Assembly (NCBI RefSeq): GCF_020497125.1
Contig: NC_059074.1
Location: 192,257,415 to 192,321,414 of the forward strand
Direction of reading: 5' to 3'
Length of the DNA stretch: 64,000 bases
DNA from: Mauremys mutica
Lineage: Eukaryota > Chordata > Testudines > Geoemydidae
Shown here in pieces: positions 1-64,000 of the stretch (position 1 is its first letter; every line of letters begins with the position of its first letter). The notes below the pieces were generated by a model. It was not told the DNA's origin, made no database searches, and saw only the letters and a list, made by a program, of their open reading frames with translations. The position numbers and the translations under genes were made by a program.

Positions 1-360
1 AAAAAAGAGTTTTCAATTTATAAAAGGGGGGGTCGCATCAGAGGTTTGCTATGTGAAAGGGTCACCAGGACAAAAGTTTGAGAACCACTGAATTAACCCC
101 TCTGAAGCCTCAGGGAATGCAGGGGAGGGGGAGGGTCTCCCTTGGTAGGGTTGGGAAGGATATTGCTCTTCTCATGTGATCCTTCCCCTCAGTGGCTAAT
201 TTTAAATGAAGCTACCCTCCCCTGACATGAATCTCCCTATGGCACTGAAGTTACATATAGACTATAATTTGGCATTTGAGAAGTGAAAGGGATGGTTGCC
301 CTAATGGAAAAGCTAACAGCTTGGCTCTCCTGCAAGCCTCAAACTGCTGAATGAGCTTTA
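1..360. other. no gene recognised
   Basis: No gene is visible. The first 90 bases end in a 'tttgagaaccactg' string that resembles the ends of short hAT elements seen in reptile genomes, but the other end lies outside the window, so it is not called. Confidence 0.3.
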
Positions 361-1016
361 GGGTAGGGCAGGCTGTGCCTCCCAAACAGCCTGGCCCTGC
401 CCCCTAGCTGACCCCCACCCACTTCCTGCCCCCCCCGACTGCCCGCCCCCCTCAGAATCCCCGACCCATCCTGCTCCTTGTCCCCTCACCATCCCCCAGA
501 GACCCCCCACCACCACCACCCTGGGACCCCAACCCTGCTCCCTGTCTGCCCCAACCCCATCCACCCCCCCAGAACGCCCACAATCCAACCCCCCCATTCC
601 CTGCCCACCCCCCCAACCTCTGCCCCCTCCCTGTGCCCTGACTGTCCCCAGGACTCCCTGCCCCTTAGCCAAACCCGCCCCCCCCCGACCCAGCCTCTTA
701 CCCCCGGCTCTCTCCTCACCCGGAGCCTCAGCGCCTCGCAGAACAGCTGCAGCGTGTCTCTGTCGGGGCCTGAGCCCCGTCCCGCTCAAAGCTGCGTGGT
801 GAGGGGGCGGGGCTGGGAGCTCCACGCCGAGCGGAGGCAGCTGAGCTCAGCCTGGAGCTCGCAGCCCACCCCCTCACCACACGGCTCTGAGCGGGGCGGG
901 GCTCAGGGGCCCCGCCGGAGACACGCCGCTTGATATGCTAAGGCTTGGTTCGCGGCCTGGTTCCTAACAGGCCGTGGACCGGTACCAGTCCGCGGCCCGG
1001 GGGTTGGGGACCCCTG
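361..1016. repeat. GC-rich non-autonomous hAT-type element, right end
   Basis: C-rich sequence (361-720) runs into a CG-rich block that ends in 'ggttggggacccctg' at 1002-1016. This is a terminal-inverted-repeat style end of the kind found on hAT elements. The matching left end is not seen, so the left limit is uncertain and the block may be composite. The proline-rich open frames across it follow from base composition and are not genes. It abuts a gypsy LTR fragment directly, which suggests insertion into that LTR. Confidence 0.5.
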
Positions 1017-1063
1017 CTTTACAGGTAAAAGAGACCTTAACCCTTAACTATCTGTTTATGACA
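1017..1063 (-). repeat. fragment of gypsy LTR (5' end)
   Basis: Read on the minus strand, this is the first ~47 bases of the same LTR family found complete at 22547-23370, starting tgtcataaacagatagttaa. It is cut at 1017 by the hAT-type end next to it. The rest of the LTR is not found to the left inside the window. Confidence 0.8.
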
Positions 1064-1245
1064 GACACAAAATTGTCTCCTGGCTAAGACTCCTTGGAGC
1101 CCCCTTCTCTATTCCCCACGAGCCTACCCAGTGCCTGAAATGGTCAGAACTGAAAAGGAATTACAGTCCCCTAGGTTGCTCCACACCCTGTCCCCCGTGA
1201 AATAAACCCATGTCTGCCCTGGATGCTCTCACCTTCTGAAGAAAA

Positions 1246-1398
1246 GGAGGGATAGCTCAGTGGTTTGCGCATTGGCCTGCTAAACCCAGAGTTGTAAGTT
1301 CAATTCTTGAGGGGACCGTTTAGGGAAACTGTGTCAACAATCTAGCTGGGGATTGGTCCTGCTTTGGGCTAGATGACCTCCTGATATTCTATGATTCA
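1246..1398 (+). repeat. tRNA-derived SINE (turtle polIII/SINE type)
   Basis: The head is tRNA-like, with an A box (gatagctcagtgg, 1251-1263) and a B box (agttcaattc, 1298-1307), the split promoter of RNA polymerase III. The downstream part ends in 'gatgacctcctgatattctatgattc', the tail shared with LINE 3' ends in turtles. The family name is from memory of turtle SINEs; the pol III boxes are seen directly. It is not a functional tRNA: the body does not fold as a cloverleaf and runs into SINE tail. Confidence 0.8.
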
Positions 1399-1849
1399 CA
1401 TTTAGTTCTGGGGTAGGGGACAAGCCCAGATTGTTACAAGCCAAAGGCAGAGCTCCTCCTTCTACAGGATGGGGCCTGTGGAAATGAGAAGCATCTCTCC
1501 CCTCTTAGAGAGGGACCTTGCTACTCATACACTGGATAGACATAATTTTTCTGAAATTGACACCGGCTCCTCCTTCATCCCCATCACCACCAGACAGGAT
1601 TCGAGAGCTGCTCAGTGCCCTCCCCATTTCTTCCACTATCCATGGCACCAGCTAGCGCAGCAGCCACCCTGCCCTGTCCAGCTCAGCTCTGCCTTCTGGC
1701 CTCTGACCTGGACAGGGACCGGGCCTTGGAGAGGAGGAGGTGGGGCTACACTTCACTGAGGGGCCACAGGAGGTTGGGGTCACAGAGAGAGACAGGGATT
1801 CAGATGGGGGGGCAGCTGCCACAATCTTCTGTCTATTCCACCTCAGCCC

Positions 1850-2112
1850 CACACCGGGAAGAGGCTGGCACTGCCCCCGCTGGCCATGACTTGTCACTAC
1901 TAGTCTCTTGGGAACGCTCTTTGTGCATCACTGCGACTGGCCACCGGGTGTTACTGCTGCTCCCGGGGAAACAGTCTGTGTACTACCCGACTGCCCATGG
2001 GATCTCTGCTGTTCCCGTGCCGATGCACTCTGCGCATTACCCGGACTGGCCACCGGGATCTCTGCTGTTCCTGTGCCGATGCACTCTGTGCATTACCCGG
2101 ACTGGCCACTAA
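1850..2112 (+). repeat. dispersed repeat with a 56-bp tandem duplication
   Basis: The stretch from 'gggaagaggctggcactgcc' onward is also present, diverged, at about 11755-11990, so this is a dispersed family. Inside it a 56-bp unit occurs twice in tandem (1999-2054 and 2055-2110) with three differences. I do not recognise the family. Confidence 0.55.
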
Positions 2113-2439
2113 GAGAAATATCTGGTAAGGCTAAGCACAAACTGGTGCTTCCATTCAGCTGGGTTCGGTTTCTAATAAAAGGTTTCCTACTCATTCTGGG
2201 TACAACTTACAAGGGCAGAATTTCCCTATCTTGGGAGCAGCTGATCTCCCAGGGCAGGGAGGAGCATGTCCCCATGAGCAGAGGCCTGGAACCTGGAAGG
2301 TGAGTACAGCCATAGGCACCAGTTTCCTCCAGGCCCAGAGGGTGCTCAACCCCCGCACTCCACCTCACGCCCCACCCCCACCTGACCCCTTCCCCCGTTT
2401 GACATTTTGGCCACAGCAGCACCCACCAAGGTGGCACTG

Positions 2440-3265
2440 CCCGTGTATGAAGGGGTGCTTAGGGTGGTCAAAGTCCTGTGGCAGACCCTCTCCTCTTTGC
2501 CACCAACTTGAAAGAAGGCGGAACAGAAGTGTTATGTGCCTGCCAAGGGGTACGAATACTTATATTCCCACACCCACCCTCAGGTTCCATCGTAGTCTCT
2601 GCCGCAAACGAGCGGGACAGGCGAGTGCCACACCGAAAAATAAAGATGCAAAAAAGTTGGACCTCTTCAGGAGGAAAATATATTCAACCACCAGCCTTCA
2701 GCTTGGAATATCTAAGCAGCAGGTGCTGCTGGCTAGACATAATTACAATATATGGGACTCATTGAGGAAGTTAAAGGACTCCCTGCCACAAGACCTTCGA
2801 CAGGAGTTCGGGTCTATGCTGAAGAAGAGCAGCTCAGTAGCCAGGGCCTTTCCCCAGATGGCACTGGATGCAGCGGACTCAGCGGACAGGTCCATGGCTA
2901 CTGCTGTCTCAATGAGACAGAGCTCGTGGCTGCAGTCCTCTGGGCAGTCCCTGGAGGTCCAACAATCGATCCAGGGCCTCCCGTTTGAGGGCAATACTCT
3001 GTTTTTGGAGCAAATTGATGCCAGGCTGCACAGCCTAAAAAACTCTCATGCCATGCTCTGTTCCTTGGGGCTGTTCATTCCACAGGCCTCCAGAATGTCC
3101 TTCCAGCCTCCTCCTTCACCACCGAGGTTTTCAGATCTCCCGAGGCAAAGCTCCTACAGGAGAAGAAACAGAGACAAAAGTTTTGAACATCATCATCCTA
3201 CTCCATCCTCCTCAGTCACCCAGTCAAGCCCCACGCGACACTCAGGCGGCCCAAGAGCATTTTGA
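2440..3265 (+). pseudogene. DIRS-like retrotransposon gag remnant (LAP2-alpha-like domain)
   Basis: The clearest part is an open frame to 3265 containing KNKDAKKLDLFRRKIYS, then a helical region with DSLPQDLRQEFGSML, ALDAADSADRSMATAVSMRQ and LPFEGNTLF. These match the gag-like protein of vertebrate DIRS1-type elements, the same family that gave rise to the C-terminal region of host LAP2-alpha (established knowledge). Upstream similarity (a VPAKGYEYLYSH string near 2540, an SAANERDR string near 2605) lies in other frames, so at least two frameshifts are present. A transposon relic, not a LAP2 gene: no LEM domain is seen and an RT-like piece follows directly. Confidence 0.7.
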
Positions 3266-3299
3266 GGGTGCACCCAAGGGCAATGCACTGGCCTAAAGC

Positions 3300-3592
3300 T
3301 TGGATCCAACCTCACTTTTATTTTTGAACCAATTGTCTCTGTTCCTTGCTGCATGGGCCCGAACCACCTCAGATCGTTGGGTGCTCAACACCATAACATC
3401 TGAGTACACCTGCATTTTTCCTCCATCCATCCCTCCCACATCCCCTCCCCGCTCTTCAGGGATCCTTCTCACCAGCAACTCCTTGTTCAGGAGGTGGAAA
3501 CACTCCGGGGGTGGGGGAGAGGTGCTGTAGAGGAAGTCCCTCAAGACATGTTTCCAGTGTAAGTGGGGGAGGGAGAAAGGCCAAGACATCAT
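3300..3592 (+). pseudogene. DIRS-like reverse transcriptase N-terminal fragment
   Basis: Immediately after the gag remnant, a frame reads FNQLSLFLAAWARTTSDRWV followed by LNTITSEYTCIFPP, the opening of the DIRS-type reverse transcriptase region. It stops at about 3530 and no catalytic YxDD region follows, so the element is truncated. The gag-then-RT order supports the DIRS assignment of the neighbour. Confidence 0.6.
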
Positions 3593-4670
3593 GCTATTGC
3601 CCTTGTTTTATACCATTGGCCCATAGGCCTCACAGACACTAGCCCAGGCATGTCCTGATGGGCTTTGCTGAGTCCAGTGATCAAGCACTCCACAAATCAC
3701 AGTGATTGAGCAGTTTCTGTTGTGTGGTGCTTGCGTAGTTGAATCACACGGTTGATTAATGGGCGGTCAACACCCACCTAGCCGCAGAGACTCTTCAACT
3801 TGTAACATATTTTGGTAACAACCATACAGAAAAATCGTATATCTTATACACGCTAAGGATATACAAATTTGGACAGAACAATGAGTGTCAGCAGATCATG
3901 ACTTTTCATATGACACCTTACATGGCATGCTTTGTATGAAACCTATCATAATTGGTGAATATGTGGGTTCCAGGGTGTTGCATTGGGGTACAGAGTGCCA
4001 CACCCACTCAAGTACTCTTTATCATACAATATTCAGAGTATAATATAACATCCTTTCTAGATGAAGAGGGAAGTACCTCTGAAATGCAGCCACTTCTGGG
4101 GTGGAAGACAACAGCCAACACACTCATTCACCTAAAAGTGAAAGGTGGGGACATTTTGGATGGGACTCTCGGGAAACCCCCTATTTTTATGAGAAAGGTT
4201 GTTTTGTTTTGTTTTTTCCCATCTCCTACAGAGCGGCTGCACCAAGATGTTATAACTACTCATGCTCTACCGGAAGACTGGCATCACCCCTTTCAAAGAG
4301 TACTTTAGTAGCATCATGACAGGCCACAATATTTTCTCAATGAAGATTTCCTACCCAGAAATATGGGAGACACTGTTTTCTGGGGTTTTAACTAGCAGGG
4401 CATGGTTTGATTTGGAGAGGGAGAATGGAAGGACAAACTGTATAACAGACGAAAGATTCTTTTGCAAAAGTAAGGACTAGCTTCTTGTTGGAGTTGAATG
4501 TTGATATTGTCTAGTAAGACTTCAACAGGCAGGTTTAGTTAAATGGTCTTCATACCAGGGTACAACTCGTACAACATGACCAGGAGCTTTTGCTCCCACT
4601 CTGAATGCCTCTTCTGTGGCACACCAAAATCCTATGCTAGGTGGCCACAAGTCTGGGGAAAGCAATAGTT
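3593..4670. repeat. intergenic stretch with a dispersed repeat
   Basis: No gene. About 3780-4010 shares a diverged arrangement (atgacttttcatatgaca ... tcataattggtgaatatg ... gttccagggtgttgc ... gtacagagtg) with 42370-42560. It is therefore a member of an unnamed dispersed family, possibly LTR-derived. The remainder shows nothing I can assign. Confidence 0.45.
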
Positions 4671-6168
4671 ATAGAATCATAGAATATCAGGGTTGGAAGA
4701 GACCTCAGGAGGTCATCTAGTCAACCCCCCTGCTCAAAGCAGGACCAATCCCCAACTAAATCATCCCAGCCAGGGCTTTGTCAAGCCAGGCCTTAAAAAC
4801 CTCTAAGAATGGAGATTCCATCACCTCCCTAGGTAGCCCATTCCAGTGCTTCTCCACCCTCTTGGTGAAAGAGTGTTTCCTAATATCCAACCTAGACCTC
4901 CTCCACTGCAACTTGAGACCATTGCTCTGTGTTCGATCATCTGCCACCACTGAGAACAGCCAAGCACCATCCTCTTTGGAACCCCTCTTCAGGTAGTTGA
5001 AGGCTGCTATCAAATCCCCCCTCACTCTTCTCTTCTGCAGGCTAAACAAGTCCAGTTCCCTCAGCCTCTCCTTGTAAGTCCCCCTAATCATTTTTGTTGC
5101 CCTCCATTGGACTCTTTCCAATTTATCCACATCCTTTATGTAGTGGGGTACCAAAACTGGACACAATATTCCAGATGTGGTCTCACCAGTGCTGAATAGA
5201 GGGGAATAATCACTTCCCTCAATCTGCTGGCAGTGCTCCTACTAATGCAGCCCAATATGCTGTTAGCCTTCTTGGCAACAAGGGCACACAGTTGACTCAT
5301 ATACAGCTTTTCGTCCACTGTAATCCCCAGTTCCTTTTCTGCAGAACTGCCGCTTAGCCAGTCGGTACCCAGACTGTAGCGGTGCATGGGATTCTTCCGT
5401 CCTAAGTGTAGGACTCTGCACTTGTCCTTGTTGAACCTCATCAGATTTCTTTTGGCCCAATCCTCCAATTTGTCTAGGTCCCTCTGTATCCTACCTCTAC
5501 CCTCCAGCATATCCACCACCCCCACCCCCTCCGCTTACTGTCATCTGTGAACTTGCTGAAGGTGCAATCGATCCAATCTTCCAAATCATTAATGAAGATG
5601 TTGAACAAAACCAGCCCCAGGACAAACCCCTGGGGCACTCCGCTTGATAGCAGCTGCCAACTAGACATTGAGCTGTTGATCATACCTGTTGAGCCCAACG
5701 ATCTAGCCAACTTTCTCTCCACCTTATAGTCCATTCATCCAATCCATACTTTTTTAATTTGATGGCAAGAATACTGTGGGAGATCGTATAAAAAACTTTG
5801 CTAAAGTCAAGATATATCATGTTCACCGCTTTCCCCATATCCACAGAGCCAGTTATCTCATCATAGAAGGCAATCTGGTTGGTCAGGCATGACTTGCCCT
5901 TGGTGAATCCATGTTGATTGTTCCTGATCACTTTCCTCTCCTCCAAGTGCTTCAAAATGGATTCCTTGAGGACCTGTTACATGATTTTTTCAGGGATTGA
6001 GGTGAGGCTGACCAGTCTGTAGTTCCCCGGATTCTCCTTCTTCCCTTTTTTAAAGATGGACCCTATATTTGCCTTTTTCCAATAGAATTGCTCCATCTTG
6101 AACACCTTTGCAGACTCAAGATAGAGCCTGGAATTAGATAATATATTTAGAAAAGTGCCTGACATCAT
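4671..6168 (-). mobile_element. CR1 LINE, 5'-truncated, ORF2 broken
   Basis: On the minus strand the segment reads through CR1 reverse transcriptase to the 3' end. From 6168 downward come FKKGKKENPGNYRLVSLTS, then the NNQHGFTKGKSCLTNQ block, YLDFSKVFYTISHSI, GVPQGFVLGLVLFNIFINDL, KFTDDSK (the YADD-box position), and DKLEDWAKRNLMRFNKDKC. It ends with the CR1 tail [16 protein letters not shown] ... [13 protein letters not shown]. The catalytic box is altered (FTDD) and at least three frame changes break the ORF. The 3' terminus at 4671 carries the usual 'atagaatcatagaat' signature. There is no endonuclease domain, so the copy is 5'-truncated. Confidence 0.92.
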
Positions 6169-6394
6169 CAGAGTGAATTATCAAAAACATGCATTTAAAC
6201 CAAGCATCAGTTTCCCTTCTCCTTAAGGTCTCTTAGTAGCTCATTTTAAAGATACATACAAGTTTTGCGACAATAATTTAATTTTCCCCACTGAATTGAA
6301 GCACTAAAACAAACAATCAATCAAACAAACAAACAAACCCCCCAAAACTGACCATTCATTAAAATCCTACATTGATAGACTGTTACGGTAACAC

Positions 6395-6556
6395 AACACA
6401 CTGGGACTGGATGACAGGGGATGGATCACTCAATAATTGCCCTGTTCTGTTCGTTCCCTCTGAAGTATCTGGCACCAGTCACTGACGGAAGACAGGACAC
6501 TGGGCTAGATGGACCATTGGTCTGACCCCATATGGCCATTCTTATGTTCTTATCGC
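6395..6556 (+). mobile_element. CR1 LINE 3'-UTR fragment
   Basis: The sequence 'ggactggatgacaggggatggatc ... gggctagatggaccattggtctgacc ... ttcttatgttctta' is the distal 3' end of a CR1 subfamily, in plus orientation. A matching tail occurs at 32945-33205. No coding part is attached. Confidence 0.8.
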
Positions 6557-7169
6557 AGTAATATGACACCCCGCCCATCTGGCATGCAGGACTCAATCAC
6601 TCGGTTAGATGTTGACCGGTCCTTAATGTGTGTGTTTGGGGGTGGGGTGGCATGTCAGTGTGAGTATGTGTGTGAATGTGTGAGCATATGAGTACGGGTG
6701 CATCTATTGCCAAGAGAAGCAACGTCTGGCTTTAATTCTGAGCTCCATAAGGTCCGAGATCTCATGGCTCTCAGCATGGTGAGCTCCCCAGGCTGGGCCT
6801 GGCTGCTGTGGTCACTGATCAGCAGTGCCCATTGCTGGTTGGTGGTTTCACAACTCTGGCGGCAGGCACCCCAAGGTGGGTGACGGAGAGGTGTATCTCA
6901 GCGAGCCAGACTCTGTCCTATGGGGCCTGGGAGCATCAGCACAGAGTGCATTCTGGGGGAGCCAGTACAGAGCAGGGAGCACCAGGGTGATATGTTCAGG
7001 GCGGGCTGCATGGCTGAACCTCTGGGATGCTGTGCTTGGCATCAGCAGGGTAGGGGCCTCTGTTCCTAGCTACAAGCAGTGCCAGGTTCATCAGAGGCGC
7101 TGGAACTTCCAGCAGCTCCCCAGCCCCCCAAAATGCTCTCCCCCCTCAGTCCTGCATGGCCCCGATGCA

Positions 7170-7781
7170 CTAACCTGCTGGCCCCGTTTCTTCAGATGGG
7201 AGGGGAATGGTACAAGGGCTGGATGGGGCTAAATACATGCTGGTGTACGGAGTGCTGGCTGCAGGTTTCTGTGCATCTGAGGGAGCCAGGCTGATCTCGT
7301 CTCTGGGGCCCTGCACTGCAAAGAAAGGGAAGATCTTCTCTGTGGTGAAGGAGGCCATGAAATTGAAGATGGGAGCCTCATTCTCAGCATTGTAAAATGG
7401 CACCAGCCCTGCTTCAAAGTCCAGGTAAACCCGGATCCTCACAGGGCTTCTGTTCAGGGGGAGGATGTTCTCAGAGGAGGTGCGAGTCTGGAACTGACCA
7501 AACAACCCAGATCCCCTTCTCAGGATAAAAGCTCAGACTGCTCCATCTTAACACAGACTGTCTGGCCATCCCCACAGCCCAGCCTGACCCCGCTGTGGAC
7601 TCCACCACACAGTAATGTCTCCCCGAGTTGAATCCCTCTGCACCCAGCACACATGGCTCAAGATCAAATCTGCTGGGGTTCCTGGCCAGGCTTTGGGGGC
7701 TGTCTCCCATGCTCACAACCTTCCCATCTGCAGACAGGATGAGCTTGGGGTATTCTGTGTCCAGGTCTAGCACCACACTGG
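7170..7781 (-). pseudogene. B30.2 (PRY-SPRY) exon of a butyrophilin/TRIM-like gene, frameshifted
   Basis: Minus-strand exon preceded by a perfect acceptor (tctctctctctctgcag, AG at 7783-7782). It encodes a PRY start (VVLDLDTEYPKLILSADG) and RFDLEPCVLGAEGFNSGRHY, then WAVGMARQSV and YPEKGIWVV. There the frame breaks near 7500. A second frame continues with GQFQTRTSS, RIRVYLDFEAG, FYNAENEAPIFNF and EKIFPFFAV to a stop at 7170. The B30.2 order is complete but the codon register changes by one base, so this is a pseudogene or carries a sequence error. Typical LDP and WEV motifs read LDL and CVV. No upstream Ig, coiled-coil or RING exons were recognised. B30.2 domains bind protein or phosphoantigen ligands inside the cell in BTN/TRIM proteins. 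Confidence 0.85.
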
Positions 7782-8644
7782 CTGCAGAGAGAGAGAGAGA
7801 ATCAGAGAGTTAGAAACCCAGGCCAGGCATGATCTGGAATGGACCTGACTCAGAACAGAGACCTGCAAAGTGCCCACCAGGCTCACTCCAGAGTCAGGGA
7901 TGGGCTAGGGACCTAGTGACAAGATCGGGTGGGTGAGGCCACTGGTGCTGGGCAAGCTGCATTTGCCACATCCAGCCTTGTCTGGCTTCCAGAAGCATTT
8001 GCCAAGTAGCCCTGGTGCTGGTTCCTGTGTGGTGTGTGAAACCACATGGAGAGTAGCCGGTGGGAAAATAGTAAAGACTTTTTGTGGGAGATTTTGAAAT
8101 GGCCCGTGTCCCACAGGGTTCAAAACTGAATGATTCTACACATATTAAAAGATGTCATGAAAAATGTTCAGTTTTTAAAAGGTTTGTTTTTCATTTTCTT
8201 CCCTTTTTACCACTGAAAAAGAAAAAAAATGAAAAAACAAATAGAAAAAAGAAAAAGCCCAAGCCCACACTTTCTTCTAGTTACAATAAAACCTGGAGAT
8301 TTTTTAAAACAATTCTTTTTTCATAAAAATGCCCATGTTTGAAAAGAGGCCGGTTTCTGGGGGAAAACCTCCACCCAGCTCTCATTCTGAAATTGGCACA
8401 GCTGTCAATGGGTTATTTGGAAGGAATCTGATGATGGTATTCGGTATTCAACCTTCCAAGCTGAGTGCTGGTGGTCTAGGGCATAGGATGCATGTGTCCC
8501 ACTGAGACATGCAGATCACCAGATCATTACTTCTTATATTATTATTACTACATGTATTATGGTAGCACTTTGAGGTCCCAACCAAGATTTATAGATTCTG
8601 AGGCCATAAGGGGCCACCTTTTATTTAACACGTGTTTTTAAAGC

Positions 8645-9110
8645 CCACATAGGCCTGGCCTAGACAGTTTTTGTACTGATTTCTCTCCTTTGGTTCAGAG
8701 GTGCAGTTTTCTACTGAAACAGCTAAATTCATTCACTGCCTAGTGTGGATGCAGTTATATTAGTATAAAGGTGCCCTAGCTAGCTTATTCTCCTCTTTTA
8801 CGGAAATAAGGCCTGGTATCACTACTTTGGTTAAGGGTGTGATTTTTTTTTAACCAATACAGTTCCATGGTACAACCTCTAATTTGGACACAGTTATACT
8901 GGTATGAAGGTGCCTTATACTGGGACACTTTATTTGGCTTCCAGAACCAGGAAAAAAACCTTTATATAGGTACAGGCATAGCCATCTGCACACTAGGAAT
9001 GGTTGTACCACCTTAACTATGCTGGCACAGCTAAAGCGATACAGTTGTCGTCCACAAACAAGCACGAAGCCTAAACAAAGACAGTGGTGTTTAGACATGT
9101 GCTAGTCAGG
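8645..9110. repeat. short hAT-like repeat (MITE-type), diverged
   Basis: Contains 'aggcctggcctagacag' and repeated 'acactggtataaaggtgcc' variants that also occur near 9342, 10215-10345, 39895 and 47455. The shared 'aaggcctggtctac' start is typical of a high-copy short DNA transposon family in turtles (from memory). Limits and TSD were not resolved. Confidence 0.4.
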
Positions 9111-9341
9111 TGTTAGTTCCCTCTGGGCCTCGGCAGGCTGACAGGTGTAATTAGCAGTATGAGCATTAAATGAAAAACTCCTACCAGGACACAGCTGTGT
9201 GTGACAGGCTCCATGTGATGTGTGGGGGAGGAGAGGATGTCTTTAAGTCACCACATCCCTAAAAAAGAAACAGAAAGAAATTTATTATGGTTAATAAGAA
9301 ATTCTCTTCCCAGGAATGTACATTTAAATGATGGTATGAGG

Positions 9342-10345
9342 CCTGGTCTACACACAGTGCTTGTGTCGGTAGAACTGTGTCAGGAGCATGATTGTTAACT
9401 GATATAGTTACACTGTGTCATAAACAGATAGTAAAGGGTTAACAAGCAGTAACCTGATGAACACCTGACCAGAGGACCAATCAAGGGACAAGATAATTTC
9501 AAATCTCTGTGGAGGGAAGTCTTTGTCTGTGTTCTTTGTTGGGGTCTTTGTTCTCTTTTTGGATCTAAGAGAGACCAGACGTATTTCCAAGCCCTCCAAG
9601 TTTGCCTGAAGTATTTTCTACTATTCAATATAGTGAGTATTAGAAAGGCGGATTAGTCTTATAATTTAATTTCTGCATTTGCAATTGTGTGTTTGCTGGA
9701 TAAATTCTTTATTTCTGTTTGCTGTTACTTTGATTATTCTGAGAAAGGAGGGCGGGGGGAAGTCTCTCCAGTTTTATAAGTTAGACCCTGTAAATTTTTC
9801 CATCCTGGTGTTACAGAGATAGTGTACTTTTTTTTCTTTTTAATAAAATCCTTTTATTTTTAGAATCTGATTGATTTCTTCCCTTGTTTGGATTTTTCAG
9901 GGGAAGGGAGGGGGATAGGGAATCCCTCTGTTTGATTCAAGGAATTTGAATCCAGGTATCTCTCCTAAGGACTAGGAGAAGGGAGGGGGAAGAAGCAGGG
10001 GGGAATGGTTTATTTCCCTTTGTGTTGAGATTCAAGGAGTTTGGATCTGTGTTCCCCAGGGAAAGTTTGGGGGAACAGGGACTGTGCCAGACACTAAAAA
10101 CCTGGCTGGTGGCAGCTTTACCAGATCTAAACTAGGCTTTTAGTTTAGAGGAGTCCATGCAGGTCCCCATTTTGTGAACGCTAAAGTTCAAAGTGGGGAA
10201 TAAACCTATGACACACTGCTACAAGTGTGGGTGCAGTTACACTGGTATAAAGAGGTCTTTACTGGTATAGTTTATTCCCGGTCCCTACAGGAAGAAGGGA
10301 TACCGGTATAAGCATGTTTACACCAGTATACTACACTAGAGGGCG
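9342..10345. repeat. short hAT-like repeat split by a solo LTR
   Basis: A 'gaggcctggtctacac' repeat starts at about 9342, is interrupted at 9416 by the solo gypsy LTR, and resumes at 10214 with 'cactgctacaagtgtgggtgcag'. The interruption is proved by the 5-bp duplication cactg on both sides of the LTR. Confidence 0.55.
9416..10213 (+). repeat. solo LTR of the Gmr1-like gypsy family
   Basis: A 798-bp LTR starting tgtcataaacagatag and ending ataaacctatgaca (TG...CA). It contains AATAAA-type signals (taataaaatcc near 9840, gaataaacctatgaca at the end). It is flanked by an exact 5-bp TSD, cactg, at 9411-9415 and 10214-10218. It is homologous over its length to the LTRs at 12558-13361 and 22547-23370, but lacks the segment ttaaggtctcttttacctgt near its start. 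No internal region remains, so it arose by LTR-LTR recombination. Confidence 0.93.
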
Positions 10346-11754
10346 GTGTGCTGCAGGTTGGTTGGTTGGTTTTAATGACTGTTTTCTCCTAAAAGTGTGG
10401 TTTGATTTCCTAACCAAAAGCAATTGATGGTTCTTGATACATTTAATTCCTGAATCTTAAAGTTTGTTTTACTTGAGAATTCACTTTCCTGGGACAAGGT
10501 GAGGAGCAGAGAGAGGAAAGGCCAGTTCCTGCCTCTGCCTAGTCCTTGCATTGCTGGGGCAATGTGCTGCCCTAGGGACAATGTCAAAAGAAACCCTCCA
10601 AAGTGACTCCTTTGATCCTGCTCTTTTCTAGCATTTGGTTCAGAGACTCTGGATTCTCTCTTTATCCCTTGCCGCTATGGAAAAGCTAGCTATGTTTGCA
10701 TGCTTGGTCTCAGCTCAGAGGCTTCTCAAAAAAACCTCTCATTAGAACTTGGTCACTCTGTACATGTAGATTCAATTTATAACTAGTTTATAATAAATGA
10801 GTAAGAGGTGTTTTAATAGAAGGTAATTAAATTGCTATAGAGGGTAATTAAATTGAGTCCAGCAGGTCAATAGGTAGTTCACATCCATCTTAAGCAACTT
10901 CTAGTGAGCTTATAACCATCTCTGACATATACTGCTCATACCTGTAACATGCTTATGACATCCAGTCATCAGTTTATAAACAGCTTCTAAATGGAACCTT
11001 AGTATAAACCGTGAGTGAAAAACCCTTCCAGCCCTGGTGAGGTGGTGGGTTTTACACCTGGTGAGCTGTTTGGAAATGGTCTGGAAATTGATGTCCACGC
11101 TGGGGAGATGGCATTTACTGGAATTAACATCTAGGATTTCCATAGTGTCATCACAACTAATGTTATTTTTAAACAGCAACAGTAAATGCGTTTTCAATAA
11201 AGCTCCTGTTTGAAGCAAGCTGTGAAAGCCTATAGAAGGGCTGTTTGGGTGGTCAGCTGGCCTCGTGGTTTGGGCCTCTGCCTCCCATCTTTCTGTCAGT
11301 TCAGGGAATCCCAGCCCGCTGGATGAGATCCCAGCTGGACTGACCTTCTTGGGGCCAGAAGTCGTAGCTCATGGGTGGGGAAGGAACCTGGGCCCTCCCT
11401 CTCCACCGGGTCCCAGCCCAGGACCCTGAGAGAGCAGCATGAGACAGCCTAGGTTTGGCCAGTCCCTTGCTCAGCTTCTCCTGGGCCCCTTCCTGCCACC
11501 CTGCCTCTCGGTTCAGGGTGTGCTTGGAGCTGACAAAGTCTTTGCTTCAAAACTCCAGTGCAGGGCCGATGACTGTGCCCTCCTGTACCCCTTGCCCATG
11601 GTCCTCCCTCCCTCTGGGGGTGTCTGGGGGAGGACTCCCAGCTGCTGCAGAGCCGTGTTCCTCCAGATAATGGCCTCTTTCTTTGCCCCCTGACCTGGGT
11701 TTGCTGACGCTCCAATTGTTCTGGGCATCTCCCCAGAAGCATGCTCCACATCAG

Positions 11755-11990
11755 CCCCCGTACTGGGAAGAGGCTGGCGCTGCCCCTACTGGCCGCAGCT
11801 TGTCACTACCCCTCTCTGGAAAGCACTTTTTGTGCATTACCCTGCATGGCTACTGGGTGTCCCTGCTCCTCCAGGAGAAAGAGTCTGTGCCTTACTCCGA
11901 CTGGCCACCAGGTGTCACTACTACTGCAGGGGCAACACTTGCTCCCCAGGGCAGGGGAGGAGTTGATTGGGGCACCGAGCAGGAGGCGCT
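11755..11990 (+). repeat. second copy of the 1850-2112 repeat family
   Basis: Shares 'tactgggaagaggctggcgctgcccctactggcc', 'tttgtgcattaccctgc', 'gactggccaccaggtgtcact' with 1850-2112. No coding meaning is evident. Flanking 10350-11750 holds no gene that I can support. Confidence 0.5.
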
Positions 11991-12420
11991 GGAGGGGACG
12001 GGGAGATGTCATTGGGTGCTAAGCACCCAATAAATTTTCCATAGGTGTTCCAGCCCGGGGTTAGCTAATGATTTATCTATATGCTGGTTTGCGGTATTTT
12101 TAATTTTGCAAAGATGCCAGGTGGGGGTTCAAAATGTATTGCCCAGAATACCCCCCATCCCCTATTTCTTCCACTATTGCATCCTTACGGCAGTACCCTG
12201 CCCCCCCCCCGTAGGAAAAATTCCCATAATAAATAATCGGTGGGAGTGGTCCAATGTCTGCCAACACTCATGAGTATGGGTAACAGTACATGCATATCCT
12301 TGATGTGTTTTCAGCATCAGGGCCAACCCCTTTATGGGCTCAGCTGCAGAAAGGGAAGAGTTCCGTGCTGGAGTTAGACTTTATATATTGGAAGTTTTTG
12401 AAATTTACCTAAATACAATG

Positions 12421-12511
12421 GCATCCGACGAAGTGGGTATTCACCCACGAAAGCTCATGCTGCAAAACGTCTGTTAGTCTATAAGGTGCCACAGGATTCT
12501 TTGCTGCTTTT
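12421..12511 (+). repeat. 91-bp insertion with a hammerhead-ribozyme-like core, 13-bp TSD
   Basis: The insert is flanked by the identical 13-mer cctaaatacaatg at 12408-12420 and 12512-12524, showing insertion with target duplication. Its start folds like a hammerhead: a CCGACGAA strand (CUGANGA position), a 6-bp stem II (gtgggt/acccac around a short loop), GAAA, and a minimal stem III (gc-tcat-gc) followed by T. The U at core position 4 is C here and the cleavage-site H residue is G, so this copy is probably inactive. Such minimal hammerheads are known from Penelope-like elements and retrozyme-like repeats (established knowledge); the family assignment here is inference. The segment 'gtctgttagtctataaggtgccacagga' is a common turtle repeat string. 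Confidence 0.6.
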
Positions 12512-12557
12512 CCTAAATACAATGTTTATAGCCTACATGCATTACCCAGTGGGCATC

Positions 12558-13361
12558 AAGGGTTAAGGTCTCTTTTACCTGTAAAGGGTTAACAAGCAGT
12601 AACCTGATGAACACCTGACCAGAGGACCAATCAAGGGACAAGATAATTTCAAATCTCTGTGAAGGGAAGTCTTTGTGTGTGTTCTTTGTTTGGGTCTTTG
12701 TTCTCTTTTTGGATCTAAGAGAGACCAGACGTATTTCCAAGCCCTCCAAGTTTGCCTGAAGTATTTTTTACTATTCAGTATAGTGAGTATTAGAAAGGTG
12801 GATTAGTCTTATAATTTAATTTCTGCATTTGCAATTGTGTGTTTGCTGGATAAATTCTTTATTTCTGTTTGCTGTTACTTTGATTACTCTGAGAAAGGAG
12901 GCGGGGAGTCTCTCCAGTTTTATAAGTTAGACCCTGTAAATTTTTCAATCCTGGTGTTACAGAGATAGTGTACTTTTTTTTCTTTTTAATCAAATCCTTT
13001 TCTTTTCAGAATCTGATTGATTTCTTCCCTTGTTTGGATTTTTCAGGGGAAGGGGAGGGGGATAGGGAATCCTTCTGTTTGATTCAAGGAATTTGAATCC
13101 AGGTATCTCTCCTAAGGACTAGGAGAAGGGAGGGGGAAGAAGCAGGGGGGAATGGTTTATTTCCGTTTGTGTTGAGATTCAAGGAGTTTGGATCTGTGTT
13201 CCCCAGGGAAAGTTTGGGAGAACAGGGAGTGTGCTAGACACTGAAACTTCTAGCTGGTGGCAGCTTTACCAGAGCTAAACTAGGATTTTAGTTTAGAGGA
13301 GTCCATGCAGGTCCCCATCTTGTGAATGCTAAAGTTCAAAGTGGGGAATAAACCTATGACA
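12558..13361 (+). repeat. 5' LTR of the Gmr1-like gypsy element
   Basis: Starts aagggttaaggtctcttttacc and ends aaacctatgaca. It aligns with the 3' LTR at 22547 but lacks that LTR's first ~18 bases. The 5-mer gcatc stands directly before it (12553-12557) and directly after the 3' LTR (23371-23375), matching the expected 5-bp TSD. The next bases, tggtaggcagtgg, are at the primer-binding-site position. Confidence 0.9.
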
Positions 13362-13637
13362 TGGTAGGCAGTGGTGGGATGTTTTAAGAACCAAGGATTG
13401 TTTTTTTTCTAACAAGGCTTGTTAGGAAGGACCCCCACTGAGAGAGCATTAGCAGTTTGCCAGAGACAAGTTACAAAACCAGATTTTCTGGTTCTCTGTC
13501 AGCGAACAACCAGCTACACATTTGCAAATGAAAAGTTTTGTTTTCTTTTTATTCAGTCGGTGATAGAAAGGGTTACGAACTTGTAATCCAAGCAAGTGAA
13601 CCAAGCAACATAGTTAATTCACTGACTGCAGAGGGGT

Positions 13638-15371
13638 GTGGCCAGCACCAGAAAGCACACAGACTTGAGTACCAGTGAAACAGTTGACAAACTCGAACTG
13701 GCCAGGATGCAAGCAGCAGAAAAAGACAAAGAACATCAAAGACAGATGGAACTAATTAAAGCAGAAATGGCCAGGGAAGAAGCTGCCCACAAGAGAGAGA
13801 TGGAGAAGCAAGAGGCCGAACACAGGAGAAAAATGGAGATAAAAGACAAAGAGCTGGAATTAGAAAAGGCTAAGCAGAATGTTCCAGCCAATCCCAACGA
13901 CCCTTCTCCAGGAACTGTTCCCCATCCCAGGAAATTTCCCACCTACACGGCAGGTGATGACACTGCGGCCTTCTTGGAAAATTTTGAAAGGACCTGCCAT
14001 GGATACAGCATCCCTGAAGACCAGTACATGATAGAGCTGAGGCCACTGCTCAGTGGACCCTTAGCAGAGGTGGCAGCTGAAATGCCTAAGGAAAACATGA
14101 ACGATTATGAACTGTTTCAAAAAAAGGCCAGAATCAGAATGGGGCTAACACCTGAGCATGCCCGTCGGTGGTTCAGAGCCCTAAAGTGGAAACCAGATGT
14201 GTCATTCCCCAGACATGCCTACTACATTGACAAAAATTGGAATGCATGGAAATCAAGAACAAAGGTTCAAAATTTTGAAGAGCTGTCACTCCTGATGAGA
14301 ATGGAACAGTTCTTAGATGGTGTTCCTGAGGAAATAGAACGGTACATCATAGATGGGAAACCCAAAACTATAACCGAGGCAGGGGAGATTGGAGCCAGAT
14401 GGGTGGAAATAGCAGAAAAGAAAAAAGCTACTATCAAGGGGAGCAAATATAACAAGGGGCAAGCTGACAATAAATCCTACCACGGGGGGCCACCCAAGAC
14501 CCCAGCTACAACCCAAGGAAAGCCTCAGACTACCTACAGTCCCACCTCACCAGTCTCCAGCAACCCACACCGGCCCAGTGACCCGTCAGCCGGGCGATGT
14601 TTTAAATCTAATGAACTGAGACATATAAAGGCCAACTTCTCCAAGAACCCCAATCGAGTACAGTCCATTACACCATCATCATGCCAAGGACCCCCAGATC
14701 CAGATATCTCTCAAATACCCCTGGAGCGCAGGGAAACCTTGAGAGTGGGCGAAAAGAAGGTTACCGCGTGGAGAGACACCGGGGCACATGTGTCAGTTAT
14801 CCACCAGTCCTTAGTAGACCCGATATTCATCAACCCAGAGGTCCAAGTCACAATTTCTCCATTCATATCAAACTCTGTAACCTTACCTACAGCTGAATTG
14901 CCTGTCCAGTACAAGGGCTGGTCAGGAAAGTGGACTTTTGCTGTCTATGACAATTATCCCATCCCCATGCTACTGGGGGAAGACTTGGCCAACCATGTGA
15001 AGCTGGCCAAGACGGGGGGAGTGGTCTCCCGCAGTCAGGCCAAACAAGCTTCCACTCCCATCCCTGTTCCGGAGCCGTCCACCAGGGCCCCATCTGTGTT
15101 ACCAGAGACCCAGACAGAGGTGGTGGAACCGGAACCCATGCCAACAACTACAACAGCCATAGTACATCCAGTCCCAGAACCGGAACTGGAAGAGCAACCA
15201 GCATCAGAACCATTGCCAGCACTGACGCCAGCGCTTGCAAACCCGTCTCCAACCCCATCGCCAGAGGGCGCCAGCGGGCCTGAACTGGCAGAAGCAGCAG
15301 ACAACCCTACCCAAGAGGCTCAGCCAGAGCCTGAAATATCACCTAGTGCACCAGCGGAGAGCGGTTCATAG
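13638..15371 (+). CDS. gag-protease polyprotein of Gmr1-like gypsy element
   Basis: An open frame of about 577 codons. It has a charged coiled coil (residues ~18-82, AEKDKEHQRQMEL...), a capsid N-terminal part (~98-150), and a SCAN-like capsid C-terminal domain (~155-260, with KARIRMGLTPEHARRWFRAL and LLMRMEQFLDGVPEEIERYI). A degenerate zinc knuckle follows (CFKSNELRHIKANF at ~321: the second and last Cys of CCHC are Ser and Phe), then an aspartic protease with the DTGA active site at D380 and an MLLGEDL motif at ~444. The tail is proline/glutamate rich. The frame opens at 13626. The codon at 13638 is GTG and the first ATG is codon 24 (13707), so the true start may be lost. SCAN domains of host zinc-finger genes derive from such capsids (established knowledge). 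It ends at a TAG with the integrase frame continuing in register. Confidence 0.85.
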   Translation: MASTRKHTDLSTSETVDKLELARMQAAEKDKEHQRQMELIKAEMAREEAAHKREMEKQEAEHRRKMEIKDKELELEKAKQNVPANPNDPSPGTVPHPRKFPTYTAGDDTAAFLENFERTCHGYSIPEDQYMIELRPLLSGPLAEVAAEMPKENMNDYELFQKKARIRMGLTPEHARRWFRALKWKPDVSFPRHAYYIDKNWNAWKSRTKVQNFEELSLLMRMEQFLDGVPEEIERYIIDGKPKTITEAGEIGARWVEIAEKKKATIKGSKYNKGQADNKSYHGGPPKTPATTQGKPQTTYSPTSPVSSNPHRPSDPSAGRCFKSNELRHIKANFSKNPNRVQSITPSSCQGPPDPDISQIPLERRETLRVGEKKVTAWRDTGAHVSVIHQSLVDPIFINPEVQVTISPFISNSVTLPTAELPVQYKGWSGKWTFAVYDNYPIPMLLGEDLANHVKLAKTGGVVSRSQAKQASTPIPVPEPSTRAPSVLPETQTEVVEPEPMPTTTTAIVHPVPEPELEEQPASEPLPALTPALANPSPTPSPEGASGPELAEAADNPTQEAQPEPEISPSAPAESGS

Positions 15372-16222
15372 TCAACGGAAACAACCTCATCACCTACATC
15401 GCTTCCAGAGGGACCAAGCCCAAGTCCACAGTCTAAGGAGGAACTAGTGTCCCCAGCCTCAAGGGAACAGTTCCAGACTGAGCAGGAAGCCGATGACAGC
15501 CTTAAGAAAGCTTGGGCGGCGGCACGGAGCAACCCACCGCCTCTCAGCTCTTCTAACCGATCCCGGTTTGTTGTAGAACAAGGACTTTTATATAAGGAGA
15601 CTCTTTCTGGTGGACACCAGGAAGGCTGGCATCCTCAAAAACAGTTGGTAGTTCCAACTAAGTACCGGGAAAAGCTCTTAAGCTTGGCCCATGATCATCC
15701 CAGTGGTCATTCTGGGGTGAACAGAACCAAGGACAGGTTGGGGAAGTCCTTCCACTGGGAGAGGATGGGCAAGGACGTTGCCAATTATGTCCGGTCTTGT
15801 GAGGTATGCCAAAAGGTAGGAAAGCCCCAAGACCAGGTCAAGGCCCCTCTCCAGCCACTCCCCATAATTGAGGTCCCATTTCAGAGAGTAGCTGTGGATA
15901 TTATAGGTCCTTTCCCAAAGAAGACCCCCAGAGGAAAACAATACATACTGACTTTTGTGGACTTTGCTACCTGATGGCCGGAAGCAGTAGCTCTAAGCAA
16001 CACCAGGGCTAAAAATGTGTGCCAGGCCTTAACTGACATTTTGCCAGGGTAGGTTGGGCCTCCGACATTCTTACAGATTCGGGAACAAATTTCCTGTCAG
16101 GGGCCATGAAAGACCTGTGGGAAGCTCATGGGGTGAATCACTTGGTTGCCACCCCGTACCACCACCAAACCAATGGCCTGGTGGAAAAGTTTAATGGAAC
16201 TTTGGGGGCCATGATCCGTAAC
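15372..16222 (+). pseudogene. integrase N-terminal and core region (Gmr1-like gypsy)
   Basis: This continues in the same frame as gag-protease after one TAG codon (15369-15371). In the open stretch 15447-15974 an HHCC zinc-binding module is seen (H84, H88, C118, C121), then the start of the catalytic core with VAVDIIGPF (first Asp, ~D151) and YILTFVDFAT. A TGA at 15972-15974 ends it. Beyond, a frame change near 16045 leads to a second Asp in LTDSGTNF and to HQTNGLVEKFNGT, which holds the catalytic Glu. The gene is cut at 16222 by the ERV and resumes at 20367. The catalytic residues are all present but the frame is broken twice. Confidence 0.88.
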
Positions 16223-16514
16223 TGTTGCAGCGCAGGCGTGCGTGGACAGAGCTCGACCACCAATATGATTAAAAGCAGAGTCATTTTATTTCTCTCCAGC
16301 ATATTTCATTTATACAATTAATGCAGGCAATCAAGCAATTGCTAATTGGTTAATAAGGTGCAAACAGGCACAGCTGTAACTTCATTGGCTATTTAACATC
16401 CTGGCCAACCCTTTAATTTATTATCCTGTTATTGTCTCCCAGCAGATAAGAACTAGCTTCATCCTTGAAACTTGCATGTCAGTTTCTCACACTCTCATGC
16501 ACAACAATCCCACA
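16223..16514 (-). repeat. 3' LTR of the 16-20 kb ERV
   Basis: 292 bp, TG...CA ends, 291/292 identical to the partner LTR by eye. In element orientation it is the 3' LTR because the polypurine tract adjoins it. Confidence 0.92.
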
Positions 16515-19185
16515 CTTCCCCCCTCTTCTCATAATAAAAAAAAGGAAGGCACAGCAAAACAATCCCAACTCACAATATCAATACTACATACACACAAGCC
16601 AAAACAAAGGGCAAATAAAAACACCAGCTGTCTAACTAAACCGTAACAATATCTTCCGCAGTACCCTGCTCTCACCTATCACATCCCCCCTCCAGGTAAT
16701 GCAAGTGGCCCAAGGGGCCAGGAGGGTTCTGCCAATGTGCAAACACCCACAAAGCAGATTTCCAATAAGGGCTTCCACTGCAGCAACATGGGGCAGCAGG
16801 CAGAAGGCCGTAGTATTTATGGCACTCTGCGCCAAAATCAGTCAAGGCCGGACCCACTTCGCCGGAATCCACCTGGCTTACTGTCTTCCCATTTCCCATG
16901 CACCGTATCTGATCCAATTAGGCCACCTGGCCTTTGCCTCGCTCTGGCAGTTCCCTACTTTCTCATAACAACATTATCTCATCCCTCTGTTCTCGTAATC
17001 ACGCAGCTGTAATTTTCCACCAAGGCAGCATAGGGAAATTCTCCCCTCTATTCCTAAACACATAAAAAATTAACAATAACCAATTAAGCAAAACAAAACT
17101 AAAAGCCAAATAATGCTTCCTCAATATATAAGGCTTATCCATAACCATGCAATTCATAACATACAACACCAACAACATCAAACAAAACAAACATAAATAC
17201 ACAAAATCAAACACTTAAATGGTGTAAATTCTGCAGGGTTCCCCCAAACTCTATTGCACACCAAATCGTGACAAATTTCTATTACCAATCCATCCCCCAT
17301 GTGCCAGGTGATCAAACTGACACTGAGGGGGGGGGGGGGGTCCTAGCAGGAAAAACACAACATAAACCACATAAACATTTTAACAAAATCACAATTCTTT
17401 CTGGCCAGAAACACATATCACAAACAAACATAAAACATGAAACATAAATTTAAACTCTATATAGCTAACAGGCAAAACAAAAAAATTACTTCATCAAATA
17501 AATCATTTACATTAATACAATTGCTTCCTAGCTTACTCCTAAAATCCAAAACTAATCACAGCTTAAAATTTCTTACTATTAGCTTCTAACTTTAAACACT
17601 AAAAAAAAAAAAAAAAAACATCACCACTTATATGCCCTTAGCCTAATACAATTACAATTACATAGCACAATATACAATCTTCAACTAATACAACAAAATA
17701 TTCATGGCCAAACAATTGCAAACTAATATCTTGCCTAAATTTATTTACAAACATTTCAAAACACCAAAAACTTTTCTCTTTAGCATCTTTACAAAATTCA
17801 ACCTTTATTCCCTCTGGCAACCATAGAGTTAAACTTTTAGTCTCGCTACGCCCTCAAGAGTTTTTCAGCCAGCTTTCCAAGCCTTATCTGTTGCCTGTCC
17901 GCTTGGGCCCGATCCTGTTTTCCCTTCAAGTTCTCTATCTATTGCGTGCCTGCCTGGGCCCGATCCATATTTCCTCTCCAAATACGCTGTCTATTATAAT
18001 ATAGGCCACATCTAATATCAAACAGTCTACAACGGCCAATAATCAACACATAACACAAAATCAACAAAAAGTCTAAATAAACTAACAAAGGCACTTTACA
18101 TAAAAATTCTTAGGGTCACATAAATTCAAAGCCATTCTCCCAAATTACCTAAATTTATGCCTAAACAATCCACAATTCCCCCCTTTGAGAATACTCAACA
18201 AACCCGTTGGCTGAGTTTTCTCAAACTTAAAAAACAACAAACAATTAAACTCTAAAAAGCTGGGGTAAATAATTTCACATCCATCCTCCCCATGAATCCG
18301 TCAGGGTTCGATATGTAAAAGCCCTCACCCCCCAACTCAACCGGTTTACATGCTGGGGAGGGGCACTGCAAACATTTACACTTTTACTCAAACAGTGTCA
18401 AAATATATTTTTACAATTCCAAATCAAATGGCACTCCTAATATATTTGTAAGGGCAGTGGGCTATCCTGGTGCTCAAAATCACTCCGAATGGCCATCAGC
18501 TGGCCATTCAAAACGTCAAACATACCAGCTCCCACGGCAATGCTTTCTCAGCCTCAATAAAAAAAAGAACATATCATTTACAATCCAATTAGGGTGGGCT
18601 ATACATACTAAAGAATTTATCCAAAACACAGGGCGCAGCCTGTAGAATAAACCCCAAAATTCAATTAATATCACATTTCTCAGCAGGAGTCCCAAATTTC
18701 TTCCTGCCAGTGTGTAATTCTGTGTTTCTTCACCAGGGTCAGTTCTCAATGTCTTTTTAATCAGGAATTTCTGGACTTTGGTTGGGCTGCCAAGGGACAC
18801 CTTGTCCCTTTTTCATGCTGTCCAAAAACACAATAGGACTAAAAAATTACATAGGCCAATCATCAGTAAAAAAAATTCTCCTGATATAAAGGGGTCTTTT
18901 GCAATAAAAATCATGGGTCCAAGCAGTCAGTCCTTTTTGTAGCGTTTCTTTACCCATAAGAAAAGAAATCTGACACATTCCGGTAATGCCAGGCCGAGTT
19001 TTACAGCTATTCCAGCGGCCTGGGCACAGTCAAGCCCCCGCCTTTCTCTTGGCCGTTCGCCAAGTCTCAGTTGCAAGCAATGTCCTTGGCTGGGCCAAAA
19101 AAAAGGAATGAGCTTTCTTGCCTTGTTAACTCATGCTGTTCCTTTTCCTTCCCTGCTTGGCTTCTTTTAATCTGTAAATCCTGTG

Positions 19186-19569
19186 TCAGCTATCGCTGCT
19201 CATACCGGAGAAGCATAATGATTTTCCCAGCACTGTCCCAGGCTCAAACCAGCCAGTGTAGGACGCCTTCTCCGGGCTTCTGTAGGTCCGAACGACCTCC
19301 GGGGCCCCGGCACAAGCCTCTACTTGCGCCGTGCACTCCAACGTCTTCCCGTCCAGGGCTCGCTTCCAGCGGAGCATCTCCTCGTCCTGTGCCCGAAGGC
19401 CGGTCAGGAGGAGCCTCCACAACTCCCCCTCTCTTCTTAATAAGTGAATCAGTGCAGCAGGGAAGATCTTTTCCCTTTGTCGGTTCATAATGTACAACAA
19501 AGGCTTCTGTGTTATCTTTTCTTCAGCTGATACAGCGGTACTCACGTTAGCTGCTCTGCCCTTATCCAC
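19186..19569 (-). pseudogene. possible gag start of the ERV
   Basis: A 127-codon minus-strand frame lies between the hairpin-rich leader and the AT-rich interior, where gag would begin. It holds a helical, charged segment (IHLLRREGELWRLLLTGLRA) but no motif that I can assign. Position is the only argument for gag. It ends without a capsid-like region. Confidence 0.3.
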
Positions 19570-19570
19570 C

Positions 19571-19871
19571 GCGGCTTATAGCCGCCCTTCTCCTCCGCGG
19601 CTTGTAGCCGCCGCTTATCTCCGCGACTTATAGCCGCCCCTCTCCTCCGCGGCTTATAGCCGCTCTCCTCAGGGCTCAGGTGCGTCTCTCTTTTCGGACG
19701 CTCGCGGGCTTCTCCGGCACTCCCCGCTGCGGCTCCCAGCCGCTCACCGCGTCTCTGTTGGACGCCCGGGGGCGTCTCCGGCACTCTCCCCTGCGGCTCC
19801 CAGCCGCTCACCGCATCTCTGTTGGACGCCCGGGGGCTTCTCCGGCACTCTCCCCTGCGGCTCCCAGCCGC
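19571..19871 (-). repeat. array of seven short hairpins in the ERV leader
   Basis: A 15-base inverted repeat, GCGGCT-NNN-AGCCGC, occurs at 19571, 19597, 19623 (one stem change, GCGACT), 19649, 19729, 19793 and 19857. The first four start exactly 26 bp apart; the last three are 64 bp apart. Loops are TAT, TGT, TAT, TAT, then CCC three times. The array lies between primer-binding site and gag, where retroviral packaging and dimerisation signals reside. That role is inference. Confidence 0.85.
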
Positions 19872-19874
19872 CCG

Positions 19875-20058
19875 CCTCTGGGCTCAGGCTCCTGGCCGTT
19901 CGCCTCTGGGCTCAGGCTCCCGACACTATCATCACTCGATACGAGTCACGTCGGATAAGCACTCCCTGCCTCTGGGCTCAGGCTCCTGGCCGTTCGCCTC
20001 TGGGCTTCTCCGCCTGGGTCAGGCCACCGACACTTTCATTCGATACGAATCACGTCGG
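19875..20058 (-). repeat. duplicated leader segment including part of the primer-binding site
   Basis: 'gcctctgggctcaggctcctggccgttcgcctctgggct' starts at about 19875 and again at about 19970. Each copy leads to a 'cgatacga[g/a]tcacgtcgg' string (near 19938 and 20040). Only the second continues into the full tRNA-Trp primer site. Confidence 0.7.
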
Positions 20059-20068
20059 GGTCACCATT

Positions 20069-20360
20069 TGTTGCAGCGCAGGCGTGCGTGGACAGAGCTC
20101 GACCACCAATATGATTAAAAGCAGAGTCATTTTATTTCTCTCCAGCATATTTCATTTATACAATTAATGCAGGCAATCAAGCAATTGCTAATTGGTTAAT
20201 AAGGTGCAAACAGGCACAGCTGTAACTTCATTGGCTATTTAACATCCTGGTCAACCCTTTAATTTATTATCCTGTTATTGTCTCCCAGCAGATAAGAACT
20301 AGCTTCATCCTTGAAACTTGCATGTCAGTTTCTCACACTCTCATGCACAACAATCCCACA
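20069..20360 (-). repeat. 5' LTR of the 16-20 kb ERV
   Basis: 292 bp. In element (minus) orientation it precedes the primer-binding site, with the two-base spacer usual in retroviruses. One base differs from the partner LTR. Confidence 0.92.
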
Positions 20361-21886
20361 CGTAACTTCGTAAATGAACACTCCAATGATTGGGATCTAG
20401 TGTTGCAGCAGTTGCTGTTTGCCTACAGGGCCGTACCACATCCCAGTTTAGGGTTCTCACCATTCGAGCTTGTGTATGGCCATAAGGTTAAGGGGCCATT
20501 ACAGTTGGTGAAGCAGCAATGGGAGGGGTTTATGCCTTCTCCAGGAACTAACATTCTAGAATTGTAAGCAACCTACAAAGCACCCTCCGACACTCTTTAG
20601 CCCTGGCTAAAGAAAACCTAAAGTATGCTCAAGCGGTGCAAAAGGCCTGGTATGATAGACATACCAGAGAGCGTTCCTTCAAGGTAGGAGACCAGGTTAT
20701 GGTCTTGAAGGCGCAACAGGCCCATAAGATGGAAGCGTCATGGGAAGGACCATTCACGGTCCAGGAGCGCCTGGGAGCTGTTAACTACCTCATAGCATTT
20801 CCTAATTCCTCCTTAAAGCCTAAGGTGTACCATGCTAACTCTCTAAAGCCCTTTTATTCCAGAGACTTACAGGTTTGTCAGTTTACAGCCCAGGGAGGAG
20901 ACGACACTGAGTGGCCTGAAGGTGTCTACTACAAAGGGAAAAGTGATGGTGGGGTGGAAGAGGTGAACCTCTCCACAACCCTGGAACGCCTACAGCGGCA
21001 ACAGATCAAGGACCTGTGCACCCGCTTCAACCCCTTGTTCTCAGCAACCCCAGGACAGATTGAACGAGCATACCACTCCATTGACACAGGTAATGCTCAC
21101 CCAATTAGAACACCACCCTACCGGGTGTCACCTCATGCCCAAGCTGCTATTGAATGGGAGATCCAAAACATGCTAGAGATGGGTATCATCCGCCCCTCTA
21201 CCAGTGCATGGGCACCTACAGTGGTTCTAGTTCCCAAACCAGATGGGGAAATACGCTTTTGCGTGGACTACCGTAAGCTGAATGCTGTAACTCGCCCCGA
21301 CAACTATCCAATGCCATGCACCGATGAGCTATTGGAGAAACTGGGACATGCCCAGTTCATCTCTACATTAGATTTAACCAAGGGGTACTGGCAAGTACCA
21401 CTAGATAAACCTGCTAAAGAAAAGTCAGCCTTCATCACCCATGCAGGGATGTATGAATTTAATGTGCTTCCGTTCGGACTGCGAAATGCACCCGCCACCT
21501 TCCAAAGGCTGGTAGATGGTCTACTAGCAGGATTGGGAGAATGTGCAGTTGCCTACCTCGATGATGTGGCCATTTTTTCTGATTCCTGGCCCGAACACCT
21601 AGAACACCTGGAAACGGTCTTTGAGCGCATCAGGCAGGCAGGACTAACTGTTAAGGCCAAAAAGTGTCAAATAGGCCAAAACAGAGTGACTTACCTAGGG
21701 CACCAGGTGGGTCGAGGAACCATAAACCCCCTACAGGCCAAGGTGGAGGCTATCCAAAAGTGGCCTGTCCCAAGGTCAAAGAAACAGGTCCAATCCTTCT
21801 TAGGCTTGGCCGGATATTACAGGCGATTTGTACCACACTACAGCCAAATCGCTGCCCCACTAACTGATCTAACCAGAAAAACATAG
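20361..21886 (+). pseudogene. integrase C-terminus fused to reverse transcriptase (Gmr1-like gypsy)
   Basis: The first part (20367-20565) resumes the integrase (WDLVLQQLLFAYRAVPHPSL, FSPFELVYGHKVKGP). After a frame break, one frame (20636-21886, 416 codons) runs from the integrase C-terminal GPF-type domain (YDRHTRERSFKVGDQVMVL, WEGPFTVQERLG) into reverse transcriptase. The RT motifs are RTPPYRVSPHAQ (~159), VLVPKPDGEIRFCVDYRKLN (~197-216), STLDLTKGYWQVPL (~243), FGLRNAPATFQRLVDGLL (~280) and the catalytic YLDD at ~307-310, then GLAGYYRRFVP-type sequence. The continuous frame proves that integrase lies upstream of RT. It ends at a TAG (21884-21886) after DLTRKT, with related sequence continuing, so the stop is probably a point mutation. 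Confidence 0.9.
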
Positions 21887-22396
21887 CCAAATGCAGTTAA
21901 GTGGACTGATGAGTGTCAGATAGCCTTTACCCAGCTTAAGGCGATGCTCATGTCTGACCCTGTATTAAGGGCCCCGGACTTTGACAAACCCTTCCTAGTA
22001 ACCACCGATGCATCTGAGCATGGGGTAGGAGCAGTTCTAATGCAGGAAGGACTGGATCACAACTTCCATCTTGTCATGTTTCTCAGCAAGAAAGTACACT
22101 ATCTCTGTACTATTTCTGAGAGGGAAAGCCACTGGCCCATCAGTGAAAAAGAATGCTACGCCATTGTGTATGCCCTGGAAAAGCTATGCCCATACGTTTG
22201 GGGACGGCAGTTCCAACTACAAACCGACCATGCTGCGCTAAAGTGGCTTCATACTGCCAAGGGAAACAACAAAAAATTTCTCGGATGGAGTTTAGCTCTC
22301 CAAGATTTTGATTTTGAAATTTAACACATTTCAGGAGCTTCCAACAAAGTAGCTGATGCACTCTCTTGTGAAACTTTCCCAGAATCAAATGGTTAA
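21887..22396 (+). pseudogene. RNase H domain of the Gmr1-like gypsy element
   Basis: This follows the RT stop in the same element. It has LRAPDFDKPFLVTTDASEHG (the first catalytic Asp of RNase H), SEKECYAIVYALEKLCPYVW (the Glu), and LQTDHAALKWL (the second Asp). A TAA at 22322-22324 is followed by the normal end ISGASNKVADALS. It cuts DNA-bound RNA during reverse transcription. The catalytic residues are present, but the stop codons make this copy defective. Confidence 0.88.
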
Positions 22397-22546
22397 AAAG
22401 TGTCCTTCAAATGTGAAAAATCTTGTTGTTTACATACTTAGTAGTCTATGTAATGGTGCATGTGTTTTATTAATCTGTTTATTTTAAAGTTCTAGGAAGA
22501 AATCACCGCCAGTGTGGTTCCCCCACTGTCTGCGATTTGGGGGGCG

Positions 22547-23370
22547 TGTCATAAACAGATAGTTAAGGGTTAAGGTCTCTTTTACCTGTAAAGGGTTAAC
22601 AAGCAGTAATCTGATGAACACCTGACCAGAGGACCAATCAAGGGACAAGATAATTTCAAATCTCTGTGGAGGGAAGTCTTTGTCTGTGTTCTTTGTTGGG
22701 GTCTTTGTTCTCTTTTTGGATCTAAGAGAGACCAGACGTATTTCCAAGCCCTCCAAGTTTGCCTGAAGTATTTTTTACTATTCAGTATAGTGAGTATTAG
22801 AAAGGCGGATTAGTCTTATAATTTAATTTCTGCATTTGCAATTGTGTGTTTGCTGGATAAATTCTTTATTTCTGTTTGCTGTTACTTTGATTATTCTGAG
22901 AAAGGAGGGCGGGGGGAAGTCTCTCCAGTTTTATAAGTTAGACCCTGTAAATTTTTCCATCCTGGTGTTACAGAGATAGTGTACTTTTTTTTCTTTTTAA
23001 TAAAATCCTTTTCTTTTTAGAATCTGATTGATTTCTTCCCTTGTTTGGATTTTCAGGGGAAGGGGTGGGGATAGGGAATCCCTCTGTTTGATTCAAGGAA
23101 TTTGAATCCAGGTATCTCTCCTAAGGACTAGGAGAAGGGAGGGGGGAGAAGCAGGGGGAAATGGTTTATTTCCCTTTGTGTTGAGATTCAAGGAGTTTGG
23201 ATCTGTGTTCCCCAGGGAAAGTTTGGGGGAACAGGGAGTGTGCTAGACACTGAAACTCCTAGCTGGTGGCAGCTTTACCAGAGCTAAACTAGGATTTTAG
23301 TTTAGAGGAGTCCATGCAGGTCCCCATTTTGTGAACGCTAAAGTTCAAAGTGGGGAATAAACCTATGACA
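22547..23370 (+). repeat. 3' LTR of the Gmr1-like gypsy element
   Basis: 824 bp, tgtcataaacagatag...aaacctatgaca, preceded by the short purine tract ggggggcg and followed by gcatc, the copy of the TSD seen at 12553. It contains taataaaatcc and a terminal gaataaacc polyadenylation-type signal. Confidence 0.93.
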
Positions 23371-24600
23371 GCATCATTATGCGTTAGCAGAATTGTAGTG
23401 TCTCAGACATGCTTATCACGCTGACAGCCTTTCTCGAGGGTGGAGTAAGGAGGTATTCTGGTTTTGTTGGCTTTTTTTTTTAACAATTTGTGGAGGTGGA
23501 TTATGCGTTCTAGCAACTCTAATTCCAGTGCACCTTTTTATAATAGTGCCACTTTGATGAGAATCTGTGTTATTACAGAAATGGTTTTTCTCCCTTTGCC
23601 CCATCACAGCAGTTGTTCTTGCATCACAAAGGATTGAACATGTGGGAAGAAGGGGCAGATTATTCCCCTTCCCCTCCATTCTGAACCACATGGACCCTGC
23701 TGGAGGGGAGAAATCCCAGATTCTCTGCAGGTGCCTTTTGCCCATCTGCCCATCTCTGTATTGAGATGATGTCACAACAAGGGCAAGGACAAGCACACTA
23801 AGCAGGTGGTTGGATGGAAGGGCAAAAAAGGAGTGAAGTGGAGCATTGGAGGAGAGAGATGGTCTCCTGACCTACAGAGCTGATTGGACTCTGGCAGTCC
23901 CATGGCAGAATGGGCGATGTAGGGTCTTGTGCTTTTTCCCACCGTGGAGTGTGGAGCCAGAAACTTCTACCTTGCAGGGGGCAGTGGGAAGGACAAGCTG
24001 CCATGAGATGTGCCCTCAACGGGAGCTACACCAGTTATAGAGGGGGCATCCAGGATCTCTGCTGCCACTGGGAAGAGCCAGGCTCATGGTGAGGGGGACT
24101 GGTGACCCAGACCAGGAATGGGGACAGTGGGTTAGTGTTGGGCACCCTTAGCTGTCCCCCCAAATCTGCTCTGCTTCCCTTCCCTGACCATACATGCCTA
24201 AGTTTCCATCTCTTAAACCACTTCATCTCTTGGTCCCCCACCCCCAGGCACTCACACTCACCCCCAACCACCTAGCTAAAGCCCCCTAATCCTTGTTGTT
24301 CCCTGCCTCGGGTACCCACACCTCAATCCTCATCTAAAATCCCCTCCTCTCCCTTATTCCTGCATCCCTCCTGCCTAGGCCTTCCCAACGGGTCCCAGTC
24401 TGGGCTGACCTCCAGTTTAACAGCCTTAACCCCATGTCCAAAAACTCCCATGAGCCCCAACTGCTCTGCTCCCTCCAATCCTGCATATGCTCTGTCCAGC
24501 TGGATCTCTGCTCACTGTGTACAGGGCTCTGTGGGATTAAGACCAGGGGAAAGAAGGAGATTATTGTCTCCTTTGTGGTGTGGCTGTTTTGGGCCCAGCT
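23371..24600. other. no gene recognised
   Basis: Unique-looking sequence with short open frames on both strands. None shows a domain or splice context that I can support. Confidence 0.3.
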
Positions 24601-24609
24601 GCAATGGGG

Positions 24610-25135
24610 ATTCCTATGAGTAGGGCTCCCCGTCCTAGGGTTAGGGTATCTATGGTAGACCACCTGGAGTTAGGGTTTCTATGGGTTGGGCTCCCCTCCC
24701 TTGGATTAGGGTCCCTATGGGTAGGTCTTCTTGCCCTAGAATTAGGGTTCATGTGGTAGGGCTCCCTGCCCTAGGTTTAGGATTCCTGAGGGCAGGGCTC
24801 CCGGCCTTGGTTTAGGGTTCCTATGAGAACAGCTACCTGCAGTAGGATTAGGGTTGCAATCGGTAGGACACTGGGAATTAGTGTTAGGGTTCCTATGAGT
24901 AGGCTACTTGGAGTTAGAGTTACTATGCGTTGGGCTCCCCTCCCTAGGATTAGGGTGCCTAAGAGCAGGGTTTCCTGCACTAGGGTTAGGGTTGCAATAG
25001 GTAGGCCACTTGGAATTAGGGTTAGAGTTCCTATGGGTAGTGCACTTGGAATTATGGTTTTTATTTGGTAGGGCTCACTGCCCTGTTTAGGGTTCATGTG
25101 GGTAGGCCACCTGTATTTAGGGTTCCCATGGATTC
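24610..25135 (+). repeat. minisatellite with TTAGGGT-bearing ~40-bp units
   Basis: About thirteen degenerate copies of a ~40-bp unit of the form 'ttagggttcctatgggtagggctccctgccctagga'. Nearly every unit contains ttagggt or a one-base variant, always in plus orientation. Open frames on both strands are by-products of the repeat. Confidence 0.85.
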
Positions 25136-25399
25136 TGGCACTTTATTCTAAGGTAGCAGTGAGCACACCAAAGAAGCAAATGACAGAATGCATAAGAATT
25201 TCTGTGAGCGCTCTTTTTTAAAGAATCTCAAGTGTCAGAGCCAGCAACGTACAAATCCGCCTAAATGCTACCCATAGATTAGGACAACTTTCTTTAAGAT
25301 TTTTAATGCAGGTACAAAACATACAATCACGGTTTTCTTCATGTGTAGCTCTCTTTTAGAACAGTCTCCATGTGCTATTACATAGTATTATAAAACATG

Positions 25400-26213
25400 A
25401 CATCAAAAAGAGAAATGGTCTGAAGTAAATAGGATGAAATTCAATAAGGACACATGAAAAGGGCTCCACTTATGAAGGAACCATCAGCTGCACACATAAA
25501 ACATGGGAAATGACTGCCTAGGAAGGAATACTGTGGAAAGGGATGTAGGGGACATAGGGGATCACAAGCGAAATATGAGTCAACAGTGTAACGCTGTGCC
25601 AAAAAAAGCAAACATCATTCTGCAATGTATTAGCAGGAATGTTGTAAGCAAGACAAAGAAGTAATTCTTCTGCTCTACTCCGTGCTGATTAGGCCTCAAC
25701 TGGAGTATTGTGTCCAATTCTGGGTGACATTTCAGGGAAGATGTGGACAAATTGGAGAAAGTCCAGAGAAGAGCAACAAAAATGATCAAAGGTCTAGAAA
25801 ACATGACCTATGAGGGAAGATTGAAAAAACTGGGTTTGCTTAGCCTGGAGAAGAGAAGACTGAGAGGGAACATGATAACAGCTTTCAAGTCTATAAAAAT
25901 TTGTTACAAGGAGGAGGGAGAAAAATTGTTCTTATTAACCTCTGAGGATAGGACAAGAAGCAATGGGCTTAAATTGCAGCAAGGGCGGTTTAGGTTGGAC
26001 ATTAGGAAAAACTTCCTCACTGTCAGAGTGGTTAAGCACTGGAATAAGTTGCCTAGAGAGGTTGTGGAATCTCCATCGCTGGGGATTTTTAAGAGCAGGT
26101 TAGACAAACACCTGTCAGGGATAGTCTAGATAATACTTAACCCTGCCTTGAGTGCAGGGGACTGGACTAGACGACCTCTCGAGGTCCCTTCCACTTCTAT
26201 AATTCTATGAAAA
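25400..26213 (+). mobile_element. CR1 LINE, 3' part of ORF2 and tail
   Basis: Plus orientation. The clear coding part (25743-26129) has DKLEKVQRRATKMIKGLENM, LSLEKRRLRGNMITAFK, DIRKNFLTVRVVKHWNKLPR and FKSRLDKHLSG, the conserved CR1 C-terminus. The non-coding tail 'actggactagacgacctctcgaggtcccttcc ... ataattctatga' is complete. It is 5'-truncated within RT. Confidence 0.9.
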
Positions 26214-27112
26214 GTAACACTAGAAACCAAAACTGCTTTGTCTCATGAGTATCTGCCTTGAATCCTTGAAACCACCATAAACTTTAAATTGTGCCCCCTT
26301 ACTATCAGCAGTTACTAGTCCCCTATGGTTTCCAGCTATCTCACTCCACAAAGGGGGTTAATTACACCTTCCGTTAAAAAAATAAGTGTATTTAGCACAC
26401 CCATGGACATTACCCTCATCTGTGATTGATGGCAGTCACTAACACCTTCCAGCATAACAGTGTAAAGTCAGCATGCAGAAACACTGCCTTTCAGTGGTTG
26501 CAGTGCAAATAGCAACTTTGCTGCTTTGACTACAGCATGCATTAACTTGGGACATCGCCATGGAGGTGGTAATGTCATCTGGTTCCCTCTCTGCATCTTT
26601 TTGAGACAGAGCATCTTTTAGGATTGGGATCAAGTGCCTGCAGTGTGATAAGTAATCTGGATCCTACAGTAAAGGGGAGGGAGATGGTGAGGAATCACCA
26701 GACCCACCATACGTGCGTGGGTGACTGGCTGTGAGGCTCTGCCAATGACAGAGCTGAGAATGTTGTGGTTCTGCATCTGTACTGAAAGAGTTGTAGCATG
26801 AGTCAGAGTTAAGAATAATTCCCTACCTTCTCCTCCTCCTCCCCAATTTCCTCTCTCCAGTTCCCACTACTTAGCACCACCCCTGCCCCACACAGACGGC
26901 ATGATTATTGCTCACTCCCTGGGCCTGGGGCCTCTGCAGGCCCCACAGAGAGAGAGAGAGAAGCAGCAGAGACATTGACTGTTCCCTGCTTTCTGTGGCC
27001 GTGGGGCCAGTGGAGAGCCCCAGTGCCACAGTGAATGCTGGAGACAGAGCTGTGGCTTCAATGGAACAAGTTACATCCCACCCTACCCCTACCCCTCTGA
27101 TCTCCAAATGTC
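26214..27112. other. region 3' of the BTN-like gene
   Basis: No coding feature is seen. The part just left of 27113 would hold the 3' UTR of the minus-strand BTN-like gene. I did not find a convincing polyadenylation signal. Confidence 0.3.
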
Positions 27113-27618
27113 TCAGGTGGTTAGTGTGAGGTGGGAACAGACCCAGAAGAAAGGGAATATTTTCTCCCCCTTGAAAGAAGCTGTGAGACTGGCGATCAGA
27201 TCACCATTATCTGGGTTGAAAAATATCACTTCCCCCTTTTCACAGGATACATAGATCCGTATCTTCTTGGGTGTCTCACTCAGTGGCAGGGGGCTCTCAG
27301 GGGTGGCGAGCAGTGAGTAGTGAACCCTGGACTGTTCTATCCCCCAGATCCCCTCCTCGGGGGTAAATTTGATTTCTCCCTTCTTCTTCACAGACTCTCT
27401 GGCGACCCCTATGGCCCAGATTCTCCCCATCTTCTCCACTTCCCAATAAATGTTTCCTGATGTGAATCCCTTAGAACCCAGCACACAGAAAACTTTGTCA
27501 AATCTCTTGGCATTGTCAGGCAGATCCTGAGGTTCAGATTCCCATGTCACAGTCTTCTGTTTCTCTGACAGCTTGAGCTCACGATGAGCTGTGTCTGGAT
27601 CCAGAGTCACCTTCACTT
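27113..27618 (-). CDS. PRY-SPRY (B30.2) last exon of the BTN-like gene
   Basis: The exon opens after the acceptor tctctctctctcag (AG 27620-27619). It is intact over 168 codons to a TGA at 27113. PRY motif VKVTLDPDTAHRELKLSE, then RFDKVFCVLGSKGFTSGNIY, WEVE, WAIGVARESVKKKG, TPEEGIWGIEQ, KKIRIYVSCEKGEVIFFN and EKIFPFFWV. The LDP and WEV motifs are canonical; the third (usually LDYE) reads VSCE. Length and order fit a complete cytoplasmic B30.2 domain. The reading frame joins the micro-exon at 29917-29943. Confidence 0.93.
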
Positions 27619-30600
27619 CTGAGAGAGAGAATCAAAGCATCAGAGGCAGAGCTCAGCTCTGGGGGAGGACTTAGCAGCCCTGCTCTGGCCAAGACAGCCC
27701 CTAAGTTTCTGTCTTGCTGCCAGACGCTCACACTGCTAGGGCTGGGGAAGGATTAATTGCAGCTCCCTCTGCCCAGGTACCTGGAGCAGCTGCCGTGCTG
27801 TTTGCAGGTCTGGGATGGGTGGGTCTAGGCCCACCCAGGACAAAGGCCCATCCATTCAACTAAGAGAGAGGAACCACTAAGCCCAGGCCACAGTTGAGTA
27901 CCTGGGACAACAAAGGAGAAACCAGGAGCAGGAGTGAGGTAAAAAATGAGGGTTCCGGAGGGGGACACCGAGCAGAGAATCTCTGCCAGTAAACCCCCCA
28001 CCACTATCACCACCACCTTACAGGTATCTCAGGAGTCAGTGGACACTGGCCAGAGGTGTGATCAGATAAAGGCGTGAAAATAGGCCTCACAGTCACAGAG
28101 CACCACCCCTATCCAGCTTCTACCTTCCCACGTGATGGATGCTGTCTTGGCCAGTGCCAGGACAGGGCTGATGAGGAGGTCCTGTGACTTAGCTGTGCAG
28201 ATGCTGGTACATCCTTCCAAGCACAGTGCAACTTTAACTGTACTGTGCAGCTGTTGTCAGCACATCTGATGTGAATGTATGCACATCCCAGCAGGTGTGC
28301 ATCTCCCCTCCATAAGGCTCTGTGCATTGCAGGATTGTGTTTGCAGCTCTCTGTACAGCTCCTCTCATGAAAACAATCTGTTTTTTATGCAAAGGCCTGT
28401 CAGTGTGGACTATCTACATGGAGTCTCAATGAAGTTAATAGGACTCTGCACATATATAGAGGTCAGCACATGCGATTCAGGTCCCAAAGCAGGAAAAGAA
28501 CAGATACTAGGGTGGTGACGAAGTCTAGTATCCAAGTACACCCAAAACCTGTGATCATTTTGATCTATGTGTACACCTGTCTATTGGAACCTGAACTCTC
28601 ACCAGCAGCTCATGGCACAGAGATCCCTAAATCACCCCTCAGATGCTGGGGTTTAGTCTACAACTGAAGGGCTCCAAATCCCATCATCACCATTCTCCAG
28701 GTCCCCCTACTCCTCACCTTACCATGTAAATTTGAAAATATGATCATCTGATAAAAAGAGAAAATGACATTTCCTGAAACTTGTCAATATCCACCAGAAT
28801 TCAGCTCCCCATCCATATGGAAGGGGAAAAAAACAGTTTTAATTTCTTCATCTTTCCCTGAACGGAAACTGGCATTTAAAACACTATAGTTAGGGCCATA
28901 CCAAATTCACAGTTCATTTTGGTCAATTTCATGGTCAGAGGAGTTTAAAAATAATGAATTTAATGATCTCAGCTATTTAAATCTGAAATTTCAGTGTTGT
29001 AATTGTAGGGGTCCTGACCCAAAAAGGAGTTGTGAGCGGGTCTCAAGGTTATTGGGGGGGGGGTGCAGTACTGGCACCCTTAATTCTGCACTGCTGCTGC
29101 TGGTGGCAATGTTGCCTTCAGAGCTGGGCAGCTGGAGAGCATTGGCTGCTGACCGGGAGCCCAGCTCTGAAGGCAGAGCCGCCGCCAGCAGCAGCGCAGA
29201 GGTAAGGATGGCATGGTATGGTATTGTCACCCTTACTTCTGCGCTGCTGTCTGCAGAGCTGGGCCCTCAGTCAGCAGCTGCCACTCTCCAGCCTCCCAGC
29301 TATGAAGGCAGAAGTGCTGAAGTAAGGGTGGCAGTACCACGATCCCCCTAAAATAACCTCATGACCCCCTGCAACTCCCTTTTTGGCCCGGACCCCCAGT
29401 TTGAGAAACACTGGTCTCCACCATGAAATCTGTTTAGTATGGGGTAAAAGCACACAAAAGACCAGATTTCACAGGGGAAGACTAGATTTCATGGTCTGTG
29501 ACGTGTTTTTTATGGACGTGAATTGGGAAGGGCCTTAACTATAGTTATAGAAATCTTGCTACTAGGAAGAGAATATTCAGCAACTTAATGATTAGATAAT
29601 GTCAGTACAGGGTCAAAATTAGGCATTAAAAAAAGGACTAACCTGAAAATACATGGCCAAATTCAGTGGAGAATTAGCCCATAATGCCTCGGGAAAAATA
29701 TCCTCTCACTACTCACCACTTTACCAAAAGGGCACATCCCTAGTCTATAAAAAACCTAGGGAACTGTTTGTCTCTTCCCATCCCCACTGAAATTACTACA
29801 GTATTTCTAATCCTTTACTTTTCACATGAGACTCATTCATTGTAAAAGAGCGGGAAGCAGAGAACTATTGGGGTCAGGTCAGATTTTGACATTGGTAAAA
29901 CATGAGCTTTATTTACCTCCAAATACTTGAGTTTTTCTCCATTCTGAAAACAAGCACAAGCATAGAGATGAGAACTCCCCTGAACACAGATAGTCTGAGT
30001 ATGACAATACTTCTTACAAGATTATACTAAAGATAAAAGGAACTTACTAAGATCAGCCTCGAGCTTATCTAAAAAACAAAGAAATTAATATATAATGAAT
30101 TACAAAAGAGCTCTTGTTCAATGAATACACATTTACCTAGCTACTGAAAACTTAGTTAACTTTAAGTTATGGTTAATATTATCAAACCAAACTGTATAGT
30201 CTAGTATAGTGATAGATCGATCGATCGATCTCCTCCAATAACTATTTCACTGGAGGAATAGAGATGAGAACCCTACCGAACACAGACAGTCTGCGTTCTT
30301 GAAGTTTGTACTAAAGATAAAAAGAACTTACCAAACTCAACCTGGAGCTTTCCTAAAAAGCAAAGAAATTAATATATAATGAATTACAAAAGAGCTCTTG
30401 TTCAATGAATACACATTTACCTAGCTACTGAAAAGTTAGTTAACTGTAAGTTATGGTTAATATTTTCAAAACAAACTATAAAAGTATCTCTCTATGTCTA
30501 TATAGCTACATATTACAGGAGGATGTGTAGAACTCGTCAAATAGCTATTCCATGGGAGGAATAGCGGCTTACACCTCCTGTCCTCTAATGTAAGTAGTCC

Positions 30601-33600
30601 TTTAGCTGAAATGGTAGCAGGAGATACTACAGCATTAAAGGGTTAGGATGCAAAATTTAATGATGTGGGGTGAAGACATCTTAATTACAGATTTTTTTTA
30701 AAACTAAAAACCTATGAAATTATATTAACAAATTATGTTGAAATGTTAGTTAGGTTGCCAGGTCAAGCACTCAAAATTAGAAAATGCCAGAATTAAGTTT
30801 CCTTGTACAACTTTAATACAGGCCCCTTTTGCATATGCACACAGTCTTTAATTATATGATCACATAGTAGTTTTTTCACAGGACCTCTGTCTCATTCCAT
30901 AGACAAGCCTATTCAGTCCCCATGTAAACCAAAAGGGCTTCCAGGACCAGAAAAAAAACCAAAAAAAACAACCATGGATCAATTGATTCTGGGGAACAAC
31001 AACCGAAAAAACAGGAATGGAAGTGCGGGTCATAGATTTACAATCAAGGTTCCAGAGGGAAGACACGGAGCAGAAAACATTGGAAAGTGCACACTGCTCC
31101 TCAAAACAGTCCAGGGAGCTAGCTGATACCGTGCAGAGGAACTCTGCCTGGAGATGCGAATGGACAAGTGCACAAAACTGAGCCCCACAGTCTTGGTCAC
31201 AGGGAACTCTTCCATCCAATCCCTCCTCCCTGATTGATATATGGCCAACAGGAGGTTGAGCAGGAGGAGGTCCAACAACTTCATGGGGCCATGGATAAAT
31301 AAACACATAAATAAAAAGGTGCAGGGAAAAGTGCAACCAGAACCTCAACAAGAGGTCCTGAAGGAGGCAGAAAAGGGACTGCAACCTGATGCACTGTAGG
31401 TATGCATGTGCCAAGGCCTCCATCTCACCACAGTAAAAAACATCAGGGGAGTCTGAAAACCGCATTAGCAACACGTCCATGAACTGGGGTCAGCAAGGAG
31501 GCCTATACACTCAGTGACTGCCATGGACCTGGCTGCAGAGATCAACTTCCAGGTCCTGAGAAGGTCCTTGTGAAAGACCAGCAGCCTTGAGAGAACTTGA
31601 GGGAGACCTCTTGGATGGAGATAAAACAGCTGCCGGTCATATCAGAGTCACTGGAGGTGGCTGAGGAAGGTGTGCTCCATGTCAGACTATGTTCAGTATA
31701 AAAGAGACTCTACAGGGCCTCAAGATGGAAAGTGTGGACCTTGTTGAGAATGCATGTCATGCCCTGTCCTCCCTCTTCCGGAGGGAGGCTCAGGATACCT
31801 GCAGAGACCTAGTGCTTCCCCAGCCAGAAGAACTCCAGGACTTTCCTCTGGAGGTTGGCCAGAGTGTCCAGGGGTGGGTTCAGGCTGTTGAACTGGTTTC
31901 CAAATGACCGGAGGATAGCTAATGTGACACCAACTTTTGAAAAGGGCTCCACAGGTGACCTCAGCAATTACAGGCTGGTATGTCTGACTTCAGTACAGGG
32001 CAAACTATAGTAAAGAACAAAATTGTCAGGCACATAGATGAACATAAGAGTCAACATGGTTTTTGTAAAGGGAAATCATGCCTCACCAATCTACTAGATA
32101 TCTTTGATGGGGTCAACAAGCATGTGGACAAGGGGGATCCAGTGGATAAGTGTATTTAGATTTTCAGAAAGCCTTTGACAAGGTCCCTCACCAAAGGCTC
32201 TTAAGCAAAGTAAGCAGTCATGGGATAAGAGGGAAGGTCTTCTCATGGATCGGTAACTGGTTAAAAGATAGGAAACAAAGGGTAGGACTACATAGTCAGT
32301 TTTCAGAATGGAGAGAGGTAAATAATGGTGTCCTCCATCGGTCGGTACCAGGACCAATACTATTTAACATATTCATAAATTATCTGCAAAAAGGGGTAAA
32401 CAGTGGGTTATCTGTAGCACAAGAACAGGAGGCGAAAGCATGTTGTAGACGGTACTGCAGACTTGAAGTATCCTTTCTTTCACATATAGTGCCACTCCCC
32501 CACCAGCATGACCTGTTCTGTCCTTCCAGTATATTTTGTACCCTGGTATTCCTGTGTCCCATTGATTATCCTCATTTCACCAAGTTTCTGTGATGCCTAT
32601 TATATCAATATAATCATTTAATATGAGACACTCTAGTTCACCCATTTTATTATTTAGACTTCTAGCATTGGTATATAAGAACTTTGAAAACTTGTCACTT
32701 TTTAGCTGTCTCCCATTACATGATGTAATTGAATGGGACTTTTTTTTCATTTGACTGTTTCTCATCAGATCCTACCTGTATTTTATCATCTTTCATCCTC
32801 TCCTCCTTACTAGGACATAGAGAATCTCCATTAGAAGATCCTCTCCTAAGGGATGTCGCTGTCCAATCAATGTGCTCCTCCGCACTAGTCAGCTTTCCCC
32901 CAGCCCTTAGTTTAAAACTGCTCAACAATCTGGTTCCATTTTGGTTTAGATAAGTTCATGGAGGACAGGTTCATCAATGTCTATTAGCCAAGATGGTCAG
33001 GCACACAACCCCATGCTCTGGGTGTCCCTTAATCTCTGACTGCTAGAAGCTGGGACTGGACGACAGGGACGGTATCACTCAATAAATTTCCCTGTTCTCT
33101 TCACTCCCTCTGAAGCATCTGGAACTAGCCACAGTTGAAAGACAGGATACGGGGCTAGATGGATCATTGGTCTGACCCGGTATAGGCTGTTCTTATGTTC
33201 TTATTAGGAGCATCAAAATATTTTGGTTCAACAGTATAGACACATTTTGTTTCATAGTGTTAAAATATTTGATTTCAACTTTATTGTGTTCAGTTATTTC
33301 ATTTATACCTGTATATTATATTAAAATATTAAATATGGAGCATAGACATAATACTATACATATTATATAAATACAATGTAATTTAAAAATAATATTTTAA
33401 TATAATATAAAAATCAAAACAATGTCAAAAAAAACATTTTGACGTTGTTTGAATGTCACATTTCTTCTCGTTCCTATTGAAAATTTCATCAAAAGATTTA
33501 AATGAAATGGTATCTTTCATTTGCAATTTTTTTTTGCAAATTTTTTGACCAGCCCTAATTGTTGCAGGACTGTGTGTCCATCATCTCTTTCATTGTCCTA

Positions 33601-36600
33601 AACTCAAAGTTTAACTCAGGAAACAGCTATGTCCAGGAATCACTGGGCTACTGTCTGTTGACAGACCCCAGGAGGAAAGGGTTTGGCCCAGACCATTCAT
33701 GGCGCCTTTGCTGACAGAGTCAGAGAGGAGTATGACTTGGCCTCAACCGTGGAGAAGGGCGTCACTAAGCTAGCCCAGCGCCTCTCCTCCCAGTGAGATT
33801 GGCAGCCTTCCTGGGTGTGTTTAGAAAATCCTCCACCTCATCTTCCAAGCCAGTTTGACCAGGTTGGGCCTCAAACACCCAAGAGACACGCCCCCCCCAA
33901 GCGGTCTTCAAATTTCCATCCAGGACAGATCCAGGACAGAACTGCCACAGGAGACCTTCTCTCCACTGGCGAGTCCTTTCTTGCTTGGCCAATTGCACCT
34001 CTGGCTGCCAGCCCATGAACTGCTCCCGCTGCTGACAGAGCAGGGCTTGCAGCAGCTGCAGCCGGGCAGTGGGGTCTGCTGCTATAGCTTCTAGGCAGGA
34101 TCATGAGGTTGTTGCATCAGTAGAAGGGATCTTCAATGATCCCTCAGCCCATTAACCACATCATCCAGAGAGAAAGAGAATCTCTCATTTCCCCCCCTAC
34201 TCCTTTGGAGACATTTACATACAGTTGCTAACACATTGCCACTGGCCTGAAACATTTACCTCTCTCGCTCTCCATTTCTGATTTAAAGAAAGAAAAGGGC
34301 AAAAGATGCGATCTCATGCTGCCAGGTACCTGGGGATAATTCAGACTGTAATTTAATGTAACTGCACTGTGATTATTAAAGAGCTTGACTGACAGTGTGA
34401 CACAGATAGACCTCTCTATGGAGGTCAGAATACAATCAATCAGAAGCTAGAATATCTTAATGTAGAGGTATTTGTTGCTTTATTTTATGTTTCTGTGAGT
34501 AGATGAATTTTGATATGTTCTTTGAAAATTATTATGAGAGCATCAGCCTATGAGGTTGTTTTACTCCAATTTGTCAAAAAACGCAAATATGCCCTTCCTT
34601 GTATCTTGCATACCATTCTGTAGGGCACATTTCAACAAACACAAAACTTCCCCAAACTCAATTAAAACTTATGGTCCCACTTTTAAAAATATTAAAAAAG
34701 CCATACTTAAGTCACCCAAACAAATTGAGCTCTAGCAAGAAGTCAGTACAGGAATAAAGTTTGTGAGTAGAGAACTGAAATCTTGGCATTGGTTCTACAA
34801 CATACTTGCCTCTGATACTAAATGTGATCCTTCTACATGATCATGATCTCATTCTGTGTTAGCGCCAGAATGTTATGATCTCAGCCTTTGAATTTATATA
34901 GAAATGCTCAAGCTTAACTGGAAACAAATGGTTTTGTGTTGGAATGTCCTTGTTTTGTGTAAGTGTAGGGGGTGTGGATGTGCATGGAGTTGGCAAGGGT
35001 CAATGTTGGTGAAGCAGTGGGAAATGATTGTGGGGGTCATGGCAATGTGGAGAGGCAAATAAGAGTCATGGGCCAGGATGCAATTCGTGAGCAAGAGTGT
35101 AGAGGCAGAGTCAGGCAGCTGGTGGTGACCATCTGAAAGTTGAAGGGCAGAGGGAGACGTGGGTGAGGGAGACAGAGGGAGTTGGGGGATGCGTAGTGTC
35201 AGGTCAGGAGGGTGCGTGGATCAGGGAAGTTCCATCCCCTGGTGGAACAAGGAACAAGGTTTATAACAGGGAGAGGATTATGACACTTACCAAGCTCAGC
35301 ACCGAGTTTCCCTAAAAACAAGAACAGAAAGTATCGTAAGTTTCTTAATAGCACATCACATAAATAATTCCATAAGAGTTCGGGCTCAGGGCCTGCTTCA
35401 GTCCCATCAAAATTAATGGAAAGATAACTATCCCAAATGGAAAACGCTGTTAACTTTAAGAACTTGAGGCTGTGGTTAAAACAAGCCATAAAATAATGTT
35501 CTAGTGAAGAAATTTACCAAAACACAAACTTAGGATGTCAGAAAGACTGGAAAAAATCACAGTTCTGCTTCTGAGACTGACCTTTTCCCACCCACTCTGC
35601 CCCAGCCACCATCTACATAATGGTTATGTTATAAACTTAGGAGGAAGTGAAAAACACCTTCACCTCATTGACATCCTGAGTGAGAGAGTGAAGGATCACT
35701 ATAGTGTACACTTGCCTACACCCTATGCCTGTCCATGTGGGGCAAACTCCTGCCATCCTTGGCGCTCTCTGGGGTGCATTGCAGAGACTTGCAGGGTAGG
35801 AGGGGGGTGGGCAGTGCTCTGCTTTGCATGTAGTAACCACCAAGATGAGCATTCGTTCATCAGATCCCCTAACAGCTGCCTGGGAGGCACCAGTAACTTG
35901 TTCCAAAGCTCTAGATGCTCCTTCCCGCCCCCTACTGCAGTTCCCATAGAAGAGCCTTAGCTCTCTCTGCAGCATGCGCCTTTATGAGGGAAGCGGAAAG
36001 ACTTGTTAGAAAGGGGGAGAGTCCAGTACAAATGCTGCATGTTCTACAGAGCACTGGTTGGCTGGTAATGAACTATATCAACAGGCTTCCACTAGAACCG
36101 TTCCTATTGACCCCCTTCTATTGTGTATCACAGGGGATTGCACTTGCCTGTCGTAGTGATTCTCCTGCTTGTGGTTAAAGTTCTCCTGTTCAATTGGACC
36201 CCAAGCCCTGTAACATATTTGTGCAGCCTCCTCAACTGACTTGGGGAATAAAGATCAGCTTGGGTGGATTGGACTGGTGCCGAGCTAGGCCCAACATCAT
36301 GAAAACACCAAATCTGCTCAGCTTCCCAGGCTTCGGTCCCAGCCCACTTCAATACTCCTGTGGAGAACAGCCTCCTGTGCCTGACTGGGAGCAAACCCCT
36401 GACAATGGCTATCCACACTGAACTGGGTAGTACAGAAAAATACAGAATCGCTGGAAAGGAGATAGCGAGAGAGAGAGAGAGACTGGCATGTTGTCTGGCA
36501 GGTCAGGAAGGGACTCTCTGCAGCCCCGTAGGATTGGGCACCATTCCTTGCGGATAAAAGATTCTTTGAAAAACTGGGCTACAGGAGAGGAAATGGGACT

Positions 36601-38871
36601 GACGCTACGAGAGCTAGCAGGAAATTTGTGAGGCTCAGACACTGCAGTGATGAGCATCATGGGAAAGCTCTTGAGGAAATGAATAGCTCCATATTCAGAG
36701 CAGGGTTTGGGTGGTGACAGTCAATAGTGCCAGGCTGCAGGAAGGGAAATAATAATCGCAGGTGTTATTTTTAAAGTGGTCTCTATTTAGCTAATCATTG
36801 GTTCTCTGCCTTAGGTCTTGATGAGCTAAGGAAGGGGGTGGCCACCTTCGCAGACAGGGCCCTGGGAGGCAGGGGTTAGAACCCTAGCCTGGGACTCGCA
36901 CCATGGCTCAATTCCTGGCTCTGCCACAGACTCTCCGTGTGAGTTAGGGCAAGTCACCAAGGGCTTGTGTCTCCACGTAACATTCGGGCTGCTTTAACCC
37001 TGCTGCTGTACAATACCGGGCTGTGCTCTCTGCTAAGGGTTGTGAAGTGCACAAAACCAATCAGTGGCATATTTGAACTCTCATTTCCAAGCCCAGTGCA
37101 GCATTCTTAGGCTAAGGGCCCTTTGACGGCTGAGCGTCTTTCTGGCTGTGCTGCGCAGGTGTTCTATTAGCACCCTGTATTTCCAAAGGGAAGGGCTCAT
37201 CATTTCATATTGTAAATTATGGACTTTGGTTTTGGCATTTGATTTCATCCATTAGACATTAGCTGTGGGAATCTAGTGATATGTTTCATGTGGCTCCTAG
37301 GCCCTTCATTTATTTCCCAAGATATAGGCAAAAAAGTAATGGAAGACTTCAGATTTCCCTCGCAAATTCCATCCCAGGACCTATCCTGAACTCCCAGGTT
37401 AGGGTAATCTGACTTTTCTTGAGAAATTTAGAGAGGAAGCAAAATGTGGCTTCAAATAAAAATGTAGCTGCATCTTTAACTATGGAGAAGCCACCTTCAC
37501 CCTCAACTAATTTATAGTTTAAAGGAAATATCTGAGTACATTGTAGTGTCCCCTTATAACTTTACCTATTGCCTTGCGTTGCTTCCAGAAGAAGTAGCTT
37601 GCTGTGGAAGTGAGCAAACCCACAACCACCACGAGTATGTACACAGCCACCATAAAGGGGTAGCCCCTCAGGAAGAATGGATCTGTAAGACAAAGCCTCA
37701 TTAACTTGGAAACACTGATAGAACAGATGTGTCACTAGTAGGACCTTTGTGGTGATCACGGCATTGTGCCACTGGTTGGAAGTAGAGGTGGTCAGGAATT
37801 TTCCAACTAAATTGTTTTGTTATTGGTTTTTTTTGGTCAGAAAATGACAATTCATCATAACCAAATATATATATATGTATATCTATTTTTTTAAATAGGA
37901 AAGGGTTCTTGGATCCAGAATGGGATTTCTGGTCGAAACCAGAGGAGGAGTGAAACCCTTGAATATCCACTAGCCCAGTGGCTAGGACACTCATGGAGGA
38001 TATCCAGGGTCAAATTCCTGCTCTCCCTCATTTGGAGCAGGGATTTGACCCCCAATCCCAGGTGAGAACCTGACCAGCAGACTATTGTGATGTGGGGGTC
38101 TCTCTCTTCTCTCTCTTGTTTTTAATTAAAACTTTTGAAAAGGGTCAGTTATGTCCCCTTGGGGAAAAGGAATTTTTTTGAAGATTTGAAAATCTTCATG
38201 GGACAGGAAACCATTTCCCTCCGAGCTCCAGTTTGAGAGCCCATTCTGGCTGCACAAAGGGGCCTTTTCTACACTACAGAAATTTTGCAATATTTCCATT
38301 GCATATTCCAATTCAACTCCAGGCATGTTAATGGTATTAACAATAAAAAGACACACTATTAAACACCCCTCCCCCAAAAATTAGCCATGTTTCATTATAC
38401 TCCATCTGCAGCTTGGAAGGCCGGTTCATGGAGTCTAACTTTCCCTAAATTCACCACACACAGTGTTTAACGAATAGCCTCTGAGCAGCTCTATGCACAT
38501 GCATGTTGTAAATCCAATATTTAAATTAGCCCTAAACTTGCCCCCTTTTTGGTGAATGGCTGAACTATGTGGCTTTGATGAACACCAACCTGCAATGGAG
38601 ACCACAGACTCTTTCCCTGGGTTGAGGTGGGAGTTCCTGACAGAGCAGGACAGATCCTGACTGGAAGTTTCTGTTACAATAATGGAAATTTGTGCTTCAA
38701 ACAGGCCGTTATCATGTTGAGTTATTTTTTCTGTTAGGAATGGTAAGTGCTGCCCACTGAGATCTCTCCACTGCGCCTGGGGCTTCGGATACCATCCAGC
38801 AGATTCACACACCATGTGGATCCCTCCGCTCTGGTAGCTGTCGATAGCGATGCGAGGAGTAGAGCCCAGAC
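27113..38871 (-). CDS. butyrophilin-like gene (IgC to B30.2), multi-exon
   Basis: Seven minus-strand exons join into one frame, all junctions phase 1: IgC 38590-38871, transmembrane 37566-37682, micro-exons 35291-35311, 30332-30352, 30048-30068 and 29917-29943, then PRY-SPRY 27113-27618. Each has AG/GT borders. Domain order is that of butyrophilins: extracellular IgC, membrane segment, short coiled-coil stem built from 21-nt heptad exons, and cytoplasmic B30.2. The usual IgV and signal-peptide exons were not found in the window. They may be lost, diverged or absent from the assembly. Introns hold CR1, Tx1-like and hAT insertions. BTN proteins regulate T cells (established); the ligand here is unknown. 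A possible first exon with ISRE sites lies at 51.57-51.75 kb, unproven. Confidence 0.85.
27825..28020 (-). mobile_element. Tx1-like LINE ORF2 3' scrap
   Basis: The minus-strand frame contains LCSVSPSGTLIFYLTPAPG and FSFVVPGTQLWPGLSG. The LCSVSPSGTL part is homologous to FCSVSSLWNL in the larger fragment at 30860-31480, placing both in the same LINE family at the end of ORF2. It lies in the BTN-like gene's last intron. Confidence 0.5.
28021..28880. other. intronic sequence, nothing recognised
   Basis: Part of the intron between the SPRY exon and the nearest micro-exon. No repeat or exon is supported. Confidence 0.3.
28891..29537. mobile_element. non-autonomous hAT element with internal foldback
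   Basis: Flanked by the identical 8-bp TSD actatagt (28883-28890 and 29538-29545). Imperfect terminal inverted repeats: tagggccataccaaattcac on the left against taaggcccttcccaattcac (reverse complement) on the right, 16/20. Inside, aaaaaggagttg (29020) and caactccctttttgg (29370), and also a GTACTGGCACCCTTA string and its approximate complement near 29325, form a second inverted pair. It has no coding capacity. Confidence 0.85.
29917..29943 (-). CDS. micro-exon 4 (27 nt) of the BTN-like gene
   Basis: Acceptor ttttcag, donor GT at 29916-29915 (ggag|gtaaat). It encodes WRKTQVFG in register. Its last G joins AA of the SPRY exon to make Glu before VKVTLDP, the classical BTN junction. Confidence 0.85.
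30048..30068 (-). CDS. micro-exon 3 (21 nt) of the BTN-like gene
   Basis: Acceptor tttgttttttag, donor gtaagt. In phase it encodes one heptad with KLEADL. It is a duplicate of micro-exon 2. Confidence 0.85.
30332..30352 (-). CDS. micro-exon 2 (21 nt) of the BTN-like gene
   Basis: Acceptor gctttttag, donor gtaagt. In phase it encodes a heptad with KLQVEF. Confidence 0.85.
30860..31880 (-). mobile_element. Tx1-like (L1 superfamily) LINE, ORF2 C-terminal part, decayed
   Basis: The minus-strand frame 30860-31480 has FYCGEMEALAHAYLQCIRLQ, a zinc-knuckle-like C-H-C segment at the end of Tx1-type ORF2. It is followed by LFCLLQDLLLRFWLHFSLHL and GAQFCALVHSHLQAEFLCTV. Upstream (31490-31880), broken frames still show ORF2-like sequence (EFFWLGKH, PPEEGGQGM). 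Several stops are present. The family name comes from resemblance recalled from turtle and amphibian Tx1 elements and was not checked by search. It lies in the intron between micro-exons 1 and 2. Confidence 0.6.
31905..32400 (+). mobile_element. CR1 LINE reverse transcriptase fragment
   Basis: The plus frames include the QHGFCKGKSCLTNLL-type block (32054-32100), FQKAFDKVPHQRLLSKVSSH, IGNWLKDRKQRVGL, and VPGPILFNIFINYLQ (the Gln-Gly of the usual PQG is lost). It stops before the YADD box. Confidence 0.85.
32500..32770 (-). mobile_element. CR1 ORF2 endonuclease N-terminus, inverted relative to its neighbours
   Basis: The minus frame 32577-32765 contains KFLYTNARSLNNKMGELECL and IDIIGITETW, the opening of the CR1 apurinic-type endonuclease domain. 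CR1 pieces on both sides (31905-32400, 32945-33205) are in plus orientation. Confidence 0.8.
32945..33205 (+). mobile_element. CR1 LINE 3'-UTR
   Basis: 'gataagttcatggaggacaggttcatcaatg ... gggctagatggatcattggtctgacccgg ... ttcttatgttctta' is the distal CR1 tail and is homologous to 6395-6556. Confidence 0.85.
33206..35290. other. intronic stretch, AT-rich then mixed; nothing assigned
   Basis: 33240-33540 is strongly AT-rich. 33560-34100 is GC-richer with short open frames on both strands that carry stops and no recognised motif. No exon is supported. Confidence 0.3.
35291..35311 (-). CDS. micro-exon 1 (21 nt) of the BTN-like gene
   Basis: Acceptor tgtttttag, donor gtaagt (35290-35285). It encodes a heptad with KLGAEL directly after the transmembrane exon, in phase 1. 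Confidence 0.85.
35312..36859. other. intronic stretch, nothing recognised
   Basis: Short (ga)n tract near 36466-36482. No exon or named repeat is supported. Confidence 0.3.
36860..36975 (+). repeat. MIR/CORE-SINE-like fragment
   Basis: 'cctggctctgccacagactctccgtgtg ... gggcaagtcacc' matches the conserved core and tail of MIR-type SINEs. It is old and diverged. Confidence 0.6.
37566..37682 (-). CDS. transmembrane exon of the BTN-like gene
   Basis: 117 nt, phase 1 at both ends; acceptor tgtcttacag, donor gtaaag. It encodes DPFFLRGYPFMVAVYILVVV and GLLTSTASYFFWKQRKAIG: a hydrophobic membrane span followed by a basic cytoplasmic anchor. The first codon (Asp) is completed by the last G of the IgC exon, the usual BTN arrangement. 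Confidence 0.92.
37970..38075. repeat. tRNA-like/palindromic short repeat
   Basis: 'tagcccagtggctaggacactcatggagg ... gggtcaaattcctgctctccctcatttggagcagggatttgacccccaatccca' has a tRNA-like head and a self-complementary middle (caaattcctgctc / gagcagggatttg). Probably an old SINE or foldback repeat. Confidence 0.45.
38590..38871 (-). CDS. IgC-like exon of the BTN-like gene
   Basis: 282 nt, phase 1-1; acceptor ccattcccctccag, donor GT at 38589. The sequence runs GLGSTPRIAIDSYQSGGIHM, then VCESAGWYPKPQAQWRD (first Cys and the GWYP-P motif of BTN IgC domains), LFEAQISIIV, and SSQDLSCSVRNSHLNPGKES (second Cys), closing with VVSIA. It is complete, with no stops. The extracellular membrane-proximal domain. 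Confidence 0.93.
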
Positions 38872-41640
38872 CTGGAGGGGAATGGAGTGAACCTGTGTGA
38901 ACCCTACACAAGCATTATGGATCTCTTCAGCCTGGAAGGTGAGAGTTTAATCCTTTAGCAGAAGGAAAAAGTGGATCATTGTCCCACCTACAGAAGGGAA
39001 GAGCCTTTCGCTGCGTCACTGCCAGGCTCTGGCTGTATAAGCCACCAGGAGCGCTTTGCTGATATAGTGAATGTAGTAGGAAGAGGGCCTGAAACATAAG
39101 CCCTCGTATCAGAGGCCTGGTGTGAGGCCTGAACTAAAGTAGTGGTCAAGCTTTGCTGATATAAAGCAAAGAAGCCAAGTCGGGTTTTGCCTGCTTGCAA
39201 GCAGACAGAATCTGACAAGAATAGGGCTGATATTGCAGAAACACACATTCCTAAGTAGTGTTAGGAAACTGTACGTAAACACATTCCAGAAAGGTGGCAC
39301 CAGAACACCTCAATAGCAAACATGTTCCCCAAAGAGAACAGGAACATGCTGACCCATCTTAAGGAAAAGCTCAGAATGACAGCATGATGGATAGAGATGT
39401 TTTGATCGAACCAACATGTACAGGGTGGCTCCTGGATAGGTCAATGGAGGGCACCCTAATACGTCAGAAGTAATATGTAACTTGTTTGTATCTGTGTATA
39501 AAGATGTATCTCAGAGGGGTGTCTTTGTCTGGACGAGGGGAGAATGGAAAGTCCCGCCATTCACTGAGCTGGTCCACTGTCACAGGCATACATGTGTTAG
39601 TGTACCATGAGAAAGCTGCAGTGATTTAACACAAGGTGTAAATTGAAAACCATCTAGTTAAACTGGTGCAAAAAGCCATGTGGAACTGATTTTTGTATAA
39701 GAGAGGCCTTTTGTTTTATTGTTTATTTTAACTCTGTTTGGAACAGGTTTAATTAAACCAGGGATAGCTGCCTTTAAACGGATGTAGGAGCGTCCACACA
39801 GGGGTTTGCACTCATCTAAATAAACTGGATTAAAAAACAATGTAATTTAAACTGATACAACTTTCCCATGCAGAGAAGGCCAGAGGCTCTAAGGCCTGGT
39901 CTACGCTTAAAATGTAGATTGACACAGCTATGTCACTCCGGGGTGTGAAGAATTACAACAGAGTGCTTCTAGTGAGCTAGCTCCTGTTGTTTGGGAAGGT
40001 GGATTGCCTACAGCAGTAGGAAAACTCGACCATTGCTTTAGTCTGCGTCTGCACTATGGGGCTGCAGCGGCATAGCTAGAGTGCCACTGTAGCCCCCCTA
40101 GTGTAGGAAAGCCCTAAGTCACAGTCTGGCAGTGCTATTGTGAAAAGGCACCAGGAGCTGCTTGGCAGCTCTGCCTGGGGAGCTCATGGTGTATTTATTA
40201 CCAAACTGAATATTATCTCATTCTTTGGTGAGCAGTGGAAGCTGAGACCAAAAGGGTGAAATCCAACAAGATTTATTAATACAACAATGAAGCAACACTT
40301 ATACTTCCTGTTTCCTGTTGGTTTCTAAACAAAGACTACAGCTCTCAGCAATCAATGCTGGATCTAGCAACACCACATTTCCCTTGTCTTAGAACAAACT
40401 CAATCTTACAACAGTAATAATAATCCAATAACCTGCTTCTATAATTATAAACATAAATTATGTAATTAGCAAATAAACAATAACTAAGAATAATGTAATT
40501 GTAATTAGAATTCAAGTTATAACAGAAGACTGTTCCTTTAGTAATTACAGAACAGTCTCTAGCCAATCCAGTTGGCTGTCAGACTCTGACAACATATTCC
40601 TCAGGCCGAATATCCTGTCAGTTATCCTGTATTGTCAGCAGCAAAGTAAAATAATTGGGGCTAGTTAGATAGTCTGAAACATTGCACTATATCTTCGTAA
40701 GCAGGGGCAAGATGAATAGTGCTCCAGACCAACCATCTGACAGCTTGTAAGTATGTGGTCCTTATGACGGGGTCGCTGGGATGCAACATGGACTGTGGGA
40801 TCACTGAGCCCTCTCTCCCTCCAACATGGGGTGCCCCCTCACACTGTGATGCTGTGTCAAGCCACAATCCCCTGGCAGGCACTACCCTTAAACAGCCATC
40901 CACAGACAGCAACACACCCAGCTGAGTTACATGAATACTTCTCCCAGTCACTCATGAACCAGCAATAGGGAGGCTCCAGCCAATTCCCCCAAGTTCCCCA
41001 GTCTTGCAGCCCAGAGCTGTACCGTCTTGCCCTGGTCAGAAGCCTAACCAGTATAAGTTCATTATCCAGATTGCCCCTGCTTTGATGTAATCTGAGCTGA
41101 GATTTCCCAAGCACTTCAACCAAACCACACTGTTTAAGGTAAAATATAAACTGCAGAAAAATAGATTTTAAGTGATTTTAGGTAGCAAGTGTAGAGATCA
41201 AAGTTGGTTCCCTAAGAAATAAAAGTAAATTCACAAACTGAGTTCTATAAACTAGATAAGATTTGAATCAAGCAGTGTCTCACCCTGACAAATAGTACAG
41301 TTCCTCAATACACAGGCTGGGACTCTTTTCCAGCCTGAAACCACCCTCCCACATACAAAGTCTTTGTCCTTTGTTGAGTTGTGGGGGGAGTGAAGCCAAG
41401 GGATGATGTCACTTCCCCTCCTTTATAGTTTCTTCCAGCTTGCTGGAAAAATCTTTTGCTCTGGTGTAGGGATCAGATAGTCTCCATTGGTCAAGCAGTC
41501 TCCATTGTCTACGTGTTCTCTCTAAAAAGTTTCCCTTGTATATAGTTTCTGAAATCCTTTCCTTGATGGGAATGATGAGCCATTAATCTCTCTCTGCCTC
41601 CTCCATTGTTGCACCTGAACGGTTGGTTGTGGGTGTTCCC
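38872..41640. other. region 5' of the IgC exon; repeats, no IgV found
   Basis: A hAT-like 'aaggcctggtctacgc' repeat lies at 39892-40115. 40200-41640 looks repeat-derived; on the minus strand 'taataaatcttgttggatttcac' near 40270 resembles an LTR polyadenylation region. No open frame has the Cys...Trp...DxGxYxC pattern of an IgV exon. Confidence 0.4.
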
Positions 41641-41644
41641 AACC

Positions 41645-42350
41645 TCACAACATATTTCAGTAACACATATGACTCACAATGACTCACCCCTGTGGCACCT
41701 CCTGCTGGTTGTCCAGGGAATTAGCGTTTCCAGCCTCTGGAGCGCTCTCTGCGGGCCAGTGTCCCACTTGCTGCTGGGCCTGAGTCCTTCCTGGACCCTG
41801 GTGCCCCTTTTAGGCCGGGGTGCTGCCCCCTAGCAGTACCCTCATAGATCTGAGTCTCCCCTTCCCGGGGAACCCCCACTCTCTATCCCCACCTCGCCTC
41901 AGTCTATGGCCACTGCCAGTCATCCACTAGCCCCAATTCCCTGGGGCAGACTGCAGTATAAGTGCCACTCAACACCGGCAAGGCGGGTTTGGACCTGCTG
42001 CCTCTGCCTACCCTTGGGCTGTCCTCTGCCACCCCAGTACCTTTCTTTGGCCTTTAACAAGGCCTGCAGCCTGGGGGGTTTCTAGGCCGGCGCTCCCCAG
42101 CTCCTCTGGCCTTCCCCCAGCACTCCTCCAGTCGCGGTACCCTGCTTAGCTCCTAGCAGCCAGGCCCATCCCTCTCCACATCTAGAGAGAGAGACTCCGT
42201 GCTCCTGGCCCACTGCCCTCTTATAAGGGCCAGCTGTGGCCTGATTGGAGCATGGTCCCAGCTGTGGCTGCTTTCCCCAATCAGCCCAGCATTTCCCCGC
42301 TGCAGCCCTCTCCCAGGGCTGTTTTATGCCCTTCAGGGAAGGAGCGGGGT
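41645..42350. repeat. unclassified GC-rich turtle-type repeat
   Basis: 'tggcacctcctgctggttgtccagggaat ... ccctggggcagactgcagtataagtgccact ... cttttaggccggggtgctgccccc' matches, from memory, a high-copy family in turtles. Class not resolved (LTR-like). Followed at 42370-42560 by the family also seen at 3780-4010. Confidence 0.5.
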
Positions 42351-42739
42351 GACCACCCCTCTACACACATACATAGCAAAACTTCATAACTTCCCATACC
42401 GTGCTAGCACATATAATCAAACAGGATATTAATGTTCAACAGATCAAGACTTTTAAAATGACATCTCTCAAGGCAGACTTTGTACAAAACATATCATAAT
42501 TATATGACAGTGATCAATATGGGAGTTCCAGGGTGTTACTCTGAGGTACAGAGTGTCAGTCCTTTTTAGAAACAATTTTCAGTTGAGAAGTGAACATGGG
42601 TTCTGCTTTTCCTAAGATTCCAGGTTTTCATACTTTTATAAACAAACCACATTTGAATTTCAGTTCCCTGGCCCAATAACATTTATCTGCATCTTATATT
42701 TTTGTAGTTTCCTTTGAACTGTCTATCGGATATCCAGCA

Positions 42740-43011
42740 GCAATGATATATAAGATATAGGCCCATGTAATCCAGCAATGTTTAATTTAGTATGCATCTC
42801 TCTATCGTGCAATAATTCAGCAGGTTACTTTTGCATTGTGGCATGGTGCGTAGCCATGTAGATTTATACGTACTCATAATGAAGGTTGTCCACACTTTTC
42901 TTTCCAGCATAGCTGTCTGCAGACTTTCAAACTTCTATGGAATTGTTCAATTTCTCCATCAATTTGAGGGCAATAAATGATGATTTTCTATATCTAATGT
43001 TAAAGTGTCAT
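42740..43011 (-). pseudogene. standard gypsy integrase, distal part after CR1 interruption
   Basis: Broken minus frames read NGEIEQFHRSLK followed by sequence like the YRxTPHxTTxxSPAELLxGR region of integrase. This continues the integrase that stops at 44170, showing that the CR1 copy lies inside it. Confidence 0.6.
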
Positions 43012-44165
43012 AGACTCATAGAAGATTAGGTTTGGAAGAGACTTCAGGAGGTCATCTAGTCCAATCCCCTGCTCAAAACAGGACCAATCCCAACTAAATC
43101 ATCCCAGCCAGGGCTTTGTCAAGCCAGACCTTAAAAACCTCTAAGGATGGACTTGCCACCACCTCCCTAGGTAACCCATTCTAGTGCTTCACCCTCCTAG
43201 TGAAATAGCTGTTCCTAATACCCAACCTAGACCTCCCCCACTGCAACTTGGGACCATGGCTTCTTGTTCTGTCATCTGCCATCACTGAGAACAGCCTAGC
43301 TCCATCCTCTTTGGAACCTCGCTTCAGGTAGTTGAAGGCTGTTATCAAATCCCCCCTCACTCTTCTCTTCTGCAGACTAAATAAGCCCAGTTCCCTCCGC
43401 CTCTCCTTATAAGTCATGTGCCCCAGCCCCCTAATCATCTTCGTTGCCCGCCACTGTACTCTCTCCAATTTGTCCACATCCTTTCTGTAGTGGAAGAGCC
43501 CAAAACTGGACGCAACACTACAGGTGTGGCCTCACCAGTGCCGAATATAACCACTTCCCTCGATCTGATGCAATGCTTCTGCTAATGCAGCCCAATATGC
43601 CTTCAGCCTTCTTGGCAACAAGGGCACACTGTAGACTCATATCCAGCTTTTCATCCACTGTTATCCCCAGGTCATTTTCTGCAGAACTGCTGCTTAGCCA
43701 GTTGGTCCCCAGCCTGTAGCAGTGCATGGGATTCTTCCATCCTAAGTGCAGGGCTCTGCACTTGTCCTTGCTGAACCTCAGCAGATTTCTTTTGGCCCAA
43801 TCCTCCAATTTGTCTATGTCACTCTGGACCCTCCAATCTACCTCTCCCCCCAGCTTAGTGTCATCCATGAACTTGCTGAGGGTGCAATCTGTCCCATCAT
43901 CCAGATCATTAATGAGGATGTTGAACAAAACTGGCGCCAGGACCAACCCCTGGGGCACTCCGCTTGTTGCCGGATGCCAACTGGACATCGAGCCGTTGAT
44001 CACTACCTGTTGAGCCTGATGATCTAGACAGCTTTCTATCCACTTCATATTCCATTCATCCAATCCATACTTCTTTAACCTGCTGGTCAGAATACTGTGG
44101 GAGACCGTATCAAAAGTTTTGCTAAAGTCAAGGTATATCACGTCCACCACCTTCCCTATAGCCCC
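43012..44165 (-). mobile_element. CR1 LINE inserted in gypsy integrase
   Basis: The minus frame shows VIYLDFSKTFDTVSHSILTS, then GVPQGLVLAPVLFNILINDL, LSKFMDDTKLGG (altered YADD box), IDKLEDWAKRNLLRFSKDKC, and the CR1 C-terminus [20 protein letters not shown]. The 3' terminus carries 'tcatagactcatagaag' at 43012. It is 5'-truncated in RT, closely related to 4671-6168. Confidence 0.92.
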
Positions 44166-46950
44166 AGAGCCATTTATGTTCCCTTCTGCCAGAAAGGTTT
44201 TAAATTCCAGTGAGGAAAATTGTGTTCCATTGTCCAACACAAATTTTTTGGGTTCCCTTCCCTGCTAAAGACAGTCGACACAAACTTGATGAGTGTAGCA
44301 GAGGTGACATATAATAATAATAATGGACATATAATATCAGTGACAAGCTTTTCCCATGAGGCATCTGGAAGAAGAACAGGCTGAAATGGTGCCACATGCA
44401 TCACCACCATTTTGTCATGTAACTGGCTAGTAATGCATGTTTTTACAGCTGCTTTAACCTGGGCATGCATTCTCGGCTCCAATACAGGTCACATAGACAC
44501 TGTTTCATTCGGTCAGTCTCTTGATGTGTATCATGTGCCAGATGTATGAGTTTTGTCTGCAGTGTGTGTCTGATACAATCAACCAGTGAGTACCTCATAA
44601 TACCCATCCATCTTGTACAGAAATTTTTTGAGTACTCTACACTAGTAACGTGGCAAAGCTAGATCAAGCATTTGGGGTTGTGACACCATTTTGTTATCAA
44701 CTGTTCCTGCAATCTTTGTTGAATGGGACATGCTAAGCAAACAGCTTTGAATTAGTCCTGTGTAACGGCTCTGGGGGTGCCTGCTATAACTATATTGTCA
44801 TCATCTGTCTGTTCATCAGGGGAAGGCAAGGGCAGGCAGGACAAGCAATCAGCCATCACATTTTTAATTCCCAGCCTTTATTCTGTGACATACATGACAG
44901 ATAGCAGTCTTGCTGACCATCTTGCAATTTGGCCTCCCACTTATCCAAGTCCGTTAGAAGTTAACAGTGTCATCAAAGAGCTATGATCTGTATGCGACTT
45001 GAAAGTCTGGCCCCAGAGCTAAGTCCTCCATTTTTCCACAGTCCATAGCAAGCAAGTGCTTTATTTTCAACAGATGAATACTTCCTCTCAGCTTCTGTAA
45101 GCAAATTTAACAGTCTCCTCCATGTTGTCATCACGGATTTGAGTTAGTATTGCTCCCAGTCCATAGTCTGAGGCAAGGTCAAACAATGCAAGTGCTGGAC
45201 TATTTTCAATCAAATCTTTCACTGTTTCAGAACAACTTGTGCAACAGTCATCCAGGCCAAGCTCAAGATTCCCTGGAGTATGTTTGTAACGGTGACTGAA
45301 GTGTTGTTCAGAATAAACCTGGCATACCATGACGTAAAAGCTAAGAAAGCATGTAAAGTTTGTGTGTCTCTCGGAGGTGGTGTTTTGTAATCACCATGAT
45401 GTGGTCCAGGTCAGGTTTCAGTCCAGTTTTCCAAAATTATGTGCCCCAGAAATAACAACGCTGTTTGTCAGAGTTGGCATTTGGCCAAATTCAGTTTCAG
45501 CCCTGTTGTTTTGATGTGGTGTAGTACTGCATGGAAATGTTTTTCATGTTACTCACAAGCCTTCCGAAACACAATAATTTCATCCAAATAATACTGGATT
45601 CCAGGCTGATTCTTCAGAATAATTTACATCATTCTTTGGAAAGTGCTGGGTGCCAATATAAGTCCGTATGGTGCATGTTTCAAGTGGAATAGATCCTCAA
45701 GCATAATAAATGCTGTGAGGTTGCTCTGTCCTCCTGTAGTATAACTTGGTGATATGCATTCTGTAGATCGAGAGTAGAAAATATCTTTGTGCCACAAAGA
45801 TCCACCAATGCTTCTTCTGTGTGTGAGGGGATAGCTGTCAACCACAATGGCTTTATTAGGCTCCCTTCAGTCTGTGCTAGGACAAATACCTCCAGTCTCT
45901 CTACTGGTAAGACTCATTCAGATGATGCAATCTCTTCAACAACACCATTCTGTACTAATTTCTTAACCTCTTGTGCTACAGCATTCCTGACTGAGAATGG
46001 TAGAGAGGTAAATTCTGTCATACAGCTGTCACTTGAGGTCAAAATTTAATTTTGTGAGCAAATCCAAATGCACAGCCACGGGGCTCCTCTGTACCATCCT
46101 TGTTAAGAGCAGACACCAGAGTTTGTGCTGTAGTGGTACCAGGGAAACAAATCGCTGCTTAGGATAGCAGTACCGCTAGGCATAGGACAGAATTCTGCCG
46201 GTACACGTTATGTATCAGAAGTCACGGTTGCAGGTAGCGAACCAAGCACAGGGACGTGGTTCATCAAGTAGCACACTAGGTGTAAGCTCAGTTCAGTAAC
46301 TGACACATGTCCAAAGTATTGCAGGCAAATCAATTCAGGTAGTATAGAAACTGCTGAGCCAGTGTTCAACATTCATTCTACCACCTGGGGCTTCACTCCT
46401 GCTCCAGCAGAGACATGAACAGCACAAGTTATTTTATCCACAATGTTTGTGAAGCTGCTTCCATCCACACCCAATGCAGTAACCTCTGGCATGCTAACGG
46501 CACCTACTTGTTGATTAGGCTGGGTTGCTTCAGCAGACCTTAGGGAAATGTCCACTCTTTTTGCAGGCCACTGAGCTCCCTCTGCAAGCCTTCCTGTGTA
46601 TTCTGTAATGTGGTGTTACATTCACAGTGGTGACATTCTTTTCCTTGTGTGTTCTGAAATTGCTGGGCATGTTACTTCTCATTTACACTGCCTTTGTAAT
46701 TTTGCAGCTGCCTTGTTGTAGTCCAGATGTAGTGGTTGCCTGGCTTGCATCACATCTGCTGTACCTGAGCTCATTATTTTGACCTCCACCATCACCTACT
46801 CAATGTGATTAGCATTGGTTACAGTTCTGTAATGTCAATTCCGGTTCAAGCAGTAGGTGTTCTCTAATACGAGGCACAGCTCTTTTCTCCATGAGCTGAT
46901 CTCGAATAAATTTCATCTGCCATGTTGCCAAAATCACAGGTGACAATCAG
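44166..46950 (-). pseudogene. Ty3/gypsy polyprotein remnant, standard gene order
   Basis: Minus strand, 5' to 3' from high to low coordinates. A zinc-knuckle-like CKKSGHFPKVC lies near 46560, and a protease-region frame at 46373-46555. RT is at 45624-45845 (HLKHAPYGLILAPSTFQRMM). RNase H-type sequence is at 45088-45330 (SPALALFDLASDYGLGAILT). Integrase is at 44174-44482 (HAQVKAAVKTCITSQLHDK), ending LDNGTQFSSLEFKTFLAEGN where CR1 enters. The order RT-RNase H-integrase is the ordinary gypsy order, unlike the 12.6-23.4 kb element. Many stops: an old copy. Confidence 0.8.
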
Positions 46951-47830
46951 TTCCCTTAAAGCAGCAGTATATTGATCTGTCAATTCCCCTGGTTTCCACG
47001 CTGGTGGGATTTATAGCATGCAGCTACCACAGTGACTTTAGACACACACACAAAAATTAATGCAGTGAGCTGGATTGCTTTCATAGGTAATGAATACTGA
47101 TCTCTCACAACTGCCTAGGTTGCAACTTGACCAGCTAAAACTGAGCTCATGGTGTCTCACTGTATCTGCACTGGAAAACAGGTCAAGTTAGGACAGGCTT
47201 AGCTAGCACGTGTTAGCTGACCCTTGAGCTAAACTCAGCCACTTTTCCTAGCCAATACCAATCCAGAGAGAATTAAAAAATGGGTGATCTCTGTCTTAAA
47301 ATTTTGTGAGCTGGTTAATGTCTGCAACCAGAACAATTAACCCGTGAAAGACTGTTTGCTAGACTGGAACCGAGGCAGGTGGCCTCTAGAGAGAAGGATG
47401 ATACAGAACACCTGAAAGGAGAGGTTGTGTCTGTGACATGCTGTGGAGCTTAAGGCCTGGTCTACATGGGAAAGTTTTACTAGTTATGCAGGTGTAATTA
47501 TACTGGTATAACTCCTATATGGACACCCTTTTTCTGGTATAATAGTGACCTTTTTCAGTTTGCCTTAACCCCCTTCCCCAGTGACATAAGCTAAACTAAA
47601 AAAACCCAAAACTTATTTTGTTTTATATTTGTAACTTGCTACGTATCCTTTCAAATATAGATATTTGAAAAACAATAAAAAATAGTACAAAATCCTTCTT
47701 TACCCCTTCCACTTTTGACATTCTCTGCTTAGTAGCACATCACACTAACTACATTTACAGCATGTGTCAGTCACATTCAGTTCAAATCAATCTGTTTCAT
47801 ATATTTAATTCATTTGTGTAAGAGGCAATT
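46951..47830. other. no gene; short hAT-like repeat at ~47450-47570
   Basis: 'aaggcctggtctacatgggaaag ... tactggtataactcctatatgg' is another member of the 'aaggcctggtctac' family. Nothing else is recognised. Confidence 0.4.
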
Positions 47831-47834
47831 CAAA

Positions 47835-48045
47835 CAATTCATAGATTCCAAGGCCAGAAGTGATCATCTAGTCTGATCCCCTGTGTAACACAGGTCACAG
47901 AACTTCCCTGTATTTCACACTGGTGACACCCCTGCTGGAATCCTGTGTCCAGTCGTGGTGCCCACAATTCAAGACGGATGTTGATAAATTGGAGCGGGTT
48001 CAGAGTAGAGCTATGAGAAGATTAAGGAGTGACTTGATAATGAGC
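47835..48045. mobile_element. two CR1/L3-type LINE scraps
   Basis: 47840-47915 ('catagattccaaggccagaagtgatcatctagtctgatcccctg') resembles a minus-strand LINE tail. 47920-48040 ('ctgctggaatcctgtgtccag ... gttgataaattggagcgggttcagag') is plus-strand CR1 RT C-terminal sequence. Confidence 0.65.
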
Positions 48046-48124
48046 TCTTCAATTTAGCAGAGAAAGCTATAACACAATCCAATGACTGGCACAGCCATAT
48101 TTATATATTTATAAATAAATAAGA

Positions 48125-49070
48125 GGTGAAAACAGGGGGAGTTTGAGTGGGATGAGAAGGAAGGAGACAAGCCCCCATTCCATAGGGGGCAGTGAGTGAG
48201 TTCTTGTGGGTTTTTTCTTCTTTTTTTCAGTTTGCAGAGGCTGGTAGGGCATAGTGTTTTGTGAGAGAAGCAGAGTTCTGATTAGGGGTCTATAAAGGCA
48301 ACCAAGCAGCCATCCAGTGGCACAAGAACCAGCAAACAGAGCTGAAAACAGGGGTGTTTGAGTGGGAGGTTGGGGGAGGGAGTGTGTGGTGGTCTGTTTT
48401 TGGTTTAGTGTTCGTTTGGGGGTGGGATTTTGTTTGGGTTATTGTTTTTTTCTCCTTGACAGGAGCTTAGGTGGGAAGGCAGTGACAGATACAGCTGATA
48501 CAGAGGCAGCAGTGGCAGTGAGAAAAGGAATGGGAGAGACAATGAAGACAATCAGATGTGGAAGCTGCAGGATGTAAATTATCCTGGAGTGGATACACAA
48601 AAAGAGCTTGGTTTGTATGAAGTACCTCCTGTTAGACTAGATGGAAGAGAAGATCAGAGACTTGGAGATGCAAGTGGAAACTATGGTTGTTGAGTTTTGA
48701 TGGGGATTCAAGCAGATGATGGAGGGAAGACAAGAGAAGGCTGATGGGAAAAGTCAAGACTGGCAGATGCAAGCTGCACTGATGACTTCTGAGGGGAGAC
48801 TGCTGGGTGAGGAATGCAGCCACTGGAAGCATGTGACTATGAGAACCAGGCAGAGGGAAAGACCAGCTAATGAAGGAGTAATAAAGCTCAGGAATAGGTT
48901 TGCTGAGTTGGAAAATGAAGAAGGGGCACAGCAGGCAGTCACAGAAGGTGGGAGGTCAAGGAAGAAGAGAAGAACAGCTAGTCCTATAAGAAGAGGGGAA
49001 GGATACAGGATGACTCACAAAAGATTGCAAGTGTGAACAAAAGACAAGAGGACATGCAATCAGAAGGAAC
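48125..49070 (+). mobile_element. probable CR1 5' region and ORF1 remnant
   Basis: Two copies of 'gaaaacaggggg[t]gtttgagtggga' (48129 and 48343) look like 5'-UTR monomers. Downstream frames contain TIRCGSCRMYV and a charged segment (RNRFAELENEEGAQQAVTEG, RKKRR), resembling CR1-type ORF1. It is broken by stops. The assignment rests on resemblance only. Confidence 0.5.
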
Positions 49071-49079
49071 AGGAGGAAG

Positions 49080-49160
49080 CAGGGCCAGCTCCAGGCACCA
49101 GTGCAGCAAGCTGGTGCTTGGGGCAGCCCATGGAAGGGGGCAACATTTTGTAGCTGTGCG
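49080..49160. repeat. left end of a 'cagggccggctcc'-type hAT element
   Basis: 'cagggccagctccaggcaccagtgcagcaagc' is homologous to the start of the complete element at 55739. Its right end was not identified with a matching TSD. Confidence 0.5.
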
Positions 49161-49164
49161 TTTG

Positions 49165-49370
49165 ATTTTTCCTTCCTTAGTGAAGTGCTTTGAACTTTAT
49201 TGAAATCCATCCTGTCAATTTCGGACCAATTCTCCAATTTGTCCAATTTGGAATTCTTATCCTGTCTCCCAGAGTTCTAGCAACCTCTCCCAGTTTGGTG
49301 TCATCTGCAAATTTTATCAGCATACTCTCCAGTTCATTATCTACGTCTTTAATGAAAATATTCAATAGAG
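49165..49370 (-). mobile_element. CR1 LINE RT scrap (YADD region)
   Basis: The minus frame has NELESMLIKFADDTKLGEVA, the FADD catalytic box and its following DTKLG, with the next RT segment in another frame. The ends are undefined. Confidence 0.8.
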
Positions 49371-49984
49371 TGGCAGAAGTTTAAGATGAGACAGGAGGAA
49401 AGTTTAAGGTGAAACATGATGTAAAAGTCCACTGGGTACAGGTTACACTGAGACCAAGGGGGGTAAAAAGGGAGAAAAATCAATCTCTTCCCCTGTCTCC
49501 CCTCCAAAAAAAGGATTTTATTTCTCAAATTTACATAAAATGCTCTTATTATGAATTGTTTCAAAATAACAAAAGATCAATGGTATTAAAACTGTTGAGG
49601 AAAAAGTAGAATATGCTCTGTGACAAGAGGCTTCCTACCTGGTTCCAGTGTAGAAACATGGACAGTAAAAAAGAAAATGAGGTAACTGGACAGACAGGGG
49701 TTGCCCATGGCACAGTGCGAGTGGAAGGAAATCCTCATCTGCATTGTAACTTGATCCAGACCTCAGAAAGGAAAAGAAAAAACAAATTCCAAGTGAGCAA
49801 CATGCTTGAATTTGGGATACAAATTCATTGAGCACAATATGAACCCTAGGACATGTGCTAGTTAATAATTGCATCAAAATGTGCATGTTTGCTACTGTTT
49901 TTGTCAAAAGACGTGTTACAAGACATAGCAAAACTCTGCTTCACTGTTCACCATCTCAAATTACAGTCCAATATTCTGGACAAA

Positions 49985-51150
49985 GGCCCTCACCCTGACA
50001 AGCCCCACCTCCCCTGCATCTGTATCACCCGGATGAACCCTCCCCACCGAGCCCCAACCACCCCTGGACTCCTACCCAAATGAACCCCACCTCCCCTGCA
50101 CCCAGACACCCACACACACCCTGAGCTCCAACCACTTTCACTTGACCTCCCGCTGCAGAGTCCCATTGCTCCTGCACTTGGAACCTCCCTGTGCATCCAG
50201 ATCCCCCACTGAGCTGCCTGCACCCAGACTGCCCCATGCAGAACCTTCTTACCCCCCATCTGGATCCCCCCACACTAAGTCCCTCTGCACTTGGATCCTG
50301 CTGCCAGGCTGAGCCTCCCTGCCCACATCTGGTGTGCCTGGCGCAACGGGGGCAGAGCCCCAGGGTCTTTCTGAGGGAGGCATGGACCTTGTGCTGTCAG
50401 GGTTTGGTTCAGCCTCACTGCCAAGCCTCTGTCCCAGGGGAGCGTGGGAGGCTGCAGGGTATTCTCCCACCTCCATGCAGCCTGCCATGGTGGAGCTTCC
50501 ACATTTATTTATTTTTTAAAAATGGCAGAATTTTAAAATATTATGCACAGAATATGATGGAGAATTCCCTCGAGAATAGGAGGTGCTGTACAGCTGTGAT
50601 GGTGGGACTGTGAAGGGGGTGCTGGACAGTAGGGGATCTGTGGGTGGGGGAGCTGGGCAGGGGGTATGGTGTGCAGGGTACTGTGCAGCTCTGGTGGGAG
50701 GTCAGCGGGAGGGGTCTCTGGGCAGGGGGTTCTGGGCATAGCGGGTCCGGGGGCATTGGGCATAGGGATCTGTGAGGGAGGTCTCTGAGGAGCTGGGCAT
50801 AGGGATCTGTGAGGGAGGTCTCTGAGCAATGGGGAGCTGGGCATAGGGATCTGTGGGGCAAGTCTCTGGGCGAGGGGGTGCTGGGCATAAGGGCAAGGCA
50901 CTGGGCAGCAGTGCGGAAGGGGCATGCTGGCAGCACAGGGCTGGGCGGGCCAGTGTGCATCCAACAGTTGTGGATTTGTAAACAGTGCCCTTGTCCTGGG
51001 CTGGGTGGGGCCACTCCCGCTGCGCTGCGCCTCATTGCCCCCAATCGGCCCCTCACTCTGCAGACCACCCCACATCACATGCCTTATTTCCCCAATGGGG
51101 GCTCACAAATATGTTTGGCGCCAGGCCCACAAAAAGTTAATCCGGCCCTG
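49985..51150. repeat. C/G-rich tandem-like repeat region
   Basis: 49985-50400 is C-rich with loosely repeated 'ctgcacccagac' phrases. 50700-50900 contains three to four copies of a ~45-bp unit 'gagctgggcatagggatctgtgagggaggtctctgag'. Long open frames here (for example 50533-51078 minus) come from the repeat and show no protein-like sequence. 'tccggccctg' at 51141-51150 looks like a hAT right end. Confidence 0.6.
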
Positions 51151-51568
51151 GGCCCAACATGCTGGAATTGACCCCTCCCTGCACCAGCCTTATTGAATCT
51201 GGCCCACGGCATTTCCCTTCTTCTAGTCTCTTAGAGCAGAACTTCAGTGGAGTGAGCTGATGGCAAATACACACAGTGAACGGAGAAGGAGGAGGAGAGA
51301 GCACATTCCTCTGCCGACAGCTTGCAGGAAAAGAGCAGAAGTGCTGGAGTGTAAATCTAATTCCAGGAAATCATGCAGAAAAGCGAACAGACAGACACTA
51401 TTTCAGTCTGTGTTACAGGGTCACAAAGATCTCGGAGCATTTTAGACATTTCTGCAGCAATATTTAAAGTAGGTAACTGAGAGCCCCGGATGGACTCCCG
51501 CCCATAGGAACAGCTCTCAAGAAAAACAACAGAGCCATCACCCAGAGCAATTGAGGGCTGACACTCAC

Positions 51569-51690
51569 CTTCCTGCTGGATCCTACAGGGAAGGACAGAG
51601 GCTGGTGGCGGAGGAAGGGCTCCCAGCTACAGCTGCACGTCTGACTTCAGTCTGTTCAGACAACTATTGCATAAAGTACAACAATTTTAT
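51569..51690 (-). other. possible first (non-coding) exon, minus strand
   Basis: On the minus strand, a unique sequence ends at 51569 in a consensus donor, gcaggaag|gtgagtgtc, and is preceded (51692-51742) by two ISRE-type elements. No ATG-initiated frame continues through it. It could be the 5' exon of the BTN-like gene 12.7 kb downstream or of an unrelated gene; neither is proven. The right boundary is arbitrary. Confidence 0.35.
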
Positions 51691-51691
51691 A

Positions 51692-51702
51692 GAAACTGAA
51701 AC
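51692..51702 (+). promoter_or_regulatory. ISRE-type site (GAAACTGAAAC)
   Basis: A perfect GAAANNGAAAC match, the binding site of IRF/ISGF3 factors. Paired with a second site 40 bp away. Confidence 0.5.
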
Positions 51703-51731
51703 ATTCTCCAGGCACCCAGCAGCTTCCAACT

Positions 51732-51742
51732 GAAAGTGAAAC
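51732..51742 (+). promoter_or_regulatory. ISRE-type site (GAAAGTGAAAC)
   Basis: A second perfect GAAANNGAAAC match in the same orientation, immediately upstream of the possible minus-strand first exon. Confidence 0.5.
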
Positions 51743-51749
51743 CACTGCT

Positions 51750-52200
51750 GGTAAATTACTGGAATCTCATTTATGATAAACAGCTAAAAGACTTAAAGAA
51801 ACACACACACAGTCCTGCAGCAGTGACAGTTTTAGTTTTTAAGGCTTTTTCCCCTGCTTGCTCAGAGTCACTGTCACAACAATCAATGGTATTTCTGTCG
51901 AACACACATGCCAAGGCTTTCTGCCCCCACGAGCACAACACGTTTCTGACTGAAGGAATGTGCCAGAGGGGTGCAGTGCAGAACTAATCAGACCTCAGCA
52001 GCAGACCTTGGCCAAGGCAGGAAACCTGCGGTTCCAAGTAATTAACAAGTTTTCTGGTGCAAAATAAAACCAATTCTCTGAGACACAGGCCACATTCTCC
52101 TTCCACAGTAGGGAATAAACAACAAGAGACATACTCTGCCTGGCCTTCACGCAGTCTGGGTCATGTAAGCTCAGACGGGCTTTCCCTTCCTGCTGGCATG
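51750..52200. other. no gene recognised
   Basis: Unique-looking sequence between the ISRE pair and the hAT transposon; nothing assigned. Confidence 0.3.
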
Positions 52201-52208
52201 GCCTAGAT

Positions 52209-55101
52209 CAGGGGTCTCAAACTCAAATGACCCCGAGGGCCGCATGAGGACTAGTGCATTGGCCCGAGGGCCGCATCACTGACACGCCCCCTTGCTGCCC
52301 CTGGCCCCACCCCCAATCCACCCCTTCCATGAGGCCCCGCCCCTGCCCTGTCTCTTCTCCACCTCCTCCCCTAAGCGCGCGGCTCCCCGCTCCTCCCCCC
52401 TCCCTCCTGGAAAGTGCTAAGCGCCACCAACAGCTGTTTGGCGGCTTGGTGGCGGGAAGCGCCTGGAGGTAGGCAGAAAAAAAAATGAAGAGTAATATAG
52501 TAGTATAGTATTAAAATATAGTATGCTATTAAAAGTCAATTTATTAACTTTTTTATCTGTAATGTGAAACGTCAGTGCTAATTTTGACAGTCATTTCATT
52601 TTTGGCCACTTAGCTGGCAGCGTTTTGCATCAACCAGAGCATCAATATTAGGTTTGATATCCTGAGACGAAACCAATCTCAGTGTTGCTTGCAAATGTTC
52701 ATCAGCGAGCCTTGACCTTAACACAGATTTGTTAATCTTCATGGAAGAGAAAAACTGTTCACATATATATGTACTTCCAAACATTGCCATTATCCTTGCA
52801 GAAGCAGAGAATAACATGGGAAATCTTTCTTGTGAAAGAAACCTGTAGAATTCTGGAATTCCAACATCTGTATACTTCTGCTTCAAAATCGTGTCACACT
52901 GAAGCTCCACTAACTCCATCTGCATTTCCTCTGCAACATTGTCAATTTCAACAGCAAATGGTGTGGAAAAAAGTTGAAAATGTGGTTCAAGTGCCTTGAA
53001 ATCTTTAAACTGCACATCAAACTGTTTGTGTAAGTTAGAAATGATCTCTGCATATTCTTTCAAGGATTTGGGTTCAATTTTTCCTAAGGAATTCAGAGTT
53101 GAGAAATGGACCAAATTGCCAGCAGTCAGCTGTTTCCCCCATAAAGTAAGCTTGACTTTGAATGACTTAATACTGTCATACATCTGTGTTATCACCTGTT
53201 TTCTACCCTGAAGTTTCAAGTTCAGTGCATTCAGGTGATCAGTTACATCTGTTAGAAAAGCAAGGTTGCAGATAAAAGTGGAATCAGCAAGCTGTGGAAC
53301 CTCCTTGTTTTTCATTTTCATGAAGGAATCAATCTCCTCTTTAAGTGCAAAAAAATGCTTCAAAACATTTCCATGACTCAGCCATCTAACTTGAGTGTGA
53401 TACAGAAGTTCCCCATATTCACTGTCCATACTTGCTAGAAAAGAAGTGAACTGTCTGTGATTCAGCCCTCGTGCACGTATAAAATTAACAGTTTTAACAA
53501 CTACATCCATAACTTCTTTCATTTGTAGACTTTTACTACACAGGGCTTCTTGGTGCAAAATACAATGTATACTGGTGAAGCTAATTCCTGGTATATTGAG
53601 GCTGTTCAGTTTGGTCTTCAATAATCCAACCACACCAATGTTTTCAGAGCACATTGATGGCGCACCGTCCGTAGCCAAAGATCCGAGTTTGTTCCATGGC
53701 AGCGCAGCTTTTTCAATGCACTCTTCCAATCCTTGAAATATGTCACGTCCCGTTGTGGTACCCTTCAGTGGCATTAAGTCTAGCAATTCTTCAGTTATAT
53801 TCAAATTGCAGTCCACACCTCTAATGAACACTGCACACTGTGCGGTATCTGATACATCTGTACTCTCATCAAGAGCAATTGAAAATACTTCAAAGTCTTT
53901 TGCCATTTGAATCAATTGTTTTTGCACATTATCAGCTAAATCCGTAATCCTGCAGACAACTGTATTTGCAGACAAGCTTATGCCTTCAAAAACTTTCTTC
54001 CTGTCAGGACATACAATTTCACTGGCCTTCATAAGACATTCTTTTATGAATAAGCCTTCTGTAAAAGGTCGCGATGATTTAGCTATCATTTTGCTTATCA
54101 CAAAACTTGCTCTTACTGAATCTTCGCTAGACTTGTTAATCCCTGAAAATAAATTTCTTTGCTTGGCAAATGCTGCTTTAAGTTGCTGAACTTTTTCCTC
54201 TCGGATTTTTCTGGTGAATGCATCATATTTTTCACGGTGCATCGTGTCATAGTGCCGACGCACGTTATACTCCTTGGGAACAGCAATCATTTGCTGACAA
54301 ATAAGGCATTGAATTTTATCTTTTACCTCTGTGAAAAAATATAAATTCTCCCATTTGTCTTGGAAAACTCTCTTTTCTTCCATGAGTGTTCTTTTTTTTG
54401 ACGAAGTCATTTCCAAGCAGTTTTAATAAATATAGACACTCAGTAATGCACCTCACTCAAAGGACAAAACACGCACTTAGATTTACTGCCTAAGGCTCTG
54501 GGAGGGAGTTTGGGTGGGGGAGGGGGTCTGGAGTGCAGGCTCTGTGCTCGGTGCAGGCTCCAGGCTGCGGCAGGGGGTGGGGGTGCAGGCTTTGGGACGG
54601 AGTTTGGGGATAGGAGGGGGTGCAGGGGTGAGGGCTGTGAGGCTGAGGGTGAGGGGTTTGAGGCATTGGAGAGGCTCGGGGCATTGGAGAGTCTCAGGAC
54701 TAGGGCAGAAGGGCAGGGGAAGGGCAGCCTGCCCTGGCCCTAGTGCAGGGGGGCGCTAGGACCCTGTGGCAGCAGGTGATGCCGGAAGCCGGCATAACGG
54801 AGGAGTGGAGTCAGCGTGAGCTCCCGGGCAGGCTCCCGGGCGGTGAGGGGGCAGCAAGTGGGGGCCGGGAGACACTGGGGGGAGGCATGTGGGGGCGGCA
54901 GGTGGGGCCAGGGGAGAGACCCGGCCCCAAACATTGGGGAGCAGCGCGCGGGGAGCTTAGGCACAGAAAATAACTCGGGGAGGGGGGCGGGGGTGAGGGG
55001 AGTTTGGCGGCGACAGGAAGTAACTGGGGGAGCTCCGCGGGCCGCAGGGAAGAGCTCCGAGGGCCGCATGCGGCCCGCGGGCCGCATGTTTGAGACCCCT
55101 G
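52209..55101 (-). mobile_element. complete autonomous hAT (Charlie-type) transposon
   Basis: 2,893 bp with perfect 14-bp terminal inverted repeats CAGGGGTCTCAAAC (52209-52222 and complement 55088-55101). It is flanked by the identical 8-bp TSD gcctagat (52201-52208 and 55102-55109), the diagnostic hAT duplication length. It encodes one uninterrupted transposase on the minus strand. The ends (52209-52480, 54480-55101) are GC-rich with subterminal ggccgcat repeats (for example 52237, 52267, 55053, 55079) that could be transposase-binding sites. Perfect TIRs, perfect TSD and an intact ORF point to a recent insertion. Confidence 0.96.
52596..54416 (-). CDS. hAT transposase, 606 residues, apparently intact
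   Basis: A cut-and-paste DNA transposase. A BED-type zinc finger lies at ~20-65 (C37, C40, H55, H60). The catalytic RNase H-fold carries D183 (SIALDESTD), D250 (LATDGAPSM), and E553 (YICEQFFSSMK) at the usual DDE positions. A CxxH pair (C285, H288) and an RW motif (R344-W345, TQVRWLSHGNVLKHF) fall inside the insertion domain. The C-terminal hAT dimerisation segment is at ~536-580 (RSRLADEHLQATLRL). The length fits complete Charlie-type transposases. It starts at ATG 54416, with a second Met two codons later, and ends at TGA. Related ORFs are often mis-annotated as GTF2IRD2- or zinc-finger BED-like genes, because GTF2IRD2 carries a domesticated hAT domain (established). It sits inside TIRs with TSDs, so it is a transposon gene, not host. 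Confidence 0.95.
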   Translation of the reverse strand: MEMTSSKKRTLMEEKRVFQDKWENLYFFTEVKDKIQCLICQQMIAVPKEYNVRRHYDTMHREKYDAFTRKIREEKVQQLKAAFAKQRNLFSGINKSSEDSVRASFVISKMIAKSSRPFTEGLFIKECLMKASEIVCPDRKKVFEGISLSANTVVCRITDLADNVQKQLIQMAKDFEVFSIALDESTDVSDTAQCAVFIRGVDCNLNITEELLDLMPLKGTTTGRDIFQGLEECIEKAALPWNKLGSLATDGAPSMCSENIGVVGLLKTKLNSLNIPGISFTSIHCILHQEALCSKSLQMKEVMDVVVKTVNFIRARGLNHRQFTSFLASMDSEYGELLYHTQVRWLSHGNVLKHFFALKEEIDSFMKMKNKEVPQLADSTFICNLAFLTDVTDHLNALNLKLQGRKQVITQMYDSIKSFKVKLTLWGKQLTAGNLVHFSTLNSLGKIEPKSLKEYAEIISNLHKQFDVQFKDFKALEPHFQLFSTPFAVEIDNVAEEMQMELVELQCDTILKQKYTDVGIPEFYRFLSQERFPMLFSASARIMAMFGSTYICEQFFSSMKINKSVLRSRLADEHLQATLRLVSSQDIKPNIDALVDAKRCQLSGQK

Positions 55102-55109
55102 GCCTAGAT

Positions 55110-55738
55110 AAAGTCCCCCGCACCCTGTGCCAGCAGGACTAGAGCAGGGCAGGCAGCCCTATGAAGTGGGGCAGCAGCTGGCATACTCCCATTGCATGTG
55201 CTGTAACCCGACCAATATCCACCTACCTCCAGAGCTCTCTGCCCTGGCTTCTAATCCGAAAGGCCCTGCCTGGCTCCCTGGTACAGGAGAAGGGACCAGC
55301 CCCTTCACCAGAGCCTAACGGGTCCTTCTTTATTTGATAGAGTTACGGGGGAGGGTTGAGGGTTGTTCCTTGGCGGCTAGCAGGGCTGTTTTTCAGCTTA
55401 GACTTATTGCCTGGCTGAGTTCATTCATTCTGTGTGTGGGATAATGTTTTTCCTGCTGGGTGGGCACCATTAGCTGTTGTGACCCTAATGAATTGGTCAG
55501 GCACCTGGAGCTCTTTGCAGGGGTATTTTGATTGGTATTTCACTCTAATAAAGGCTAATAATAAATAACAGAACTGGTTTTGCATGTTTTCCGCCAGGAG
55601 AGGTATCAAAATGCAGCAGTGTCCCACAACTCAGCCAGCCCAGGAGACTGGGCTCCCCCATGGACACACCCCTGCTCATGTTCACACCCGTGCTGTCTGC
55701 CTCTGATCCAAACATCCCAAGCAAACTGCTGCTGGAGT
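55110..55738. other. no gene recognised
   Basis: Between two hAT elements. No supported feature. Confidence 0.3.
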
Positions 55739-56042
55739 CAGGGCCGGCTCCAGACCCCAGCGCGCCAAGCGCGCGCTTGGGGCGGCGTCCCGGAGGAGGG
55801 CGGCAGGCGGCTCCGGCGGACCTCCCGCAGGCATGACTGCGGAGGGGCCGCTGGTCTCGAGGCTCCGGTGGAGCATCCGCAGGCATGCCTGCGGGAGGTC
55901 CACCGGAGCCGCGGGACCAGCGGACCCTCCGCAGGCAGGTCTGCAAGAGGTCCACCGGCGCTGCGGGACCGGTGACTGCCAGAGCGCCCCCCCGCGGCAT
56001 GCTGCCCCGCTTGGGGCGGTGGAAATCCTAGAGCTGCCCCTG
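55739..56042. mobile_element. non-autonomous hAT element (304 bp, GC-rich)
   Basis: Starts cagggccggctcc and ends gagctgcccctg, with the identical 8-bp TSD gctggagt at 55731-55738 and 56043-56050. The interior is made of 'ggtccaccggagccgcgggacc'-type palindromic phrases; the overlapping long open frames on both strands are composition artefacts. Confidence 0.88.
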
Positions 56043-56540
56043 GCTGGAGTGCACAGAGAGAACTGGTAGCTGCAGGGCGGTGAGCTCCCAGCTCCATGCA
56101 ACCTGCAGCTGCCCCACCCACCTTCTTTGGCATGTGAGTATGCAAATAAAGGATGCTGCACAAAGCAAATAAGGTGTAGCCAGTACCTAGAGCACCCAGG
56201 GGCAGCATTTGCACAGAAAGAGCTTGTTTGGCTCAGTGCCAAGTGGGATAGCTGGTCTGGGTTTGTCTCTCACACCAGAAGACGCTGGGCCAATAAAAGA
56301 TATTACCTCACCCACCTTGTAAAACACTAACTGGAAATCCAGGCTCAGGGTCCTTCCAGTCTCTCTCTGCCCTTCCCCATCCCACCCAATACACAAGGGA
56401 CCCCAGGCTTCCAGAAGGAAAAGCCCCTCCAACCCCACAAAGCAGTGTCTTTTTTAAAAAGCTGTTAAACCAAGTAGTTTTAATGAATAACCTTTCAAAT
56501 TTGAACATGAATAAGATGGAGCATTGAAGCAGTTTTGTAG

Positions 56541-56595
<55 letters not shown>
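56541..56595 (+). repeat. (CT)n(CA)n microsatellite
   Basis: A CT dinucleotide run followed directly by a CA run; a simple compound microsatellite. Confidence 0.95.
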
Positions 56596-56704
56596 TTTTA
56601 TATTTAAAATAACCAAAATTCATGACAGTTGTAATTTGTGGAGAAGTCGAACTTGTTGCTAAAGAACCCAGTAGCTGTAAATTGTTCCTTTTTAAAAAAA
56701 GTAG

Positions 56705-57086
56705 TGTTAAAGTTAGACTCAGGACTCACAGTTTGTCAGACCACTCTGTTTTATTAGCACAGCGCTCTGCTAATGACACCCAGATAATGTGAGCACCATG
56801 CAAGACACAAACTATCTTATTTATACTGATAAAAGGGTGAGAACTTAACAAGATAACAAAGGAAGCAGAATCAAATAAGTTTACCTGGGCTAGGCATGCA
56901 TATCTTATTTCCTTACTAACTATTACCCATCTTCTGTTAATGTTTTGCCATTAGCACCATTGTTTATGCCTAATGTTTCTTTTCCTGGCACCTGTATTTC
57001 AACATTTCTTATTTCTGCTTAAAGGTACATACAACATTTCTTTAATCCATTCTTATTTTTACAATATAATTCATTCTACTTTCACA
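56705..57086 (-). repeat. 3' LTR of the 57-63 kb ERV
   Basis: 382 bp, TG...CA ends, one base different from the partner LTR (ctcacag versus ctcagag). In minus orientation it is preceded by the purine tract aaaaggaggga. TSD gtag at 56701-56704. Confidence 0.93.
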
Positions 57087-57125
57087 ATCCCTCCTTTTGG
57101 TCAAGCTCACACCATGACCAAAATT

Positions 57126-57524
57126 TTACTGGGTTCCACATATTAACCGTTCTTTATCTCTTTGTTTATTAGCAATATTTAAAATTATCATATTAGCACT
57201 CTGTTCTGGGGTAGTCACCTGAGTGGCATGCCTTACGCAATTTTGGGTACAACAGGAGACTAACTGAAAACATACAAAAATTATTAGGATTCCAAACAGG
57301 ATAGTCAGGGCTCCCTGAAACAACCAGTTTCCTATGCCAGAGAAATTGAACAGGTTACTTAGCCACTTCCATAAAGAACTCGGCTCTTCATGGGGAAGAT
57401 ATGCGATTTGTTCTAAGTGGCTAGCGTGATTTATTACCTTATTGGTATCGTCAGGTATAAACACACAACATTGTTTTCCAATGAGAGCACAGGTCCCTTC
57501 TTTGGCCGCCAGCACTATGTACAA
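57126..57524 (-). CDS. env transmembrane-subunit fragment of the ERV
   Basis: An open frame of 132 codons. It begins in the region just before the CX6CC motif (CALIGKQCC), which in gamma-type envelope proteins joins the surface and transmembrane subunits. A hydrophobic membrane span follows (ALTILFGILIIFVCFQLVSC), then a short cytoplasmic tail to a stop at 57126. There is no ATG at its start, no signal peptide and no surface subunit in frame, so it is a truncated remnant and not a complete envelope gene. Confidence 0.75.
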   Translation of the reverse strand: MYIVLAAKEGTCALIGKQCCVFIPDDTNKVINHASHLEQIAYLPHEEPSSLWKWLSNLFNFSGIGNWLFQGALTILFGILIIFVCFQLVSCCTQNCVRHATQVTTPEQSANMIILNIANKQRDKERLICGTQ

Positions 57525-58059
57525 TGCCTGATGGTTTTGGAGGCCACCTGTCGGATTGCCCCTGTTTCTTTGGCCAGGGCTCTTAAACTTTCTCCAGTTT
57601 TATTTGCCATTATTTTAACTACTTCTTTTAAACTCAGGAGCCTTTTTTTGCCTGGTGTATTACTCCCCCAAGTGGGTTAAAGGAACTGCCAATAGTCTCT
57701 TCCCAGGTGTCATTACTGTTCCATATTGTGTTAAACGGACAAGGTCCTCCAGTGAGGTCTGGGGAATTAAGTGGGATAGCCAGGACAGGAACATCAGTTT
57801 GAGAGTGGGCTGGGATGTGGCTGCAGACCCAGCATTTAGAAATATTAAGGGTCTGAGCTATTCACACTTGCTGCTGGATAAAAGAATTGTCATTGTGGAC
57901 TCCCCAGACCTTCAGACACCAACAGCCGAGGAACAGGCACCACCAGAGGCGCATGTTGGAGGTAGGGCCCTTCTGGTTCTGACAACCTCAACTGAGGGAA
58001 CTGTAGTCACAGTTTTATGTCCACCAGGCAGCAGGCGCTAAGCTCACTACTGCTTTTTC

Positions 58060-58330
58060 TTGGGCCTTGCTTTAGGTAGTCGTCTGCTTCTGGCAACTCT
58101 TACGAGAACGTAGATTGTAAGGTATTGCAGGCTGTTCCTCTACGTCATCTTCTGGAGTCAAAACTGACTCTGCGTGGTCCTGAGGTGATGATTGGTTCGC
58201 TGGGGGTGATGCATTCTTACACTGCAAAGCATGTATCCATGCTGCGGATGCCAGAAAGTTTAATAGCCGTCTGTGTAGTAAGCAGTGCTGATGATTCTTT
58301 GATGCTTTTTAAGTCTTTTTGCTTCTTTCC
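58060..58330 (-). pseudogene. possible 3' end of ERV pol
   Basis: Broken minus frames show AIKLSGIRS followed, in a shifted frame, by a proline/serine-rich tail ending NLRSRK. This resembles the very C-terminus of gammaretroviral integrase in position and composition only; no catalytic residues are present. Confidence 0.35.
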
Positions 58331-58349
58331 TTGACTCTGGCTATAACAA

Positions 58350-61300
58350 TGACCTTCACACCTTATCTTTTCCTGATGCATTCATTCCTCATTCACACAA
58401 ACAGATTGAGAATATTATTTTATATCGAGCAAAAAAGGCATTGCAAATTAAACCTTGCTAAGTTTTACAATTAATAACCAAGACAATTTACATTGAGACC
58501 CAGGCCTTTAATGTTTCTCTAATTTACTTAACATAGACACAATAGAGAATCCTGTCTTTTACTACCTAAATCTTAAAACAAAGAGTTAGAGAGGGCCCAA
58601 TTTGTAATGCATATGGGAAAACAGAATCCTATAGTCCCAGAGGGTCATTTATTTCTGCTATTCAAAAAGGGTGGCTAGCAGGATGAAATCAAATTATACT
58701 TTAATTCTTATGGGACATTATAAAATCCTGCTCCTACATATCCCCCTTTTGACACTAAGATTATTAATCGCCAGTGTCACTTCTTATTTAGTCCACATAA
58801 TAGAAAATACTGGGAGGTGATTTGGGCCTGTGGCTTTAGCTTTGCATACATTTGTTTTATCCACCAGCACATTTTAAACATTTGAATTAAACACATACAA
58901 TTTAAAACCAAAAACAATTAGGGGTAGTAACAGTATGCCAGTAGTTGTGGGAGACCACAGAAAATGTTATACCAATGGTAAGCTGTTATGTCTTTCTGCA
59001 GTGGCAATTCTTAACATGTCCCCATTTGCATGTATAATATTAATGGTTCTGTTTCCCACATTGTTTTGTTTGTTTGTTTTTGTTTTTAGGAACTGTTACC
59101 TTTTTACACAGATAATTGGTAACTGTTTGCCATTTAATGCCAAGACTGATAGAGAACTCAGCTAAATCAGTGCTTACAGTAAGCTGAGACTTTTTGGTTG
59201 TGGCAAATAGTAAATGTGATTATTGGTAAACACAGTACTTACATTACATGTACATTTGTCTACTGGTGGGTTGCTAACACTTTTATCCTTTTAAAACACT
59301 TTTTTTCCAATAATTAACACACACATTGCCCGTTATACAATACTTTGGCCTAATTATTAATTTTATCCCACATACAGGATCCTAGTGAGATGTTTTTACT
59401 ACAGGGCTTTGGAGCAACAGGCATGGATAAGCATACCCACTTTTGAGGAGTCCACTTGGTACAACCTCTAGTGTCCAATAGTTTCCCTTCCTCCCCAGCC
59501 CACTGGCTTGAGGTCTGAGGTAGCCAGAAGGATCCCAGGTGCAATCTGTGGAGTGGGCTAACTTTCCATATCTTTGCTTCCAGATCCTGTTGGTGTGCAA
59601 TTTTAACAACAATTTTTTTAGTTAACAAATTTTGTCTTACCGTACTGGAGACATACTGCATCCAGTTATATTGATAGGTATTAAACAATTATCTTTTTTT
59701 TTGCTTTAACAGATGTATTAAAACCTTAATTTTTTTTTATATTACCCAAAAGATTTTATGTTCTAAATATCTGCATTTCAGTACATTTTATAGCTATTGC
59801 AGTATGTTTTTTTAACTTTCATTTGTTTTTGTAATAGGTTGTTCTGTAGCTGGTATTAGCTTTTTCTGATTTTCTGAAAGACAAAAAACATTTTTCTACC
59901 CCTTTTAGGGTGGCATTGATTGTCGCTTAAAAGATTCCTTTCTTTTACAAATACCCTTGCTGATTGCAGGCAAAACAGAGGAATTACCCCCATATTTTCC
60001 TGTGGTTTTTTTTTTTTTTTTTTATAGGCAGGCCAGGTTTTAATGGCTTTTACTTTTTAAGGGTTATGGGGAAATTATTTCACTGTTTAGTTATTAAATT
60101 CATGAGGTGGTGTACCTCAAGTTTTTCTTCTTATATAGCAGACCAAGTTTGTAATGTTTTTCCTGCTGTGTTAAGCTTTAAGTTTATTCACAGGTAATAG
60201 CTGAGAAGCATCATTACCATATTACCTTAAAGGATTTTTCCAAAAATCATACATACTATACGTTGTTACAGGGGTACTTACTAACATTACATTTATTTCA
60301 ATGTTTAATATTAACAATAACATTAGCGTTAAATCTATTAAAGATATCTTGTTATACCATTTTTTTTTTTTAGGCAATTTCTTTTGTGCTGGCAGTTTTT
60401 ACCTTCCTTTATCAATTAGGTAATTTGCATCAACACAGGCTTTGCTTTTGGATTCAAAGCCATCAGCAGAGCTCAGAGACTCTGTCTTAAAAGGGACACA
60501 ATTAACTTTCACCAGAGTTTTGATTTCTTTCCACTTTCAACTCCTGCTTACAAAACACACAGAGATCTGAAAAAGAAAACAGTCTATTGCGGCTCTTTTT
60601 GGAGCCCTAATAGGATTTTAATTCAGTAGCATATTTTATTTGTATTTCTTTTACCCCTTTTTACAATATACACTGCACATGTCCTAGGGAAAAAGCACAT
60701 TCCTTTTATACTACAACTTTTTTTTTAAACATTAGCCATATCAATTTTTACATACGATGTAACTGTTTCTTTTTTCTTACAGAGTTTTTATGTACCCTTA
60801 TCAAAAGTGACAGTCTGATTACACAGAGCCATTTTAAGGCTCAATGTTTTTAACATTGCTTCTTTTTGTTTTATGCACCTCACCTCTGCTGTTGCTTCAG
60901 AGGAGCACTGTAAATTTTTTTTTTTTTATTCTTTCACTACAGCCCTTATCTGCTATTGGTACAAAAAAAACCAACCAAACAAACAAAAAGACTCCAGAAT
61001 CTCTCCCTATTCTCCTGATTTTGACTGCCCTATTGCAGCCATGACTTGGTTTTTATTTAAAAAAACATTTTAAATTTTATAAAGAATCAAGTAACCCCTT
61101 AAGGGTTAAATGCTAAATCCCAAAGTGAAACAACACTAATTACCTGTGTCTTGCAAAAAGGTCTGTCAGTTTTGCAACTTTGAATTAAGAGTCAAATGAA
61201 TTTTTAGTGGCATTAAAAACAAAAACAAAACCAATTTATCTTATACCTACAAAACAGGAGTTTTACAAACCAGATGTGCTGGTTTAGATTCTAAGAACTT

Positions 61301-61890
61301 TACATATTTTCACAGACAAATAGATACATACACATTTTCTTTTCCTTAACATTCCTTTGCACTGCTTTGTTTTTACATAGCTGTATATATATTTGGATTA
61401 TTTACAGGCATTCTTTTGGAAAAGGGCCCATTTTCCCTTCAGAATGGCTGCAAAGAAACAAGAATTTTCTTTCTTTAACATGGTCCTTTTTAACATTTTC
61501 ACAAAGTTTAACTGCTTAATTCTCTCCAGCCTTTGTAGAGTTAACTTTTTACTCTCTTTCCTTAAATCACTTGTTTATCTCCCAAAATAACACCTTTATC
61601 ACCTCAGATTTCACCATTTTAAGTATTGTTCCAGGGGTTCATGCCTGCACTTACTGCTTTTTTTACTCCTTACACTATGCCCTTAGGGCTTCCAACCTGT
61701 TTTTCAGTTTCTTTATCTGTTGCTTGCCTGCTTTTCTGGGCCCGATCCTGCTTTTTTCCAATGAACCGTTTGTGAGTGATATTGTGGTCACTTCACAATT
61801 TTGAAATAAATGTTTAAGGAAAGGGACCAGGAAGGGTGGGGGCTAGTTGAGGAACCCACCTTCTTTGCTGAATTGGTAGTGGAACTCTAA
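58350..61890 (-). other. AT-rich ERV interior without recognisable pol
   Basis: T-rich runs on the plus strand and no reverse transcriptase, RNase H or integrase catalytic motif in any frame provided. The longest frame (59350-59688, minus) has no family I can name. One piece (61705-61757) is homologous to 17880-17920 of the other ERV. Confidence 0.6.
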
Positions 61891-61894
61891 AGAA

Positions 61895-62405
61895 TCAGTT
61901 TTTGAGGCAGACAACAAAGGGGAACAGAACAAGGGGCTTTTTGTTCTTTTTACAATGAGATGGGAGTATTAAGGGGGTTGGATCGATCCGGGGTGGGTTT
62001 TTGAGAACGGGGTAAAGGGGAGCGCTCGGTCTGGTGGTGGGAGAGGAGGCTTTTAATAAAGCTTTTAACTTATTATTTGAATATTTGAGAGAGGCGAGTT
62101 TTGATTTTGTCCAGCTACGATTTGCCTCTTCCCACCACTGAATGAAACAATTAACCTCTTCTTTAGCCAATTTAGTTTTAGTTTGGCCGAGTTTGTCATT
62201 TAAGACGTCCACTCGGTCTTTGTTCCAAGATTTTAACAGTGGCCACTGAGTTTTGGGATCCCCCTGAGTTAGCCTAGACCATTTTTCCAGAAATTTACAG
62301 GAGTCCGGACCCTTCTTACAGGAGTCTGGACCCATCCTAAATATATAAAATGAGCCAGCGTTTGTTTAGGGAACTGTCCTGACTTAGACGTCTGGTTACC
62401 CATAC
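61895..62405 (-). pseudogene. broken gag N-terminus of the ERV
   Basis: In minus orientation an ATG near 62404 opens MGNQTSKSGQFPKQT, with a myristoylation-type MGN start as in retroviral matrix proteins. After about 28 residues the frame is lost at a 21-bp tandem near-duplication (ctcctgtaagaag / ctcctgtaaattt, ~62290-62335). A different frame then continues with FLEKWSRLTQGDPKTQWPLL to a stop at 61895. No capsid major homology region or zinc knuckle follows. Confidence 0.65.
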
Positions 62406-62888
62406 AGGAGGACTTCACACACCAATCGCACAAGAAGGAAATTCGGGTTAGGAGCCCACAGGCTACTGCCTCAATTGCCCTTGCTTTCACACCAGGGCTT
62501 TTACCCAAAGTGCGGTGCAGCTGCGATTGTGCAGATTCCACTCACTCAGACCGCGGGGACAGGAACCCCTTGGTCGGCCGATCCCCGGACGGAGATGGCA
62601 CCCAGACTCAAACACTCCACAGGAGGACGGATAGACACAGAGACAGGACAGTCCTCAGTCCGGACAAAACACAGAAATAATTACCTGACCAGATTCCTGA
62701 TGTCAGATCCCGGGATCCCTACCAGAACAGAGTGGGAACCAACAGGTTCAATGGCGTAGACTTCACTGTGGTCGTGCACCTTTCCGTTCTGGTGGAGGAC
62801 CGCTCGGGCCAAATGCCCAGGTGCCGGCTGCCACGGTCATCCTACAAAAACGGTCAGGAATCACACAGCCCCAGTGAAGACGGTTGCC

Positions 62889-62906
62889 ATCTCGGTGGAA
62901 CCTCCA
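62889..62906 (-). promoter_or_regulatory. primer-binding site, tRNA-Gln type
   Basis: TGGAGGTTCCACCGAGAT on the minus strand, 3 bases from the LTR edge. It matches the complement of a vertebrate tRNA-Gln 3' end. Confidence 0.8.
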
Positions 62907-62909
62907 AAT

Positions 62910-63291
62910 TGTTAAAGTTAGACTCAGGACTCAGAGTTTGTCAGACCACTCTGTTTTATTAGCACAGCGCTCTGCTAATGACACCCAGATAATGTGAGCA
63001 CCATGCAAGACACAAACTATCTTATTTATACTGATAAAAGGGTGAGAACTTAACAAGATAACAAAGGAAGCAGAATCAAATAAGTTTACCTGGGCTAGGC
63101 ATGCATATCTTATTTCCTTACTAACTATTACCCATCTTCTGTTAATGTTTTGCCATTAGCACCATTGTTTATGCCTAATGTTTCTTTTCCTGGCACCTGT
63201 ATTTCAACATTTCTTATTTCTGCTTAAAGGTACATACAACATTTCTTTAATCCATTCTTATTTTTACAATATAATTCATTCTACTTTCACA
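62910..63291 (-). repeat. 5' LTR of the 57-63 kb ERV
   Basis: 382 bp, partner of 56705-57086 with one difference; adjoins the primer-binding site in element orientation. Confidence 0.93.
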
Positions 63292-63589
63292 GTAGGAAGG
63301 AATGTGGGGAAACATACTGCTGCATTACCATATAATTTCTCTCCTTCACACGGTTACTCAATCCTTCATGCTGACACATGGCTTTTGTCTTTTGAAACAT
63401 TATTTTTTATTGCAACACACATGTAAATACAGCATATCTGGAGTGACATTTCCCTGATGGAGACTTGTGTACATTTCAGGGATTACGGCACCTCACCAAG
63501 CATTTGCAGTGACATTCAAAGCATTGACTAATAAACCAGGGTGACAGCCTGTCCCAAATTGGGCGGGACAGTCCCAAAATCCAGAGTTC

Positions 63590-63879
63590 AAGTCCCAGTC
63601 CCGGGCTGAATGACTCCAGGACAGCATCTCCCTCTGAGTCATTTCTTGCTAGGCGTCAATGCCTGGGCAATTGGGTTTGCCATCTTCTTCTCAACTGCTC
63701 CATGGGTATGGGGATTAAGGCCCAGAAAGCTAGGTGACACCCACACTTGTGTTTCTTAGCCTGCCTTGAGAGCAAACAGTCATTTTTCACACCACTGGGT
63801 AACAATGCAGTATATGGGGTAAACTGAGGCACAAATAGTATTCATAAAATTATTACCAAAAAATCCCCACTTCATCACA
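63590..63879 (-). repeat. LTR of a third ERV running off the window
   Basis: On the minus strand an LTR-like start, tgtgatgaagtggggattttt, at 63879 is preceded by a polypurine tract (aaagggggaagagc, 63880-63893). This is the signature of a 3' LTR whose element body lies to the right, beyond the window. The other LTR edge is not defined. Confidence 0.55.
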
Positions 63880-64000
63880 GCTCTTCCCCCTTTGAGACTG
63901 AACTGAGCAGGGTCACATTAACCAAGGACCTGGGGAAATTTGAATTCCAAATATTATCCATAGATGTCACAGCATCTTTCCAGTCTCCTTGGTAGCTGTC

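Follow-up and report, generated by a model that had tools for sequence, protein, structure and literature searches.

How does a complete hAT transposon, with its transposase frame still open, come to lie in a turtle genome: is it a recent arrival from a family that still moves, or an old insertion that has kept its frame? The element is found in Mauremys mutica, within a stretch of 64,000 nucleotides of contig NC_059074.1 that we analysed as a whole and call the window. It is ordinary in kind, belonging to the common hAT type. We are fairly confident that it is an autonomous-type, Buster-like cut-and-paste DNA transposon, which would have inserted millions of years ago and has been taking replacement changes since then.

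Architecture of the element and its transposase

The transposon is 2893 bp long (52209-55101, oriented by its gene on the minus strand), as delimited by its ends, its target duplication and its frame. The left end, CAGGGGTCTCAAAC (52209-52222, plus strand), and the right end, GTTTGAGACCCCTG (55088-55101, minus strand), match as inverted repeats at 14 positions out of 14, and mismatch from base 15 on. They are flanked by identical copies of an 8-bp target-site duplication (no strand), GCCTAGAT, at 52201-52208 and 55102-55109. The perfect terminal repeats and the perfect duplication reported in a first-pass annotation are thus both confirmed. Considering all pairs of ends 1-6 kb apart within the 64-kb window, the combination of an exact 14-bp inverted repeat with an exact 8-bp duplication is expected by chance, on base composition alone, about 2e-5 times per window. 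hAT elements are described as having short terminal inverted repeats of 10-25 bp and a length of 2.5-5 kb (PMC3942097); with 14-bp repeats, a total of 2893 bp and the same eight bases on both sides, the present element has the proportions of the superfamily.

The exact motif GGGCCGCAT is present five times in the 64-kb window, never more than about 70 bases from one end of the element or the other. Two copies belong to the left end (52237-52276, plus strand, at 52237 and 52268) and three to the right end (55061-55087, at 55061 plus, 55068 minus and 55079 plus). The motif was chosen after having been seen there. With one mismatch it is found 16 times in the window (7 in the element, 9 outside), for a mean of 7.6 in shuffled sequences, none of 100 reaching 16. 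We regard these subterminal motifs as candidate transposase-binding sites. Upstream of the transposase, a non-coding stretch that is rich in G+C and richer in CpG (54411-55087, minus strand) is presumed to be the promoter: 32 CpG are counted in 54411-55101, with an observed/expected ratio of 0.50 versus 0.25 in the remaining window. At the other side of the gene, 51 bases past the stop, AATAAA (52540-52545, minus strand) makes a possible but weak poly(A) signal, there being 104 such hexamers in the window.

The transposase gene is a single open frame of 604 residues on the minus strand (52596-54410), which begins with an ATG at 54410 and stops with a TGA at 52596-52598, in a frame open over 608 codons (54422-52596). 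The first-pass annotation had proposed an intact enzyme of 606 residues with a DDE triad at D183, D250 and E553. The frame is open and the triad is there, but counting from the ATG at 54410 gives 604 residues and lowers each catalytic number by two, to D181 (53868-53870), D248 (53667-53669) and E551 (52758-52760), all on the minus strand. The three residues are nearly invariant in 121 rows of aligned proteins, and so is the RW motif, equally recognized at first pass and found as R342 W343 (53382-53387, minus strand). The N-terminal zinc finger (residues 17-75; 54186-54362, minus strand), with C35, C38, H53 and H58 nearly invariant, is Pfam zf-C2H2_12 (Spin-doc), at 31.7 bits versus a cut-off of 27.3. 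A putative hAT C-terminal dimerisation region (residues 507-575; 52686-52892, minus strand) scores 19.7 bits with PF05699, where the cut-off is 21.4, and DUF4371 scores 22.5 bits, below its cut-off of 32.1. A match to Orbi_NS3 (E 0.12) is at chance level. A sequence search of the PDB gave, up to E 0.1, a yeast protein as its sole match (E 0.011), which we took as chance. A comparison of folds was needed, and the predicted structure of the transposase is Hermes-like, as befits a hAT enzyme.

If it works as hAT transposases generally do, the enzyme would bind the terminal and subterminal repeats, excise the element through a step that forms hairpins on the flanking DNA, and reinsert it by an 8-bp staggered cut. 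The target-site duplication shows that the window copy was inserted by transposition, probably millions of years ago; it has since gained replacement changes, and no stop or frameshift so far.

The rest of the window was searched for further copies, with only nine blastn matches of 15-32 bp (E 0.044-0.54) and no tblastn match over the remainder of the 64 kb. The 14-base end occurs elsewhere in the window with 2 mismatches at 1003 (minus) and 57575 (plus), and a stretch like its first 13 bases lies at 18684 (plus) as well; at 1003-1016 it is an isolated CAGGGGTCCCCAAC that resembles the end of another hAT family. The surroundings contain other frames. A large LTR-retroelement lies in pieces at 13626-22324 (plus strand): one frame resembles SCAN/gag weakly (21.4 bits, cut-off 27), an integrase zinc-binding domain follows at 15372-15974 and, separated by about 4.6 kb, there come an integrase C-terminal domain, a reverse transcriptase and an RNase H at 20552-22324. 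Integrase precedes reverse transcriptase in this retroelement, which we take to recall a Gmr1-type gene order. PRY-SPRY and butyrophilin-like Ig-C frames at 27113-27631 and 38435-38914 (both minus strand) raise the possibility of a butyrophilin/TRIM gene neighbourhood here. Finally, a 157-codon open piece at 57126-57599 (minus strand) resembles, on visual inspection, the terminal part of a retroviral envelope, and has no Pfam match at E<=0.01.

Relatives and place in the hAT superfamily

Ac-type target duplications carry a T at position 2, and GCCTAGAT, unlike that pattern, does not. Hermes of the house fly, which belongs to the Ac family (PMC3499496), has a transposase only 12-15% identical to ours. 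The Buster group (TcBuster, SPIN, Mar) duplicates nnnTAnnn (PMC3499496, PMC3517528), a pattern that GCCTAGAT fits, at one site only and with a probability of 1 in 16 by chance. The Mar transposase is said to resemble TFII-I family proteins (PMC3517528), and many of the named relatives found here bear GTF2IRD2-like names.

The best match of the window protein is P0001, 98% identical and encoded on a contig of 2022 bases. Named turtle relatives come from Chrysemys picta bellii (93% over 91% and 83% over 92% of the length), Natator depressus (90% over 65%), Chelonia mydas (90% over 61%) and Chelonoidis abingdonii (77% over 54%); the gene models of these five are shorter and carry more private changes. 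A further Chrysemys protein, P0072, is distant, at 49% identity. A search with residues 330-590 (54 proteins at E<=1e-40, some with host names) brought no additional named turtle, bird or crocodile. In a tree of 31 rows chosen from the 121, the window protein, P0001 and the five named turtle proteins make a turtle clade of seven rows (support 100/99), a grouping that points to a turtle host. Inside it, the sole well-supported pair is that of the two sea-turtle rows (100/99), which share a branch of 0.052. In a larger, quick tree of all 121 rows, the window copy pairs with P0001 (support 90). The end branch of P0001 measures 0.003 versus 0.016 for the window copy, placing P0001 very near the root of the turtle clade. 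Judging from its sequence, P0001 is nearly unchanged, and this indicates that a nearly undecayed copy exists somewhere, which counts against a wholly dead family. We also looked for the DNA of the relatives in contig collections, where 6, 123 and 42 stretches matched a pattern, none encoding a relative (tblastn); these collections are microbial or viral, and uninformative on turtles.

A horizontal transfer of a hAT has already been published for turtles, fishes and a frog, that of hAT-6_XT (Hassan, Galbraith and Adelson 2024, PMC11008031). It is worth asking whether our element is simply this one, a reading to which the common superfamily, the turtle hosts and the GTF2IRD2-like transposase lend themselves. 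In what that study reports, hAT-6_XT further shares with our element terminal repeats, an 8-bp duplication, a DDE transposase, an argued transfer and low divergence in slowly evolving genomes (PMC11008031). Yet the proteins presumed to be its members, compared here at the protein level, are remote: Xenopus tropicalis P0104 is 46-47% identical to the window protein and Chrysemys P0072 49%, and both branch elsewhere in the tree. The same study describes the turtle, fish and X. tropicalis copies as highly similar, unlike the presumed members seen here; its search required 75% identity or more across 90% of the length (PMC11008031). We therefore find this identity very improbable, and the window element probably represents a family other than hAT-6_XT.

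The GTF2IRD2-like label of many named relatives, together with the open frame, also evokes a quite different situation, in which selection would have kept the frame as a host gene, a domesticated transposase comparable to the transposase-derived part of mammalian GTF2IRD2. That protein is described as a fusion with a Charlie8-like transposase, and its name as a widespread misannotation of hAT elements (PMC10641963), which counts against this reading. The mammal proteins so named are about 48-50% identical to ours in their transposase part, while the window protein is a stand-alone transposase within a complete transposon, with terminal repeats and target duplication intact and without GTF2I repeat in its 604-residue frame (Pfam, E<=1). 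Six rows of the 121-row tree are named after mammals: the GTF2IRD2-like proteins of cat (P0057), elephant (P0059) and fruit bat (P0068), 48-50% identical, fall in a different clade and P0113 in a third one, while P0027 and P0035 of Saccopteryx, GTF2IRD2-like as well, lie within the window's own clade of 43 rows. Conserved residues, moreover, are altered in the window copy. All this makes a host gene hardly credible.

Decay and age of the window copy

Of 604 residues, 12 distinguish the window protein from P0001. In 11 of these columns it is P0001 that carries the residue most frequent among the 119 other rows. Its residue is found in 111 of these rows for R467, 107 for R352, 105 for V243, 104 for A152, 93 for R346 and 90 for T569; at column 414, the counts of V and I are almost equal (59 and 57). 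Only at column 133 does P0001 lack the most frequent residue: there the V of the window leads (57 versus 35 L), and yet all 11 close rows having a residue there have L. Four of the twelve window residues (M41, H346, H352 and I414) recur in other turtle copies. The remaining eight are private to the window copy among the seven rows of the turtle clade, half of them at columns where at least 75% of the rows have one residue. Codons 41, 346 and 352 can each be reached by one CpG transition, and could be either subfamily markers or mutable sites that changed more than once. Should some of the four recurring residues be such markers, the copy may be younger than the following figures tell.

If neutral, the 12 missense changes imply about 17 substitutions in all, or 0.9-1.0% of the frame. 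Taking P0001 as close to the parent, which it need not be, and assuming 0.3-2.2e-9 substitutions per site per year, the protein differences give an age of 3-33 million years over all rates, and of 6-20 million years at the middling rates of 0.5-1.2e-9. Turtle evolution is reported to be roughly three times slower than that of humans (PMC4054807); PMC9995274 mentions turtles three times in all, with no turtle rate. Over the time needed for 12 such changes, a neutral frame would escape stop codons with a probability of 0.50-0.54, and both stops and indels with a probability of 0.04-0.23 if indel ratios of 0.15-0.05 are assumed. The latter range is not high, and may leave room for a recent insertion or for selection. 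It is nevertheless compatible with neutral decay, so that intactness alone does not prove current activity.

We must then weigh the proposal of the first-pass annotation, that the copy is recent and its family still moving in this genome. Perfect ends, a perfect duplication and an open frame speak for it, as does the existence of a relative as little decayed as P0001. It has to accommodate the 12 residues that separate the two proteins, with eight private changes, four of them at columns dominated by one residue, and five named turtle relatives that are shorter and more diverged, as well as the branch shared by the sea turtles, which suggests that in their lineage the insertion, or the subfamily, is old. 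A recent copy is in our opinion unlikely. The step from intact frame to recent or current activity is weak: it gains from the near-basal place of P0001, and loses from the number of changes and from a survival compatible with decay. From the sequences compared, slow decay over millions of years seems to describe the window copy better than a fresh insertion does.

Horizontal transfer and its implications

That the element came through horizontal transfer had also been raised as a possibility at first pass. In the protein tree of the family, rows from turtles, frogs, a bat, a bryozoan and ticks are intermingled, and the bryozoan Watersipora subatra has a protein with 77% identity to the window transposase, apparently far above what vertical descent over more than 500 million years would leave. 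Among the frog rows, proteins of the bat Saccopteryx leptura are grouped with one from a Leptodactylus frog (P0027, P0035 and P0023). A single clade for the three frog rows, a group defined after viewing the tree, is rejected (p-AU 1.6e-40), and this placement likely reflects horizontal transfer. The proteins of the pseudoscorpion Cordylochernes and of the bat Pipistrellus (P0037 and P0113) are neighbours on short branches (0.11 and 0.075, support 87), possibly the trace of another transfer. Literature searches returned no paper tying hAT and Watersipora to horizontal transfer, none containing the 14-base end, and nothing relevant by title on an intact hAT transposase in Chelonia mydas.

For turtles, a single vertebrate clade, tested with named hosts only, is not rejected (p-AU 0.27) in a set of 14 rows comprising the window and 13 named rows, and leaving out P0001, the other unnamed rows, two further Anomaloglossus rows and the more distant named rows. 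A test with 31 rows rejected very strongly one clade for 11 named vertebrate rows. We set it aside: this outcome is built in, because 18 of the 20 rows held outside, P0001 included, have no host name. Horizontal transfer thus appears likely in the wider family, where bryozoan identity and bat beside frog uphold the early suggestion, while transfer into turtles is no more than plausible. Pushing the argument further, we tentatively put forward that a Buster-like hAT family separate from hAT-6_XT might have entered hard-shelled turtles horizontally, from a pool shared with aquatic invertebrates such as the bryozoan at 77% identity, that working copies may persist, P0001 perhaps being one, and that the window copy would be an older product of that invasion.

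If working copies do exist, they would make a second, separate invasion of turtles by a hAT beside the published one, and would provide a natural vertebrate hAT transposase as a candidate tool. Where genomes mutate slowly, a frame that is still intact argues only weakly for recent activity.
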